Positions 1-64,000 of a stretch of 64,000 nucleotides of DNA are shown one piece after another. Made by a program: the position numbers and the translations under genes. The notes beneath the pieces were generated by a model, which was not told the DNA's origin, ran no database searches, and saw only the letters and a program-made list of their open reading frames with translations. The DNA is from Bugulina stolonifera (Eukaryota > Bryozoa > Gymnolaemata > Cheilostomatida > Bugulidae): assembly GCA_935421135.1 (NCBI GenBank), contig OW285191.1, positions 3,759,219 to 3,823,218 on the forward strand, written 5' to 3'. Each line of letters begins with the position of its first letter. Within the stretch, counting starts at the first letter, position 1.

Positions 1-619
1 GGTGGGGCAGCCCTCTATATATTAACACAAATAATAATTCCGCTATTATTCGACAACCTCAGTCTAAAACCTATGTGGTCTGTGTAACTCGGTATGGGTC
101 AACATAAAAACTTTACAAACCACCAAGCATAGCTTCAAGCCTTCAACTAAGCTTCCCTGAGTAAATAAACAATAAGCCTAAATGGTTGGATGGGATCAAC
201 AATTAGCTCACCTTTCTTTTGTAAGCCCTTCCATTCCAAACATTTTCAATAAGGAAATTACTCTGCACCAGCTACCATAACATAACCAAAAAGTAAATAG
301 GCCAATTTGTACCAAACTTTAAGTTACAGTGTATACATTGAATGCCTTTAGAGTATCAAATCCTGACTGTTCCCTTGATTAGGTAGAAATATCTGATTAT
401 AGCAAATTTAGGCTACAGAAAATCTTGAAAGTGGAGTGAGATTTTTTCTAACCAGTGATAACATGAAGTGTTCAAATGTCTGAGACATTTTTTGAAATGT
501 TAGAAAAGGGAAATTTGTAGTATTTTAAATCCAGTTGGGTACAAATTATCTTTTTTTATTGTACACAATTGAAAGTCTAACATATTATATATATAATTAT
601 TTTTCATAGGGAAATCGCC
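1..619. other. Upstream region of PPCDC, no coding exon seen
   Basis: AT-rich sequence with no convincing ORF. It may hold the promoter and a 5' untranslated exon: an acceptor-like ...TTTTTCATAG lies just before the first coding ATG at 620, so the leader could be spliced. Confidence 0.4.
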
Positions 620-2103
620 ATGTCTACAAATAAGCAAATGAATCTTTTAGTTGGCTGTTGCGGCAGTGTAGCTGCCGTTAAACTAGAGCTTCTTACGGCA
701 GCACTCCAGAGAGAATTGCCAGGTGTAGGTATTAAGGTAATCTTGACAGAGCATGCCCAGCACTTCACTAAGAAAAGAGAGAGTACAGCGGGGTTGCAGT
801 ATTATCTAGATGAGGATGAATGGACGGTGAGCGATATATTGAATGTTATTACTGCAGGGCGTCCTAGCACAATGTTCTAGCACAGTGTCCTAGCACAGTG
901 TCCTAGCACAGCGTCCTAGCACAGCGTCTTAGCACAGTGTCTTAGCACAGTGTCTTAGCACAGGGTCTTAGCACAGCGTCTTAGCACAGCGTCTTAGCAT
1001 AGCGTTAAATACCCACTGACTTTGGTCATTGGGCCTCAGTCTATGCCATATAACCTCGCAAGAGCTACTGTAATGAAAAGTATCCCAAGTTATTCGCTGC
1101 TAAGTACTATGGGTGATTTCCGAATGTGATAATTATATAGTTATATATTGTATATGCTACAGGGCTGCATCATCACGTTAGCATCACATCAATATTGCTA
1201 ATGCATGATGTACGTAATATACTCTTAGGACAACTGAATATAGGCAGGCATTGAATTTTTAGTAAATTGGATGATTGTGTTACTATTTTAGTAGACATGG
1301 AATAAGATGGGAGATGAAGTCTTACACATAGAGCTGAGTAAATGGGCCGATGTTTTCCTAATAGCGCCTCTGAGCGCCAACAGTTTGGCTAAGATATCCA
1401 ATGGAATCTGTGATAATCTACTGGTAATTGCTAGAAGGTGTAATACTGTACAACTAGTATTTGCTACACTGTCTAACTATGTAACTGTTACATGCTGTAT
1501 AATGCAACTACCCCAGTCCAGGTTTGAGGCTCAACTGAACTTACAACATTGTATAGCTACATGTATATCAATAGTAGTCATAATACAACAGCAACACTGT
1601 ACAATTAGTATTTAAAAGAGTCTAACTTTTTGTCCTGTGTGTGTGTAGGTGGGTGTGTAGGTGTGTGCCTGCTGGGTGTATCTATCATAATCTAGTATCT
1701 CAGTACATCCGTGTGTGCATGGTTGTTGTTGTAACATAGCCATTATCAATCATCATACATTGATGTGGTGGGATTTGCAACATAAATACAGCTGAACATT
1801 CACACTGTGCACTCATGTAATTGTGTAATATGCTTGTATAAAGTATTACCTTCTCTGTTTATCTAGACATGTACTGCAAGAGCCTGGAACATACAGAAGC
1901 CATTGGTGTTTGCTCCAGCTATGAATACAGTGATGCTACAACACCCCATAACCAGCACACAAATTAACACATTAATTAGTTGGGGGTATACAGAGATACC
2001 CACAGTCAAGAAGAAGTTGGCTTGTGGAGATGTAGGATTTGGGGCTATGGCCGAGGTAGACACAATTGTACAGACTATCTGTAGTATACAGTCACTTACA
2101 TGA
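620..2103 (+). CDS. PPCDC: Phosphopantothenoylcysteine decarboxylase (three exons)
   Basis: Three coding exons, 620-826, 1295-1423 and 1867-2103, join in phase 0 at GTGAGC, GTAATT and AG borders to give about 190 residues, close to the ~204 of the vertebrate enzyme. The enzyme is a flavoprotein that decarboxylates 4'-phosphopantothenoylcysteine to 4'-phosphopantetheine in coenzyme A synthesis in the cytosol. Visible hallmarks in order are LVGCCGSVAAVK (FMN-binding start), HIELSKWADVFLIAPLSAN, SNGICDNLL, the PAMNTVM motif (FAPAMNTVMLQHPIT) and KKLACGDVGFGAMAE, which carries the catalytic substrate-clamp cysteine. No frame break is seen. The first ATG opens directly on the conserved domain; I saw no upstream in-frame extension. 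A 13 bp minisatellite follows immediately after the first donor site. Confidence 0.93.
862..1004 (+). repeat. 13 bp minisatellite in PPCDC intron 1
   Basis: About eleven head-to-tail copies of a 13 bp unit, GTGTCCTAGCACA, drifting to GTGTCTTAGCACA and GCGTCTTAGCACA towards the 3' end. It lies within 40 bp of the exon 1 donor. Confidence 0.85.
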
Positions 2104-2559
2104 GGTGTGAACTCTCACGATGCTGTCACATTGTATTGGCTTATACTTCTATAGTTTGTGTACATAATTTTGCTTTTTTTATTTTTTTTGTAATGTTTTT
2201 AAATTCCTGGTACTGTCGCATAAGTTATTGGCACAAAACTGCACTGGCCACTATCTGTTAAATACTGTGGAAGCTTAGAAACCACAAGCTCAATTGATGC
2301 AGATTGGAATAGGATGAGTTTTATTTTGTAATAGCAATTACTTAGTGGTCTAAACATACATGTATAGATAGGCACAATAATACTGTACATTGTACATTTT
2401 TATATGTGATGGATATGTGTAAGTTTATTAAAACAATAGGTCATGGTGACAACTGGGACATCTCTAAACTTGTCATACACAAATCAAGGCACCCAAACTC
2501 TTTGACTCTGCATCCAGATAGTTGGTGTGTTTCACTAGACAGCAAGTCTGTACCTTAGG

Positions 2560-2634
2560 AATCAGTGGACAAATAGGGGGGGGGGGAGTGTGCTACCGGT
2601 AGCACATTCCCCCCCCCCTATTTGTCCACAGATT
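2560..2634. repeat. Near-perfect 75 bp palindrome with G-run and C-run arms
   Basis: The left arm (AATC.GTGGACAAATA, a run of about ten G, then .TGTGCTAC) is mirrored by its complement around the centre CTACCGGTAG. It would fold into a stem of about 36 bp. It lies downstream of PPCDC, about 460 bp past the stop and about 630 bp from the end of the ABHD12-like gene. It may be a small foldback or MITE remnant; I found no clear target duplication. Confidence 0.85.
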
Positions 2635-3263
2635 TCGTAGATATACATACACATAATATGTACAGCTCCATTGGGTATACAGGTCATTATTCCACCACTC
2701 TGGTTCAATCTAACTTTATTCTTTACAAATAGACTGACACGCCGATTATGACAGCAAGAATATATTATTGATATAAACAAATAAATACTCAACATTCCTG
2801 TTCAGAGATGGCATCACCATATAAACTATAGTAACTGTTCTAGATAGTAAAATTACATGTATATATTATAAGTGTGTATTGAGTTGTAATATTCAACAAA
2901 TGTTGGAAAATCATCTATGAAATAATGGAATTAGTAGTAGTCACACTGTTGCTAACAACACAGCAAAACAATAACAACAACAGAAAGTAGAACTCTACTG
3001 CAGAGTTATCTTCTCTTGTCCACGAGGACAGACTAGTCCAATATTATCAGGTAGGAAGAAAATACAGAGTTTATTCATCTCAACTCTGGGTACAATAAGT
3101 GTGCAACTTCTTGATCGGTGTTTGGAGTTGTCTGTCCAATGAGGTATAGCGGCTTATGTAGCTATATATATTAGGATAACCTGAATGGGAATTCCATATC
3201 TCCTACGCTGCCATCTTTACCATTAAAGATCATGTTTCTCCTATATGTTTGTATCCATCGGCT

Positions 3264-6200
3264 CTATTTGCCTTCCAAAAACTTTCTGCAAATAATAGTC
3301 AAATATACTGACTATACAATAACTGCATATATGACAGTCAAATATACTGCTATACAATAACTGCATATATGACAGTCAAATACACTGTTATACAATAATT
3401 ATAATATACACACTGCATATACCACATTGTAATTATGAATAACGCAACAACATCACTCGCCTTTGCAAACAACTAAGATCCTTTTTATCACACGTGACAT
3501 GCTGGCTTAAGGTAAAAAAGTTGTTTAAAACTTCAATCCTTCATTGGGATGCATCCCAATAAATGAGATAACTTGCTACACATCTAAAGTTGTCTACACT
3601 TGACACACACTAAATGAAAGGCAGGACAACTCCTAACCCAGTTAAGCCACAAAAAACCTCTGTGTATATATATATATGACATCTTACCGTATAAGGGTAG
3701 GTAGCTCTTCAGCTTTGTGTATATACTTGTGTTGTAAACCTCTATCATATGGGAATATGTGTAATTTTACAGGGGGGAACGACTCAGGTCTCTTCCTGCT
3801 AGCTTCGTGGAGCTGCAATTATAACACGATTATTATTCGTAGATTATTGTGTATTATGCTATGGCATGTTGTGCGTGTGAAATTGTGTGTGATGGTTTTA
3901 CATCGTTCTACACATGTATGAAATCTGTGTTATGAATGTGTTTCGTATGCACAGGTGAAATAGGTACATGAATTCAGCCAATGATGAATACTTTCTTATT
4001 AGCTGGATGTTCTGTTTTGGTAGATTGCCAACATGACTGCACAATATTTCAAAAATCACTGGCAACATGCCAAGACCGAAACCACCATACAATGATTTGC
4101 GCTGCTATTAAACACAAAATGCCGATTATACACCTATAGGCATAGATTGTATGATAGCATTACATGTATATAAAGCGTGACACATGTATATCGTACCTTG
4201 ACTGCCAACTCAACAGGTATAATTTCATCATCTTCAGCATGCAGAATTAGCACTGGAGAGTTGACATGCTGGATGCTGCAATAAAACAAAAACAAAGGTG
4301 GTAGAAGGAAGCTACAGTGAATGGAACCCCCATGAGTTTATCTCCATTTACAAACTGCTCAATAGGCAAAAACTACATCTGGTTGGCTACAACAGGAGCC
4401 CAACGGTTCAAGGTCAGCATATAACAGTTATAGAGGGGGTATGACTTACTTCTCATCTGTCTGTAGCAGTACGTCATATGTATGGCAAAAATTGTGAAGC
4501 ACATCATGAAACCACCACAGCATAGAGAACATTCTAGAAAGAGGATGTGTGGTGGCACCATCTAGCAGGTTGTTGAAAGGTGCCTCTAGGATCAGCGCTT
4601 TTGCTTGTTCACTCTTCTCCACATTCAGGACTTTCAGTGCTTTAGTTGATATCCTACAGCAACAGTCATACCACTGTACATACACAGCTATATCCATGGC
4701 ATACAGCAAGCAAGGTAAAACATGGCCATTAATAGCAATACTATATCTAAGATAATGCCCATGGAGACCACGGGCATTGCATGGTCACATAGGATTACTA
4801 CATGATTGAAATGCGCATCATGCAGCCAAATGCACACGCTGGCAGGTGGTATTGTTATACGTCATGTTATACATACGCTGTGCCTAGTGAGTGTCCCCAT
4901 ACATATATAGGCACATCTGGTCCTGCCTTTTCTCTCAACCATAAATATAGAGTAACAACATCAGTAACCAGTCCATTCTCTGATGTAGGGATACCTGATG
5001 AGTCCCCATAACCTAAAACACAACAAAAAGAACAGAGGCTACGCAGATCGTTTATGCTTATCAACTAAATATACACGTAGGCTACTAACAATACTCACGA
5101 GTTATACTAGCCATACCATATACTAATAACAGTAACTAGGTACACTAACTACACCCACTATTTACATTAACCACACCTACTAGTTACACTAAACACAGCA
5201 ACTAGTTACTCTAGCCACACCCACTATTTACAGTAACCACGCCTACTATGTACAATAACCACACCTACTAGTTATGCTAGCCATAACCACAGACGACACT
5301 GGCTCCACCCCTACACTCACCTCTATAATCTAAGGCTACTACATGGAAGTCCATGCCTGCTAACAATTTGTACAAGTCTATCCTATGGCTGGCGGCCCTG
5401 GAAAAGAGTAAAATAGATCAACCAATCAGCAGTAGCTGGGAACTGCGGCTATTTTACACAAATACTACAAAGCAGTATGATTAAACAGGGAAACGTGAAC
5501 ATTCATGAGGTGTGATTAAACTCAAACGCTGCCGTTCATTCTCCCGTCTCATCCTCTAGTCCGTACATGGAAATACTAGTACACTCCCCTCAAACTTCAA
5601 GAACCAAATACACATTTGGAAATAAGCTGTCTAGAATCATGTCCATCAAATTGTGAGTTAACTTATTCAAGTATATCTGATTTGTGAGATTAACTGACCA
5701 GTGTTTCTCATTAGATAGAGAGTCAAAGAGCATACATGCTGAATTAGATGGAATCCACCATCTAATAAAGAGGGAGCTGATAACTCTAAACTTATATTTG
5801 TTTGCATGCCATTTCATGGCTAACAGTTACTAGTATTATAATGCTACAATTTTCTGGTGACACTATTGGGCACCAATATTCAGTACCATACTATTACATG
5901 TTGGTTTCAAATGTTAAAATTTTCAGTATCACATATTGACCTTTGTTACACCCGAGAAGTGAATAGGCCAATTGGTTTTATACAATGGCCATGGCAGGCT
6001 GATATTAGCGAGTATCGAAATTGGTCAAGCTCTATAGTATTGATCATCAGCTGTGATTGCATAAAATCTGTCAACTACCCAAGTCCATTGGCCACATTGA
6101 AACGATCAATAGTCATCAGTTTAATTTCCTAGCATTAAGATAATGATGCCAAAGCATAGGCCTGAGAGACTGAGGATTTCATATTGACAGGGAACTACAT

Positions 6201-8361
6201 TAGAAGTCAATACTAGATTGCGAATTACTCTAGAGAGGTTAGCTAAAGCATTTTGGAAACATAATTTTGCTGGCAAAGCAAGGGTAGAAACTAAAGAAGA
6301 ATATAATATGACATATTATAGCTAGTAGGTTCACGCATGAGAATAGCCATTGATATGTGCTATTAGTCTGTGATACCATCAGGTTTTATAGCTAGTGTCA
6401 ACTTCCCTAAACCCTGGAACCAACTCTGGCTAACTGATAGAGACACATACCTTGTCAAAGAATTCCCATGACAATATAGCATGATTGGCTGCTTCGAAGA
6501 TGATAGAGATTTTTCGAAATCTTCTGGCTTGAGGTCCGCTACCTCCAGTGACTTTGGAAGAGTGTGCCTGAATTGAAGGAAACTATATAAAGTGAATAGC
6601 ATACAGTGCAGGGAGGGCACTATTCAATAGGACTAAATAGCCTACAATATAGAGCACTATAGGACCAAATAGCCTACAGTATAGAGCACTAGGACCAAAT
6701 AGCATAGGCCTACAGTATAGAGCACTAGGACCAAATAGCCTAGACCTACATTATAGAGCACTAGGACCAAATAGCATAGGCCTACATTATAGAGCACTAG
6801 GACCAAATCATCAGTGAAAGTTTATTGCCTCCTATGCTCATTTACAAAGGGCATTGCGTTTCATAACCAAAATAAATGAAAGTAGTCGATTTTTCCATAA
6901 TAATAATATTATAATTACACCCACAATTGTTCATGTTCCTCACATTAGCCAGGGGTTTGCCAAAAAAATGCAAATTCAAGTCTCAAAAGTAGATGCCATG
7001 ATATATCCACATTGAACGAAATAATTCCAAATTCATACAAGAGACAAATACCGTCAACGCCTGTTCAATCGAGACTCAAATTGATGCACATACTACATGC
7101 AGATCTGTAAAGGGTGCCTTATTGGTTTCACGCAACAATCCAAACCACTAAAACCTCTAAAAATTTTCAACACTTACCAAACACCAACAATGACCTCTTC
7201 ATCTACACTCAGGTACATATTCCTTGTAAAATTTAGTCCAAAAGAGACAGGATCAGACAAATCCGCAAAGTAAGAGGGAATCTTTACTACAAGTCATACA
7301 ATATTAATAGAATATACATGTAGCTTTGTTACAGCTGAATGTATATAAAACACTACGATCCCCATTTCCCCACATTCAAACCAATTTTCTAATGAGTATG
7401 AGATAGATAACCTTGAGAGAGTATACTAGACCATCTCTAAACATGCTACATTGGTAGTAGCATTCAGGGAAATCAGGAATATGTGCCAAAAGGCTATACA
7501 TGTTATGTCTCCGGCTCTGGTTTTAAACTTAGATTCTTGCACACCATCAAACCCTGTGCTATCCCTTACTTAGCTCAGTGGAAATAGACAACTACGTAGA
7601 TCTATGTCAAATTGTGTTTGAGTACATCTACTGTGTACTAACACCGATTAAGATGCAATGTGTTTGAGTAGATCAACTGTGTACTAACATCCGTTGAGGT
7701 ATACGATGTGCTTTGGTATGTCGGGATACATCTTGAAAGTTAGAGGTGCCAGTATGAATAGAAACAGTATGATGAATAGCAAGAGGTCTACAGCGGCAGT
7801 GACAGTGAACCTGAAACACAATCATACAGAGCAATAGCTAGTCAGTAGTTAATTCATATATATAATGTATATGTATATAATATAAAGAGCAATAGCTAGT
7901 CAGTAGTTATTCATATATACAGGTAAAAATATTTTGTGAAAGTCACAAGGTTTAGTCATACGGCTAGCCGGAGAACTAGATAACAAGATAGTAGGTGCCT
8001 TAAGGGAGAGACTGCAATTACTGCACCAGTTTGCTCTCAGTTTACAGGAAAGGTCGAACCCACCTGTGGCAGGATGGCCCAGTAGTCAGTAGGTAGCAGC
8101 GGGATTCAAACCCAGGACTTTTAGGTGTCTTAGTTCAAACCCTAGTCAGACATGCACCTAATTTCGGTTGTTCAAACAAAATCACTGTTTGAGTACAAGT
8201 AAATAGTCAGTAAATTCCTCACCATCAAGTAAGTTAACAGTAATTATCTAAGCTGTACCCTACCTGAGCACTGACTGAACAATATGTCTGCTAGAAGATG
8301 GTGATTGGCCAGTCGATGCTGCCGTTGCTGTAGGTGCACTGTCTGTAGGTACGTCAGGCAT
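3264..8361 (-). CDS. ABHD12: ABHD12-like alpha/beta hydrolase (lysophospholipase), 11 exons
   Basis: Exons in transcription order: 8361-8264, 7810-7689, 7286-7178, 6567-6451, 5397-5321, 5012-4877, 4653-4450, 4275-4197, 4101-4060, 3812-3688 and 3285-3264; all phases agree, giving about 376 residues (human about 398). Exon 2 encodes one membrane span (LLLFIILFLFILAPL), as expected for this ER integral-membrane lysophosphatidylserine/monoacylglycerol lipase. Other landmarks are VGVWHTLP, the oxyanion strand IMLYCHGNS, the nucleophile elbow GHSLGT (Ser, exon 6), LILHAEDDEIIPV (catalytic Asp, exon 8) and GLQHKYIHKAEELP (catalytic His, exon 10). The C-terminus RKFLEGK is cognate to the family end. 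The donor of the short exon 9 is the least certain border. Introns carry several minisatellites. Confidence 0.88.
3297..3410 (+). repeat. About 43 bp tandem repeat, three copies
   Basis: Units like ACAGTCAAATATACTG followed by CTATACAATAACTGCATATATG are repeated with small changes in the last introns of the ABHD12-like gene. Confidence 0.75.
5098..5290 (+). repeat. Intronic minisatellite, ACACCTACTAGTTACA-like
   Basis: Irregular tandem units of roughly 45 bp built from ACCACACC(T/C)ACTA(G/T)TTACA and TAACCACACC blocks, inside the intron between exons 5 and 6 of the ABHD12-like gene. Confidence 0.7.
6640..6810 (+). repeat. About 32-38 bp tandem repeat
   Basis: Five to six units of AGAGCACTAGGACCAAATAG plus CATAGGCCTACAGTAT in the intron upstream of exon 4 of the ABHD12-like gene. 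The units differ by insertion of CATAGG or CCTAGA. Confidence 0.8.
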
Positions 8362-8755
8362 CTCTGCTTTGAACGTTTGACCACTGTGCTCGCAGTAAAG
8401 GCTGAAGCTCAACTACAATATATTTGATAGCAGAACTATGAAACAATCAACACATAAAATAATACATTTCATAGGCCTAATAGAAAATAACAACAATATA
8501 AACCTAATATGTGTATACGAGTATTATGTAAAATTGGGTAAAAAGTCAGAACTTCCATTTTAGCAAAGCGTGCAATTGGTATGTCCTACTGTCAAAAAAA
8601 CACAAACTAAATAAAGAGAAAAAATGGAAAACATTTTAATTTGACTAATTATTAAAAAAAGGTGAAACACTCACAAGTAGTCAACATTGGTATCTTTGAC
8701 AGCTGAGATACCGTTCGTTATAAAACCGTCAAGTGGCTAATAAGTAAATAGTTAA

Positions 8756-9233
8756 ACCACTACTGTCGCACTATTCAATATTTGCAAAATAGTATTGTTC
8801 ATCCTATTTCAGTAGGATTGATGCGTTGCTTGTGTTTGGAAACCTAGCTGCTGCCAGGAAAACCCTCTCCTTCAATTTGTAGCCTATGTATGTATATTGA
8901 GAATTTTGGAGGCACTCAAGCGGTTAATATAAACTGTGCCACACAGATAGCCATAGTGCTTGCAACTCATTGCGGGCATTGCCTGTAACTTTTTAGTTTA
9001 TCACTGTACACAAGAGCTATTTATAAAATGACAGTGACTCAGTAAGATTACTTGGCTATTTCATGCTGTAGCCTACCTATGTTCTCAATACTGACTGGAG
9101 GTCATAATAGCCAATATTCAACTGTGTTTATCCTTGCTGCCACTAGGTTTACAAAGACAAACAGCACATCAATCTTAATGAAATAAGATGAACAATATTA
9201 TTTGCAAATATTGAATGGTGCGACAGTAGTGGT
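8756..9233. mobile_element. MITE with ~60 bp inverted ends and TTAA target duplication
   Basis: A 478 bp non-coding element. The left end starts ACCACTACTGTCGCACTATT and the right end is its inverse complement with few mismatches, extending about 60 bp. Both ends abut TTAA (8752-8755 and 9234-9237), the target preference of piggyBac and Kolobok-type transposases. It lies just upstream of the ABHD12-like gene. Since a Kolobok-like transposase lies at 15.7-22.8 kb, that family could be the mobilising source, but this is an inference. Confidence 0.8.
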
Positions 9234-10164
9234 TTAAACTAAGTGTATGAATTTTATACTATAAAAGGGAGTTCAGACGACCTATGGTGCAATTCTAGAC
9301 CTTAGAAAATGGAATAAAAGAAAATATACACTGTAACTACAAGGGATTTAGTTGCATTAAATATATTGGATTCGATTATGTTGCTATAATGCACAGTTGA
9401 TGCGATTCATTTTAATTTACTAAAAGTAGAATTAAAATAATAGAATTATAAAGTATTAGGCCTAACTCATAATACTTCCATATACAACAACTAAACTAGT
9501 GACCAACTCCATAAGTACAATCTATAAAAAGGCCTCATAGGTAACAATACTGCAACTGACCATACCAACACTATTGTTACACCTAGCCTAGATGATAGAT
9601 ACGTGTTAACCATTCACCACTACTAGAGACTATGAGGAAGAGACTGTCTGTAACAACTAACCAATAGTACCATATCAACCAACCTACAGTACTATCTCAA
9701 CCAACCTGCAGTAGGCCTACCTACAGTACCATATCAACCAATCTATAGTAACACTTTAACCAAACTACAGCACCACCTCCACAAACACACACATTAAGTG
9801 ACATCAAAAGCCCTGCGATAAAGAAATAAAAATCAGAAAGGTGAAAGATTTATGTAGTAGTTCGGAGGTAATGAGGAATCAGGGATCAATTAACGCACTG
9901 TCATAAATATACCAACATGACTGTATCGAATAATTTAAACTTCAGTTTGATTTGCAAAAATTAGACCAGCAAAATCACATCAGTAGTCGTTATAGTACTT
10001 AATGTACTCAAACACCAATCTCTCACTTGACAGATTTGTTGTGCCAATGAAAAGTTAGATATTTAAACTAGAAATTCCAGAAATTAATTTCTAACAATGA
10101 AAAATGGGAACGGATAGCCAAGACACAAACCCAGGTTTAATTATGAAACCATATTATAAATAGT

Positions 10165-10505
10165 AGAATGGCTAGTCAGGTTCATACAAAATGGGTGAAA
10201 CACCTCACCCACCAGTTATCTTCAGAGATGTTTACAAGTTTCATTTTGGAAACTCAAGTTGCCATGGTCAACTTTTAGTTGTGACTCTTCAAGTTACAAG
10301 TCAATTCTTTTTAGTGACAGATCAAAACTTTCAAGTTAAATACTTTTGTGTCCCCAGAAACTCAAGTTTTTATCCAGTTATCCAAGTTAACTACAAGCAC
10401 GTTACAATTCAATCCTTTTGTTGTGCAACTCGAGATTTTTATAGAGAGGTTTTGGTGATGTATTTTTAGGAAATGGTGTCAAAGTTCAAAGTACAAGGTC
10501 ACTGT
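10165..10505 (+). repeat. Dispersed repeat, inverted copy at 37.86-38.15 kb
   Basis: Segments such as GCCATGGTCAACTT, AACTCAAGTT and GTGACAGATCAAA...CAAGTTAAAT recur as the reverse complement around 37,860-38,150 (AAACATCTCTG, GCCATGGTGACTTGAG, CTGACACCATTTAG, CAGTGACATTTTG). This indicates two divergent copies of a non-autonomous repeat in opposite orientation. No coding capacity. Confidence 0.6.
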
Positions 10506-12989
10506 TTCAGTGTAAAATGTTTTATAATTGTGGCTACAATTGTGGTCATAACTGTGGTTATTTACATTTATTGCAATTTACCGCTGCTCAATGAACACTT
10601 GAGTTGCTGAATATTTCAACATAAATGTAATGATGTGTAAGGTAAGAGTCTTTGATCATAGCCATAACTAAATTACAAATGAAGTTACAAGTTTTTGATA
10701 GCTATAATTATATTCAAGTCATGAGTTCCTCTAAGAAGCCATAAAATGTTGCTTGAATAAACTCGAGTGAGAGTCTGTAAATCACATCTGACACCTCTGG
10801 TTATCAACTCCTATTGACGCCCAAAGATCAGTTGTCAAATTATCAACTCATTTCAGGGACCGATATAGTAGTTGCAGTCACTTGAGCCATAATATTAGAC
10901 AAGATGGAGGGACAGGAAGTGTTTAATAATCACAACCTGCTCAAACTGAACATTCTGGCAGACACCCTGTTGATGACTCAGCAGATTACATTTTAGTTCT
11001 GGTACTAGCAAGATGGCAGCTGCAGGCTGCAGACCTAGCAACTTCACTGCAAATATTGAACATACTAAGGCGTGAGACAGCGCAAAACTGTGGGAAGAAT
11101 CCGTGAGAAAATGTGGCCCTAAAATATTGAACATTGGATTGGCTGTAGGCCAATACCCACGATTGTTTCAATTAGACTAATTACATGAACCTGACATCAA
11201 TCAAAGCAGACAGAATCTACAACTTGTCATCCTATGGGGCTGGGGATGTGTTTCACTGACTTGATTGGGTGATGTAAAATGATAGTAAGAGGTAAAATAC
11301 ACACAAAATTACCTACTCTTTAATCCACATTTTTAACGGCAAAAAGAGCCAACGAGTCTGGTCTGCTCTTACTACCATGGAAACAGGCTATTTTACCTAT
11401 TAACCTACATGTATTTATGGATTTGTTCCAGATGAGCTAGTTCAAGAAGCACACTTCTAATGTGCCTGGGTTCGACAGTGGGAATATGTAGTGTGTAACA
11501 GCTAATGCACAAGTCTTAAGAAGAGGCTTTAAGGTAGGCTAAGTAGGTGAGGACAACTCCAGAGAGGCTATTCAGATCAGGTGAGTAAATAATCAACTGC
11601 TTCGATTAATAGAGAGCCTAAGTTAACTATATCATCAGACTCCATCCATGGAAGAGAAATACATTTTTAAATTTAAAAATTGGGAGAAATTTCAATAAAC
11701 ATCTTCACAACTTTACAAATCTACTTCAGTTTATAAACACTTATCTACAAATAGTTAGAACAAAAACATTCTCTGCACACAGCAATTTCTAAGGGAACTC
11801 CACGCTTGGGCTTTATTAATTTAAGATATAACGCACCGTTTTAGATCAATTTGAATTGAAACAGAAAGTCGTTGATCATCAACGAAGATAGTAAACTCGC
11901 AATTGCTCAGCTACTTCCATAATTTTTTGGGCATGTGATGTCACAGATCACATGCAGTGCTAAACAATTTAGGCACTAAAAATGTGTACCTCAATTTTGA
12001 GCAAAAGTTCTGTTCTGGCCTGATGGCTACTCTTGTAATGAAATTTAAAAACAAAAACGGTGCAGTTCAGTTTAAGTTACAGAGTAAGAAATTTATTCGC
12101 ACAAAAGATCTGCGAATTTCTGGAAGGTGCAGTAGTGGAGAAATTTGAATGACATGAGTTGAGTTAGTCAGTCCCTTGTTTGTGGTTGGGATGGGGGCAA
12201 GGGTGGCGCTGGTCACTCATCAACTCAAAAAGATATAGAGAAAGCAACGAACTTCTCATGCTTTAGTTTTGGCGAAATAGGCCTACAGGACCATTTTAAA
12301 TTTCTCTGCCTCTGAAACTAAACCTGAAATAAAATTTGCAATTAAATATGTCTAATTTTTTATTTGAATTTTACAATTAACAATAATAAATATATAAGAA
12401 GAGATAATTTAATAATTAAATTTCAAATTTCAATTTCAATTTTTCACGATGAATTTGAATATGAATATCTTGAACTTCTCAGTTTTCATTCTTTTAACCT
12501 CTAACCATTGATTTTAACTACATAAAATTATTAATTGCATCTAAGTCTGGTAGCTTTATAAGTGTAGTTGTATTTTGTAGTCGACAGGGTGCAAAAATTA
12601 AGCTGTCAAAGTTCAACAAACCAAAACCTGATGAAACATTTAGGAAAAACTGTGAACTTTGGTCAGGAGCTCAAACGGAAAACATAAAGAAATACTACAA
12701 GCCGGCTCGTTAGTTTCGCTGATATGTATCCGTGTTCCCTATTGGTTTCAACTTAGTTATCGTGGTACGTTTAATAGGTCCCGGTTATGATACCTAGCCA
12801 ATGATTTATGCAAGGTATCCGGACAAAAACCTGCGGACACATGTGAACAGGAAACCTGCTGTTTTTCTCGATCTACAAAACTAGACTTCCAAATAAACCA
12901 ACCATATATCTATATGTGCATATGACTTTGAACTTTGTGAGTGCAGGGCTTCGCCAGTGGGATTACTTCATCAAGTGTATGCTATAGAT

Positions 12990-13160
12990 TATTTGCACGC
13001 CACGCCATAATGATAATTATTAATTTATTACTATTGTAATTATTTTATAATTATAATAATATTGTAATTATTATTATTATTATAATTATAATAATTTAAT
13101 AATTATAATTAATAATATTAAATCTAATTATAACTATAATAATATAAAAAAATCATAAAA
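12990..13160. repeat. Low-complexity AT tract
   Basis: About 170 bp of almost pure A and T made of AATTATAATAATT-like blocks, partly self-complementary. Confidence 0.8.
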
Positions 13161-14532
13161 TCAAAATGAGCTAGTTGCTAGATAAGGCCCAAAGCGTTGG
13201 GCTTCGTCATCTTCCCTCTGCGTGACTGAATGAGGTTATCCAACTGCTTTATCTGTTCATCCATCGGTTTCTTTATTTGCTTTTTTCCTTTTTTTTGTTA
13301 ATTTTTTGTTATTTTCAGGGGTCTGGAGAATGCCACATCAGGTGGCTGACATATACATTGTATGTGTAGTTTGGTCACAGGCAAACCAATTTTATAATGT
13401 AATGTTGACAAAATTCAAGCATTTCCTAGTTGAAGTGCAAACTTAAATTATCGCCAATTACTACTTCAGTCCCAAAGTACCTGCTTCGAAACCAATCCTT
13501 CAAAGAAAGGGCTGTCAAACAGTTCCTGCAATTGTAACGAGTTCTATGTACACATTTGTTTCCTCTCTTCTGGCACTGCCATATTCTTTCTTTTTTTTCT
13601 CATTTCACTTTCTTGATGTATAGCTTCTTTTGTCCTCCCTTTTAAATACCTGTGCAACAGCATGAAACAATGCAAAAGTTTTCAATATGAAAAACAAAAA
13701 CATGATGCTGATATTTATTACATGTACACTATGTTATATAATTGCACATGGAATAAAGTTTATATATTATTATATGTATATATATATATATATGGCACCC
13801 CCTAATCTCCATGTGCCCAGAAGGTTGTCTGTACTGTGGACTACATTTAGCTTCAATGTAGTGCTAGACTGGATGTCTAAAGGGCTCTCCAAGTCTTCGG
13901 GCACATACTGGAGCCGGTCTTATCAGTAATGCAGGATCTGTTGTTGGGTCACCGGTGTTGGGAGTCCAACTCCGGTATCTGGTTATGTCGATCATGCCGG
14001 TGTTTATAGTGTGCAAAAGCTAGCTCTTTATAGAGGGCTTAGTACCCACTAGTCAACTGTTTGATATTTTTCAAATGCAAACCCAACAGTACTGAAAGTT
14101 TCACACATGGGGGAAGTTTGCATAGATTGAACATGTATAGCCTACATGTACAATTAATATATGTTGTAGATGACAGCCATATAATGAACAACATTGCATA
14201 ATTTATAAATAATAAATGCTCTGCAACACTAGTACAGCATTATTTAAATACATATGGAAATCAGAAAAACTGAGTATTTACATAAGGTAGTAAAAGCAGA
14301 ACTGTGCTACTTGTTAAATAGCAGCTGCCACTTGTCCATTCTCCTCAAGCTGGGGTTCAAAAACAATAGTTCATTCACACGTCTAGGCTTTAGGAAACTC
14401 CTCTAAGCAGTAACAACATTTCCTGCTCCACTGAAATCTTCTCTATTGAACTCTTTTTAAATATTGCTGATTGCAAGATAGGCAGCAGTTTTCTACTTGA
14501 ATCAATTAGCTATTTTGATCAAAAAGAGTGCT

Positions 14533-15317
14533 ATGGATAATAAATTTACATCGGAAAGCTCAGCATCAGATAATGAATGTGGAGCGGTTGATATCGCCAG
14601 CATACCAGCATACAGTGGTGAACCTTTGGTAAGCAATACAACCATTTTACTACTACTGTATAAACATGCATACTGTTATCATAATTTATCATACTCACAA
14701 AATACAACATGTACATGTACAAGTACTCTTTCATGCAATGTATGAATACTGATGTTTTACTATATCAGATGCAGAAAACATGTGATTCATTTTCAATCAA
14801 TACTCAATACATTCATTTCACTATAATATAAATGGAAACCATTGGATTTTTTAGGAGAGCGATGAGAGTGCTGACTTAGAAGAGAGCGAAAGCGGGTCGG
14901 ACATAGAAGATCTTGGTTCAGTAGAACACTGGTGTGAGTGTGGAAAATGCAAGAATCTGCCGACACCAAGGGAGAAGGTCTTCTGCCACAGTATACAAAA
15001 GTGCAGAGACAAGTTGAAAGATGCTGTCACAAAATACAAGAGTATAAATGTATTTGTGATCATGAAGGCTTTAGGGTGAACTGTTTGAGATGGGACGTTC
15101 AAGATGTGGCCTGGATGGTTTTAAACAACAATATCGGACAACAAGTTCCCAGGATAATGACATAAATAGGAAATATAGGCACATTGCCTATAGGCAACTT
15201 GCTAGATTGTTGTTTGGAGTTGTCGGAAGAAACATTCAGTATATTTTGCCATCGTGCGTCGTCACCTTGATTAGAAGAACATTTCCAACTGAAGGGGAGT
15301 ACACTGGATTCCTGTAA
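14533..15317 (+). pseudogene. P2X7-C-terminal-like cysteine-domain gene, two exons, frame-broken
   Basis: Exon 1 (14533-14628) ends at GTAAGC; exon 2 starts at 14855 after TTTTTTAG in matching phase. The product begins with an acidic/serine stretch (SESADLEESESGSDIEDL), then EHWCECGKCKNLPTPRE, CICDHEGFRVNCLRWDV, RKYRHIAYRQLARLLFG, ILPSCVVTLIRRTFP and EYTGFL. These are the ordered landmarks of the zinc-binding 'ballast' domain of the P2X7 receptor C-terminus, which also occurs as stand-alone proteins in invertebrates. Exon 2 needs two frame changes, near 15,045 and near 15,150, so it is a decayed copy (or an assembly error). It converges with the Kolobok-type transposase and may have belonged to that element. 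Confidence 0.72.
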
Positions 15318-15666
15318 TGTGAATAACCAGCTAAAGCTGTGTATATACGCTCATTCATGTGTACTTAGAACTTTTTAATGTGACAAGTATTGTAGTTTTC
15401 TAAATTCTCTTTTTTATAACATAATGAGTACATTCATACATTTTACATCAGAAGTAGCACTAATATACATTGTACATTAAATACCAACTCAATAATAAAT
15501 TACAAATGCATCACATATTCAAGCTATTTGTTATGCTGTTAGCAGCACTGAATTTGAACTTTCTAATTATTTATTATGCAAAGAGGTAGAGATAAAAATA
15601 ATTCATGCATAGTTTCTAAAACTAAGGTTTAAGTTTTCCTGCTGAATCTGCTTGTAAAATTTCTCT

Positions 15667-18070
15667 TCAGCTCGTCGGTTTAGAATGTAGAGCTACCATA
15701 GGTTCGGGAATGCTGTCAGCACATGTATCAGGTTCCATCTTGTATGCCTTTTCCAACATGTCAATGTATTCTACAATAATATTATGAGAAGTACATGTGC
15801 TCTATATGATATTAGTAAACTGTAGTTTCCCCACTAATACATGTAGTAATACACATGTACGTACATAATTATAATAATGCAGTAGTAATATTATGTGGAA
15901 TACAGGCACTGTATATGCCATTACAGAAAATTGTGGCTTCTCCCTATAAGGTACAGTAGTGGAGAACTTTTCATCACCTTAGTTCCCTGCTATCTCTGCT
16001 CTGCATAAGGTTTGCTAACTGTATTAATTCTTGTGCAGTATCTCAAACATACATAAGCATGTGTGCCATTGTACAGTACATCAGTAAACTGCCTTTGCTC
16101 ACCATAGCTAGCAGGATCTGAAACTGCTCTTACAGTTGCTTTACCCTTCTTATGTTTGGAGTAGGTCACCTGTAATCTCCTATCCGGTCTCTTCTAGTTG
16201 TTGAAATGTAGTGCAGCCAGTTTTATTCTGGAAGTTATTGATAAGTTACATGTAATGGGCAGGATAACAGTTGCACATTACTTTATATACTCTACATTGA
16301 GACTAGGCATGCATGGGCATTAATATAACAGTGCATGATTTTTGAACTTGTCCCTTCTCTGTGGACATCAATGTAGGCCAGTAATAACAGATTTTAGTTT
16401 GAAACCCTACAGGCCTACACAATAGAACAGTATATGTACATTGTATATCTACTAATAGCCTGACCCTTTTCTAGAGTATGAGGTTGGCAGGTATTGAGGG
16501 TAGACATAGCCATGTTCCTGTTACGAATCAACTCTAGTAGATGTGGCTGCAGTACAAGTTTTTGCTGGTTTATCTACAAGACTTACAATGTATTTGCATC
16601 TGAAAGATTTAAATGAACATTACCTGCTATTCATTGCCCTGTATCCAAAATGGTACATTTTTGGTGCAAATTGGTTTACTACGCTGTGATAGGATTCCAA
16701 TGAACTGGTTTCTCGAGTGGGCTTAATTGCCTGATATTTTAATTCTCCGCTCATTGCTGATGACATCACATACTAACTCATACTCTGGAGTACCTGGTTT
16801 GGTGTATAAATAACAATAACTACAATCTTATCTCATTACTTGGATTGGTTAGAAAAGGATATGCCGTGTAGTATTGGTAGGCCTACTACTGTAATAAATG
16901 CTCTGCCTGACAATCTCATGTTAGATTAACTTTCTGTACCCATAAATGTTGCATATAAATACAATATTGAATTACTGTAATTACCTGTCTTAAAATATTT
17001 CCTTTTTCTCTCTCCTCTTTTTCGGGTTGAATGTGTGCATCTAGGATATAGGGGGCTGTCATGCTTATGCCTGTTGACACTATGTTTGCACAAAGAAGTC
17101 CATTTGGCTTCTACCATTCCTACCCTACCTGTTACCATACTGGGTTGAGTTGAAGAGGCAACCCAGTACATGTGATTTGTAATAGCAGGTGACCATTTGG
17201 TAATTAAGGTGCTGGGGTCAAGATCGCAGACTTTTGCAAGATCTTTCTTCAGACCTAGAATACAATCATGCTATAATAAGCACTGCTACACATACAGTGC
17301 ATTCCAACATTATTATCTCTCAACATCATGGTGACTGCAGTCTGTAGTCGTTATTCAGGTTGAAGTCAAAATAATGTATATGTATATAACTTTGTTGATT
17401 CACTGTTGTACAATAGCATTTTCATTTGAGAGGGTCACTGTTTGCCAATAAAACCTGGCAAAGTCATTAGTGAGTGCAAAATGCTGCAGCTATCAGATCA
17501 GACCATGTATGTTGACCTGATGGGATGATTTGACCAGCAGACTATCCTGAAAATTTGTTGGTCACTAACAGGGTGGTTGTGTGGTCAGGTTTTTACAATT
17601 ACTTGGGTCAGGGGTTCAGTAATCAATCCATCATGTCCCCAAAACTTCGCAGGCAAAACTTATCAATTAATATACTTTTTAAAAGTTGGAGTAAATAAAG
17701 CTAAATACTTTCATGTGAGGATTTCTACTGTTTTGATAGCAATGGAAATATACACATTGTACAGGTAATGTATTACCGAATTGTATTCTATGTCCAAGTA
17801 CTTACTCTTTGCTGCATGCCAAGGATCTAAATAGTGGTTTATATGAAGTTCGGTTTTATTCTGTCTGTTGGCACTATGTCTCACTCATGATTTTTCTTAT
17901 CTGAATGTGCCTGTCACTGACAAAATTCTTAATTGGCAACTTTGAAGTCTTTATTAGATGTTTCAAGCTTTTTTGGAATTCAATAGCTTCCATAGCATTG
18001 GAGTTACCTTGAGTCTATCAATTATACAAAATAAATTTAATTTGTTTCCATTTGTACAAAGCAAACACTG
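15667..18070 (-). pseudogene. Kolobok-type DDE transposase, catalytic and C-terminal exons
   Basis: Exons read on the minus strand: about 18030-17806, 17254-16985, 16730-16624, 16227-16103 and 15770-15667. Splice phases agree exactly; for example DPWHAAK plus SLKKDL is rebuilt across a phase-1 junction. Family landmarks are FVSDRHIQIRKIM, HINHYLDPWHAAKS, KWSPAITNHMYWVASS, EAKWTSLCKHSVNRH (with YPRCTH), SLESYHSVVNQFAPKMYHF (catalytic Glu region) and KLAALHFNN, matching the C-terminal half of Kolobok/THAP-type transposases. Breaks are a frameshift in the first exon near 17,870 and an in-frame TAG after LAALHFNN, so it is inactive. The THAP-bearing N-terminal exons lie at 22.0-22.8 kb, beyond a nested hAT-like element. 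Confidence 0.78.
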
Positions 18071-18461
18071 GTCAAGTGACTCTTGAGCAGCAGCTTCATT
18101 CAGTGCAGGAAATGAGAGTGTGGTTTATCAACGCCACCTAGATTGCTAAATTATTAGAGATAATTATAAGCTGCCATAATAAATTTTGAGGTCATAGTAG
18201 TGTTTAGGGTTGATTATGTTTTACAGTTTATCTGTTTATAGCTTATTTCGACTAGCTGAATGGATAATATCTTGTTTTGGTCAACATCTATGGATAAATA
18301 ACAACCATACTTTGCACTACAATACAGATAGAATTTGGAATTACTAAGTTGATATCTCTCTGTATAGCCTATTAAAATATAGCTGGGCTATATTGGCGGC
18401 AATCAGCAATATATTACATGTGCATGTGTTTTGATATCCTGCATCCAGTAATACTGTCACA

Positions 18462-18690
18462 TTGCATGATACACCATATAGTTTTGTAGAGTCTAAGAGG
18501 CAGGCTGAGCTAGTAGCTGTAGATAAAATGGTACAGGATCTAGATAGTCATTTTACCATACAACTGGTACAGGATATAAGAATACAATTAATCAATTTAC
18601 CATACAACTGGTACAGGATAATTATAAAACACATAAGAAAACAATTAATCACAATACTGGTACGTGATACAAAAATACAATGACTTAACA
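18462..18690 (+). repeat. Short imperfect tandem repeat
   Basis: Three to four copies of a roughly 60 bp unit containing CAACTGGTACAGGATA and ACAATTAATCA in an otherwise empty region. Confidence 0.6.
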
Positions 18691-18699
18691 ATAATTATA

Positions 18700-20290
18700 A
18701 TGGCTATGTAACACATGCCTACATAGTTTATATTTTAGGCTATGCTAATATCTGCAGAGCTAAGTAGTGTAGTGAAGTGTAGCGTAGAGCAGTGTGGTGC
18801 TTTCTCTGTTTGTAATATAATGGCAGAAAAAGTTGCCCTCTATTGCATACTAGGATGAAATTAAATCGGGTTTTTTCAATACACGCACCAGAGAACTGCT
18901 ACATGCAGGCCGCAAAAATATATAGGCCTTACCTGTGACCCATGGAGTCGCATCTGGCATCACCACCAACTGTCAAGTTTCTATTACGGTGTGACACAGC
19001 TACTACCTCTTTCTGTTGATGAGACCACACAGCCGCTACTACTTTGTTTAGAAGCTTTTTTGATGGGATATACAATTTTGCCTGGTCATCATTTTGATTC
19101 CAATAACTTGAAAGAGCCTACAGATGTTAAACCAAGACATTACTGTAATGTAATCATATTGCCGTGTGTGTTGTATCGTATATTACAGTCTAAAGTGGAG
19201 AACATTTCTCTCCTGGCTTCACCAACATATCATTGTTATAGATTCTTTTGAAAACAACCTAAAATTGATGCTGTGTTTTGCGTCATGTTTCTTTGGCGTA
19301 CCTGAATACTTTAGAAGCAATGTTGCCAGTAAAAAATGTTGAACAGCTGATTAGATAGTTTAGGAGAGATGTCCGGTTTTTCCAATCAGATATTGTTTTA
19401 CTGTGGCTGTTCTCACACCCATTGCAAATTACTTCTACCAAATATAGTGCTGCACCATCTGGGTTACCATTGACAACAATGTTCTCTATAAAATTTTAAA
19501 AGAAAGTCTTGTTATTGTTACATTGTACATCAGGGCCATGTAGGCTAAATTTGAGTGAACAGGAAAATAAAAGGCAAAATGCCACAGCCAAGTAGAAGTG
19601 ATATATTCTATACTGAATAATTATTAGGAGGATGTAAATCTACAAGTAGCTTACATGATTTTTATTGTAGGGCCTATGTGTACATGTATGTTGTACTAAT
19701 TATGTAGTGTCTACATTATCAATAATAATAATGATGTGGGATATAATTATATACTACATCACAATGACAGTTAACTGCCGTTTCCCACACTATCAAAATG
19801 CACATGTGCATACTCTCTGAAACAAATGAGTAAATAACAGTGTGATTTAGCATAACTACATGTAAATCATGCTTGATATCGGCTCTAATGCGGTTGATTA
19901 TAAACCATGTAATATCAACAAACTGAGTAGGCTACTAACCTGTTTCTCCACAAACTCTGTAGCAAGAAAATACCCATACCAAGGAACGATGAATTTAGTT
20001 TTTGTCCATGGCTTCTCCACATTTAACCTACATGCACATTTACATACATACAGTAAATACTAGATGTCTGTGTAAAAGACAATATTGGAACATGTTTTCA
20101 AAAGTGTATGTGAACATTGAACAATGGCCTATTTTTTCTATAATTTATATGTTACATGTGCATTACATGTATGTTATTACAATTATTCTATTTTGGGCTA
20201 TAGAACATACATTTTATTTTGTACTTGTAAACTTTGCACCATTGTCAATATTTCATGAGTTCATAAACATGACTGTTGCTTAGCATGAAT
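18700..20290. other. Non-coding stretch inside the presumed Kolobok locus
   Basis: No supported exon found. It could hold intron or degraded 5' catalytic sequence of the Kolobok-type transposase (the first catalytic Asp exon was not located). Confidence 0.3.
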
Positions 20291-20298
20291 ACCAAATA

Positions 20299-21898
20299 TA
20301 GGCCTGCACCGGTGTTGCCTCCCCACTGATATTCGGTTTTTGGGGTGGTGGTAATCAAACACCGGTTGACACCGATTCTCTTGTGCCTAGTCTCATTCGG
20401 TGTCAACCGATGCCAAATTTGGGTCGATATACCGCACCGGACCCCTTGATCCTGTTCTCAAGCGGTGTTAGACGGTGTCAACTTTGGTTCGATATACCGG
20501 ATCGAACTGGTCCAGGAGCTAGTTCGCCTAATAGCGTTGTCCCATCATGACCGTTCAATGTAAGGGAACAAAAATCCTCAATACTTTCTTGCAACATGAG
20601 TTCATGCCAATCTTTGTTTATTTTATTTTCAGATATGGCAGGCAGACAGGGCTTCATTAAAACATAGTATATGTATATTATTTTATTTAAGTGGCTATTG
20701 GGCTAATGAAAGTAATCAGTGCTTACTCCTACTCCCAAGATTTTGTATTTGCCCATGTAGTCTAGTGAGTCTTAAGTTGCATTGGGTCTTACTTCACCTA
20801 TTTTATGTAATTTTAATAAATATATTAAATATAAAAACATGAGGCTGGACACACACCCAACCGACTACATATAATTTATTAGATTTATTACTGATTGTGA
20901 CCAAATTACAGAAGAAAAACAGCAAACATTGTTTCTACCACACTCGTACCACTGACACAAAAAGATAACAAATTTAAAATGACATGGGCTAACTTCATAT
21001 CACAAGAGAAAGAAGAAACGCTAGCATAGTTGCATATGATGTAATGATAATGTAGGGAATATTTCTTGCAAGCTTTCTTGATAGATTGCTGATTTGGTAT
21101 AATTCAGTGTGTCCACCGATTGAATCTAGCAGATTTGTCTTCAGATGGGATATTACGATGGCTCAGTCCGATGAATTCTACCTACAAAATATTGATTGAA
21201 CATTAGTATTAGCTTATTTTAAATAAATAAAGAGCTGGTGCTTACCAAAAGCATAACTACACAACGATTTTAAATTAAAAAGCCATAATTAATAATGATT
21301 AACTATTATAAGCATTGTAGCTATTCTTAGTTACAAGCGAATATAACCAAACTTAAACATTAGTAGTAGATTAATTATAATAGAAATAATTAATCCAATG
21401 GTATGTTTAAATTTAATTATATTATATTATTTATAAAATAATATAATCCATTATATTCGATCGTATACTACTGTTCTATTTCAGCACACTATTCATGAAC
21501 AAAGCAATCATATGCAAACGATAGAATATAATATACCAGAATCTGCTAAGTTACGTAATTATAAATCAATTTAGTATAATTTAATAATAATTATTACCTC
21601 CACAACATTGATAATCAATCACAGCCACGATGGCAGTTAATGTTGAAACGGATTAGCGAAGGTATGCAACCTAGTTTGAAGTGAGGTAAACAAGAACACG
21701 TGATATTAGACCGCATGAATATTGAATGACTACTGGCATAGCGGTCCGGTTCGATAACATCGAACTACACCGAACCATCGATATATCGTTTGGGCACGGT
21801 GCCGGTGCGATTCGGTGCATAAAAAATTTGCCGATGTGTAACACCGAGGGTTCACACACCGTTTACATCGTTTGAAACCGAAACACCGTGCAGGCCTA
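20299..21898. mobile_element. Non-autonomous hAT-like element, 1.6 kb, 8 bp target duplication
   Basis: The ends TAGGCCTGCACCGGTGTT and, inverted, TAGGCCTGCACGGTGTTT form terminal inverted repeats followed by GGTGTCAA/CGATATACCG-rich subterminal repeats. Both sides carry the 8 bp duplication ACCAAATA (20291-20298 and 21899-21906), diagnostic of the hAT superfamily. No transposase ORF is present; the interior is AT-rich. It sits between the THAP exons and the DDE exons of the Kolobok-type gene. Confidence 0.88.
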
Positions 21899-22015
21899 AC
21901 CAAATATGCCAAGTGGCAGGTAGTAGGCCAACCTGATGTTAGTAATGTGCTAATAGAGCCCTCATACATGTATATAAACACATTTATACTAGACAAATGA
22001 TAAGGATACTCATGT

Positions 22016-22763
22016 AAAACTGCTTTTTAAAGATCTCCAGCTTTCTTCAAATTCTTCATCTTCCAAAGCCTCAAGTTTAGCGTGTTCTAGAAGTGATGTA
22101 TCTGGATTGTAGTCAGCATCTTCTGTATCTTTAATTTCTTTCATGTATCGGGATTGTAGTCAGCGTCTTCTGTATCTTTAATTTCTTCATCGCTCCAATT
22201 GAAACTATCTTTAGTTGCGCTTTTTACTTTGCTAGTGGATGGAGTGCTTGTGTAGATGTCAAATTCTGTCCGTGGTGGTGAACATTGGTGTGACATCCGT
22301 CTTTTCTTAGCCACAGATGCTCTTTCACTTGGTGGATCAATAATGGGAAGAGCCCCACTGTGATATCTTAGTCTGTAAAATTATTTGGCATTGCCATATT
22401 ATGTTTAGGCCTATGTAGAAATGTTAAAAACAAAGTAAATTTAACATGAACTGATAATTCAATGGTGGAGGTCCTCATCTACATGTAATGGAGTAGCAAA
22501 AGCCACTTAATGTGGTCCAAATGTAAATTTTACAGGACATCTTTTGACTTTCCTTTGACATAACCATCAAAATCAATAAAGTCGTCAGCATTAAAATGTT
22601 TGTAACAAATCCCTGAGAACTTCCCTACAACTTTGTTTGGATAATGAGTTCTTACTCTTTCTGTCCATTTTTCAGCATGATTTTTGTTAAATGGCCATTT
22701 CAAAACTGTGCGACTACTGCATTTCCTTGTAACCATTGTGTTGTTTATTGCAAAAAGTGCCAA
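22016..22763 (-). pseudogene. THAP-like N-terminal exons of the Kolobok-type transposase
   Basis: Exon 22763-22532 ends at CCTGTAAAA and encodes a THAP-like module: KWPFNKNHAEKWTERVRTHY, GKFSGICYKHFNADDF. The C-x2-H pair is visible, but the first Cys of the C2CH set is not on this exon. The next exon starts at 22372 after TTTTACAG with LRYHSGALPIIDPPSE, a typical post-THAP linker, then KKRRMSHQCSPPRTEF. A 46-54 bp tandem duplication (GAAATTAAAGATACAGAAGA units at about 22,120-22,200) introduces TGA in the reading frame. This is the DNA-binding end of the decayed transposase at 15.7-18 kb. Confidence 0.62.
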
Positions 22764-23124
22764 TAACCCAAAAACAGTTATTTAAATAATGCAGTCCTAG
22801 AGCTGTGTTTGCTTCTCTAATATTGATTAATATTAATTATTATATAGAAGAATACCAATGTGTTTGGCGATAAGTCAATTAGCCCTTCGAATGGACTTCC
22901 CCTGAAATATTGAACTGCATGGCAATGACACCAATGACTAATGGGCTTAGGATAACTACTGTAATACCCTGACTATTCCCATGGCATTTGTATAGAGCAT
23001 TCGGTGTAGATAACTTCAAATTGCACAAATCAGAATGCTGATTTTCAATGTTGAAACTCAAACATGGAATCATAGTCCACAATTGAGCAGATTCTCCTGA
23101 ATTTTAGCTTTCCAACGGTATGTC

Positions 23125-23485
23125 ACATGGGTTCAGTTCTCAGACGCTGAATGGTTTTGATCTCCCCAGAAGTGGCGTCTCTCGGGGGGGACCCAGGGTC
23201 CCAACACCCACTCTCTCCGCCCTCTCTAGACACTCCTCCAGTGGCCTCACCCTCTCTCTTCTTATCCTTGGCTGCCCTCTATCCCACAGGTCCAGGATCC
23301 CAAACAGAAATACAGTTGTCATGTATTGGTCCTCCCTCTTTGCATCGTTCAACAAGTCTGCCAATCTCCATCTCCCTCTCGACACCACTCTCACAGCCTC
23401 GACTCTTATGTCTGCGGCCAGGCTATTTCCTCTGAGGGTGTATCTCGGCATCTGTAAGCAGACGAAACACAAATCTCCCAATTAA
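23125..23485 (-). other. GC-richer ORF (113 residues), unrecognised
   Basis: The minus-strand frame 23481-23140 is open for 113 codons and clearly richer in G and C than its flanks. The protein is Arg-rich (SRGRWRLADLLNDAKRED, GILDLWDRGQPRIRRER, RPLEECLERAERVG). It looks like a transposon- or exon-derived fragment, but I do not recognise a family. The opposite strand is also open, so coding is not certain. Confidence 0.35.
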
Positions 23486-24924
23486 ATGTTCATTAAACTA
23501 GTAATTTAATTCTCGATAGTCAAATAATAATTGATAATTTAAACTCTTGGAAATGCCGGTTCTGAGCACATGACAGTAACATAACACGTAAAATTGTCCA
23601 ATAACAGATTAGCGAGTTGCGAATTAGCTGATTCAGTCTAACTATTATGAGTTCGGCATGTTTTTCAGTCTTTCACTTGCAAATTTGCAAGTTCGCCATC
23701 AGCCAAAGTTCACGGCAGTGTGGCCTATGCTTTAGATGTTATTTTCAGCAGATTTGTCTGGCGTTTTGTTAGTCTGTCTGTGTATATGTGTAAGGTCCAA
23801 GAATTTTGTCATCAATCACAGTAGTGTCAGTAGCATGTCTTACTGCTACTTCTGAGTACAGGTTTTTGATGAAAAGTGCCTATTGATTTGGATTTTTGCC
23901 ACTGATTACTGCAAAACTAGCTTAGATGCTAACAACAGATTGAACTCTTGCAGCCTTGGAGGTATATACTTGAAACACTCAAAGCAGCATCAAATACCGA
24001 GCTATTATTTTGTTTCCTTGCCTTTAGCAGTCTTACTTTCACTGACATTACTGCTAATATTGTTACAAATGGGAGGAGTATTGGCTCTAGAGTTACTACC
24101 ATGTGCAAATCGGGCACCATTGTACTCAGACATTATTAACCATTGTGGAATTGTTTCATTGTCATTGACACTTCTATTGGTATGCGACTCTTCTTGGTGG
24201 CTACCCTTGTCACAGTGGTTTTTTTCTCTAAAATCTGTCATTCTATATTATCATTCCTGATAGCTATTGTGCCTCTAATACTCGCCTGACCACTACTACC
24301 CTTCTCTACAACGGTGCCATAGGTACAGAATCTAGTCTGGTTTCTGTTGAATTTGAATTTAAATCGTCTAATTGCCCCTTCCTGTTGGATACACTGTTGG
24401 TTTTGTAGTGGATTGCCATATGGATTTATTATATCTATAAATGTTGTGTCAGCATTCAGTGTAGTTTCAACACTCAATGCTGTCCTTGTGGACTTTGATG
24501 ATGATACTCAGACAGTGCCATCACTTTTTATTAGATTTTGAGGTGCAAGCCTGTTCTAAACTGCGGCAGTCCAAAAGGGCTCTCCTCCCCTGATTTACTA
24601 ACCAATGTCAGAATTGTAAAACTTGTGTGAAATTCCTCCAGTTTCACTTATCGATATGGAATGTATGAGACGTTTATTGCCACTTGGTCTCCCATTGGGG
24701 GCACTTACTTTTTTACCCATTAGTTTTCCATACTTTTTCCATGCTACTCTATTATCTTCTAATGTTTTTAGTACAGTCATCAAAAGTTTAAAACCAAAAT
24801 AAACACGTAGCGTTCATGACTTCTATTGGTGTTCATCTTTATCTACCAAGCGCCATAGAAAATGGATTACACTATTAAAGCAACCATTAAGTATAATATC
24901 CTTGATTGACATATTGTTTGCAGT

Positions 24925-25390
24925 TTTAGTTCAATATCTTTTGTGTCCTACATGACTTTGGATTACAGCTTCAAGATGGCGAAGAATGCTCCCCTACCAT
25001 CTTCCGCAGTATTCTCCAGCTATTTCAGTCACCCAGACTTTCTTAATCACATGGACCATGTCTGTGTAGCTAGAGGGGTGCTTCTCAGCTACTTTTTCCT
25101 TGAGTAAAGACCATAAATTGGCTATTGGGTTGACGTCTGGACTGTTTCCAGGCCACTCGAGAGTTCCAACATTTGCTGTTTTCAAGTAATATGTGACTGT
25201 TTTTGCCCTATGACGTCTTGCCTAAACACTGTGTAATCATGTACTCTCCTATGAATGTTCAGCTTGTTTTTCAGCAACTCCACACGTTTTTCACCATTAT
25301 GGTGGGGTTCGTTTCTAGAAAGTGTGGTCCAGCTATACTCTTCACGGACATGGCACCCCACATCATCCATTTTGGATAGTGTTCAATGGT
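24925..25390 (-). pseudogene. Tc1-like transposase C-terminal remnant
   Basis: The minus strand reads VELLKNKLNIHRRVHDYTVF followed by a DDE-family block LEWPGNSPDVNPIANLWSLL, then HLEAVIQSHVGHKRY, which closely matches the end of Tc1-type transposases (WP..SPDLNPIEN.W, RLEAVIK..GG.T.Y). Frameshifts and a stop after EYCGRW break it, and only the C-terminal part remains. Confidence 0.72.
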
Positions 25391-25611
25391 GTAACACGCG
25401 TAACACCATTCCATCTGAAGTACTCGAGTTGTTCACAATGTTAATTTCGCTAGCTACTTCCAGCACTATCTTGAGTCCTTATTTTGCTTCACCAGGCTGA
25501 ATACATGCATATTTTGGGCATTCAATAGTAGTTTAGACCGCTCTGACGATTGCCATTTCTGATTGAAATTTACTCCCGTGGTTTTTTTAACCTTTTCCTC
25601 ATGCTTGTAAC

Positions 25612-25793
25612 GACAGCAGAGAGGATATTAATTAGTGACTTTTCCTCGTACTTTAAACTTTTATTATGTTGTGATTCTATACAGTATTTGGTAAACAGCA
25701 GAGAGTGACAGCAGATAGGATATTGATTAGTGACTTTTCCTCATGCTTTTAATTCTTATAGTGTTGTGATTCTAAACAGTATTTGGTAAACAT
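25612..25793 (+). repeat. Two-copy ~95 bp tandem duplication
   Basis: Two direct units, each with GACAGCAGA.AGGATATT, TTAGTGACTTTTCCTC, GTTGTGATTCTA and CAGTATTTGGTAAACA. Confidence 0.8.
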
Positions 25794-26449
25794 GATTTGC
25801 AATCAGCGTTGCCTACCACAAGAAATGAAACAACTGGCTCACTCCAGGTTTGAACAATATGTCTCTGATAATTACACATAATTTTCACACCTCCAGCAAT
25901 TGTTGGTGAGGGCATTTTTTCCAGTTGCCTGGGTTCTACAGTAGCTGGATAGCTGCCACTGCAGATGCCAACCTCAGCTTGTGATACCAGTGCTTCTCGA
26001 TGCTTTCTTTCTTCATAGTGGGCTTCCTCAGTGTTGGTAATCATGTGGCCAATGATAGTATTTCTACCTTACCATCAACAAACTTCTTTAGGTACCTCAG
26101 TGGTTTAAATACCGGTTAGTCCTGCTGATTCTGCGTAAGCATTGAAGTGAAGCTCCCATCCGTCATACTTCCACAATAATAAGCATCTTCCTGGCTCAGT
26201 CACTCCTATCCCGGGAGAACGGAGTCTGGTGATGGTGGAATAGGCTCTCTCTTCACTGGTCCTGCAGTAGATTTTGTTGTCTAGTCGTATACTACAATAT
26301 AATGCTAGAAATGGAAACCGCACATTCATGGATAAACTATTGTTTTGTAATTTGCCACTTTTAAGGGAAAATTACATCTAACATTTACATGGATGAATTA
26401 GTTTATTTCTAATGACTTTGTATTATATCCATGAAGATTATGGAGCTGC

Positions 26450-27163
26450 TGTAATGCAAAAAATTAAACTAAGCGAACCATTCAACAGGGCATTGCCAAA
26501 AGAAAAAGATTCAAAAATGTCAGAGTCACTCCATCCTCTAACTTGTCCCACATCTATGAATGTGAACTTGTGCTCTGCATCACAAATTGCCAGTAGTTTG
26601 ATGGAGTGTTATCCTTTGTAATTGCACGGTGCCCGAGTTCTTACAAGTCAATATAAACATGGAGCAATGAAAACAGATGCAATATAAACATGAAGCAATG
26701 AAAACAGATGCGTACTTTTCCTATAATAAAAATAACAGAACTAACTATTAGCTAAAACATAGATTACTCATGGTTTCTTTTGAAATAGTGGTCAACTAGA
26801 ACCTAAACCTTTCCTATCTAGACAATGAGGGAAGTTCCACCTCTGAGCAAAAATCTAACTGATAGCTTTCCATTCAGCAACAGAGGTGGGTGGCTTCATG
26901 AACTCCTTTGCCATCTCATCCCTGATAGCTTGATATGTCTCGTACACAATGCCTGATATAGTGCCCAAGCCAAGTGGCCAATGATATCTAATGAAGGAGA
27001 AAGAGGCGCCTTCTGCCAGGTGGTGTAGTGTTATGGCTAGTCTCATATCAACGTAAGTGTCTTCTAATATAGAGTTGTTATCTCTTTGAAAGAGAACTCC
27101 AAACGCAAGCAGACCTCGGTCACGCAATGTAAATGCTGCTAGCCCAACAGTTCTCTCATTCAT
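26450..27163 (-). pseudogene. PIF/Harbinger transposase fragment
   Basis: The minus strand encodes DMRLAITLHHLAEGASFSFI, GLGTISGIVYETYQAI and KPPTSVAEWKAIS, then after a degraded gap HSIKLLAICDAEHKFTFIDV (26,450-26,610) and GWSDSDIFESFSF. These are consecutive blocks of the DDE_Tnp_4 transposase of PIF/Harbinger elements. Stops and frame changes separate the blocks, so it is inactive. A C-terminal fragment of the same family, in opposite orientation, lies at 30.37 kb. Confidence 0.75.
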
Positions 27164-27499
27164 TCGGGCTATATTGCATATATTGTAAAATTACTAGTAG
27201 CATTGACATTTTGTATAACAAAAGGACTGGAAACACTCGTACAACTGTATCTGCAAATGGGTTGTCATTTATGGGTCCAAGTACGAAAATGTCCTCAATT
27301 TCACAATGGCAAAAGCCATTCCTAATTATTTCTTTTTGGCCTGGCAATGTAAAATGTGTGTACATATCACCAAACCACAAGGCACTCAATTGTCTCAATG
27401 CTACCCCTGATATTAGTAGATTTGCCACAACCTCATAATTGTCTTCATTTTCCTTATTCGCCTGTTCCAATTCCAAAATTTTTCTGTGGACCACCTGTT

Positions 27500-28020
27500 A
27501 AACCTTTTTAAGTTAATCCTTAATAGCTTTGTTGGCCGAAATGTCCAATGGCTGTAGTTGATCAGTCATATTTTTGAGTACCTGTGCAATTTTACAGTTG
27601 AGGGCCTCCAATTTTGCAATCACCTCTTCCATCAGATGGGCTTTTAAGGCATCAAAGATGACAATGCAATGTACATCTTCACCAACCTTTTCTCTTTGAT
27701 CCTTTAAGTATGGCTCCAGAATTTGTGAATAAATAATAACATAGTGTCTAGGTTAGCCCAGTGGTTGGGTTTTGTATGACACAAAACCCTTTAGGAAACC
27801 CTCTAACTGGTTGGGACTTGGGAGTTTTCCCTGGATAGATAAGGTGAAGTGTCAGCATTTGGCTAGCTAGTGTTACGACAATGAGAGCTGTGTCAGACCC
27901 TTTGACACCTTGTCCAGCAATGGCCACTTTTGAGGATCCACATTCAGCCATGGTCCATCTCTCAGCTGGAACATAGTATAGTGGTGTCTCATCCCAATTT
28001 AGACCATTGATGGAGGAATG
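27500..28020 (-). pseudogene. Pogo/DDE_1-type transposase remnant
   Basis: The minus strand reads LNWDETPLYYVP, ERWTMAECGSSKVAIAGQGV, LHLIYPGKTPKSQP, then VHCIVIFDALKAHL, LKNMTDQLQPLDISANKAIK. These are the ordered DDE_1 superfamily blocks (first Asp strand, G..V.I.G, LIY.GKT, second Asp FD...H, QPLD...NK). A stop after NPTTGLT and a frame change lie between the halves. It directly abuts the Harbinger fragment, indicating stacked insertions. Confidence 0.72.
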
Positions 28021-29633
28021 CTTCCCATTTTTACATGATTGGCAATTTTGTTTAGGATGCTGAACTTCTTTTCCATAACGTATCTGAGACCAGATATATT
28101 TGCAATTTCAAAGCAAAATGACAGTCTCTATTATATTGCTAAAAGTTTGGTTCTAGCCGCTAACATAATATTGTAACTTACAGCCTCTCAGGCATCTCTT
28201 TATTCTCAGTCAAAAAAGTGATTTGAAACATATTCTGTGCCCAATAGCACCAAAAAAAGTATATAGGCCCTAAAGAAATGCTTGTTAAACAAGTATAGTT
28301 TGTCTAGGACAGCTACTGAGTACATTTACCTGGGATAACTACTGAGTAAATTCATGTGAAGTTTTAGCAGTAATTACTTAGTAGTTCAAGCTAAACGGGT
28401 ATCAGACAAGTCCCTAATGAAAATACTGTGGACTGGTGTCATCCAGTCTGACTTCAAACAGAGTAGTAACCAATGTCATCTACCAACTACTCACTCTTCA
28501 AGACTAGTCTCTGGTCACTAAATTGATGGGGAGCAGAGCAAACAGCTCTACTCAGTCATCAACTAAAGAAAGAAGAGTTCTTTCCTGTTCTATTTCTAAC
28601 AGAGGAAGCTCAACTGTTTCAATATTCTTGTAAGTCTTCACAAGGTACAGAATCTCACAGGGTTGATTTGACCTAGCCATATGGTTCTCAAGGTACTATC
28701 ATGGACTATCATGAGCAGAGTGGGGTCTCTTTTTAGAATATCTATATCCAATGATAGGTTTGACAAAATGCAGAATACAATAAATGGATGGTGTTGACCA
28801 CCAGTGACTATTATACAAAGTTCCGTTCTTAACTTCTGCCACAAGTAACCACCAATGAGATCTATAATGAGAAAATAAATGACAAAATGATCAACAAGAT
28901 GAAAAACTACCTGAACAGAACGATCTTACTTGATAGTATATGCATAAAAAACTGGCCTTTTTTCCGATGTCTTTGAAGTTTTGCAGTAATTGTCCTCACA
29001 CAAACAATCAAGCACAAGTAGGACTGCTTTGTAGGACTGTTTGCCTTTTTCTGTAAGGTACTGTAATGAGGCAAATTTGGAACCAGTTCACAGCAAAATG
29101 GCTCAAAACAAACCTGGAAGACGCTAACCCCTTTGGAGCTGACCTGAAAGCGACAACTCATTTTGGTACCAACCTGAAAACAGTTCAGGACCTATAACAC
29201 GCCAATGATGGGCGCACTGACATCGTTTTACCATTTTTAATACCTACTCCATACAAGTCGAAAACAGGTGTAACCCGTTGCGGACATCTTAGGCCTTTAC
29301 TTTTCTCTGTAACCCAATGGGACCAATGAACAGTCGTAGAGGCCCTTTCCGCATGGAATCTTCTCCTACAACGGGATTCAGCAAAACTATAATCTGCTAT
29401 GACAAAACAATCTAACGATTTCGCGCCCATACCTCTCAGCAGATTTCTAGCTTGTGAATGCAAATTTTATTAGATGTAGATCAATTCTTGTCCAATACAT
29501 CTACTGTCAAAAAAGTGTAGGTTGTATGTTCAGAAGCTGATGTTTTTGTATTACAAGCTGGTGGGATAACAAGTCATAAATCCCCAATCAACAGGACCAT
29601 TGTGAGTGATGAGTGTATTTACCTCAAACTCGC

Positions 29634-29724
29634 ATCAATCATATTGCTTGTGAGCCACTCCCCTTCATCCAGGGAGTGGATGTCCGTCTCATAAATATCC
29701 ACCCCATTTCGGTTTGTTATCCTG
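29634..29724 (-). other. Isolated exon with Ulp1/C48 protease-like N-terminal motif
   Basis: A short minus-strand frame is bounded by TTTTGCAG and GTAAAT and encodes GVDIYETDIHSLDEGEWLTS, NMIDASLR. The pattern (Y..DI.SL..GEWL....ID) resembles the start of Ulp1/SENP-type cysteine protease domains. No downstream His/Asp/Cys exon was found, so this is a fragment or a single recognisable exon. Confidence 0.35.
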
Positions 29725-30360
29725 CAAAAATATCGAAAATCACTGACATACGGATAAAGGGAGCTTGAATTCTCAAGCACTAGAATTACATTCGCATTGA
29801 GGAGTATTATTTGTGTTTTGTAGTAGTATTTATCAGTGAGGATATATTGTGAGCCCAGAGGGCGTCATGTGACAAAGCACGCGTGTGGGGGGCGCGTGTT
29901 TGTAGGAAAGAATCTGACCCAATACAAGAATTTGAACAAATAAGTACCCAATGTTTCTGGGTGTGTAGTTCTGACTACCATTGCTCGATTGAGTCGTTAG
30001 CACTGAATAAACATGGATAAAAAAGCCCATAAGATGAAACAAAATTTCTCTGCTGAGCCTAAAAAAACAAGATAGAGGATCTCTAAGACGAGCAAGATCT
30101 GTTAGTATGGCTACCAGTGGTATAAGTCCAATTCTTCTCCACAAATCCAGCTAATCGGTGGGCTTTCCCAGCTTAGCTTGAACAGAAGCATATCACAGTA
30201 GCAACTACTAGTAACAACTAGTTAGTGCTACCATTATTTACACCATGAAGAGCAGGCAGGCGTAAATAACGCTTGCTGTAATAGTATTTTTCATTGATAA
30301 TAGTGCGTACCTAAGCACAATGGAGTTTACAGTGAAGAACTACAAGTAATAAACTTTAAT

Positions 30361-30680
30361 TAAATGGACTTTGGAGCGTAGCCTTCCTCACCATAGTATC
30401 ATAGCTTCATCAATCGTAATGTTAGAAGAAGCAAGCCCCAATAAACTCACAACAATGGTTTATGCGGCTTGCATACTCCACAACTTCTTGCTCTCATCAG
30501 AGGATGATGAATATATGCCAGCAGGCTATGGCAATGCCCCTAGAGGAGCTGAAGAGTTGATGGATGGTCTATGGCGATTAGACAATGCACTTGAAGGTGT
30601 AGGTCGGTTGCCTGGACAAAACTGGGCAGTGTCTGCCATTGAAACCAGATTGCAGTTACACCTTTCGGTGAAACTGATGT
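30361..30680 (+). pseudogene. PIF/Harbinger transposase C-terminal fragment
   Basis: The plus strand encodes LTTMVYAACILHNFLLSSED, then DEYMPAGYGNAPR, DGLWRLDNAL, matching the extreme C-terminus of Harbinger transposases (V.AACILHNFL...). The catalytic core is missing upstream. It is oppositely oriented to the larger Harbinger remnant at 26.5-27.2 kb and may belong to another copy, paired with the MADF gene next to it. Confidence 0.62.
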
Positions 30681-31019
30681 CTTTGGTCCTTTGTCAGTCG
30701 ACGGTATTGTTCTTTCACCATGTTGCCAAATGTTTCCACATCTTGTTCATCTGAGTTTTCTGGTTGCTAAAATGATCAATTGTAAATTTAGATCCAGATA
30801 TGAAGACAAAAGCAGAAATAATGCTACTTGCTGTCTATGCAGCGGAAGATTTGGTTTGATACTTGAAAATGTATTACCATTATACTAGTCTTGGAGTACA
30901 GTGTTTAATTTCTTCTAATGATGATTTTGTGAATAGTGTTGAAATACAAGAAATAAGATTAAAGATATGTCTAGATGGTTCTACTATATCTATTCACATG
31001 TAAACGTAAACTACAATTT

Positions 31020-31640
31020 TCAATATATTAAGATAATATCTACTATACTCACTGGCGCTCTCCTCTTTTCCATTAACGCAGTGATGGTTTGTATACTCTG
31101 TAAAAGACCCGCACCGATTGGGTCTTCAGGAGACTTTCGTTTCTTGCTTGTTGACGCTGATGAAGATGGTGTAGGGGTGGCAGCTAAAGTTGAGGTTGAA
31201 GAGGTAGTTGGTGTTGAAGAGGTGGTCGGCATAGATGACGCAGTCGGCTCTGAAGAGGCAGTTGTGGTTGTCGGTGTTGTGCATATAGTGGCAGATGGAC
31301 TGGAGGAGCTCCTACTGCCACATTAGAGGCCGTGACATTAGATGTTGTTCTAAAGCAAAAAGTCATGCAGCTTTTGTAATTAGATTATAAATAAATTATT
31401 TAAAAATCATATGAAAGAAGGAAATTGCTAAATTGAGTTCCAATGAAAATACAAAATCCGTACTCTGCTAACTTCATGAAATCATCCAGCCATGACATCT
31501 GCTTCCACAGATACCATGTTGGCTCAGCCGTCGCCCCTGAGCCGCTCTTCTGCTTTTCCCTCAGTCTCTTCTTGGCCTTGCGATATTTGTCTCTTAAATT
31601 ATGCCAGAAACTGGATGCATAATCTGAGTCTACAAAAAAT
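31020..31640 (-). pseudogene. MADF-type DNA-binding protein exons, disrupted
   Basis: An exon starting near 31,628 after TTTTTTGTAG encodes SDYASSFWHNLRDKYRKAKK and EPTWYLWKQMSWLDDFM, the core of a MADF domain. A downstream exon near 31,345-31,030 is Ser/Thr/Pro-rich (TTSSTPTTSSTSTL) and ends KKRKSPEDPIGAGLLQSIQT. PIF/Harbinger elements commonly carry a MADF or Myb/SANT protein beside the transposase, fitting the fragment at 30.4 kb. The BEL element begins about 40 bp upstream of the MADF exon, and no N-terminal exon was found beyond it. Confidence 0.55.
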
Positions 31641-31669
31641 GTTGTATATGCATGTATTGCAGCTGTACA

Positions 31670-32099
31670 TGACAGAATAATAATATTATTGGATAAATTA
31701 CCTCTTTTGAGTCTCCCAGTAGCAGTAATATAATATAAGTTTCTGGTAGTAAAATATCTGCTCCAAAATATAGCAGATCTTGATGTCATACACCCATAGT
31801 AACATTGGGCCTTTTGATTTCCATATTTCAGAGGTATACTTATATAGGAGTAAAATAGATAAAAATAGCAATAGTTGATGTCATATTGTGACATCATTAG
31901 CTGGGTATGTATGTACTTGCAGTCACATTGGGTCAGCACTGAATCATCGTTAGGCAGGGGTAAAACTGGTTCTATCTAGCATAATGAATAATACAGGATG
32001 TTTGTCAAATGTAAAACTGTAAATAAAAATACATCCTGGTATAAAGTAGTAAACAAAACTGTATGTCAGCAAATATGAATCACATGTTGGCCATTTACA
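31670..32099 (-). repeat. BEL/Pao 3' LTR
   Basis: A 430 bp direct repeat of 37,367-37,821. On the minus strand it starts TGTAAATGGCCAACATG and ends TTATTCTGTCA, the TG...CA ends of LTRs. It lacks a 25 bp segment present in the other LTR (after GTTAGGCAG) and shows at least one substitution (GATGTCATA versus GATGTTATA). Confidence 0.9.
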
Positions 32100-32108
32100 C
32101 TCCCACCT
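32100..32108 (-). other. Polypurine tract of the BEL/Pao element
   Basis: AGGTGGGAG on the minus strand lies directly against the 3' LTR start (TGTAAATGG), the expected position of the plus-strand primer in reverse transcription. Confidence 0.8.
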
Positions 32109-32195
32109 AAATTTAATGCCTTGAATTAAATTTACCTATTTCTTAATTGAATCTCTTACTAGCATTACAATTTTGTGAATTGGACGTTCAACAAT

Positions 32196-33470
32196 TTAGG
32201 GAGTACTACTGCCTCCAGGCACATAGGAGCCATCGGCCAGTTGAATTCTAACAGAACGAATAAGACCATCATGTGACTTATAGCATTCAAGCACACGTCC
32301 CACACTCCACTTATTCCTCACCATGTTCGCCTCTCTCAACATGACTATATCTCCTACATTCACACGTTCACTTTCATTCACCCATTTCTGTCTAGCCTGT
32401 AGTGATTGCACATACTCATTCTTCCAACGAGTCCAAAACTCATTAGCAATAGTTTGAACCTGTCTCCAGCGTTTTCTAGCATACAGGTCAGCAGGGTCAA
32501 ATTCACCAGGTAGTGGTAAGACAATGTCAGACTTCATTGTTAACAAGGTGTTAGGTGTGAGCACTGTCATTTCACTGTCATTTAAATTTTCACTTGTCAG
32601 TGGCCTGCTATTTACAATTGCCATAGCCTCATAAAACACTGTGCGTAAGGTATTTGTGGAAATTCTCCCACCATGCTTTCTTAAGATGGATTCTAGTGCA
32701 TTTCTTGCTGTTCTAATTTGCCTCTCCCAGACACCTCCCATATGGCTGGCATTAGCAACATTCATCACAAACTCACATTCATTCTGTTTCAAGAAGGTTT
32801 TTAATTGGGAGTCGACCATATCTTTCAATTCTCTACCCAACTCATTTTTCATTCCTACGAAGTTAGTGCCTTGATCTGACCTTATTTGTCTGACAATGCC
32901 TCTGAGTGCAATAAAATTTCTCAAAGCATTGATCAAAGAGTCGGAAGATAAGTCATCTAAAAGTTCAATATGAATGGCCCTTGATGCCATGCAAGTTAGC
33001 AACAAGCCACATCGTTTAATTTCCTTCCTACAATCTTTTACTAAAAAGGGACCAAAGCAATCTGCCCCTACATTTGTGAAAGGTGGAGCAACTACTAAAC
33101 GCTCTGAGGGCAGATCTGCCATCTTTTGAGAACAGAAGTTTCCCCTAGTCTTCTTACAACTAACACAATCTCTGATTACTGAGCACACTAGCGATCTCCC
33201 ACCAACAATCCATAGACCATGTGAACGTACACAAGCCATCGTTAGACCTCTACCCTGGTGTTGATTGCGTTTGTGAATAAATCTGACAACTAATCTAGAT
33301 ATGTGTGAGGCCTTGGGTAGCACAACTGGATGTTTCACATCAAACTCAACACAATCCATACTGGCTAGTCTCCCACCTACACGCAACAAACCAGCTTTAT
33401 CAAGAAAGACATTCAAACCCCTTAATGAACTGGATTTTGGTAACTTGTTTTTATTTCTCAGAGCTTCCAA
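32196..33470 (-). pseudogene. BEL/Pao integrase region
   Basis: A 424-codon open frame with the zinc-binding HHCC region (HIHKRNQH-like ... CVSCKK), then the DDE core: VGADCFGPF (Asp 1), IRSDQGTNFVG (Asp 2) and the Glu region HMGGVWERQIRTARNALESI, followed by a C-terminal DUF5641-like block (KRWRQVQTIANEFWTRW, VGDIVMLREAN). This order is diagnostic of BEL/Pao. The frame is offset from the upstream pol frame, with a 13 bp overlap, so the polyprotein is broken here unless frameshifting occurs. Confidence 0.88.
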
Positions 33471-36400
33471 TTCTTTGTAGTAGACTTCCTGTTGGGCAAT
33501 TTTATAAATAAATTGTTTGAGCTTTCTACTTTCAACTTGTGCTTAGCCCTGGCAGCTGTCTTTAACACTGTAATTGCATCTACTAACCTACTCCAGCTGG
33601 AGAATTTCTCTGATATTGCAACAAATGGATTGCTCTGTGTCTGTACAGCTTGACTTGTGAGGAGGCATGTCTTAACTTCTGGGTCACTTTCATCTAAGGG
33701 GGATAGTGCAGGCTGCACTGGAGGTGTCATAGGGTACCTGCTAAGGAACTGAGGACCACTAAACCAGTCACATTCTTGCAAGTCCCTGGCTGGCATACCA
33801 CGGGAGGCATAATCAGCGGGGTTCTGAGCAGAGGGAACATAACTCCAATCTGTAGGAGTTGAAACATCCAAGATCTTCTGCACCCTGTTAGCCACAAAAA
33901 TGTGGAACCGCCTTGACTCATTGGATAAATAGCCTAGCACTATCTTGGAGTCTGTCCAAAAATGAAGGCTTGCCTCACTATAACATGTGAGCTGACTCTT
34001 TATAAAATTACCAAGAGTGGTACTAAGAACTGCAGCTTGCAATTCCAAACGTGGTATTGAGACTGTTTTCAGTGGAGCAACTCGAGATTTAGCCATCACA
34101 AGACTACAACACGTTCTGTTCTTACTATCAACCAGCTTCAAGTAGACACATGCTCCATAACCTATCATACTAGCATCAGAAAAACAATGAATCTCCACTT
34201 TCACTACATCCTCTATAGCATAGCCTTTTAAACACCTAGGAATATGAATTTGCTGTACTTCATGCAGGGACTGTAACCAAATTTTCCATCGCTCCTCCAA
34301 CTTGCTGGGAAGACTGGCATCCCATTCTAACTTTTCCCTACAGCATTCTTGCAGCACAAGTTTCCCTTCCATAAGGACAGGGGCTACCAGACCCATGGGG
34401 TCAAATATTGAAGCCACAACAGAAAGGATATTTCTTCTAGAAATCGACCTTGATTTCAAATCTAAATCCAGCTTGAATTTGAAGTTGTCAGCCCTTGTAT
34501 CCCATAGGATACCCAAGGTCCTCTGAGTTTCACTGGTGCTGTTAGGATTCTCAAGTTTCAGCTCAATTGCTTTATCAGCTACTGACTCACACCTCTCACT
34601 GGGAGGTATTTTGCTCATGAGGTCAGCATCATTAGAAACAAACTTATGTAGCCGCACATTTCCTTTCTTACACATTTCTATGGCAGAAACAATAACTTGC
34701 AACGCCTCATCAACTGTTGATGTGCTAGTTAGCCCATCATCAACATAGAAGTCCTGCTCTATAAAATCTACAGTTTTGGCACAATGGATGTCCTTCTTAC
34801 TATGAGCTAGATATCTCAAACCAAATGTGGCACATGCAGGTGAAGATTTGGCACCAAACAAGTGTACATTCATCCTGTACACTGCTACTTTACCCTCATT
34901 GTCAAACCAAAAGAATCTCACGCAGTCTCTATCAGAAGGAGACACTCTAAACTGGTGGAACATTTTCTCAATGTCACAAGAGAAGGCAACTCTCTCAGTA
35001 CGGAACCTCAGCAAAATACCAAGAAGGCTGTTCATCATATCGGGGCCTTGCAACAAGTAATCATTCAACGACTTATCACCTGCTTTAGCACTACAATCAA
35101 ACACCACTCGAATCTTGTCTTTCTTCTTTGGATGATATACTCCAAAGTGTGGAATATACCAGCAACTTTCGTCCACAACACTGCTTTGACCTGCATGCAC
35201 AACCTCAGCATCACCTCTAGCAATTATTTCTGACATGAAGGCTCTATATCTCTCAAAATATTGTGGATCCTTTTCAAACTTCCTAACTAGCAATCTGAAT
35301 CTGTGTTCAGCTACTTGCTTGGACTTGAGTCCATTTTCTGGTTTTTGTTTGAATGGCAACGGCATGGTTACATAGCCATCTGCATCTTGCATAATTTCCT
35401 TGCTCAGCTTGGTAATAAACAATCTGTCATCAACAGAGAGCGAGTCTACATGCATGTGTCTGTCACTAAAATCTGATTCAAGCAACTGCAAAATATCACC
35501 AGGGTCTATGGAGTTATGCTCTCTTTTAGCTACAAAATCAACTGACTGTCTATGTTTGAGCATGGGTTCATTTACTGGTTGTGTCACAACTCTATGGCTA
35601 TACATGTTGTCATCAAATTGTCCTACACCATGGTTGCCTATCACACTCCAACCTAGCACTGTGCGTATGGCAAATGGTTCCTCTGGTGTGGAGGATAGTA
35701 CTTCTAAAGGCATGTGTGCAGCTGTGCAATTAACTCCTAACAAAATCCCAATGTCAAGTTCCATTATAGGTGGCAATTTATCACTTATACTATGCAAATG
35801 TGACCAATTAGCTGCTGTTTGCTGGTTAGGTATGTGCTCCCTATTTATAGGAATGCTACTAGCCGTGGTCAGCACTGCAGGCAATTTTACAACATAGTCT
35901 TGCTTATAGCCTGTGACCTTTAGACCTTCAATCTCAAAGCAATCCACTTCTGTTTGGTTTGACATGGTGTGCAATTTCAACTGCTTGCTATGTTTGTTAC
36001 ACTCTGGAATTTCCAGTTCCCCTACAAGTGCGTCACTTATGAATGAGGCATCAGACATGGAATCAATCAATGCATAGGTCAACTTCTTATTGCCATTGGG
36101 GGAAGCTACCCACACTGGTATAATCATAGAAGACAAGGTTTGATTTGCTGTGGTTAGGTTGCACAAGCTGTTTACTTTTTGATTGTTACTGGCAGGTGCC
36201 TGTGCACTTGTTTCTGGTTGTTTACTTGTAGCTGCACAAGTAGCAGTAGCTGCTGAATCAGTAGCCTCAGATTTCTTACTCTCAAATGTTTTACTTGTAC
36301 TATTTTCTACAGCATGTGATTGACCTCTAGCTGCCTGAAATTTGACTGATGATCGATGTAGAGCAGTGGGATGGTTTAGCTTACAAGATTTGCATGAGGC

Positions 36401-36496
36401 AAGAGATTTACAATATTTAGCAACATGAAAGGGTTTCACACATCTAAAACAAAGTCTATTAGAAGCCAAGAATTTTTGCTGCTCAGTTTCTGGCAT
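33458..36496 (-). pseudogene. BEL/Pao zinc knuckle, protease, reverse transcriptase and RNase H
   Basis: A 1012-codon frame. In order: CCHC-type knuckles (LCFRCVKPFHVAKYC, CKSCKLNHPTALH), an aspartic protease motif ALIDSMSDASFI at about residue 140, RT with the FYVDDGLT active site near residue 600 (about 34,733-34,752), and RNase H with CFSDASMIGYGAC and FWTDSKIVLGYL. This belongs to the Pao/BEL clade by domain order and the Pao-type RT-connection region. It is marked broken because gag upstream and integrase downstream are out of frame. Confidence 0.9.
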
Positions 36497-36499
36497 GTC

Positions 36500-37191
36500 T
36501 CTAAGCTTATAGCATTCAGCTGTCTCATGTGGTTTCTGGCAGCAAACGCAGTTAGCATGGTTTTTGTTATGTGTACATTCGCTGCTTGGGTGCTATGAAC
36601 ATGTGCTTTGTTGCTCCTAGGACTAGGTGTACTAACACTCCTGAACTCCTGAAAATCGTTACACAACTGCGGATCATTTAGAATATCAGCCTCAGCCTCC
36701 ACAAAACTAGCAAAATCTCTAAATAAAGGAAATCTACCAGTGACCTCCTTTTTCTTTACAACACGCCTACACCACCTGTTATTCAGCCATTCTGGCAATT
36801 TAGCAGCAAGTCTTCTATTGAGCCAACTATCATCTAATATGCTCAAGTCAGGAACTGAATCCTGTGCAGCCTTACTTTGTTGTAGCAAATCTGAAAATTG
36901 CAGAATACCGTTAGCATCTTTGTTACTTAGCTTAGGGAATCTCTCAAGCTTTAACCTGAAAGTTTCGGATATTCAACTGGGATCACCAAACCTCCTAGTC
37001 AACACTTCTAATGCACGAGCAAAGGCATCATTGGTCTCAAGGTATAGATAGCCAGAAATAGCCCTTTCAGCATCACCACCTATATACTTCTTCAGATAAA
37101 ACATCTTTTCCACTGCAGTAATACCAGACTGCCTATCAATCAGAACATCGAAAGCACGCTTCCATTGTGCAAATTCAAGAGGATTACCCAT
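36500..37191 (-). pseudogene. BEL/Pao gag region with in-frame stop
   Basis: The minus strand starts MGNPLEFAQWKRAFDVLID and continues with IGGDAERAISGYLY and EVLTRRFGDPS, typical of BEL/Pao gag (A..AI.G......Y..A...L..RFG.P). A TGA follows GDPS, then the same frame continues with FRLKLERFPKLSNKD. A further frame change near 36,595 precedes the zinc-knuckle part. Confidence 0.82.
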
Positions 37192-37366
37192 AAAAACACT
37201 AGACTCTGGTAATAATATACATGTAAATGATAGCTAAATATAGAATAATAACATGCAGTAAGCTATAATATTCACTTGTATTAAAATGACCACAAATATG
37301 TACTCAAATGTATTAATTGCTTAGGTATGAACATTGACAGCAGTCAAACCACAGTATTTGGCATCA

Positions 37367-37821
37367 TGACAGAATAATAATATTATTGGATAAATTACCT
37401 CTTTTGAGTCTCCCAGTAGCAGTAATATAATATAAGTTTCTGGTAGTAAAATATCTGCTCCAAAATATAGCAGATCTTGATGTTATACACCCATAGTAAC
37501 ATTGGGCCTTTTGATTTCCATATTTCAGAGGTATACTTATATAGGAGTAAAATAGATAAAAATAGCAATAGTTGATGTCATATTGTGACATCATTAGCTG
37601 GGTATGTATGTACTTGCAGTCACATTGGGTCAGCACTGAATCATCGTTAGGCAGCATATTATAACAAAAATAACAAAAAGGGTAAAACTGGTTCTATCTA
37701 GCATAATGAATAATACAGGATGTTTGTCAAATGTAAAACTGTAAATAAAAATACATCCTGGTATAAAGTAGTAAACAAAACTGTATGTCAGCAAATATGA
37801 ATCACATGTTGGCCATTTACA
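37367..37821 (-). repeat. BEL/Pao 5' LTR
   Basis: 455 bp, nearly identical to the 3' LTR apart from a 25 bp insertion-like segment (CATATTATAACAAAAATAAC...) and a few substitutions. The sequence following it on the minus strand (TGATGCCAAATACTG) would be the primer-binding region, but it does not start with the usual TGG, so I cannot assign a tRNA. Confidence 0.9.
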
Positions 37822-37854
37822 ATTAGTAAAATCAGAACATAGGACCTATTTCAC

Positions 37855-38155
37855 ACTAAAACAGTGACATTTTGCTTTCAAAGTCTGAACTTCTGACACC
37901 ATTTAGTTTCACAAAATTTAAATAGTAGCTCAAATAACTCTACAAAAATTTTGAGCTAACGAAAGAATTCAATTTGACTTGCAGTTGGTCTAGATAGTTT
38001 GATAAAAACTTGAGTTTCTCTTCTGGGGTCATGCAAAGATTTTACTTCTAGCTTGAAAGATTTGATTAGTCATCAAAAATGAATTGACTTGTGACTAAGA
38101 ATTGGCCATGGTGACTTGAGTGTCCAAAAGAACACTTGCAAACATCTCTGCCTTT
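37855..38155 (-). repeat. Dispersed repeat, inverted copy of 10.2-10.5 kb
   Basis: See the copy at 10,165-10,505; this copy directly abuts the outer edge of the BEL/Pao 5' LTR, so the retrotransposon may have inserted at its border. Confidence 0.55.
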
Positions 38156-38159
38156 AGCT

Positions 38160-40611
38160 GTCTTAATTGATGTTGTGTTATCACATATAAGCTCTCTGGT
38201 TTGATGCTGATTATATGTATGATTACACTCTCTAGCTTAGCAGCCAGTGAGTACCAGTGTCCTTTTATGTGCACAAAAAAGTTACTATGTTTGTTTTTGT
38301 TTTACATTCAAAAGAATTGAACACTTTAGTTGTGCCTGTAATAAAATATATAATTAATAATAAAATAAATAGCATTATTATAATCATTTATTAGTCCCAT
38401 AAATTTAACAAAGTACTAAGTATCAAATTATTAGATTACTTAGCAAATTATGTAACTCAGTGATTAATCAAAATGATTGTGCAATGACAACATGATATAA
38501 TTTATATTAAGCATCCTAGCTACAATCCAGTAATATCTAGCTATCAGCCTGTCTGCATTAACTAAGCCCAGGACAAAGAATAGCCAGTAGAGTAGGCTAC
38601 CAGCACTAATTGTACTGGAAAACTTGTCTAATCATAATCACAAATGTATCGAATTATTTGGATTACTTAGCAAATTATATTATTTAATTTAATAATTAGT
38701 AAAAATAATTGTACAATGGAAATTGTGATACAATCTATATTTCCCACACTATCCTGGAGCATGAAGCGTTAATCTTTCTTTTCAAATCCTATATCTACAC
38801 TTGATTTAATGAGAGTCACACTTGTTATTAACACCAAACATGCTGATGCTTTCAATTCTGTTGCCTGTAATACTAACAAGTTTCTGCACAGCTTTCTAAT
38901 CAGAACTGTTCAGGAGCTCCGCTGAGACCATAGAACTAGCAAAAAAGAATTGCAACTGTGATAATTCCTCTTTACTTCTAACCTGGGACCAAGGAACTTA
39001 GCCAAGACAAGATATCCTAGCTACAATCCAGTAACATCTATCTAACTTGATAGTTAGATAGTTACTATCAGCCTGTCTGCTCTAAGTGAAGGGTGAAGAA
39101 TAGCCAGTAGAGTAGGCTACCAGCTGGTGTAATCATGATCACAATTGTAAATACTAAAAATAACGTCAAATTGAAAGCATTGCAGTGCATTACTAGTTTA
39201 AGTTTGTATTTACCTCTGACTCTTCGAGTCTTGGTGCCAGAAAAACATTCAAACCCTACTGGGTAGCCAACACTGATAATTATTAAATCTGCATGATTTG
39301 TGTTATAGAACCATTAAAGCTTTTTACTGTAATAACAGAATACACGTGAACGCATTTCAATAACATTAATTTATTATTATTAAGATTTTAACATGACCAT
39401 CTTCAGAAACTGTTGACCAATTCCTCAGGAAACTACAAAATACTTAAGTAACTTGAACCGAGAAAGTCATATTTATATGAAACAAACTTAAAACGGTCCG
39501 TTGCTTGTTAGCTACTTTTGTATCAATAGAACGATACTATGGAGGCGCATATTTAATGCGGAAGAGAGAAGACAACTTTCTGATTATGAAGTAGGGGGAC
39601 GTTATTGCAAAGCGTCCCCCTGGCTATTTTTTATTAGGGACACCGTCCCCCACAATTAAAATTTTCAAATTTTAATAGCTGATCAACAACTATTGTCATT
39701 ATAAATTAATTATTTAAAATAAAATGTGTTTAAAATAAAAATCTTTGCAAGAAAAGTGTGGCAGCCTACTAAAGCTAAGATAGTATTAATAGTATAATTA
39801 TATTATATACAAATTTAAAATTAAAATATTTCATTATTGCTATATTATTTTATTTTTAAATTAGTATTTTTCCTTTACAATACATATTTAGTTGGTAGTA
39901 GTGAATGTAGCAGTAGAGTAGTAGCTGTCAGTGGAGTGGCTAGAATAAATAACTAAAATGAATGCAAACACTTTTAATTATAATTATTAAAAGAATAAAT
40001 CATTATCATAAATATTTTTGAAAGAAGCCAAAAGAAAATAATATTGGAATTAAATTCCATGCATCTGCTCGTAGTCAGTGACAGGGAAGGAACCACCTCA
40101 TGGATAGCAGTGACTTACAAATTGATTCACCTGATTTAACTGTTCACCACTTTTACTTTTGCATTTATTATTTTTCCTTGGTATAAATAACTATCCATAA
40201 AAAATATTCATTCACAAGACCGCAAGTTTTTAACCTTGGCATAGCCATAGAGTCTTTTAGCAGAGTACACAGTTTTATGGGCCCCTTTGTGTGCCACTTG
40301 CAATGTAGTAATTATTTCAAGATTACTGGTTATTGTTACGAAGCAACACCATAGAGTTATAAGTAGAGTGATAAAGCCATAGAGTTGAGACTAGAGTGAT
40401 AACGCTTCGGTCGCAAACCGGAAATGAAGCAAATATTAAGGGAAAAAGTGTCAAATTTTCAAAAGTAGTGTTTTAGGCCACTTTATTTTGGCAACAGGGG
40501 CGGCAGTGCCTTCCTGCCGCCCCTTAAAATACGCCCCTGCACTTACATATATGTAAAATATCTTGTAGTTGGTGAACCCACATGTGACTTTCAACCCTGC
40601 TCCTCATTGGA
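38160..40611. other. Gene-free region between BEL/Pao and MTARC
   Basis: It holds a divergent direct duplication (about 38,508-38,615 and 39,012-39,125, sharing ATCCTAGCTACAATCCAGTA and AATAGCCAGTAGAGTAGGCT) and small GGGGGACG/CGTCCCCC inverted blocks at 39,593-39,652. No exon was identified. Confidence 0.5.
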
Positions 40612-43248
40612 ATGGATCATAACGTTTCCTACTCTCAGTTAATCAAGGTCGGTGGCGGTCTCCTAGTCTTTCTCGGATCTTACTTGCTCTGGAAGACTTG
40701 GTCTAGTTTGCCAAGGAAAAAGCACAAATCAGCTGTAGTATCTAAGCTGGTCATCTACCCTATCAAGTCATGCAAAGGAGTGGAACTGAAGGAAGCCAAG
40801 TGCACGGCACTCGGTCTGGTCTCCGGGCAGTTGAGAGACAGGTGAATACATTTATATATATATAGGTTGTGTGCAATATATCAATTTGGTTGTATTTTCA
40901 TCGTACCTTTATCTCATTTCTGTGTAGTTTTCGAAATAGAATTAATCTCTTGGAAAATCTGTACATTGTCTGAGCTGCCATCCGACTATATTCCAGGCAG
41001 TACATGATAGCTGAGGCTGACACTGGTAAGTTTGTCTCTGTCAGGACACAGCCTCAACTTGTCTTAGTTACGGTGAGCATAGATGAGAGCGCCGATATGA
41101 TGTGTATCTCTGCTCCTGGCATGACTGAGCTAAGGGTTCCACTCGGTTCTCCCCCGAATGGAGACATGGTACCTGGCAGGTAAGTCATGTATACATGCAG
41201 GTAATATATACCCATAATGTGACTCATACCCAAGGATTAGGCTACAATATAATACATATATCATACTGTATATGATGTTGAAGCAGGTTCCTGTTATAAA
41301 AACATACAATTACATACATGAACAGAATGTTCCTCGATATCCTCACAGTGTTTGGAACTCCCAAGTGACTGGGGTAGACTGCGGAAAGGAGGCTTCTGAT
41401 TGGTTCAGTACTTATTTGACCTCTTCAGTCAAACTACTCTATTTTGATGAGTCGATCTGTGAAAGACCTCTAGAGAAACTTGATAGCAGTGCATTTACAA
41501 GACAGCAGAGGCCAGTAGAGGCAAATGCCAAGGTAATCACAATGTATACTTGGTTATAGGAGCCACAAGTATGCGTTGTCTTCCTCTCTCTCTCTCCCTC
41601 CCTCTCTCCCAGTCCCCTTAGTTATCAGAATATAACATAATGGTAGATAATACACAATAGCTACATGTACACTGCTACAGCAAAGTGTCAAGTATTGGAA
41701 GACAATTGATTGCAGTATTTATACAAGTTGATTGGTGCTGCTCTGTCACTCTATCCACTGTTTGATAATCTGCTAGTTTATGACTTCCTATTACAAGTCA
41801 ACAGAATAACACTCTCCTTTACTCAGATGATGATGATAGCTCCCTGCATAACCACAACTTGACTAATAAATGACAGTTAGGAGTGAACACAGTGTATATA
41901 TACATGTATATATTCCCTCTTGTGAACTATTTAGACAATGTTCGCTGATGGTTACCCTTACTTACTATGCAATGAGCTCTCTGTCGACCAGATCAATGTA
42001 GATGTCGGTGAAGAAGTTGCGACGTGGGAGAACTTTAGACCAAACATACTGGTGTCTGGAGCAGAGAGAGCTTATGTGGAGGTTTGTCATCTACATCTGT
42101 AATACCTTATTAACTATAATATTTAGGGTGTTGGGGGTTTGGCTATTTTTCTATACCAGTATGATGCCTAAAAAGTGTCAACTACAATATTGTTCAATAC
42201 TGTGTTATTTTATTCACGTGATTACCTGCGAATAATTGGTGAGAGTTCAACCTCATAGTGCCGTAATTAGTTGGTGTTGCAATAAGTAAATATAGTGCTT
42301 GAGAAATTCAATTGAATGCCATATTATTGGGAGTTATCCTTTCATTGTTTGTGTGTCAAGATCTGATGACTTCTACTTTTGCCGATGATCACAATAATGT
42401 CTTGAATAGCATCCATCTCCATATATTTACAGGATGACTGGAGGGATATAGAGATCAATGGTGTGGAGTTGTTTGCAGAGAAACCCTGTGGTAGGTGTTC
42501 CTTACCAAACGTCAATCCTCAATCTGGCATCCGCCATCCTAAGGCAGAACCTTTCAATACTTTATATAAGTAAGTGATCTGTACATACACCGTGTGTGTA
42601 TATTATGTTGTATAAGCAAGTGATATGTACATACACTGTATGTGTATATTATGTTGTATAAGCAACTGATCTGTACATACACTGTATGTGTATATTATGT
42701 TGTATAAGCAAGTGATCTGTACATACACTGTATGTATATATTATGTTGTATAAGCAAGTGATCTGTACATACATTGTATGTGTATATTATGTTGTATATG
42801 TATATAAGTAAGTAAGTGGTATTTCGTGTATTCAACACACATGTGTCGTAATAAACAACTGTCTTATCGTTGCTGACCTGGTGTTCATTATACTATGTGC
42901 ATCTAACTAATAGGCCTATAACGTGTTGTCAGTCCCTAACTACCAGTTACAGTAAAACACTCTGTTACTATGACATAGCTGTGCGTGTCATTGAGGGTAC
43001 ACTCTGTCTCCATGTTCCACACTACAATATCCATAGACCTACTTGTAGCCTTATAACTATCGTACTGATGCCTATGCATTGATCACAGTCTACATCAGCT
43101 CTCTCCTGGTGTCTTATTGGCTTATTACACTAATTGTAGGACACGCCTCCAGCGACAGTACGACAAGAAGTCACCAATATTTGGTATGAATCTGATTCTT
43201 GATGGTGAAGAGGGAATAATCAGAGTTGGTGACTCACTGATGTGTTGA
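40612..43248 (+). CDS. MTARC: Mitochondrial amidoxime-reducing component-like MOSC protein
   Basis: Six exons, 40612-40841, 40997-41179, 41349-41532, 41935-42081, 42433-42569 and 43140-43248, splice in consistent phase to about 329 residues (human MTARC1 is 337). The N-terminus has a membrane anchor (LIKVGGGLLVFLGSYLLWKT), then the MOSC_N start VVSKLVIYPIKSCKGVELKE. The MOSC domain follows, with VTGVDCGKEASDWFSTYL, NFRPNILVSGAE, and PCGRCSLPNVNPQSG, whose Cys matches the molybdenum-ligating Cys of the family. It ends SPIFGMNL..VGDSLMC. The family is a molybdenum-cofactor enzyme of the outer mitochondrial membrane that reduces N-hydroxylated compounds with cytochrome b5. MTARC1 versus MTARC2 orthology cannot be assigned. 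Confidence 0.92.
42575..42800 (+). repeat. About 47 bp minisatellite in MTARC intron 5
   Basis: Five copies of AAGTGATCTGTACATACACT followed by GTATGTGTATATTATGTTGTATAAGC. The repeat begins within the exon 5 donor: the first unit contains the donor GTAAGTG. Confidence 0.85.
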
Positions 43249-43249
43249 G

Positions 43250-44169
43250 GGAGATGACTCCCTTTTCTCTCCCGATAGCATGACGTTAGGCCATGATAGT
43301 CTAATAAAGAGATGTGTGCTTCCTATATCTAAACAACACTGTGCTTGATAGTTGCATATCGTATAGTTATACTACTATCTGTTTAGTGCCAGTACTAGTC
43401 ATAGCAGTGCCCAGAGCCATTCAATGGCTCTGGCAGTGCCTATATTGTTTTATACACTTTTACTATCTTATACAACATGTACTACTGTTACTATTATTAT
43501 TATGCAATGTGCATAGCATCCTACATACACATAAATGATGGTACTTCTCTATATATAATAATATACTAAATGATGTTTTAGGAACAGAGTATATAATTGT
43601 ATTATGGAATATGATAAACACATGTATAGTATAATATATATAGTAAAAATCAGAACAAAACATAACATCAAGTTTACAACATCTTGATTCTTTCATAATA
43701 AAATAACAATTATAAAGTTAGTTAAAGGTATTAAAAGATGTAGTAGTGACACAGATGATGCCATTACTTTCTGTTCTGGTACAACAATGTAGATGACAAC
43801 AGCAACTTACAGTAGTGCAGCGCCACTTGTGGACGGAATATTCTTGGGGGATGTTTTCAATAATACAACAACATAAATGCATAAACAAAAATAAACTGGT
43901 CCAGTCCAGCTATACTGTGGACTTGATTGCAGGCTAATGTAAAGACGAAAATTTAAGAAAAGCATAAATTTAACTACTACATTCATGTGAATAGCACAAC
44001 ATATCAAATAAATAGATGAGAAATATATAATTAATTCTATAGAATAGAATACAAAGCTTTACTGGAGTTGCCTTCTCTCTGTGCAAAGAAAGAACAACTT
44101 CAGCAAAATTGCATTCAGTCTAGATACCACATGACTGGCCTAGCCAATGAAGAGGGAATTTTGCCAGGC
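43250..44169. other. Intergenic spacer between convergent MTARC and INSM-like genes
   Basis: AT-rich, no coding exon seen. Contains AATAAAG-like polyadenylation signals shortly after the MTARC stop (CTAATAAAGAG at about 43,300). Confidence 0.4.
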
Positions 44170-47100
44170 TCAAGAGCTCTTCAGTTGTGTACACGTAGTA
44201 CTTTTCTTATGACCTCCTAAAGTCAGTTCGGAAACTGTAGAGATCTTTGGTTTATGCCATCTTCGGTGAGATGCCAAGTTTGCTGGGCAGTTGAACACTG
44301 TAAACAATAGCAGCCATAGAGGTAGTATCAAGTGGTACCAGTAGCACACAACCAGTTGAAATTAAAATATCCAATGTAATATATATTGTATGACTATGTG
44401 TTTGTGAAGCTTCACAGCATTTCATGACAGGCACATCGCCCTAACAAGTTAACCACAGCTAGTACTTTTGTATCTTCAACCTCATGCATAGGTTGGAAGA
44501 TGAACCTGCTGTATAACTTGTAGTCATGTTGTACATGTGTTTCATTGTAACTGATGTCTAACCTTTATCACACTCTGGACATTTATACTCTATATAGACT
44601 ATACTAGGACATCTATGCTCTGCCAACTCGTATACGTCGCTGAATTTTCCTTCGCACAGTCGGCAGATAAAGTCTCCAATCACGTTCTTTATCTTCAATA
44701 GCTTCTTCTTCGATTCCTCCGACCTATCTACGACATTATACCTGAAACAAATACATAAACATATTCTCCTTCGTTCATCTCACAGTTGTTTAAGCAAATT
44801 AGCAAATAGCAAATACTAATGAAAACATATTATATCAGTACGATAGCATATAACTCCTGTACACGTACTGTACCAAAAACCTATAGTTTATACACCATAA
44901 CTATGCAAACACAAAACACTGCATGCAACCATAAAATCTACACCATGAACACAATTACATTGTAATAGTGCACACATTATTTTTATGAAGTCTCATTTCC
45001 ATAGAGATGCGGAATACATTGGGATACATACATGGAATCGATATCTCCATGGACTTGTGAGCTAGTAGATGACTCTGTCTCGGCACTGCCGTTTTTTGTG
45101 ACTCTTTTAATAAGGATACCGGATATTGGAGACTGCTCCACCATATTCAGTTTGCGACTTGCTTTGTAGCGCTTGGAGTTTTCACATCTCTTTTTTGGCA
45201 TTAGACCAATTTCTTAAAATATAAAAGTATTCACATTGTATAAGAACTAGTTGCATAGACATATTTTGGGTGATGCCTATTACAGTACATAACCTTAAAT
45301 TTAGAGGCAGGTACCCTCCATGTACAGTGTACCTTGGTGTACTCTCTGACATAATGTCATTTAGACTGGAAATTCTTAAACTATTATCAAGGGTTATGAT
45401 ACTATATTGACCTTGCCTTATAGAGATTTGTAGACTAGTTACATGTAGCTGGTAGTTGGTTAAGCTATTTTTATTCATATTCATACCTTTATGCTGCCGT
45501 TTCCTGCTAAGTGATTGATCCTTCGCACATGCTTTTGCTGGCTTGATGTGAGGAGGTGGGGACAAATCTTCGCCTGATAGTTCTAAAAATTAAATAGCAT
45601 AATTTATAAAAGTGTAACTTATGTAAATTATGTTTTGGTGAGAGGAAAATACAGGAGAGTCATTTAACCTGCTGGAGTTGCACTTTCTTCGGTGAAAATT
45701 ATAGTACTGCAGCCTTAGGACTTACCCAAGCTGCTATGTTCACTGAGGGGAGGTGTGAGAAGACTCGATGCAGTTGTATTTATTTTGGAGACAGGGCTTG
45801 AATATTTTGGAACTGACGTCTGGTAAATAGATGATGGCAGAGATTGAACAGGACTTAGCAGTGGAGACTTAAACAGATCATACCCATGCTGTAACAACAT
45901 ATGATAATACAATTAAATGGTCGATGCTGTATTCTGAAATAGCACACTCTGTACAGTATACATGCATATAATTGCAGTTACATAAAAAAATATTGTTACT
46001 GCCGTAGTTGATATATCACACTTACACTGTATATGTATGTTGTCACACCATTTCCTATGTATGTAAGCTCCGTTATATTCATAGTCTAGCTTATGGTAAA
46101 TGTGTATAAAAGTATTATTTTATCCTTTGACTTTTCTTTGTGCAAGGAATTCATAGTTTATTACAAATTAATAATGGAAAAATTCACCACTTCCGTATGG
46201 AGGTCATTAGGAGAGACTGACTTTGATGTACATGTATTTGTTATAAGAGCAATTGGATTAGAGTGATGTCATATATAATAGATGAGATAGCTTATCTATC
46301 TGTAATTTGCTGAAGAACCCTGGCTATGGAAAAATTATGTAAAATTGCTTGTAGCTCAAGGTATTATGGGACATGTAGTGTTGCTATGTGACTGCATGGA
46401 CTAGTAGTGTGGCCTCCAAATGAATGCGTATACAGCGTGCACCCCACAGTAATCTACATGTCATATGCGGTAGTTACCAGTCAGTAATACATGTAAGTCG
46501 TTAAAGACTGGAGTAAGAATGTGATACGAAATCATACCCCAATTGCACCAGAGGGCCAAAGCTGAGTATTAAATTTATTATTCTTTTGATTTAAGGGAGA
46601 GATTCAAAAAGGAAAGCAAAACATAATCAACCTCCCTTGCTTTAGCGGAATTAATATTTAAAGCGTGTCCATTGACTATTTCCCATGCTTTGTGCTTCAG
46701 CATAAAATGATCCTTTCAATTTCTATGAATAAGATTGAAAGAATCAAAACTTCCTGAAAGCCAGCCATGGTCGACTTTCCTAGAAAGCAACATGATGACA
46801 CTGTGTAGAACAATAGAACTTATTAGTCGTGTTTGCATAGCTATGCTGATCTACCATATCAACACAGTGTTCCTTTGTCCTCCCCAGCACACTTGGGATT
46901 TCACTTTTTTAAATTTATTATTATTAGTATTATATTATGATATCTAGATTCATAGAAAAGAGCAGTGGCTTCACATGGGCTGGGTCTGATTATCTTAGCT
47001 CAATGAATTGTAAAATTTACTTTATTAATTTACTAAAGCCTTTCATTCAAAACTAAATTAAATGAGTCAAAACTAAATAATTTATAAATAGTTGTAGCAT

Positions 47101-47627
47101 TATATTATTAAAATTTGATGTCTATAAATTGGCGACAGCCAAAATATATATTTTTTATAGACAAAAGGGCAGTTAACCAGATCATCAATAATGAAATTTT
47201 GTGCCCCTAGATATCCCTGATGTTATTACAGCCAGCTTCAGATATTAAAATCTAACGCATATAAATTCAAATTTGGGTAACAAGCTGTGTTACAACATAA
47301 TGGGTGAATTAGCAGTGAAAGTTATCTCCTCTTTTTGCTTGCCAAGTGATAAAAAGACTAAAAGTCAGTGTATAATATAAGAATCCTACATACCAGTGAG
47401 CGGACAGCTTGTAGTTGTTTCGCATGATGCTGGTGGTTTAATGCTGCCGTCTGTAACAGGAAGTGATGCAGTAGCATGTTGAACTGCATGGCTTGTTCAT
47501 TATTGGTAGGTTTGGCGATCGACGGATAAAAGTAGTGAGGGGGCAGTCTGTGAAGGAGATCTTTGGATAATTCACGTCCGACCGTCACAGGAAGGAGAGA
47601 TGTCATATAGGGAGCTCGTCTATCCAT
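44170..47627 (-). CDS. INSM/nerfin-type zinc finger transcription factor
   Basis: Six exons in order 47627-47394, 45888-45726, 45582-45487, 45212-45032, 44741-44563 and 44297-44170 join in phase to about 326 residues. The end is diagnostic: IGDFICRLCEGKFSDVYELA, EHRCPSIV, EYKCPECDK spliced to VFNCPANLASHRRWHKPK, the signature of insulinoma-associated (INSM/nerfin/EGL-46) proteins. These are SNAG-repressor factors of neuroendocrine differentiation in bilaterians. Here the middle is Ser/Pro-rich with two basic stretches (KKRCENSKRYKASRKLNM), and no canonical N-terminal SNAG motif is visible (it starts MDRRAPYMTSLLPV). The protein stops 25 residues after the second finger, so the later INSM fingers are absent or on unseen exons. 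Confidence 0.8.
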
Positions 47628-48746
47628 AGTTTCACCTGTTGGTAAAATAACATGATCACTTGCATTGCAATAGTACATGTATTATTATAGTATAACCAGC
47701 GGAATGTTGTATAATCCAATGTATGCAGTATAATTATAGAGTAATGTGACATGCCACACCATATAATAATATAATTTACCAACTAATAGAACAACATTGT
47801 AATAAATTTTTTAGTATTGCATGAAGTTTCATATACATGTAAGTCTATACCAAGCATTTAAAAAAGGTTTTGCATTATTTTGTGATTTTTCCAGTTAGTG
47901 CAAATTGTATACTTTGTGTTTAATACCATTATATTATGAAGGATAAATCACTAGGTGTTTATATTAATGCCCTATTTATACTGTAAGTAGCATGTATACA
48001 ATAAATTGTACTATATATGTACGAGTATTATAGAGTAATTACTAGTCTGTGGCAATATAGTATCCCAGTTCATGCCCATCTACCACAACTATTTACATAA
48101 AAATATGAAATATTTCACTCCTGTTCATTGAAGTAACCCACATGCTGCGTTTAGGCATATTTTGTACTAACAAGGTAATTAATACAAAACATGCATGTAA
48201 TAATATTGTAATATAAAGTGCAATACTAACCTGACAAAATATAAATTCAGTAAATATTTCGCAGGCATGACTCATACGCATCTACATTGGGCATGTAATG
48301 CAATTTTTCAATATACATTGTACATGTGCACCATTAATACATGTACATGTACATTATACAATTTATGTAATAAAGCTGTTATATTATTGTGAGCCTATTT
48401 TCGCACAGTATAAATATTATAACACAAACACATTGTATAATTTGAACCTGTCAGATGCATCTTATCCAATTTACGAAATACACAAGTATATTTGAAGTCT
48501 CCATGATAATTCTAAGAAAAATTTGTTAAAGGTAAAAAGGTTTATATTCCTGTATAAATTAAGGGATTAGTGATAGGCTATTACATTCTTACAGCTCATA
48601 TGAAAATTCAGTATATTATATATCATGTACACACATGTATGTATATGTATGTACATGTATGTAGAATACATACATTTACTTGTATCCTATACACTATAAC
48701 ACGAGAGCTAGATGTAGCTTGTGAGGTGTGCATGTACGTGTGTACA

Positions 48747-48945
48747 TACAGTACTACAACAGTACTACAACAGTACTACAACAGTACTACAACAGTACTA
48801 CAACAGTACTACAACAGTACTACAACAGTACTACAACAGTGTACTACAACAGTACTACAACAGTACTACAACAGTACTACAACAGTACTACAACAGTACT
48901 ACAACAGTACTACAACAGTGTACTACAACAGTGTACTACAACAGT
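48747..48945 (+). repeat. 11 bp minisatellite AGTACTACAAC
   Basis: About 17-18 almost perfect tandem copies of AGTACTACAAC, with occasional AGTGTACTACAAC variants. Because 11 is not a multiple of 3, all forward frames stay open and give the same (YNSTTTVLQQ)n peptide. This is an artefact and not a gene. Confidence 0.92.
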
Positions 48946-50634
48946 ATTTATATAACTGCAGTCATGTACATGTAATTGTACGTAGAATCTAATTTATACA
49001 AGTACATGTACAGGTATAACATTATTAATACATGTATGTTATAAGTATACTACATGCTATAATATAATAACAATAAATAGGCCTACTATATATTATTACA
49101 AAAGGTACATACAAATGTATATATTATTATATGCATTGTATTAAAATGTGTATATTATATAATATAAAAATTGTCTATAGTTCATCATTTTTATCAATAG
49201 TTAAAAAAGTAAAAGGTAAAAGTTGTGTAATAGTATCTTACAAATGCAGTTAGTAGTACATGGTGGTTATGCCATCGTTTTGGATTTCCTCATTTAATTC
49301 AATTTCATGCAGTATAGCACCATTAGGCCTACATGGAGATACATTGTAATTATGACAGTTTAGAGCTAATATTTTTACCAACCTGTTCAGAGTTGTCAAC
49401 TTATTTGTTGCCTGTGTGGTCTAAGGAGTACCTGCTCTGTATTGTCACCTGTAGAGTTGTGACACTGCATATCAATGATAGAGATACATATTAATATGTA
49501 CAACCTTCATAACAAATAATAACAATAACAATAGAAGACGCAATGCACACGAATAGCCAATAGCAGGTAAGATATAGACAACAAGATGGTCGATGTACAT
49601 TGTAGATATAGCAAGGATACTAGATAGAGGTTAGCCAGTTACATGCCAGTATAAGATATTTCCATAGGTGCACGTGTGCCCTTTGTTTACATTAGTTTTG
49701 TGGAATAGTAATATGTACATGATAATTATGCTTTTTCTAGGTAGGCCTATTTGAACGCCATAGTATAATATGGGCCAGTAACGAGTCCAATACTAATACT
49801 TGTGTTTTACTTACCCAACTGGCAAACCTAATTAAGCATATGTTTTATTTCTGTAGATAGCTTACAATTATATTTTACCAAATAATTTTTGCATAAATAC
49901 TTTTCACAAATTATTATAAAATTATCTTTATGAATGAAAATAATTTAAAAGCCTAAAACAATTAGATAGAGTTGTTGAGCTCTGAACACTGATAAACTGT
50001 GGAATATTAGAGACTGATAGCTGGTCTCTTTAGAGTAAGACGCGGGGGGGGAGGGGCGGAGCCCAGCTATTCCAGAACAAATCTACTGGCAGTACCAACA
50101 TATACATGTAGTTGTATGACAGTAGTAAACAACAGTTCCACCACATTTATGTTACTGTTACATGAGGTATGTCATGGTAATATTGCATTTAAACCAGGAC
50201 CAATAGTTCCTTCAGATTGCCTGGAAGAAGGGGTTCTCCAAATATCTGTTATATGAATAGAGAAAGAAAAGATCACATACTCCTTACAGCTATGGATTTC
50301 TTTCAATTCTGGTAACAATATAATAATATTACATGTATGTACACTGATTCCCATCTTATTTATATGCGTAACTATTACATAGCTATACACAATGTGCATG
50401 TACAGTGTGCCATAACACTTGTAACCAGCTATAAGCTGGATCTTGCGCTGAGTAAAATGAAAACAGCACACCAAAGCAGAGGTGTGAGCATGCAATATAC
50501 ATATAATATATAATATAATATAACATTACTTCATTCAATCTGCAAACAATGTATAATATTGGTCTCATGTTATTTTATGGAGGTGGTCACCCAAGTGTGC
50601 TAAAAGTAGGCCTAGTGTTTTAGCCTTAGGACAC

Positions 50635-50640
50635 AGCAGA
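50635..50640 (+). other. Left 6 bp target-site duplication AGCAGA
   Basis: AGCAGA directly precedes the left end (AGTAGTATAG...) and recurs directly after the right end at 61,384-61,389. A 6 bp duplication is the Polinton/Maverick integrase signature. Confidence 0.93.
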
Positions 50641-51011
50641 AGTAGTATAGTCAGTGCACTTCTAGACAGACACGCACTCATTGACCCCTGTTTTCAACCA
50701 ATCACAAGCCGGTATTTCCGATTTCAACCAATCACAGAAGAGCACAAAAATTTTGCACACGACCTTGCCAAGGTCACCCCAAAATCCCCCCTTCTGATTG
50801 GTCGAAAAAACATTTGCACACTTGACCCCGAACCCGGCCACGACCCCTTCCCTTCCTCCTTCCCACCCTCCTCCCCTCCCCCTCCCCCACCTCCCACTCC
50901 TCCCCCCTCCCCGACACCGCCCTCGTCCCGTCCGCGCCACCGCCGTCGCCGCCGCCGCCACCGCCGCCCTCACCACCGCCGTCGCCGCCGCCACCACCAC
51001 CGCCCTCACCA

Positions 51012-51042
<31 letters not shown>

Positions 51043-51367
51043 CGCCACCACCACCACCGCCGCCACCACCACCACCGCCACCGCCGCCGCCGCCGCCACC
51101 ACCACCACCACCACCGCCGCCGCCGCCGCCGCCGCCGCCATCACCGTCATCACCGCCACCCCTCCTCCACCGCCGCCCACCCTCCCCCCCGCAACCCCCA
51201 CTCACCCGAACGACCAATCGTTTGAGGCGGTCAAGCCGCGTCCGCCCACGTTGCGTGCGGCGCCGACCGTACACGTGGAGGCGACGCCGGTGCCCCGTAT
51301 CCACCGGGCCAAGCGACTAGGCAGCGGCCCGCCGCCCATTCCGAGTTCCACTGGGGTGGGACTATAA
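50641..51367 (+). repeat. Left terminal inverted repeat of the Polinton (727 bp)
   Basis: Starts AGTAGTATAGTCAGTGCACT and is the inverse complement of 60,657-61,383. Comparing the two and their three-frame translations shows one difference (A at 50,914 opposite the complement of G at 61,110). The middle, about 50,930-51,150, is an extremely GC-rich CCG/CCA triplet tract. The outer part contains two near-copies of (A/T)CAACCAATCACA. The inner end runs into a TATA box. Confidence 0.95.
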
Positions 51368-51370
51368 AAG
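51363..51370 (+). promoter_or_regulatory. TATA box TATAAAAG at inner edge of left TIR
   Basis: TATAAAAG straddles the TIR border (GGGACTATAAAAGATAAG), 54 bp before the ATG of the first ORF; the TIR therefore supplies most of the promoter. The right TIR copy reads TATAATG at the same place, so the box is complete only on the left. Confidence 0.7.
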
Positions 51371-51423
51371 ATAAGTTTGACTGATGATAGTATTAATACA
51401 AAGAAGACTTAGTCATAGCAAAC

Positions 51424-52752
51424 ATGTCTTTTCTCACCAAAGGAGCAGCGGGGAGATATGTACTTTTAAAGGAAGTCCTCCCGAAGTCTGTATGGGATTA
51501 TATGATCAAAAGTAATATCGAAGAAGCGAATAGTCCATGGATGTGGTATTGGGTTGACAGACTCGCTCATAATTCCTTAGTGGTAGAGCTTGCCATCTAT
51601 TTTAGAACACTTTCACTCTCTATGAATATCCCTTTTAAGATAGGAGAGGAAAAGTTGAGGAAAATGGCACTTTGTTATGAAGACTTAACAGGAGCTAGGT
51701 CAAGATTTTCATCTATGGTAGAAACAAAAAACGCATCCGTTTCTTCTCCCTTACTCCTTCTTAGGAATGCAGAGTTGTCAACCTGGTGTAGAGTGGAGGT
51801 TGAGAAGATTATTGAAGATAGAAACTGGGATGAAACTGGTGTGGGAGCGGAGGCCACTTTTAACACTCACTTCTTACTATATCTGGATAATGAACCTGGT
51901 GGGGAAGGTTCAAAGAATGAACTCTATCATAGAGTATTGAACATATTAAAGGATGGGGCAAGAAGATGTCGCTTTGAGGATGGGAAGGAGAAATCGCGAG
52001 CGAAGAGGAGTTACAATGAAGAAAGCATCCCTGGTTTAATTCTTAGTAGAGGTAATACGCTATATGCAGGGCGATTGTTTGGAGAACTAGATCCATCCAA
52101 AAATGGGTTAGAGGTGATAAGAAGTCCTTCACCAGGAGATGCTAGATTAGAGGTGAGAGAGACTTCTACAGGAGAGACTAACCAGGTTATGATAGAAGAG
52201 GTTGAAATGTGTGACATTGGAGAACTAGATTCATCCAAAAACGGGTTAGAGGAGATAAGAAGCCCTTCACCAGGAGAAGCTAGGGTGGAAGTGAGAGAGA
52301 CTTCTACAGGAGAGAATAAGCAGATTATGATAGAAGAGCGAACTCATGTAGAAACTAAAGAAGAGGTTGAAATGTGTGACAAAAGGGAACAAGAGATTAG
52401 AAAGATAGAACAAGAATTGGCACTAAAGAAAGTGGAATTGGCAGGAGCACTGGGGTGGAAAGAAGCACTAGAGATGCAACAGAGAATTGATGCAAGAAAA
52501 GAGAGAAGAACAAATCGCATTGCCTTCTTAGAAAAAAAGTTAACAGAGGAAAGAATGGAAAAAGAGAGGTTAATGATGGAAATCGAGCGTTTGCAAAAAG
52601 AAGAAGAAGAAGAAAAAATGGATAGTGTATCAATTATTGATCACATAATTCCCCACCTGGCTAACAAACTAGATGATAATGATGCAAAAGCAGAAGGGGA
52701 AGATAGTAAACTGCCACAGTGGGTTCCAACAGGAGAAAGTAATGATGAATAA
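51424..52752 (+). CDS. Polinton ORF1: unknown 442-residue protein with coiled coil
   Basis: A 442-residue protein I do not recognise, first gene after the left TIR and preceded by TATAAAAG. Residues 1-200 look globular (MSFLTKGAAGRYVLLKEVLP, SPWMWYWVDRLAHNSLVVEL). Around residues 220-315 a block of about 47 residues is duplicated in tandem: GELDPSKNGLEVIRSPSPG then GELDSSKNGLEEIRSPSPG, each followed by EVRETSTGE and IMIEE-like segments. From about 320 to 405 it is Glu/Lys/Arg-rich and strongly predicted as coiled coil (KREQEIRKIEQELALKKVEL). No polymerase, helicase or primase motif is visible. It may be a replication-associated or structural protein; that is a guess. Confidence 0.85.
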   Translation: MSFLTKGAAGRYVLLKEVLPKSVWDYMIKSNIEEANSPWMWYWVDRLAHNSLVVELAIYFRTLSLSMNIPFKIGEEKLRKMALCYEDLTGARSRFSSMVETKNASVSSPLLLLRNAELSTWCRVEVEKIIEDRNWDETGVGAEATFNTHFLLYLDNEPGGEGSKNELYHRVLNILKDGARRCRFEDGKEKSRAKRSYNEESIPGLILSRGNTLYAGRLFGELDPSKNGLEVIRSPSPGDARLEVRETSTGETNQVMIEEVEMCDIGELDSSKNGLEEIRSPSPGEARVEVRETSTGENKQIMIEERTHVETKEEVEMCDKREQEIRKIEQELALKKVELAGALGWKEALEMQQRIDARKERRTNRIAFLEKKLTEERMEKERLMMEIERLQKEEEEEKMDSVSIIDHIIPHLANKLDDNDAKAEGEDSKLPQWVPTGESNDE

Positions 52753-52792
52753 AAGTGTATAGATTCCAATCGTTCTCTCAAACAAGGGCAAG

Positions 52793-53200
52793 ATGTCAAA
52801 GCAAGAGGTAGTATGTAGAAATGAGAATTATGAAGATGTGGCTGATGGTCTCTTAGATGAAGTAGTAGCTATCTCTGCTGAAGAGGGAAGGGAGCGAATA
52901 GGAGAGAGAAGCAACAAAAGAAAGAAGTTCACATTCTACATAATCATAATACTATTTATACTTTCTTGCTCATCTTTATCACCATCAGTTTACACATATC
53001 TAAGTGATAGGGAACCACCCAATGGCAAAGACAAAGGAGTACTTAAGCAAGGACACTTTTTAAAAACAAACACAACTCTATTAGCTACTCAACTGGATCA
53101 GCATGCGTCCACACCAAGAAATCGATCTTCGCTTGCAGAGTCCCTTCACAGCTCTAGTCTGTGGTCCAACAGGGAGTGGAAAAACGGAACTACTATTTAG
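52793..53200 (+). CDS. Polinton ORF2: small single-pass membrane protein
   Basis: 135 residues: a hydrophilic N-terminus (about 45 residues, ending in basic RSNKRKK), one strong membrane segment at about residues 46-64 (FTFYIIIILFILSCSSLSPS), and a Ser/Thr-rich tail. Its last 98 bp overlap the start of the ATPase gene in another frame. The stop-anchor layout suggests a virion or host-membrane protein. No family recognised. The tail read in the ATPase overlap may be constrained mainly by the ATPase frame. Confidence 0.65.
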   Translation: MSKQEVVCRNENYEDVADGLLDEVVAISAEEGRERIGERSNKRKKFTFYIIIILFILSCSSLSPSVYTYLSDREPPNGKDKGVLKQGHFLKTNTTLLATQLDQHASTPRNRSSLAESLHSSSLWSNREWKNGTTI

Positions 53201-53762
53201 TCTTATTAGGAGAGTTGATGAAATTGCTTCACCCACTCCTGTTGAAATCATTTACTGCTATGGAGTTTGGCAACGCCGCTTTGAGGATTACAAGGATAAA
53301 GTAAGGTTTCATTCAGGACTCATTGATGTAGAAATGGATATAGAGCGTGATGGGAAGAATCGCTGGCTCATCATTGATGACTTGATGGGTGAAGTCGGGG
53401 GGAAAGAGACTACTAATGCAATCTTTACAAAGTTCAGTCACCACCTGAACATAAGCGTCTTTTTCTTACTACAGAACCTTTTCCCGAAAGATAATAGAAC
53501 AGTGTCAATAAACTCGCAGTACTTTTTCTTGTTCAAGAATCCCAGAGACGGAATGTCTGTTACCAATCTTGCAAAGCAGGCTTTTCCTCAGAGTACAAGA
53601 GCTGTTCAAGAAGCTTTTAGTGATGCTACACGTAAGCCACACTCTTTTCTATTCTTGAATCTTCGCCAGGAAACCCCGGAGTGGGCTAGACTGATCGGTA
53701 ATTTTGCTTCTGAGCACTCTCCCATGACTGTATATATCCCGAATACCCTGGAATATAAGTAG
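53103..53762 (+). CDS. Polinton genome-packaging ATPase (A32/FtsK-HerA-like)
   Basis: 219 residues with Walker A GPTGSGKT (residues 21-28) and Walker B RWLIIDDLM around residue 90, plus a conserved FFLLQNLF strand typical of A32-like packaging ATPases of Polintons and virophages. Such ATPases pump DNA into preformed double-jelly-roll capsids. The ATG at 53103 (MRPHQEIDLRL) places the P-loop at the usual distance from the start. A TATAAG element overlaps its 3' end and may serve the next gene. Confidence 0.9.
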   Translation: MRPHQEIDLRLQSPFTALVCGPTGSGKTELLFSLIRRVDEIASPTPVEIIYCYGVWQRRFEDYKDKVRFHSGLIDVEMDIERDGKNRWLIIDDLMGEVGGKETTNAIFTKFSHHLNISVFFLLQNLFPKDNRTVSINSQYFFLFKNPRDGMSVTNLAKQAFPQSTRAVQEAFSDATRKPHSFLFLNLRQETPEWARLIGNFASEHSPMTVYIPNTLEYK

Positions 53763-53794
53763 CATTCACATCTCTACTCTCTCCATAAACTGTC

Positions 53795-54193
53795 TTGGAC
53801 TCGAAGAGAGCGCATCCATCATCAAGCATGAGATACATTAATTCACCCGAGTATTCTCCAAGGTTGAGGAGGAATGCCTTGAGTATATATGCACTGACGA
53901 AAGCATCTGCAACCATCAGAGATTCAACCATTGCTGAGGCTAACAAAGACCTTATACTCGCTCTTGTTGAGTGTGCTAGAAATGTATTATTAGGTAATGT
54001 TCATCTAACTACCGCTCAGTTGAACTCTCTACGTCGACATAGAAGGGCCATTGAGGATCTCACCAACTCTCGTACTAGTGTGAGGCAGATAAAGTTAATC
54101 CTACAACGTGGCGGATTTTTAGGTCTTCTTTTGAAGCCATTGGCAAGTTTACTTGGAGGTGTGCTTGGTGGATTAGGCGGTGGACGAAGGTGA
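53795..54193 (+). CDS. Polinton small protein with QRGGF and Gly/Leu-rich hydrophobic tail
   Basis: 132 residues (or 121 from the ATG at 53828, MRYINSPEYS). It has a helical middle, a basic segment LNSLRRHRRAIEDLTNSR, then KLILQRGGFLGLLLKPLASL and a Gly/Leu run to the end. Proteins with a basic R.HR..I..L motif followed by QRGGFL and a hydrophobic tail are recurrent in metazoan Polinton-like elements, where the role is not settled; a membrane-active or minor capsid role is plausible. It overlaps the next ORF by 14 bp. Confidence 0.75.
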   Translation: MDSKRAHPSSSMRYINSPEYSPRLRRNALSIYALTKASATIRDSTIAEANKDLILALVECARNVLLGNVHLTTAQLNSLRRHRRAIEDLTNSRTSVRQIKLILQRGGFLGLLLKPLASLLGGVLGGLGGGRR

Positions 54194-54764
54194 AATGAGT
54201 CTCAAGTTTTCTAAAAAGTATCTTCTTATGGATAAACATACATATGAATCAATGAATAGTAGAAACAACAAAAAAGAAGGAGAGCATCTACCCTCACTCT
54301 CTACAAATGGGGATCTACTCCTGGCAGAAAAAAGCAGAAAAGATGTAATATCTAACCTCAAAAACTCTGATACAGACATCTACTCTCAGCTAGAGCAACA
54401 TGCTCATAAAATGAATAAGTTCCTAAAAGAGTTGGAGAGATCACGCCATCCGCAGCAGGAGTTGTATAATACATTAGAGGGAATTAACACTAGGTTTAAT
54501 GAAATGCATACATGGAGACAAAGAGAAGAAGAAGCACAAGAGCGAGGGCGAGAGAAAAAAAGAGATGATGAAAAGAGGCGAAGTGGCTCAAGGTCACCAC
54601 TACCACACCCATATAGGAGAGAAACAAAACCAGAGAGGTCAGAAGCTGGCGCACGTTGGAGTGGGAAGGGTGAAAATAGAAGTCCTATCAAAACTAGGTC
54701 TAGGCGAAAGCTTCCTAAAACCCCTCTTGCAAGCAATAGTAAAACAGAAAGATGGATGATATAG
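54180..54764 (+). CDS. Polinton unknown protein, helical with Arg/Ser-rich tail
   Basis: 194 residues. Starts MDEGEMSLKFSKKYLLMDKH (the second Met at residue 6 is an alternative start), has a helical middle of about 80 residues (LEQHAHKMNKFLKELERSRH), then a highly charged tail with RSGSRSPLPHPYRRE and RSRRKLPKT that could bind nucleic acid. It overlaps the integrase ORF by 13 bp. No enzyme motif seen and no family assigned. Confidence 0.7.
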   Translation: MDEGEMSLKFSKKYLLMDKHTYESMNSRNNKKEGEHLPSLSTNGDLLLAEKSRKDVISNLKNSDTDIYSQLEQHAHKMNKFLKELERSRHPQQELYNTLEGINTRFNEMHTWRQREEEAQERGREKKRDDEKRRSGSRSPLPHPYRRETKPERSEAGARWSGKGENRSPIKTRSRRKLPKTPLASNSKTERWMI

Positions 54765-55822
54765 ATGAAGGTCTACGTGATATTTACTTCTCCCCTCCTC
54801 AACCACCATCTTTTGGAGGAAAGAGAAAGTTAGTTTTAGCTTCTCCTCCTGGTATTAATGAGAATGATGTTGAGAAGTGGTTGAGAAGTCAAGACGCATA
54901 CACTCTTCATCGCCCGATTAGAATGAAGTTTACAAGGAGAAAAACGTTTGTGAGTGGGATTGGTGAACAACTCCAGGCAGATCTCGTGGATGTGCGTGCG
55001 CACAAGGACTCAAATGATGGAGTAACATTTTTGCTCACCTGCATAGATGCCTTCTCACGGAAAGCATGGGTCTTTCCTCTTCATTCCAAGTCTGGTCTGG
55101 AAGTGTCCAATGCACTCATCTCTCTATTCGAAAATGAAAGCTTTAGACAAATACAAACTGATAAAGGTAAGGAGTTCCTAAACAGAAGGGTGAGTGAAGT
55201 GCTAAAGAAGTATGGAGTTAGCCATTTCACCTCTGAGAATGAGATCATCAAGGCTGCTCTTGTTGAACGCTTTAATAGAACATTGAGAGGGAAAATTCAT
55301 CGTCTACTCACTTATAGAGGGGATGGACGCTACTTAGAAGATGTAGAAGACCTAGTCCAAGGATATAACAACAGTTTTAATAGGTCAATTGGAATGAAAC
55401 CTATTGAGGTTGATTACGATAATCAAGAAGAGGTTTGGGTTCGGTTAAATGAGTTCTCACCTAAACGATGGTTAAAGAAAACAAGAGTAAAATACTCACC
55501 AGGTGATCATGTTCGGATTTCGATGGCTCGTAGTAGCTTTGAGCGAGGGTTCACACCAAACTGGTCAACCGAGATATTCACCATAAAAGCAGTCAAGGCA
55601 CATACCTCACCTCCTGTCTATACACTGGAAGACCTAAACAAAGAAGGAGTAGATGGAACATTCTATGCACAAGAATTGCAACATGTTAACCTACCTGAAA
55701 TCTTTAGAGTTGAGAAAGTCATACGTAAACGGAGAAGGAGAGGAAAAGAAGAGAGTTTCGTGAAATGGAGTGGTTATCCCTCTTCATTTAATAGTTGGAT
55801 AGATTCTAGTCAGTTTGTGTAA
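54752..55822 (+). CDS. Polinton retroviral-type integrase with C-terminal chromodomain
   Basis: 356 residues. The DDE core is complete: D77 (LQADLVD), D137 (IQTDKGKEF) and E172 (ALVERFNRT), with 34 residues between the last two. The leader DAYTLHRPIRMKFTRR matches the pre-core of Polinton integrases; a full HHCC zinc finger is not evident. After the core comes an SH3-like region (RVKYSPGDHVRISMAR, FTPNWSTEIFTI), then a basic RKRRRRGK stretch and a chromodomain (EESFVKWSGYPSSFNSWID) ending the protein. It would catalyse insertion using the TIR ends; the perfect 6 bp duplication agrees. The chromodomain may steer insertion to histone marks. Confidence 0.96.
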   Translation: MDDIDEGLRDIYFSPPQPPSFGGKRKLVLASPPGINENDVEKWLRSQDAYTLHRPIRMKFTRRKTFVSGIGEQLQADLVDVRAHKDSNDGVTFLLTCIDAFSRKAWVFPLHSKSGLEVSNALISLFENESFRQIQTDKGKEFLNRRVSEVLKKYGVSHFTSENEIIKAALVERFNRTLRGKIHRLLTYRGDGRYLEDVEDLVQGYNNSFNRSIGMKPIEVDYDNQEEVWVRLNEFSPKRWLKKTRVKYSPGDHVRISMARSSFERGFTPNWSTEIFTIKAVKAHTSPPVYTLEDLNKEGVDGTFYAQELQHVNLPEIFRVEKVIRKRRRRGKEESFVKWSGYPSSFNSWIDSSQFV

Positions 55823-55834
55823 GATCAAAGGTAG

Positions 55835-55842
55835 TATAAATT
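55835..55842 (+). promoter_or_regulatory. TATA box before the penton-like gene
   Basis: TATAAATT lies 42 bp upstream of the ATG at 55,877, with a TCAGTTTT initiator-like motif between, suggesting an internal promoter for the capsid gene cluster. Confidence 0.55.
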
Positions 55843-55876
55843 CGATATGTAAGTTCAGTTTTGCTCACTCTCAAAG

Positions 55877-56623
55877 ATGGCCTTCAATGTCACACTTACC
55901 TCAAATGTACGCATCGGTGGGAGTGACACAAACACCAATGCTCACTTCATTACGAAGCTAGCCAAGACATTGAAGCTTCACTCATCACAGTGGGAGGTTG
56001 GGTTACTTGACATTCAGTACCCTGCATCCTGGAGAAATGTGGAAGATGGCTATGTAGTGGTTACGAATACAAAAGATGGAGTCAAACGAAAATGTGAAAT
56101 CAGGAGTGGAAGGTATGCTTCCATGGGTGAACTTTTGAGTGAGATCAATAGAATACTAATAAACTACGACTTAGAAAAAGTAGTGAGCTTTTACTATGAT
56201 AGTCTACGGAATGAAACCTTCCTCATGTTGAGAGAACAGGAACACTCTGTCATGATGTCACGTGATGTTGCGTGGGTGTTGGGATTCGAACCTGATGTAG
56301 AATATGCTGCGGAAATCAACAGGAGTCAAAACCCTCCAGACATCAATGCTGGTTTCACATCCCTCTATGTCTACTCCTCCGTAGTCTCACCAAGACATGT
56401 TGGAGATAGTCTAGTCCCCCTACTTCGCACAGTTCCTATAACAGAGAGTGAAAGAAATAGCACCGTTTTCTTTGAGTTTTCGAATGTTCAATACTCTCCA
56501 GTGTCTAATACAAGCACAGACCTCATCGAGGTAGATATAAGACGTGATGATGGAGAAAGGGTCTCATTTCGCAGTGGAAAGGTTGTGCTGACGGTTCGTT
56601 TCAGACCGCGTGGAGAGAAATAA
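55877..56623 (+). CDS. Polinton minor capsid (penton-like) protein
   Basis: 248 residues. Starts MAFNVTLTSNVRIGG and contains LKLHSSQWEVGLLDIQYPAS, a pattern repeated across metazoan Polinton minor capsid proteins (small single-jelly-roll penton-type): a beta-rich protein with L.L...WEV.L..I.YP..W. Later strands include VAWVLGFEPD and SLYVYSSVVSPRHVGDS. It sits directly before the pX/pVI-like and major capsid genes, the normal morphogenesis neighbourhood. The fold is inferred from family likeness and position. Confidence 0.78.
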   Translation: MAFNVTLTSNVRIGGSDTNTNAHFITKLAKTLKLHSSQWEVGLLDIQYPASWRNVEDGYVVVTNTKDGVKRKCEIRSGRYASMGELLSEINRILINYDLEKVVSFYYDSLRNETFLMLREQEHSVMMSRDVAWVLGFEPDVEYAAEINRSQNPPDINAGFTSLYVYSSVVSPRHVGDSLVPLLRTVPITESERNSTVFFEFSNVQYSPVSNTSTDLIEVDIRRDDGERVSFRSGKVVLTVRFRPRGEK

Positions 56624-57035
56624 CATGGCCCCTCGCATAGTTCCATATTTTCCTGATGAGTCAGGTGAGATGTATGAAGACTATTATGCAAACCAGGTGG
56701 GAGAGGGAATGAGTGTGTACAGGGGAAAACCTATTATGACGGGTAATGGGATCGGCTCACTCTTTTCTGGACTGGCCCGAGGGGTCCTTCCCATGCTAAA
56801 GAATGGTGCCAAAACTATTGGGAAAAAGCTATTGACTACTGGAGCTTCGGTTCTGGGAGATGTAATCAAGGGAGAGAACTTCAAATCCTCTGCAGCAAAA
56901 CGTTTTCGTGAAGCTGGTGGGGATCTTCTAGGTGATGTAGAAGATGAATTACGTGAACCACCTGCCAAACGTGCACGAGTTAGTCAAAAGTCTACAAAGA
57001 AAAAGCGTAAAGGAAGAAAAACAGTTTTTGACTAA
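56610..57035 (+). CDS. Polinton pX/pVI-like minor virion or core protein
   Basis: 141 residues from 56,610, or 136 from the better-placed ATG at 56,625 (MAPRIVPYFPDESGE), which avoids overlap with the previous gene. It has a Gly-rich amphipathic segment (GIGSLFSGLARGVLPMLKNG), a helical middle (SSAAKRFREAGGDLLGD) and a strongly basic tail (KKKRKGRK), the layout of adenovirus pX/pVI-type minor core or membrane-lytic proteins noted in Polintons and adintoviruses. A DNA-binding or capsid-cement role is inferred. Confidence 0.72.
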   Translation: MERNNMAPRIVPYFPDESGEMYEDYYANQVGEGMSVYRGKPIMTGNGIGSLFSGLARGVLPMLKNGAKTIGKKLLTTGASVLGDVIKGENFKSSAAKRFREAGGDLLGDVEDELREPPAKRARVSQKSTKKKRKGRKTVFD

Positions 57036-57047
57036 ATGAAAGATAAA

Positions 57048-57054
57048 TATATAA
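57048..57054 (+). promoter_or_regulatory. TATA-like element before the major capsid gene
   Basis: TATATAA lies about 90 bp before the ATG of the major capsid ORF, with CA/CTC-rich initiator-like sequence after it. Confidence 0.45.
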
Positions 57055-57140
57055 TCCACACCTAGACTCACCACTCCCCACTCTTAGACAAGCGACTGTA
57101 GGAGCAAGTACTAGATGGAACAACTCTCACACTATCGAAC

Positions 57141-58487
57141 ATGTCCGTCACACATCGAGCCATCTCTCTCTCCAAGGTTTCTGAAGACTCTCCAGACACG
57201 GTTGACTCCAGTTTTGACTTATTTGCCACTCCGCCAACTCATACTAGCGTGCTCAGAGGTGAGTGGGTACCTTTGGCTCCTGTTACGGACTCCCCTGATG
57301 GCACTATTGAATTTAACATCCCGCCCGCAGACGAACTCTACACAGATCTATCAAGGTCTTACTTACACACCACAGTAAAGGTGAGCAAGGCTGATGGAAG
57401 CGTACTACCTGCGGAAGAACAACTAAAGGTTGTTCCAGGGGACAATTTTATGCACAGTCTCTTTTCTTCTGCCACTGTTCAACTGGCCGGGCAAGATGTT
57501 GAGTATGAACCAAACTATGGACATAGAGCTTATGTCGAGAATCTCCTAAACTATGGTAAAGATGCTAAGAGCACATATATGAAAGTTGGGAGTGGGTGGA
57601 TGGAGGATGAAGGAACTGGAGAAGACTATGATGGTATACCTCCCGAAGTGGTTGAAAAAAGAAAGAAACTTATAGCCACAAGTAAAGAGATGAGCTTCTA
57701 TGGGAGACCTAGGTTGAGTATGTTTTCTCAAGGAAGACTTATTCCACCAGGAGTTCGCTCTCGCCTTACTCTACAACGTGCTATTCCACAAATGGCCCTC
57801 TTAGCAGAAACAGACAACCCTGCAGGAGGGGCGAAGATTTCTATAACTAAGACAGAATTGTGGATTCGACGTGTACAAGCCAATCCGGCCTTACAAAAAG
57901 CACAAATGGATGTTTGGGTTGTGCAACAAGAGTCTATAAAACTACCAATTGACCGAATAAAAACTCATTTCCATGTCATCCCTGCTGGACACCAGTCAGT
58001 GAGAGTAAACTTTGATCAAGCGGGACAGAAGCCAAACAGAGTCTTTGTCGGACTAGTCAACCATACTGCAAAGAGTGGAACGTATAAGCAAAATCCCTTC
58101 AAATTTGGACATAACAATCTAAGTTCATTAGAATTACTAATTGATGGAACACCGGTGACCCGAAGATATGAACCAAATTTTGCAAGTGGAAAGTTTGCTC
58201 GTGAATTCATGAATTTGTTCACTGTCACAAATACATCCGATGCTGACACAGGGAATGAGATCTCCCCTAGCAAATACAAGTCCTGCGCTGCTCTCTACGC
58301 CTTTGACATTTCAGGAGATTTGTGTGATGACAACTTTCACTTGTTATCAAATGGGAGTCTATCTATTAATCTAGCATTTGCTAATCAAACTCAAAATACA
58401 CTTGGACTGTTTGTATACGAAGAAAAAGATGACATTATCTACTTGAATGCAAATCACGAAGTATCTATGGTAGCCGGGATGATGTAA
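57141..58487 (+). CDS. Polinton major capsid protein (double jelly-roll)
   Basis: 448 residues, the largest ORF of the element. It begins MSVTHRAISLSKVSEDSPDT and contains GTIEFNIPPADELYTDLSRS, then FMHSLFSSATVQLAG with YEPNYGHRAYVENLL. These are the N-terminal features (target-site-like P...YTDL....; NF.HSLFS...V.LNG) characteristic of Polinton double-jelly-roll major capsid proteins; the second jelly roll would lie from about residue 270 (HFHVIPAGHQSVRVNFDQ). Such proteins form pseudohexameric capsomers of icosahedral shells. Seven bases (run of A) separate it from the protease. No frame damage. Confidence 0.88.
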   Translation: MSVTHRAISLSKVSEDSPDTVDSSFDLFATPPTHTSVLRGEWVPLAPVTDSPDGTIEFNIPPADELYTDLSRSYLHTTVKVSKADGSVLPAEEQLKVVPGDNFMHSLFSSATVQLAGQDVEYEPNYGHRAYVENLLNYGKDAKSTYMKVGSGWMEDEGTGEDYDGIPPEVVEKRKKLIATSKEMSFYGRPRLSMFSQGRLIPPGVRSRLTLQRAIPQMALLAETDNPAGGAKISITKTELWIRRVQANPALQKAQMDVWVVQQESIKLPIDRIKTHFHVIPAGHQSVRVNFDQAGQKPNRVFVGLVNHTAKSGTYKQNPFKFGHNNLSSLELLIDGTPVTRRYEPNFASGKFAREFMNLFTVTNTSDADTGNEISPSKYKSCAALYAFDISGDLCDDNFHLLSNGSLSINLAFANQTQNTLGLFVYEEKDDIIYLNANHEVSMVAGMM

Positions 58488-58494
58488 AAAAAAA

Positions 58495-59022
58495 ATGGAT
58501 ACATTCTCAATCTCGAATATTCTATCTGATGATAAACTCTCATCAACCTCCTTTAGAGGAGTTATGCCAAGGGATCACTTCTTAGACTCCTTCTCCCCAT
58601 CTGGATCTTTTGTTTTCAACACTCAAACAAGTGAGAAAAGTGGCGAGCATTGGATCTCTGTTTTTTCGAATGGAAAAGAAATAGAGTATTTCGACTCCTA
58701 TGGTCTCCCCCCTTCTATTTATCCTGATGTGGGTAAGATGTTACAACAATGGGGAATACCAATAGTATGGAATGGAGAGTGTCTACAAGAAGAGAGTACT
58801 AACGTGTGTGGAGACTACTGCATCTTGTTCTGTCTCCTTCGAGCTCGAGGGTGGAGTATGGAGGGAATAATTACACGGCTAAGCAGAGTAGAAGGAAGAG
58901 TTCGAGATCATTCTATAAGAGCTCTATTTCAACGTTTATACTATAATAAAAGAAATAATACTTTCCCACTCACAACGCATGTAAACAATATTATGCTTTT
59001 TTCACCTTTTCACTTTGACTAG
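58495..59022 (+). CDS. Polinton adenain-like cysteine protease
   Basis: 175 residues with the C48/C5 (adenain/Ulp1) triad in order: H52 in SGEHWISVF, D67 in EYFDSYGLP, Q98 in CLQEES and C105 in VCGDYCILF. Length is close to Polinton maturation proteases (about 170-200). The enzyme would cleave capsid precursors such as the pX/pVI-like protein. It is the last plus-strand gene and is followed by an A20 run and AATAAA signals. Confidence 0.93.
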   Translation: MDTFSISNILSDDKLSSTSFRGVMPRDHFLDSFSPSGSFVFNTQTSEKSGEHWISVFSNGKEIEYFDSYGLPPSIYPDVGKMLQQWGIPIVWNGECLQEESTNVCGDYCILFCLLRARGWSMEGIITRLSRVEGRVRDHSIRALFQRLYYNKRNNTFPLTTHVNNIMLFSPFHFD

Positions 59023-59252
59023 AGAGAAATACTTCACCTTACTTATAATTCGTTTTTATACTACTATAACTAAAAAAAAAAAAAAAAAAAAAGAGACCAA
59101 TAGTTTTTATCTTACCTGAATTCTTTTTTTTTTTTTTCTTTGCTTTTTAGATTTCTGCTTGATTCTTGATTCTTTTATTTTTTCTCTATTTATCTTCGTA
59201 ATAAAACAATACTACTGAAGAAAGCTGCATCTTTTCTATCTTGGAATAATAC
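59023..59252. terminator. Convergent 3' region with A20 and T-runs and polyadenylation signals
   Basis: Between the plus-strand protease and the minus-strand 86-residue ORF: an A20 run at about 59,072-59,091, T-runs at about 59,127-59,139, GTAATAAAAC (plus-strand signal) near 59,200 and TTTATT (minus-strand AATAAA) near 59,175. It looks like a shared terminator for convergent transcription. Confidence 0.5.
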
Positions 59253-59513
59253 TCATCCATGGGTTGTTGTGGTCTCGCCCCTATCCGAGGCCCGCTCCGG
59301 GGAGGACGGAGAGTCCACCATGTTAGAAAGATCCTTTCGGGCAGGACTCCCCACTCCTATTATTTTCCCCTTCTTCCGTGCCTCTTTTAACGCATCCACC
59401 TCTTCTTTCCTCTTCTGACTGCACTCTTCTTCCTCAATAATTCCATCCATTTGTGAGTCCGTTAAGCCCGCAAATAACTCTTCTTGGTTTTGTACTATGT
59501 TGTCAGTATCCAT
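59253..59513 (-). CDS. Polinton minus-strand small acidic protein
   Basis: 86 residues, the only minus-strand gene candidate. The N-terminus is acidic (ELFAGLTDSQMDGIIEEEE), the middle basic and helical (KRKEEVDALKEARKKGK), the end Ser/Pro-rich (SPARKDLSNMVDSPSSPE). It has its own TATA box (TATAAAGG, 59,602-59,595) about 82 bp upstream, and a leader without ATG. Its position opposite the structural genes, next to the iteron palindrome, suggests an early or regulatory role; this is an inference. No family recognised. Confidence 0.6.
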   Translation of the reverse strand: MDTDNIVQNQEELFAGLTDSQMDGIIEEEECSQKRKEEVDALKEARKKGKIIGVGSPARKDLSNMVDSPSSPERASDRGETTTTHG

Positions 59514-59594
59514 TGATAATGTACTATTGTAGTAGTGTAGCTGTACAGTAGTGATGTGGTGAACTTTGAATGCTGAGACTGTGATCCCACTCTC

Positions 59595-59602
59595 CCTTTA
59601 TA
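59595..59602 (-). promoter_or_regulatory. TATA box TATAAAGG for the leftward 86-residue ORF
   Basis: On the minus strand TATAAAGGGAGAG lies about 82 bp from the ATG and just outside the iteron palindrome, which could act as its enhancer. Confidence 0.6.
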
Positions 59603-59647
59603 CAACTGCTCATTTCTTGACTCCTCCCTTTTTTTATCCAATCCCAA

Positions 59648-60360
59648 TGTGACCCGATGTGAATCCGAAGCCTTCCGATGTGAATCCGAAGCCTCCCGAT
59701 GCATCCCGATGTGAATCCGAAGCCTTCCGATGCATCCCGATGTGATTCCGAAGCTTCCCGATGCATCCCGATGCATCCCGATGTGAATCCGAAGCTTCCC
59801 GATGCATCCCGATGTGATTCCGAAGCTTCCCGATGCATCCCGATGTGATTCCGAAGCTTCCCGATGCATCCCGATGTGAATCCGAAGCTTCCCGATGCAT
59901 CCCGATGTGATTCCGAAGCTTCCCGATGCATCCCGATGTGATTCCGAAGCTTCCCGATGCATCCCGATGCATCCCGATGTGAATTGACACATCGGGATGC
60001 ATCGGGAAGCTTCGGAATCACATCGGGATGCATCGGGATGCATCGGGAAGCTTCGGAATCACATCGGGATGCATCGGGAAGCTTCGGAATCACATCGGGA
60101 TGCATCGGGAAGCGTCGGATTCACATCGGGATGCATCGGGAAGCTTCGGAATCACATCGGGAAGCTTCGGAATCACATCGGGATGCATCGGGAGGCTTCG
60201 GATTCACATCGGGGTGCATCGGGAGGCTTCGGATTCACATCGGGGTGCATCGGGAGGCTTCGGATTCACATCGGGGTGCATCGGGAGGCTTCGGATTCAC
60301 ATCGGGGTGCATCGGGAGGCTTCGGATTCACATCGGGAGGCTTCGGATTCACATCGGGGT
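59648..60360. repeat. Giant palindrome of ~31 bp iterons
   Basis: Two arms of about 335-370 bp are built from opposite-facing tandem copies (about ten per arm) of a 31 bp unit containing ATCGGGATGC, ATCGGGAAGC and TTCGGATTCAC. The arms meet at CCCGATGTG-AATTGA-CACATCGGG (loop 59,982-59,987). Each unit contains ATGCAT and AAGCTT six-base palindromes. Copies near the centre carry AAGCTTC, and outer copies carry AGGCTTC in both arms, so the divergence is symmetrical. ORFs of 120-190 codons through it in several frames (HREASESHRDASG repeats) are artefacts of the repeat. Confidence 0.95.
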
Positions 60361-60656
60361 GGGGAAATGGTTAGACTCCGCCCACTGAATACTACTATTT
60401 AAGGTATAAGTTTCTCACTCTAGCAGTATGAACAATCAGCCTCTAGTCAACAGAGTGAGAGTAAACAGAGACAGCTACCTACTAGTCAGTGCCTGATCAG
60501 AGATGTCAACAAGTAGAACATAAGGTTAGTGTTAAATGGAGTAATTGGCAGCAATTGTGAAGTGTTTATTGTATAAAATGCTATCAAGCTAAAAAATAAC
60601 TCACACCCTACTACTATATATTTTTATAGGGAGGCTAAACAATTTAATATATTACA
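60361..60656 (+). promoter_or_regulatory. Rightward promoter-like region and short leader
   Basis: Immediately right of the palindrome is ACTATTTAAGGTATAAGTTT, TATA-like, followed by a 22-codon ORF (60,428-60,496, MNNQPLVNRVRV...) and a good donor AAG|GTTAGT near 60,524. With the leftward TATA on the other side, the palindrome sits between two outward-facing promoter-like sequences. Transcription from here would run into the right TIR; no larger gene is found. Confidence 0.4.
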
Positions 60657-60981
60657 TTATAGTCCCACCCCAGTGGAACTCGGAATGGGCGGCGGGCCGC
60701 TGCCTAGTCGCTTGGCCCGGTGGATACGGGGCACCGGCGTCGCCTCCACGTGTACGGTCGGCGCCGCACGCAACGTGGGCGGACGCGGCTTGACCGCCTC
60801 AAACGATTGGTCGTTCGGGTGAGTGGGGGTTGCGGGGGGGAGGGTGGGCGGCGGTGGAGGAGGGGTGGCGGTGATGACGGTGATGGCGGCGGCGGCGGCG
60901 GCGGCGGCGGTGGTGGTGGTGGTGGTGGCGGCGGCGGCGGCGGTGGCGGTGGTGGTGGTGGCGGCGGTGGTGGTGGTGGCG

Positions 60982-61012
<31 letters not shown>

Positions 61013-61383
61013 TGGTGAGGGCGGTGGTGGTGGCGGCGGCGACGGCGGTGGTGAGGGCGGCGGTGGCGGCGGCGGCGACGGCGGTGGCGCGGACGGGACG
61101 AGGGCGGTGGCGGGGAGGGGGGAGGAGTGGGAGGTGGGGGAGGGGGAGGGGAGGAGGGTGGGAAGGAGGAAGGGAAGGGGTCGTGGCCGGGTTCGGGGTC
61201 AAGTGTGCAAATGTTTTTTCGACCAATCAGAAGGGGGGATTTTGGGGTGACCTTGGCAAGGTCGTGTGCAAAATTTTTGTGCTCTTCTGTGATTGGTTGA
61301 AATCGGAAATACCGGCTTGTGATTGGTTGAAAACAGGGGTCAATGAGTGCGTGTCTGTCTAGAAGTGCACTGACTATACTACT
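60657..61383 (-). repeat. Right terminal inverted repeat of the Polinton (727 bp)
   Basis: Inverse complement of the left TIR with one difference found, ending ...GTGCACTGACTATACTACT. Contains the same CCG/CCA (here GGC/GGT) triplet tract. The open frames in it encode poly-Gly, poly-Ala/Val or poly-Ala/Thr and are not credible genes. Confidence 0.95.
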
Positions 61384-61389
61384 AGCAGA
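61384..61389 (+). other. Right 6 bp target-site duplication AGCAGA
   Basis: Identical to 50,635-50,640; the uninterrupted host site would read ...ACACAGCAGAAACACAA.... Confidence 0.93.
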
Positions 61390-64000
61390 AACACAACGTT
61401 AGGCTATTCCTTAGTAAGATATTTGCAAAATGTATATTATCTTACAGAAGTGTGTAATTATACTTGCAATGAACAAATAGACAGTTTTAAATGCACATAC
61501 ACTGGCTGATGTGCTACATACTGTATGCACTGCATACATTCCAGTATAAGAGGATGCAATCCATAGCCCTGTGTATACAATGCTAATAGCCCACTTTGAG
61601 ATAATAGCAAACGACAAGTAGAGCAGGTGCTACATTCAAGGCACGTGTCTACACAGGCATACAATATCTACACACACTTGCAGTCCTTGTCAACATTGCT
61701 CTATGAGCTACTATAATTAATACACCCACCATATAGTACATGACTGTATGTTCCATATTTGTACATGTTATAATAATGCCTTTCCTTACATGTACTCCTT
61801 ATCTAATCAGAGTTAGGCAAGAGGTAGGAAAATCTCTTTGGCATGACCTTATACTTCCGACATTATTTTGAACTGTTTAGTAGATATTTCCTCCTATGAA
61901 TTTGGAGAGTTACATGTACTTGCCTGTAAAATAGCCGAGTACAACTTTTCTTGAAACTGACCAATCATGACTGGCCTAGTTATTATGACATGTATTAATA
62001 GCTAACAGACACCTGCTCTCTCCTGTCAGCATGTAATCAGTAGTATATTATCTATTACAGTGGACATGTAATCACAACAACCGTGTAGATATAGTGCCCC
62101 CTACCTCTATTTAATAAAGCATGTCTCAGCTCAGCCACTTTAGTACTTTGTGTTGAATTTTTGAAATAAACTCTGGAATAAAATCATTTGCTTTTCCTTT
62201 TATCCTTCCAGATCAGTTCTACAAAGTGCTTGTGTAGCCTCACACAATAATTAGTCATTATGTTATTATCACAATGCTTATTAAACTTGTAAACAGCTAC
62301 ATATATATTTTATACATGTATTTTTCTGTTCTCAGTATAAAGTCCAGCACATGTAATACATGTATGTCATGGTTTTAAAATATTCCTACAAATAATCTAC
62401 AAGTCTGTCATGGCCATGTGCAGTATATTGTACTTCCATAGGTACAAGTACATGTAGGTAGGTCTAACTATTGGGAAATCTTCTTCTAAAACATTGAGGT
62501 GAGCTAGTATCTTGTACATGTAAACCCACATGCTTTAGTATCTACATGATTGTATACCATTGCATTCCATGTAGTTGTTCTTGTGAACATGCACCAGGAC
62601 CAATGTTATTCCTTGCTGCCTGTGAATTAGCATTCATTTCTCTAGTGCTTTCATCAGGGTATAAGTTATGGAGATACATATTCTATTTACTTGTAAACTG
62701 ATACAAAATCTCTTTGTACAATTTCTAGAAAACATGAATATGCAATGAATGCCATCACAACACCGCTGCCGTAGGCTAACATATGCTGTCATAGTGTACA
62801 TGTGAAATCTCCTTTTGTAGAAGAGAAACTAGAACTGGAGTGTATTCAGTCTGTTCCCCCTGAGAGACAACCTACCACTTGCCAGGAATAATTAACTGCT
62901 TTGAGAAAGTGTGTGAAAATATCCGAGGGAAAGATAAATAATTAAAATGTGGTAATTATTTCTAAGTACTACTGAACGTAATGTGACATGCATACTTACA
63001 TGTAGATGCATACGTATGGTCGTACCTACAATGTATTATATTAGTACTATAGCCTTGGATCTAAACAACATCATTATAATATGGTATATGGCGCCCAAGT
63101 GCTTGATTTTACAAACAATTGCATCAGTAGTTAGTGTCTTGGCAACCTCTTGGACCGATCTGGGTCACAAATAGAAATCTAAGATGGCCGTCTGGAACCA
63201 TCTCTAGCTTATCGGCACACCTGGGTTTTCCGCACAAAAATGAAAATTTTGCTTTCAGCACAGGCCAGTGTGTCCGCGACTCTGTGACAGATGTGTGTCA
63301 GAAAATATTTTAGCGAGTTGGCCTGTGACTAAAATTTCGGTCGTAAAGACACGATGTTAGCTATTCTACATTGTACATTGTGCCTTATTTTTCAAACGCT
63401 GCAAAAAGAAGCATAATATTATTGTTACATAAATTGTAAATTTATGGCATGTATGCTCTGTACCAGTAGGTACTTTGTGCAATATTTCTACAATCTAGAG
63501 TAATGTATGCAAGTATCACTGTGTCTTGTAACGGCTAGCAAAATGAATAACTGTCACTTGGTTGAGCTGCAACAGAAATGATAAGGCCACAGAATGGACT
63601 GGTACCGTGTGCTTATAAGTGAAATCTGATGGCTGAAGCTAATCATGCAGAATTATCTGGAATCTCCCACATTATTGCTGCCAGTGAGACGGGAGTTTTT
63701 AGAGAGTAGCCTACTGCGTATCTCTGGACGTGGGCTGTGGGCTCTCAGGCTAGGAATTCCTAATCTGAGGTCGCCCATACGCCCCCACACTCTAAAATCT
63801 AATAATGATCTTTTACTGCATCAGTGTGAATAACAGAGTACCATGCTGTTACGGTGCCGGCAGCATTTCCATGAACAGCAGAGGGTGCGAGTAGGAACCT
63901 CTGCTAAGGATACAGGTTAGGTATGAGTAGGAACCTCTGCTAAGGCTACAGATTAGGTACCACTAGGGACCTCTGCTAAAAGTCCATGTAAGACTTTCTG
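61390..64000. other. Host sequence right of the Polinton, no gene seen
   Basis: AT-rich with many ACATGTA words. Open frames are below 90 codons and lack domain or splice support. The right edge has a ~31-37 bp tandem repeat. Confidence 0.45.
63880..63982 (+). repeat. Short tandem repeat at window end
   Basis: Three units of about 37 bp: GAGTAGGAACCTCTGCTAAG then G(A/C)TACAG.TTAGGTA. It may continue past the window. Confidence 0.75.

What the first reader, a model, noticed from the sequence alone, without database searches (positions are those of the whole stretch)
50641..61383. A young, intact Polinton/Maverick with capsid, packaging and integration genes but no DNA polymerase B
Seen: full ends, TSD, ten intact plus-strand ORFs with ATPase, integrase, protease, two probable capsid proteins and a pX-like protein. 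No frame in the 10.7 kb is long enough for a PolB (over 1000 residues) and no PolB motifs (such as YGDTDS or SLYPS) are seen in any ORF. Known: protein-primed PolB is a near-universal Polinton gene and Polintons are called self-synthesising because of it. Inferred: this copy moved recently without its own polymerase, so it either borrows PolB from a helper Polinton or virus (a satellite-like lifestyle) or replicates by another route.
Basis: partly seen in the sequence, partly recalled or inferred. Interest (0 to 1): 0.88.

Follow-up and report, generated by a model that had tools for sequence, protein, structure and literature searches.

The report
Polymerase-less Polinton family, many copies
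A virus-like mobile element that carries shell, packaging and insertion genes but no recognisable DNA-copying enzyme has spread to many places in one genome, probably by borrowing that enzyme from a few complete relatives living in the same genome.

Summary
50641-61383 is a Polinton/Maverick-type element: 727-bp inverted repeats (one mismatch), a 6-bp target duplication, ten open plus-strand frames, an integrase, a packaging ATPase, a double-jelly-roll capsid protein by fold, a protease-like protein, and no DNA polymerase B. It is not a lone deletion derivative. In the 235-Mb home genome the outermost 29 bases match 553 times in each orientation (up to 3 mismatches); the 100 places listed form 50 inward-facing pairs 8.4-17.2 kb apart. 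Markers for this element's ORF1, capsid and integrase occur at 195, 196 and 199 places. I fetched 19 further copies: all have a 6-bp duplication, 18 keep all ten frames open, none has PolB. PolB is rare in this genome (11 matches, ten loci). Six loci are a separate Polinton type, four of them with complete ends about 15 kb apart, all with an ATPase match nearby, and with the same first nine terminal bases. Best reading: a satellite-like Polinton lineage copied in trans by a PolB supplied elsewhere, most simply by those Polintons; that step is inferred. A second core (110 places) uses the same terminal repeat. My searches listed no printed report of such a burst.

The parts
50635..50640 (.). 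target-site duplication, left copy (6 bp)
50641..51367 (+). left terminal inverted repeat, 727 bp, starts with the doubled AGT Maverick end motif; contains a GC-rich triplet tract at about 50849-51190
   Evidence: end motif as in PMC8097293
51424..52752 (+). ORF1, 442 aa, no significant relative found, C-terminal coiled coil in a low-confidence model; lies upstream of the ATPase, where pPolB heads the first module in vertebrate Mavericks
52793..53200 (+). ORF, 135 aa, one hydrophobic stretch (seen by eye); overlaps the ATPase frame
53103..53762 (+). packaging ATPase (A32-like), 219 aa
   Evidence: Pox_A32 28.5 bits, cut-off 22.8
53828..54193 (+). ORF, 121 aa, unknown
54195..54764 (+). ORF, 189 aa, unknown; only a sub-threshold coiled-coil match (betaPIX_CC, E 0.0057, below cut-off)
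54752..55822 (+). rve (DDE) integrase with chromodomain, 356 aa
   Evidence: rve 44.5 bits, Chromo 28.8 bits, both over cut-off
55877..56623 (+). ORF, 248 aa, probable minor capsid protein by position only
   Evidence: same place in the order int-mcp-PW-MCP-pro of PMC8097293; no meaningful sequence match
56625..57035 (+). ORF, 136 aa, in the place of the PW protein
57141..58487 (+). major capsid protein, 448 aa, double jelly-roll fold
58495..59022 (+). adenain-like cysteine protease, 175 aa (weak sequence evidence)
   Evidence: Peptidase_C5 E 0.1, below cut-off; Cysteine protease S273R E 0.086; place in gene order
59653..60358 (.). 31-bp repeat array in two opposed halves (59653-59969 and 59988-60358)
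60657..61383 (-). right terminal inverted repeat, 727 bp
61384..61389 (.). target-site duplication, right copy (6 bp)

Best explanation
This is a member of a PolB-less Polinton lineage that lives like a satellite. It keeps its own integrase, packaging ATPase, capsid and protease-like genes but has no recognisable DNA polymerase. Shown, on the 19 copies read: intact ends, distinct 6-bp duplications and open frames, so it multiplied and integrated recently without carrying PolB. Inferred: a terminal-protein-primed PolB supplied in trans recognises its doubled AGT ends and copies the linear DNA, the element's own integrase inserts the copies, and its own capsid set may package them. The simplest donor is the PolB-bearing Polinton of about 15 kb found at six loci in the same genome. 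A related virus outside the genome is also possible.
For: TIR end 29-mer: 553 forward and 553 reverse places with up to 3 mismatches, 0 in the reversed-pattern control; the 100 places listed form 50 inward-facing pairs, 8.4-17.2 kb apart. Markers of this core with up to 3 mismatches: ORF1 195, integrase 199, capsid 196 places, controls 0. 19 of 19 fetched copies: main aligned stretch 98.6-99.95% identical, no PolB; 6-bp duplications, all different, 18 of 18 by script and L028 read from the same output; all ten ORFs open in 18 of 19. A weak sign of selection on the proteins: 15 of 28 coding changes nonsynonymous against 0.716 expected, p 0.03; 5 of 13 among changes shared by copies, p 0.013, uncorrected. 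PolB is present but scarce: 11 PF03175 matches at ten loci. Six loci form one near-identical group, four with complete own TIR pairs of 14.8-15.1 kb, and six of six have an ATPase match about 3.7 kb from the PolB match. The group shares the first nine terminal bases with the window family, ten in one copy. Doubled AGT ends are the commonest end motif of intact vertebrate Mavericks (PMC8097293, passages and section 7).
Against: No step of replication in trans was observed. The doubled AGT end is a general Maverick motif, so the shared end does not single out a donor; beyond nine or ten bases the ends of the two families differ, and no significant similarity was found in the held stretches. ORF1 is an orphan that could be an unrecognised replication protein. 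The fetched copies come from the 40 scored best hits, so they favour young copies. The selection signal is weak, and against it coding sites vary almost as often as the few non-coding sites (30 variants at 7326 coding, 4 at 807 non-coding sites). Some donor loci have a stop or a split PolB frame. Capsid, integrase and protease genes of the donor group were not shown; the search for a capsid there did not complete.
Confidence: 0.6

Rival explanations
1. Transposon route: the integrase moves existing double-stranded copies and the host replication machinery copies them, so no viral polymerase is needed; capsid genes are passengers or serve another role.
For: Integrase present and its frame open in 19 of 19 copies; precise 6-bp duplications; no polymerase gene in the element; coding and non-coding sites vary at similar rates among the young copies.
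Against: The doubled AGT end is the motif of Mavericks that carry a protein-primed polymerase. ATPase frames stay open in 19 of 19 and capsid and protease frames in 18 of 19 copies, which a pure cut-and-paste element would not need, although 19 young copies say little about long-term need. An rve integrase is not known to excise (recalled).
Confidence: 0.2
2. Own but unrecognised replication: ORF1 (or another orphan ORF) replaces PolB, for example as a stand-alone terminal protein or an initiator that recruits the host polymerase.
For: ORF1 lies where PolB heads the first module in vertebrate Mavericks; it is open in 19 of 19 copies. Polinton-like viruses often carry other replication genes in place of PolB (PMC11071308 passages).
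Against: No significant match of ORF1: Pfam best E 0.041 below cut-off, PHROGs best E 0.19, no solved structure at E 10, none at E 0.001 among the 7998 candidates scored in the protein search. The single-sequence fold is low confidence (pLDDT 46) with only a C-terminal coiled coil confident. No similarity at E 1 or better to the held frames of the three PolB types, of which the group A frame lacks its first part.
Confidence: 0.12
3. Divided genome: the second core found under the same terminal repeat (110 places) supplies a replication function, so that the two kinds form one multipartite element.
For: Of 48 complete zero-mismatch TIR pairs on C1 and C2, 19 hold the second-core marker and 19 hold the three markers of this core.
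Against: The one 1.2-kb piece read has no stop-to-stop frame above 87 aa and no similarity to the window element. No PolB match lies within 83 kb of the listed ends on C1 and C2. A plain non-autonomous derivative would look the same.
Confidence: 0.05
4. Ordinary internal deletion: a PolB Polinton of the same TIR family lost PolB and the window shows one such derivative.
For: Internal deletions do occur: one fetched copy lost the capsid and protease region. Ends with 1-3 mismatches near PolB loci were not listed, so an older parent is not fully excluded.
Against: 195-199 places share this core's markers, and none of the PolB loci that could be examined lies in this TIR family.
Confidence: 0.03

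Closest known systems
Intact vertebrate Mavericks/Polintons (PMC8097293)
   Same: rve integrase, packaging ATPase, capsid and protease-like genes; the order integrase, 248-aa ORF, 136-aa ORF, capsid, protease matches integrase, minor capsid, PW, capsid, protease; doubled AGT ends; long TIRs; 6-bp duplications.
   Different: No PolB; 10.7 kb against 12.7-24.6 kb for intact vertebrate elements; an orphan ORF1 upstream of the ATPase; all genes on one strand, which that paper reports only for Xenopus tropicalis.
Polinton-like viruses (PLVs) and Tlr1 elements
   Same: Capsid-bearing elements without canonical PolB.
   Different: PLVs mostly lack the rve integrase and carry other replication proteins; Tlr1 keeps the integrase but encodes a helicase, which the 2024 preprint finds to contain a protein-primed PolB palm (PMC4028283 and PMC11071308 passages). 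Here the integrase is present and no replication gene is recognised.
Virophages as helper-dependent relatives
   Same: A small capsid-coding element proposed to depend on another element's replication.
   Different: Here the proposed helper is a resident Polinton; dependence is not shown.
Integrated viruses without a detectable polymerase in protist genomes (PMC10120064)
   Same: That paper notes that many of its integrated viruses lack a detectable polymerase and may replicate otherwise (passages).
   Different: Those are protist elements; here a young family with complete ends and duplications is shown beside a scarce PolB relative. The host here is unnamed.

Membership tests
Polinton/Maverick (self-synthesising) | protein-primed DNA polymerase B | tested here: not met
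   none in 19 further copies
Polinton/Maverick (self-synthesising) | rve-type integrase | tested here: met
Polinton/Maverick (self-synthesising) | packaging ATPase | tested here: met
Polinton/Maverick (self-synthesising) | double jelly-roll major capsid protein | tested here: met
   by fold only: model mean pLDDT 65, 140 of 448 residues under 50; best matches PBCV-1 capsid proteins E 2e-15, TM about 0.53; mavirus capsid E 1.2e-11; no sequence match in Pfam or solved structures
Polinton/Maverick (self-synthesising) | minor capsid (penton) protein | tested here: inconclusive
   248-aa ORF in the right place but no meaningful sequence match
Polinton/Maverick (self-synthesising) | adenain-like cysteine protease | tested here: inconclusive
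   weak matches only
Polinton/Maverick (self-synthesising) | TIRs with a Maverick end motif and 6-bp duplications | tested here: met
Polinton-like virus | mostly no rve integrase; other replication protein instead of PolB | tested here: not met
   integrase present, no replication protein recognised
Ginger-type transposon | related integrase without capsid genes | tested here: not met
   capsid and ATPase present; definition recalled
Satellite (helper-dependent) element | multiplies only when a helper supplies replication | not testable with these tools
   a candidate helper is present; dependence not observed

The most novel reading that the evidence does not exclude
One genome holds a layered set of Polinton parasites: a few PolB Polintons, about 200 PolB-less but integrase- and capsid-coding satellites that use their polymerase, and at least 110 elements with a second, apparently gene-poor core that share the satellites' terminal repeat and so could be served by the satellites' integrase or form a second genome part.
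Probability: 0.25. Interest if true: 0.88.

Novelty: new variant of a known kind. Interest (0 to 1): 0.74.

Why it matters
Polintons are called self-synthesising because they carry PolB. A family whose markers outnumber the PolB loci of the same genome by about twenty to one (195-199 places against ten loci), with complete integration ends and open virus genes in the copies read, suggests that this gene can be dispensable to the individual element. It offers a natural setting to ask whether Polintons have satellites as other viruses do, whether the doubled AGT end is enough for copying in trans, and how copy number is shared between helper and parasite.

Tried and rejected
Rejected: a single deleted copy; an artefact of a mis-joined assembly (19 copies have distinct 6-bp duplications); a PolB hidden in the 59-60.6 kb stretch (repeat array) or elsewhere on the window's contig (genome-wide PF03175 search); a shared long TIR between PolB group A and this family. 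The 1044-aa frame at 33458-36592 belongs to a BEL/Pao retrotransposon, not to a PolB.

Led nowhere: phage records with the capsid and integrase proteins; viral contigs with the capsid protein and its alignment; protein search with ORF1; ORF1 fold; solved structures by sequence for the capsid, ORF1 and the 248-aa ORF; Rfam and tRNA scans, no match. Paper searches: nine; two gave no paper, one search listed 20 of 50, and no listed title or abstract start reports a PolB-less integrase-bearing Polinton burst. The host was not identified.
Full report
What is there. The element at 50641-61383 has inverted repeats of 727 bp with one mismatch, a 6-bp duplication and ten plus-strand ORFs. Pfam finds an A32-like packaging ATPase and an rve integrase with a chromodomain, all over the curated cut-offs. 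The 448-aa protein models as a double jelly-roll capsid protein (mean pLDDT 65, 140 of 448 residues under 50; best solved matches PBCV-1 capsid proteins, E 2e-15, TM about 0.53); by sequence alone neither Pfam nor the solved structures show it. It has seven relatives at 28-49% identity in the large protein search, besides itself. The protease call rests on weak matches and on place. The order integrase, 248-aa ORF, 136-aa ORF, capsid, protease is the order integrase, minor capsid, PW, capsid, protease described for intact vertebrate Mavericks (PMC8097293 section 7). There the other module is PolB, ATPase, PM, PZ. Here the ATPase is kept, PolB is absent, and the orphan ORF1 and a small ORF lie upstream of the ATPase.

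No polymerase. The longest stop-to-stop frame is 461 aa. PF03175 has 11 matches in the whole genome and none on the window's contig.

It is a family. A 221-bp query at the left inner edge gave 40 scored hits of 721 candidates, all 100% identical over 221 bases, the window's own included. The outermost 29 bases with up to three mismatches occur 553 times forward and 553 times reverse, with none in the control. The 100 places that were listed, all without mismatch, form 50 inward-facing pairs 8.4-17.2 kb apart. If the rest pair alike there are about 550 elements; that is extrapolation. Markers of this core with up to three mismatches are found at 195 (ORF1), 199 (integrase) and 196 (capsid) places. 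I fetched 19 of the 39 other hits. Main aligned stretches are 98.6-99.95% identical to the window copy; in nine copies a further piece of about 1.1 kb over the repeat array aligns at 93.7-94.6%, and one copy (L028) has an internal deletion over the capsid and protease region. Eighteen of 18 pairs of ends have a perfect 6-bp duplication; L028 has one too, read from the same output, though it lies in a local tandem repeat that could mimic it; all are different. All ten ORFs are open in 18 of 19. These copies are among the best-matching ones, so they are not a random sample of the family.

Selection. Against the window copy, 28 coding changes were found in nine ORFs (the small ORF that overlaps the ATPase left out), 15 of them nonsynonymous; a fraction of 0.716 is expected from the observed substitution spectrum (p 0.03). 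Among changes found in more than one copy 5 of 13 are nonsynonymous (p 0.013). Against this, coding sites vary almost as often as the few non-coding sites (30 variants at 7326 sites, 4 at 807). So this is a weak, uncorrected signal. The capsid gene shows no change in the 18 copies that have it.

The PolB elements. The 11 PolB matches fall in ten loci, three groups. Group A has six loci, 98.3-99.8% identical over aligned stretches of 3 kb or more. A pattern from its end occurs 5 times forward and 4 times reverse: four complete inward pairs 14.8-15.1 kb apart, each with PolB and ATPase inside, and one single end near a fifth PolB locus. All six loci have an ATPase match about 3.7 kb from the PolB match; that search scored 150 of 192 candidates and listed ten matches, the other four elsewhere and the window's own not among them. 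The one copy whose two ends I read has 38 identical terminal bases and a 6-bp duplication, but it lies in a satellite array that contains the same six bases often, so that duplication is weak evidence. Its first nine bases equal those of the window family, and one copy shares ten. Because the doubled AGT is the commonest end motif of intact vertebrate Mavericks, this shows a compatible type of end, not a specific pairing. Groups B and C were not followed to their ends.

The second core. A 1.2-kb piece from the middle of a 9.5-kb member of the same TIR family has no stop-to-stop frame above 87 aa and no similarity to the window element. A pattern from it occurs at 110 places. Of 48 complete zero-mismatch pairs on contigs C1 and C2, 19 hold ORF1, integrase and capsid markers, 19 hold the second-core marker, six hold part of the first set and four hold none. 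That sorting used only the listed marker places (zero mismatches for the first set, zero or one for the second core), so 'part' and 'none' may be overcounts. A few listed markers lie outside these pairs: on C1 and C2 together four capsid, three integrase, two ORF1 and two second-core places.

How it most likely works. Copies arose recently and integrated in the way Polintons do; that rests on ends, duplications and identity. The source of DNA synthesis is inferred. A PolB acting in trans on the doubled AGT end explains ends, absence of polymerase, presence of few PolB relatives and the copy-number imbalance. Host-polymerase replication with integrase movement, and an unrecognised role of ORF1, remain open.

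What is known. The 2014 study of Polinton capsids set aside elements under 10 kb as incomplete and describes Tlr elements as carrying a helicase in place of PolB (PMC4028283 passages). A 2024 preprint states that polinton-like viruses mostly lack PolB and the rve integrase and use other replication proteins, and finds a protein-primed PolB palm in Tlr1-like helicases (PMC11071308 passages). A protist survey notes that many of its integrated viruses lack a detectable polymerase (PMC10120064 passages). A review describes Polintons as encoding PolB (PMC6431247 passages). My paper searches listed no report of a PolB-less, integrase-bearing Polinton burst; the library holds open-licence papers only, and I judged hits from listings except for the passages named.

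Noticed in passing
window 32196-36592, minus strand: A BEL/Pao-type retrotransposon pol: Peptidase_A17 and DUF5641 over cut-off, reverse transcriptase and integrase matches below it. BEL/Pao suggests an animal host (recalled).
   Followed up: partly
window 59653-60358: 31-bp repeats in two opposed halves between the protease gene and the right TIR; in nine of 19 copies this region aligns worse than the rest, and estimated copy lengths run from 10.1 to 10.9 kb (L028 left out).
   Followed up: partly
L087 (G000:C1:5455800-5457000) and 110 places: A second, apparently gene-poor core under the same terminal repeat.
   Followed up: partly
G000:C10:521975-536795: A PolB Polinton with both ends sits inside a satellite repeat array.
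   Followed up: no
L013 919-4488, minus strand: The group A PolB frame also matches Endonuclease_7 just before the polymerase domain.
   Followed up: no
window 52079-52338: ORF1 contains a tandem duplication with a 138-bp period, 90% identical.
   Followed up: no
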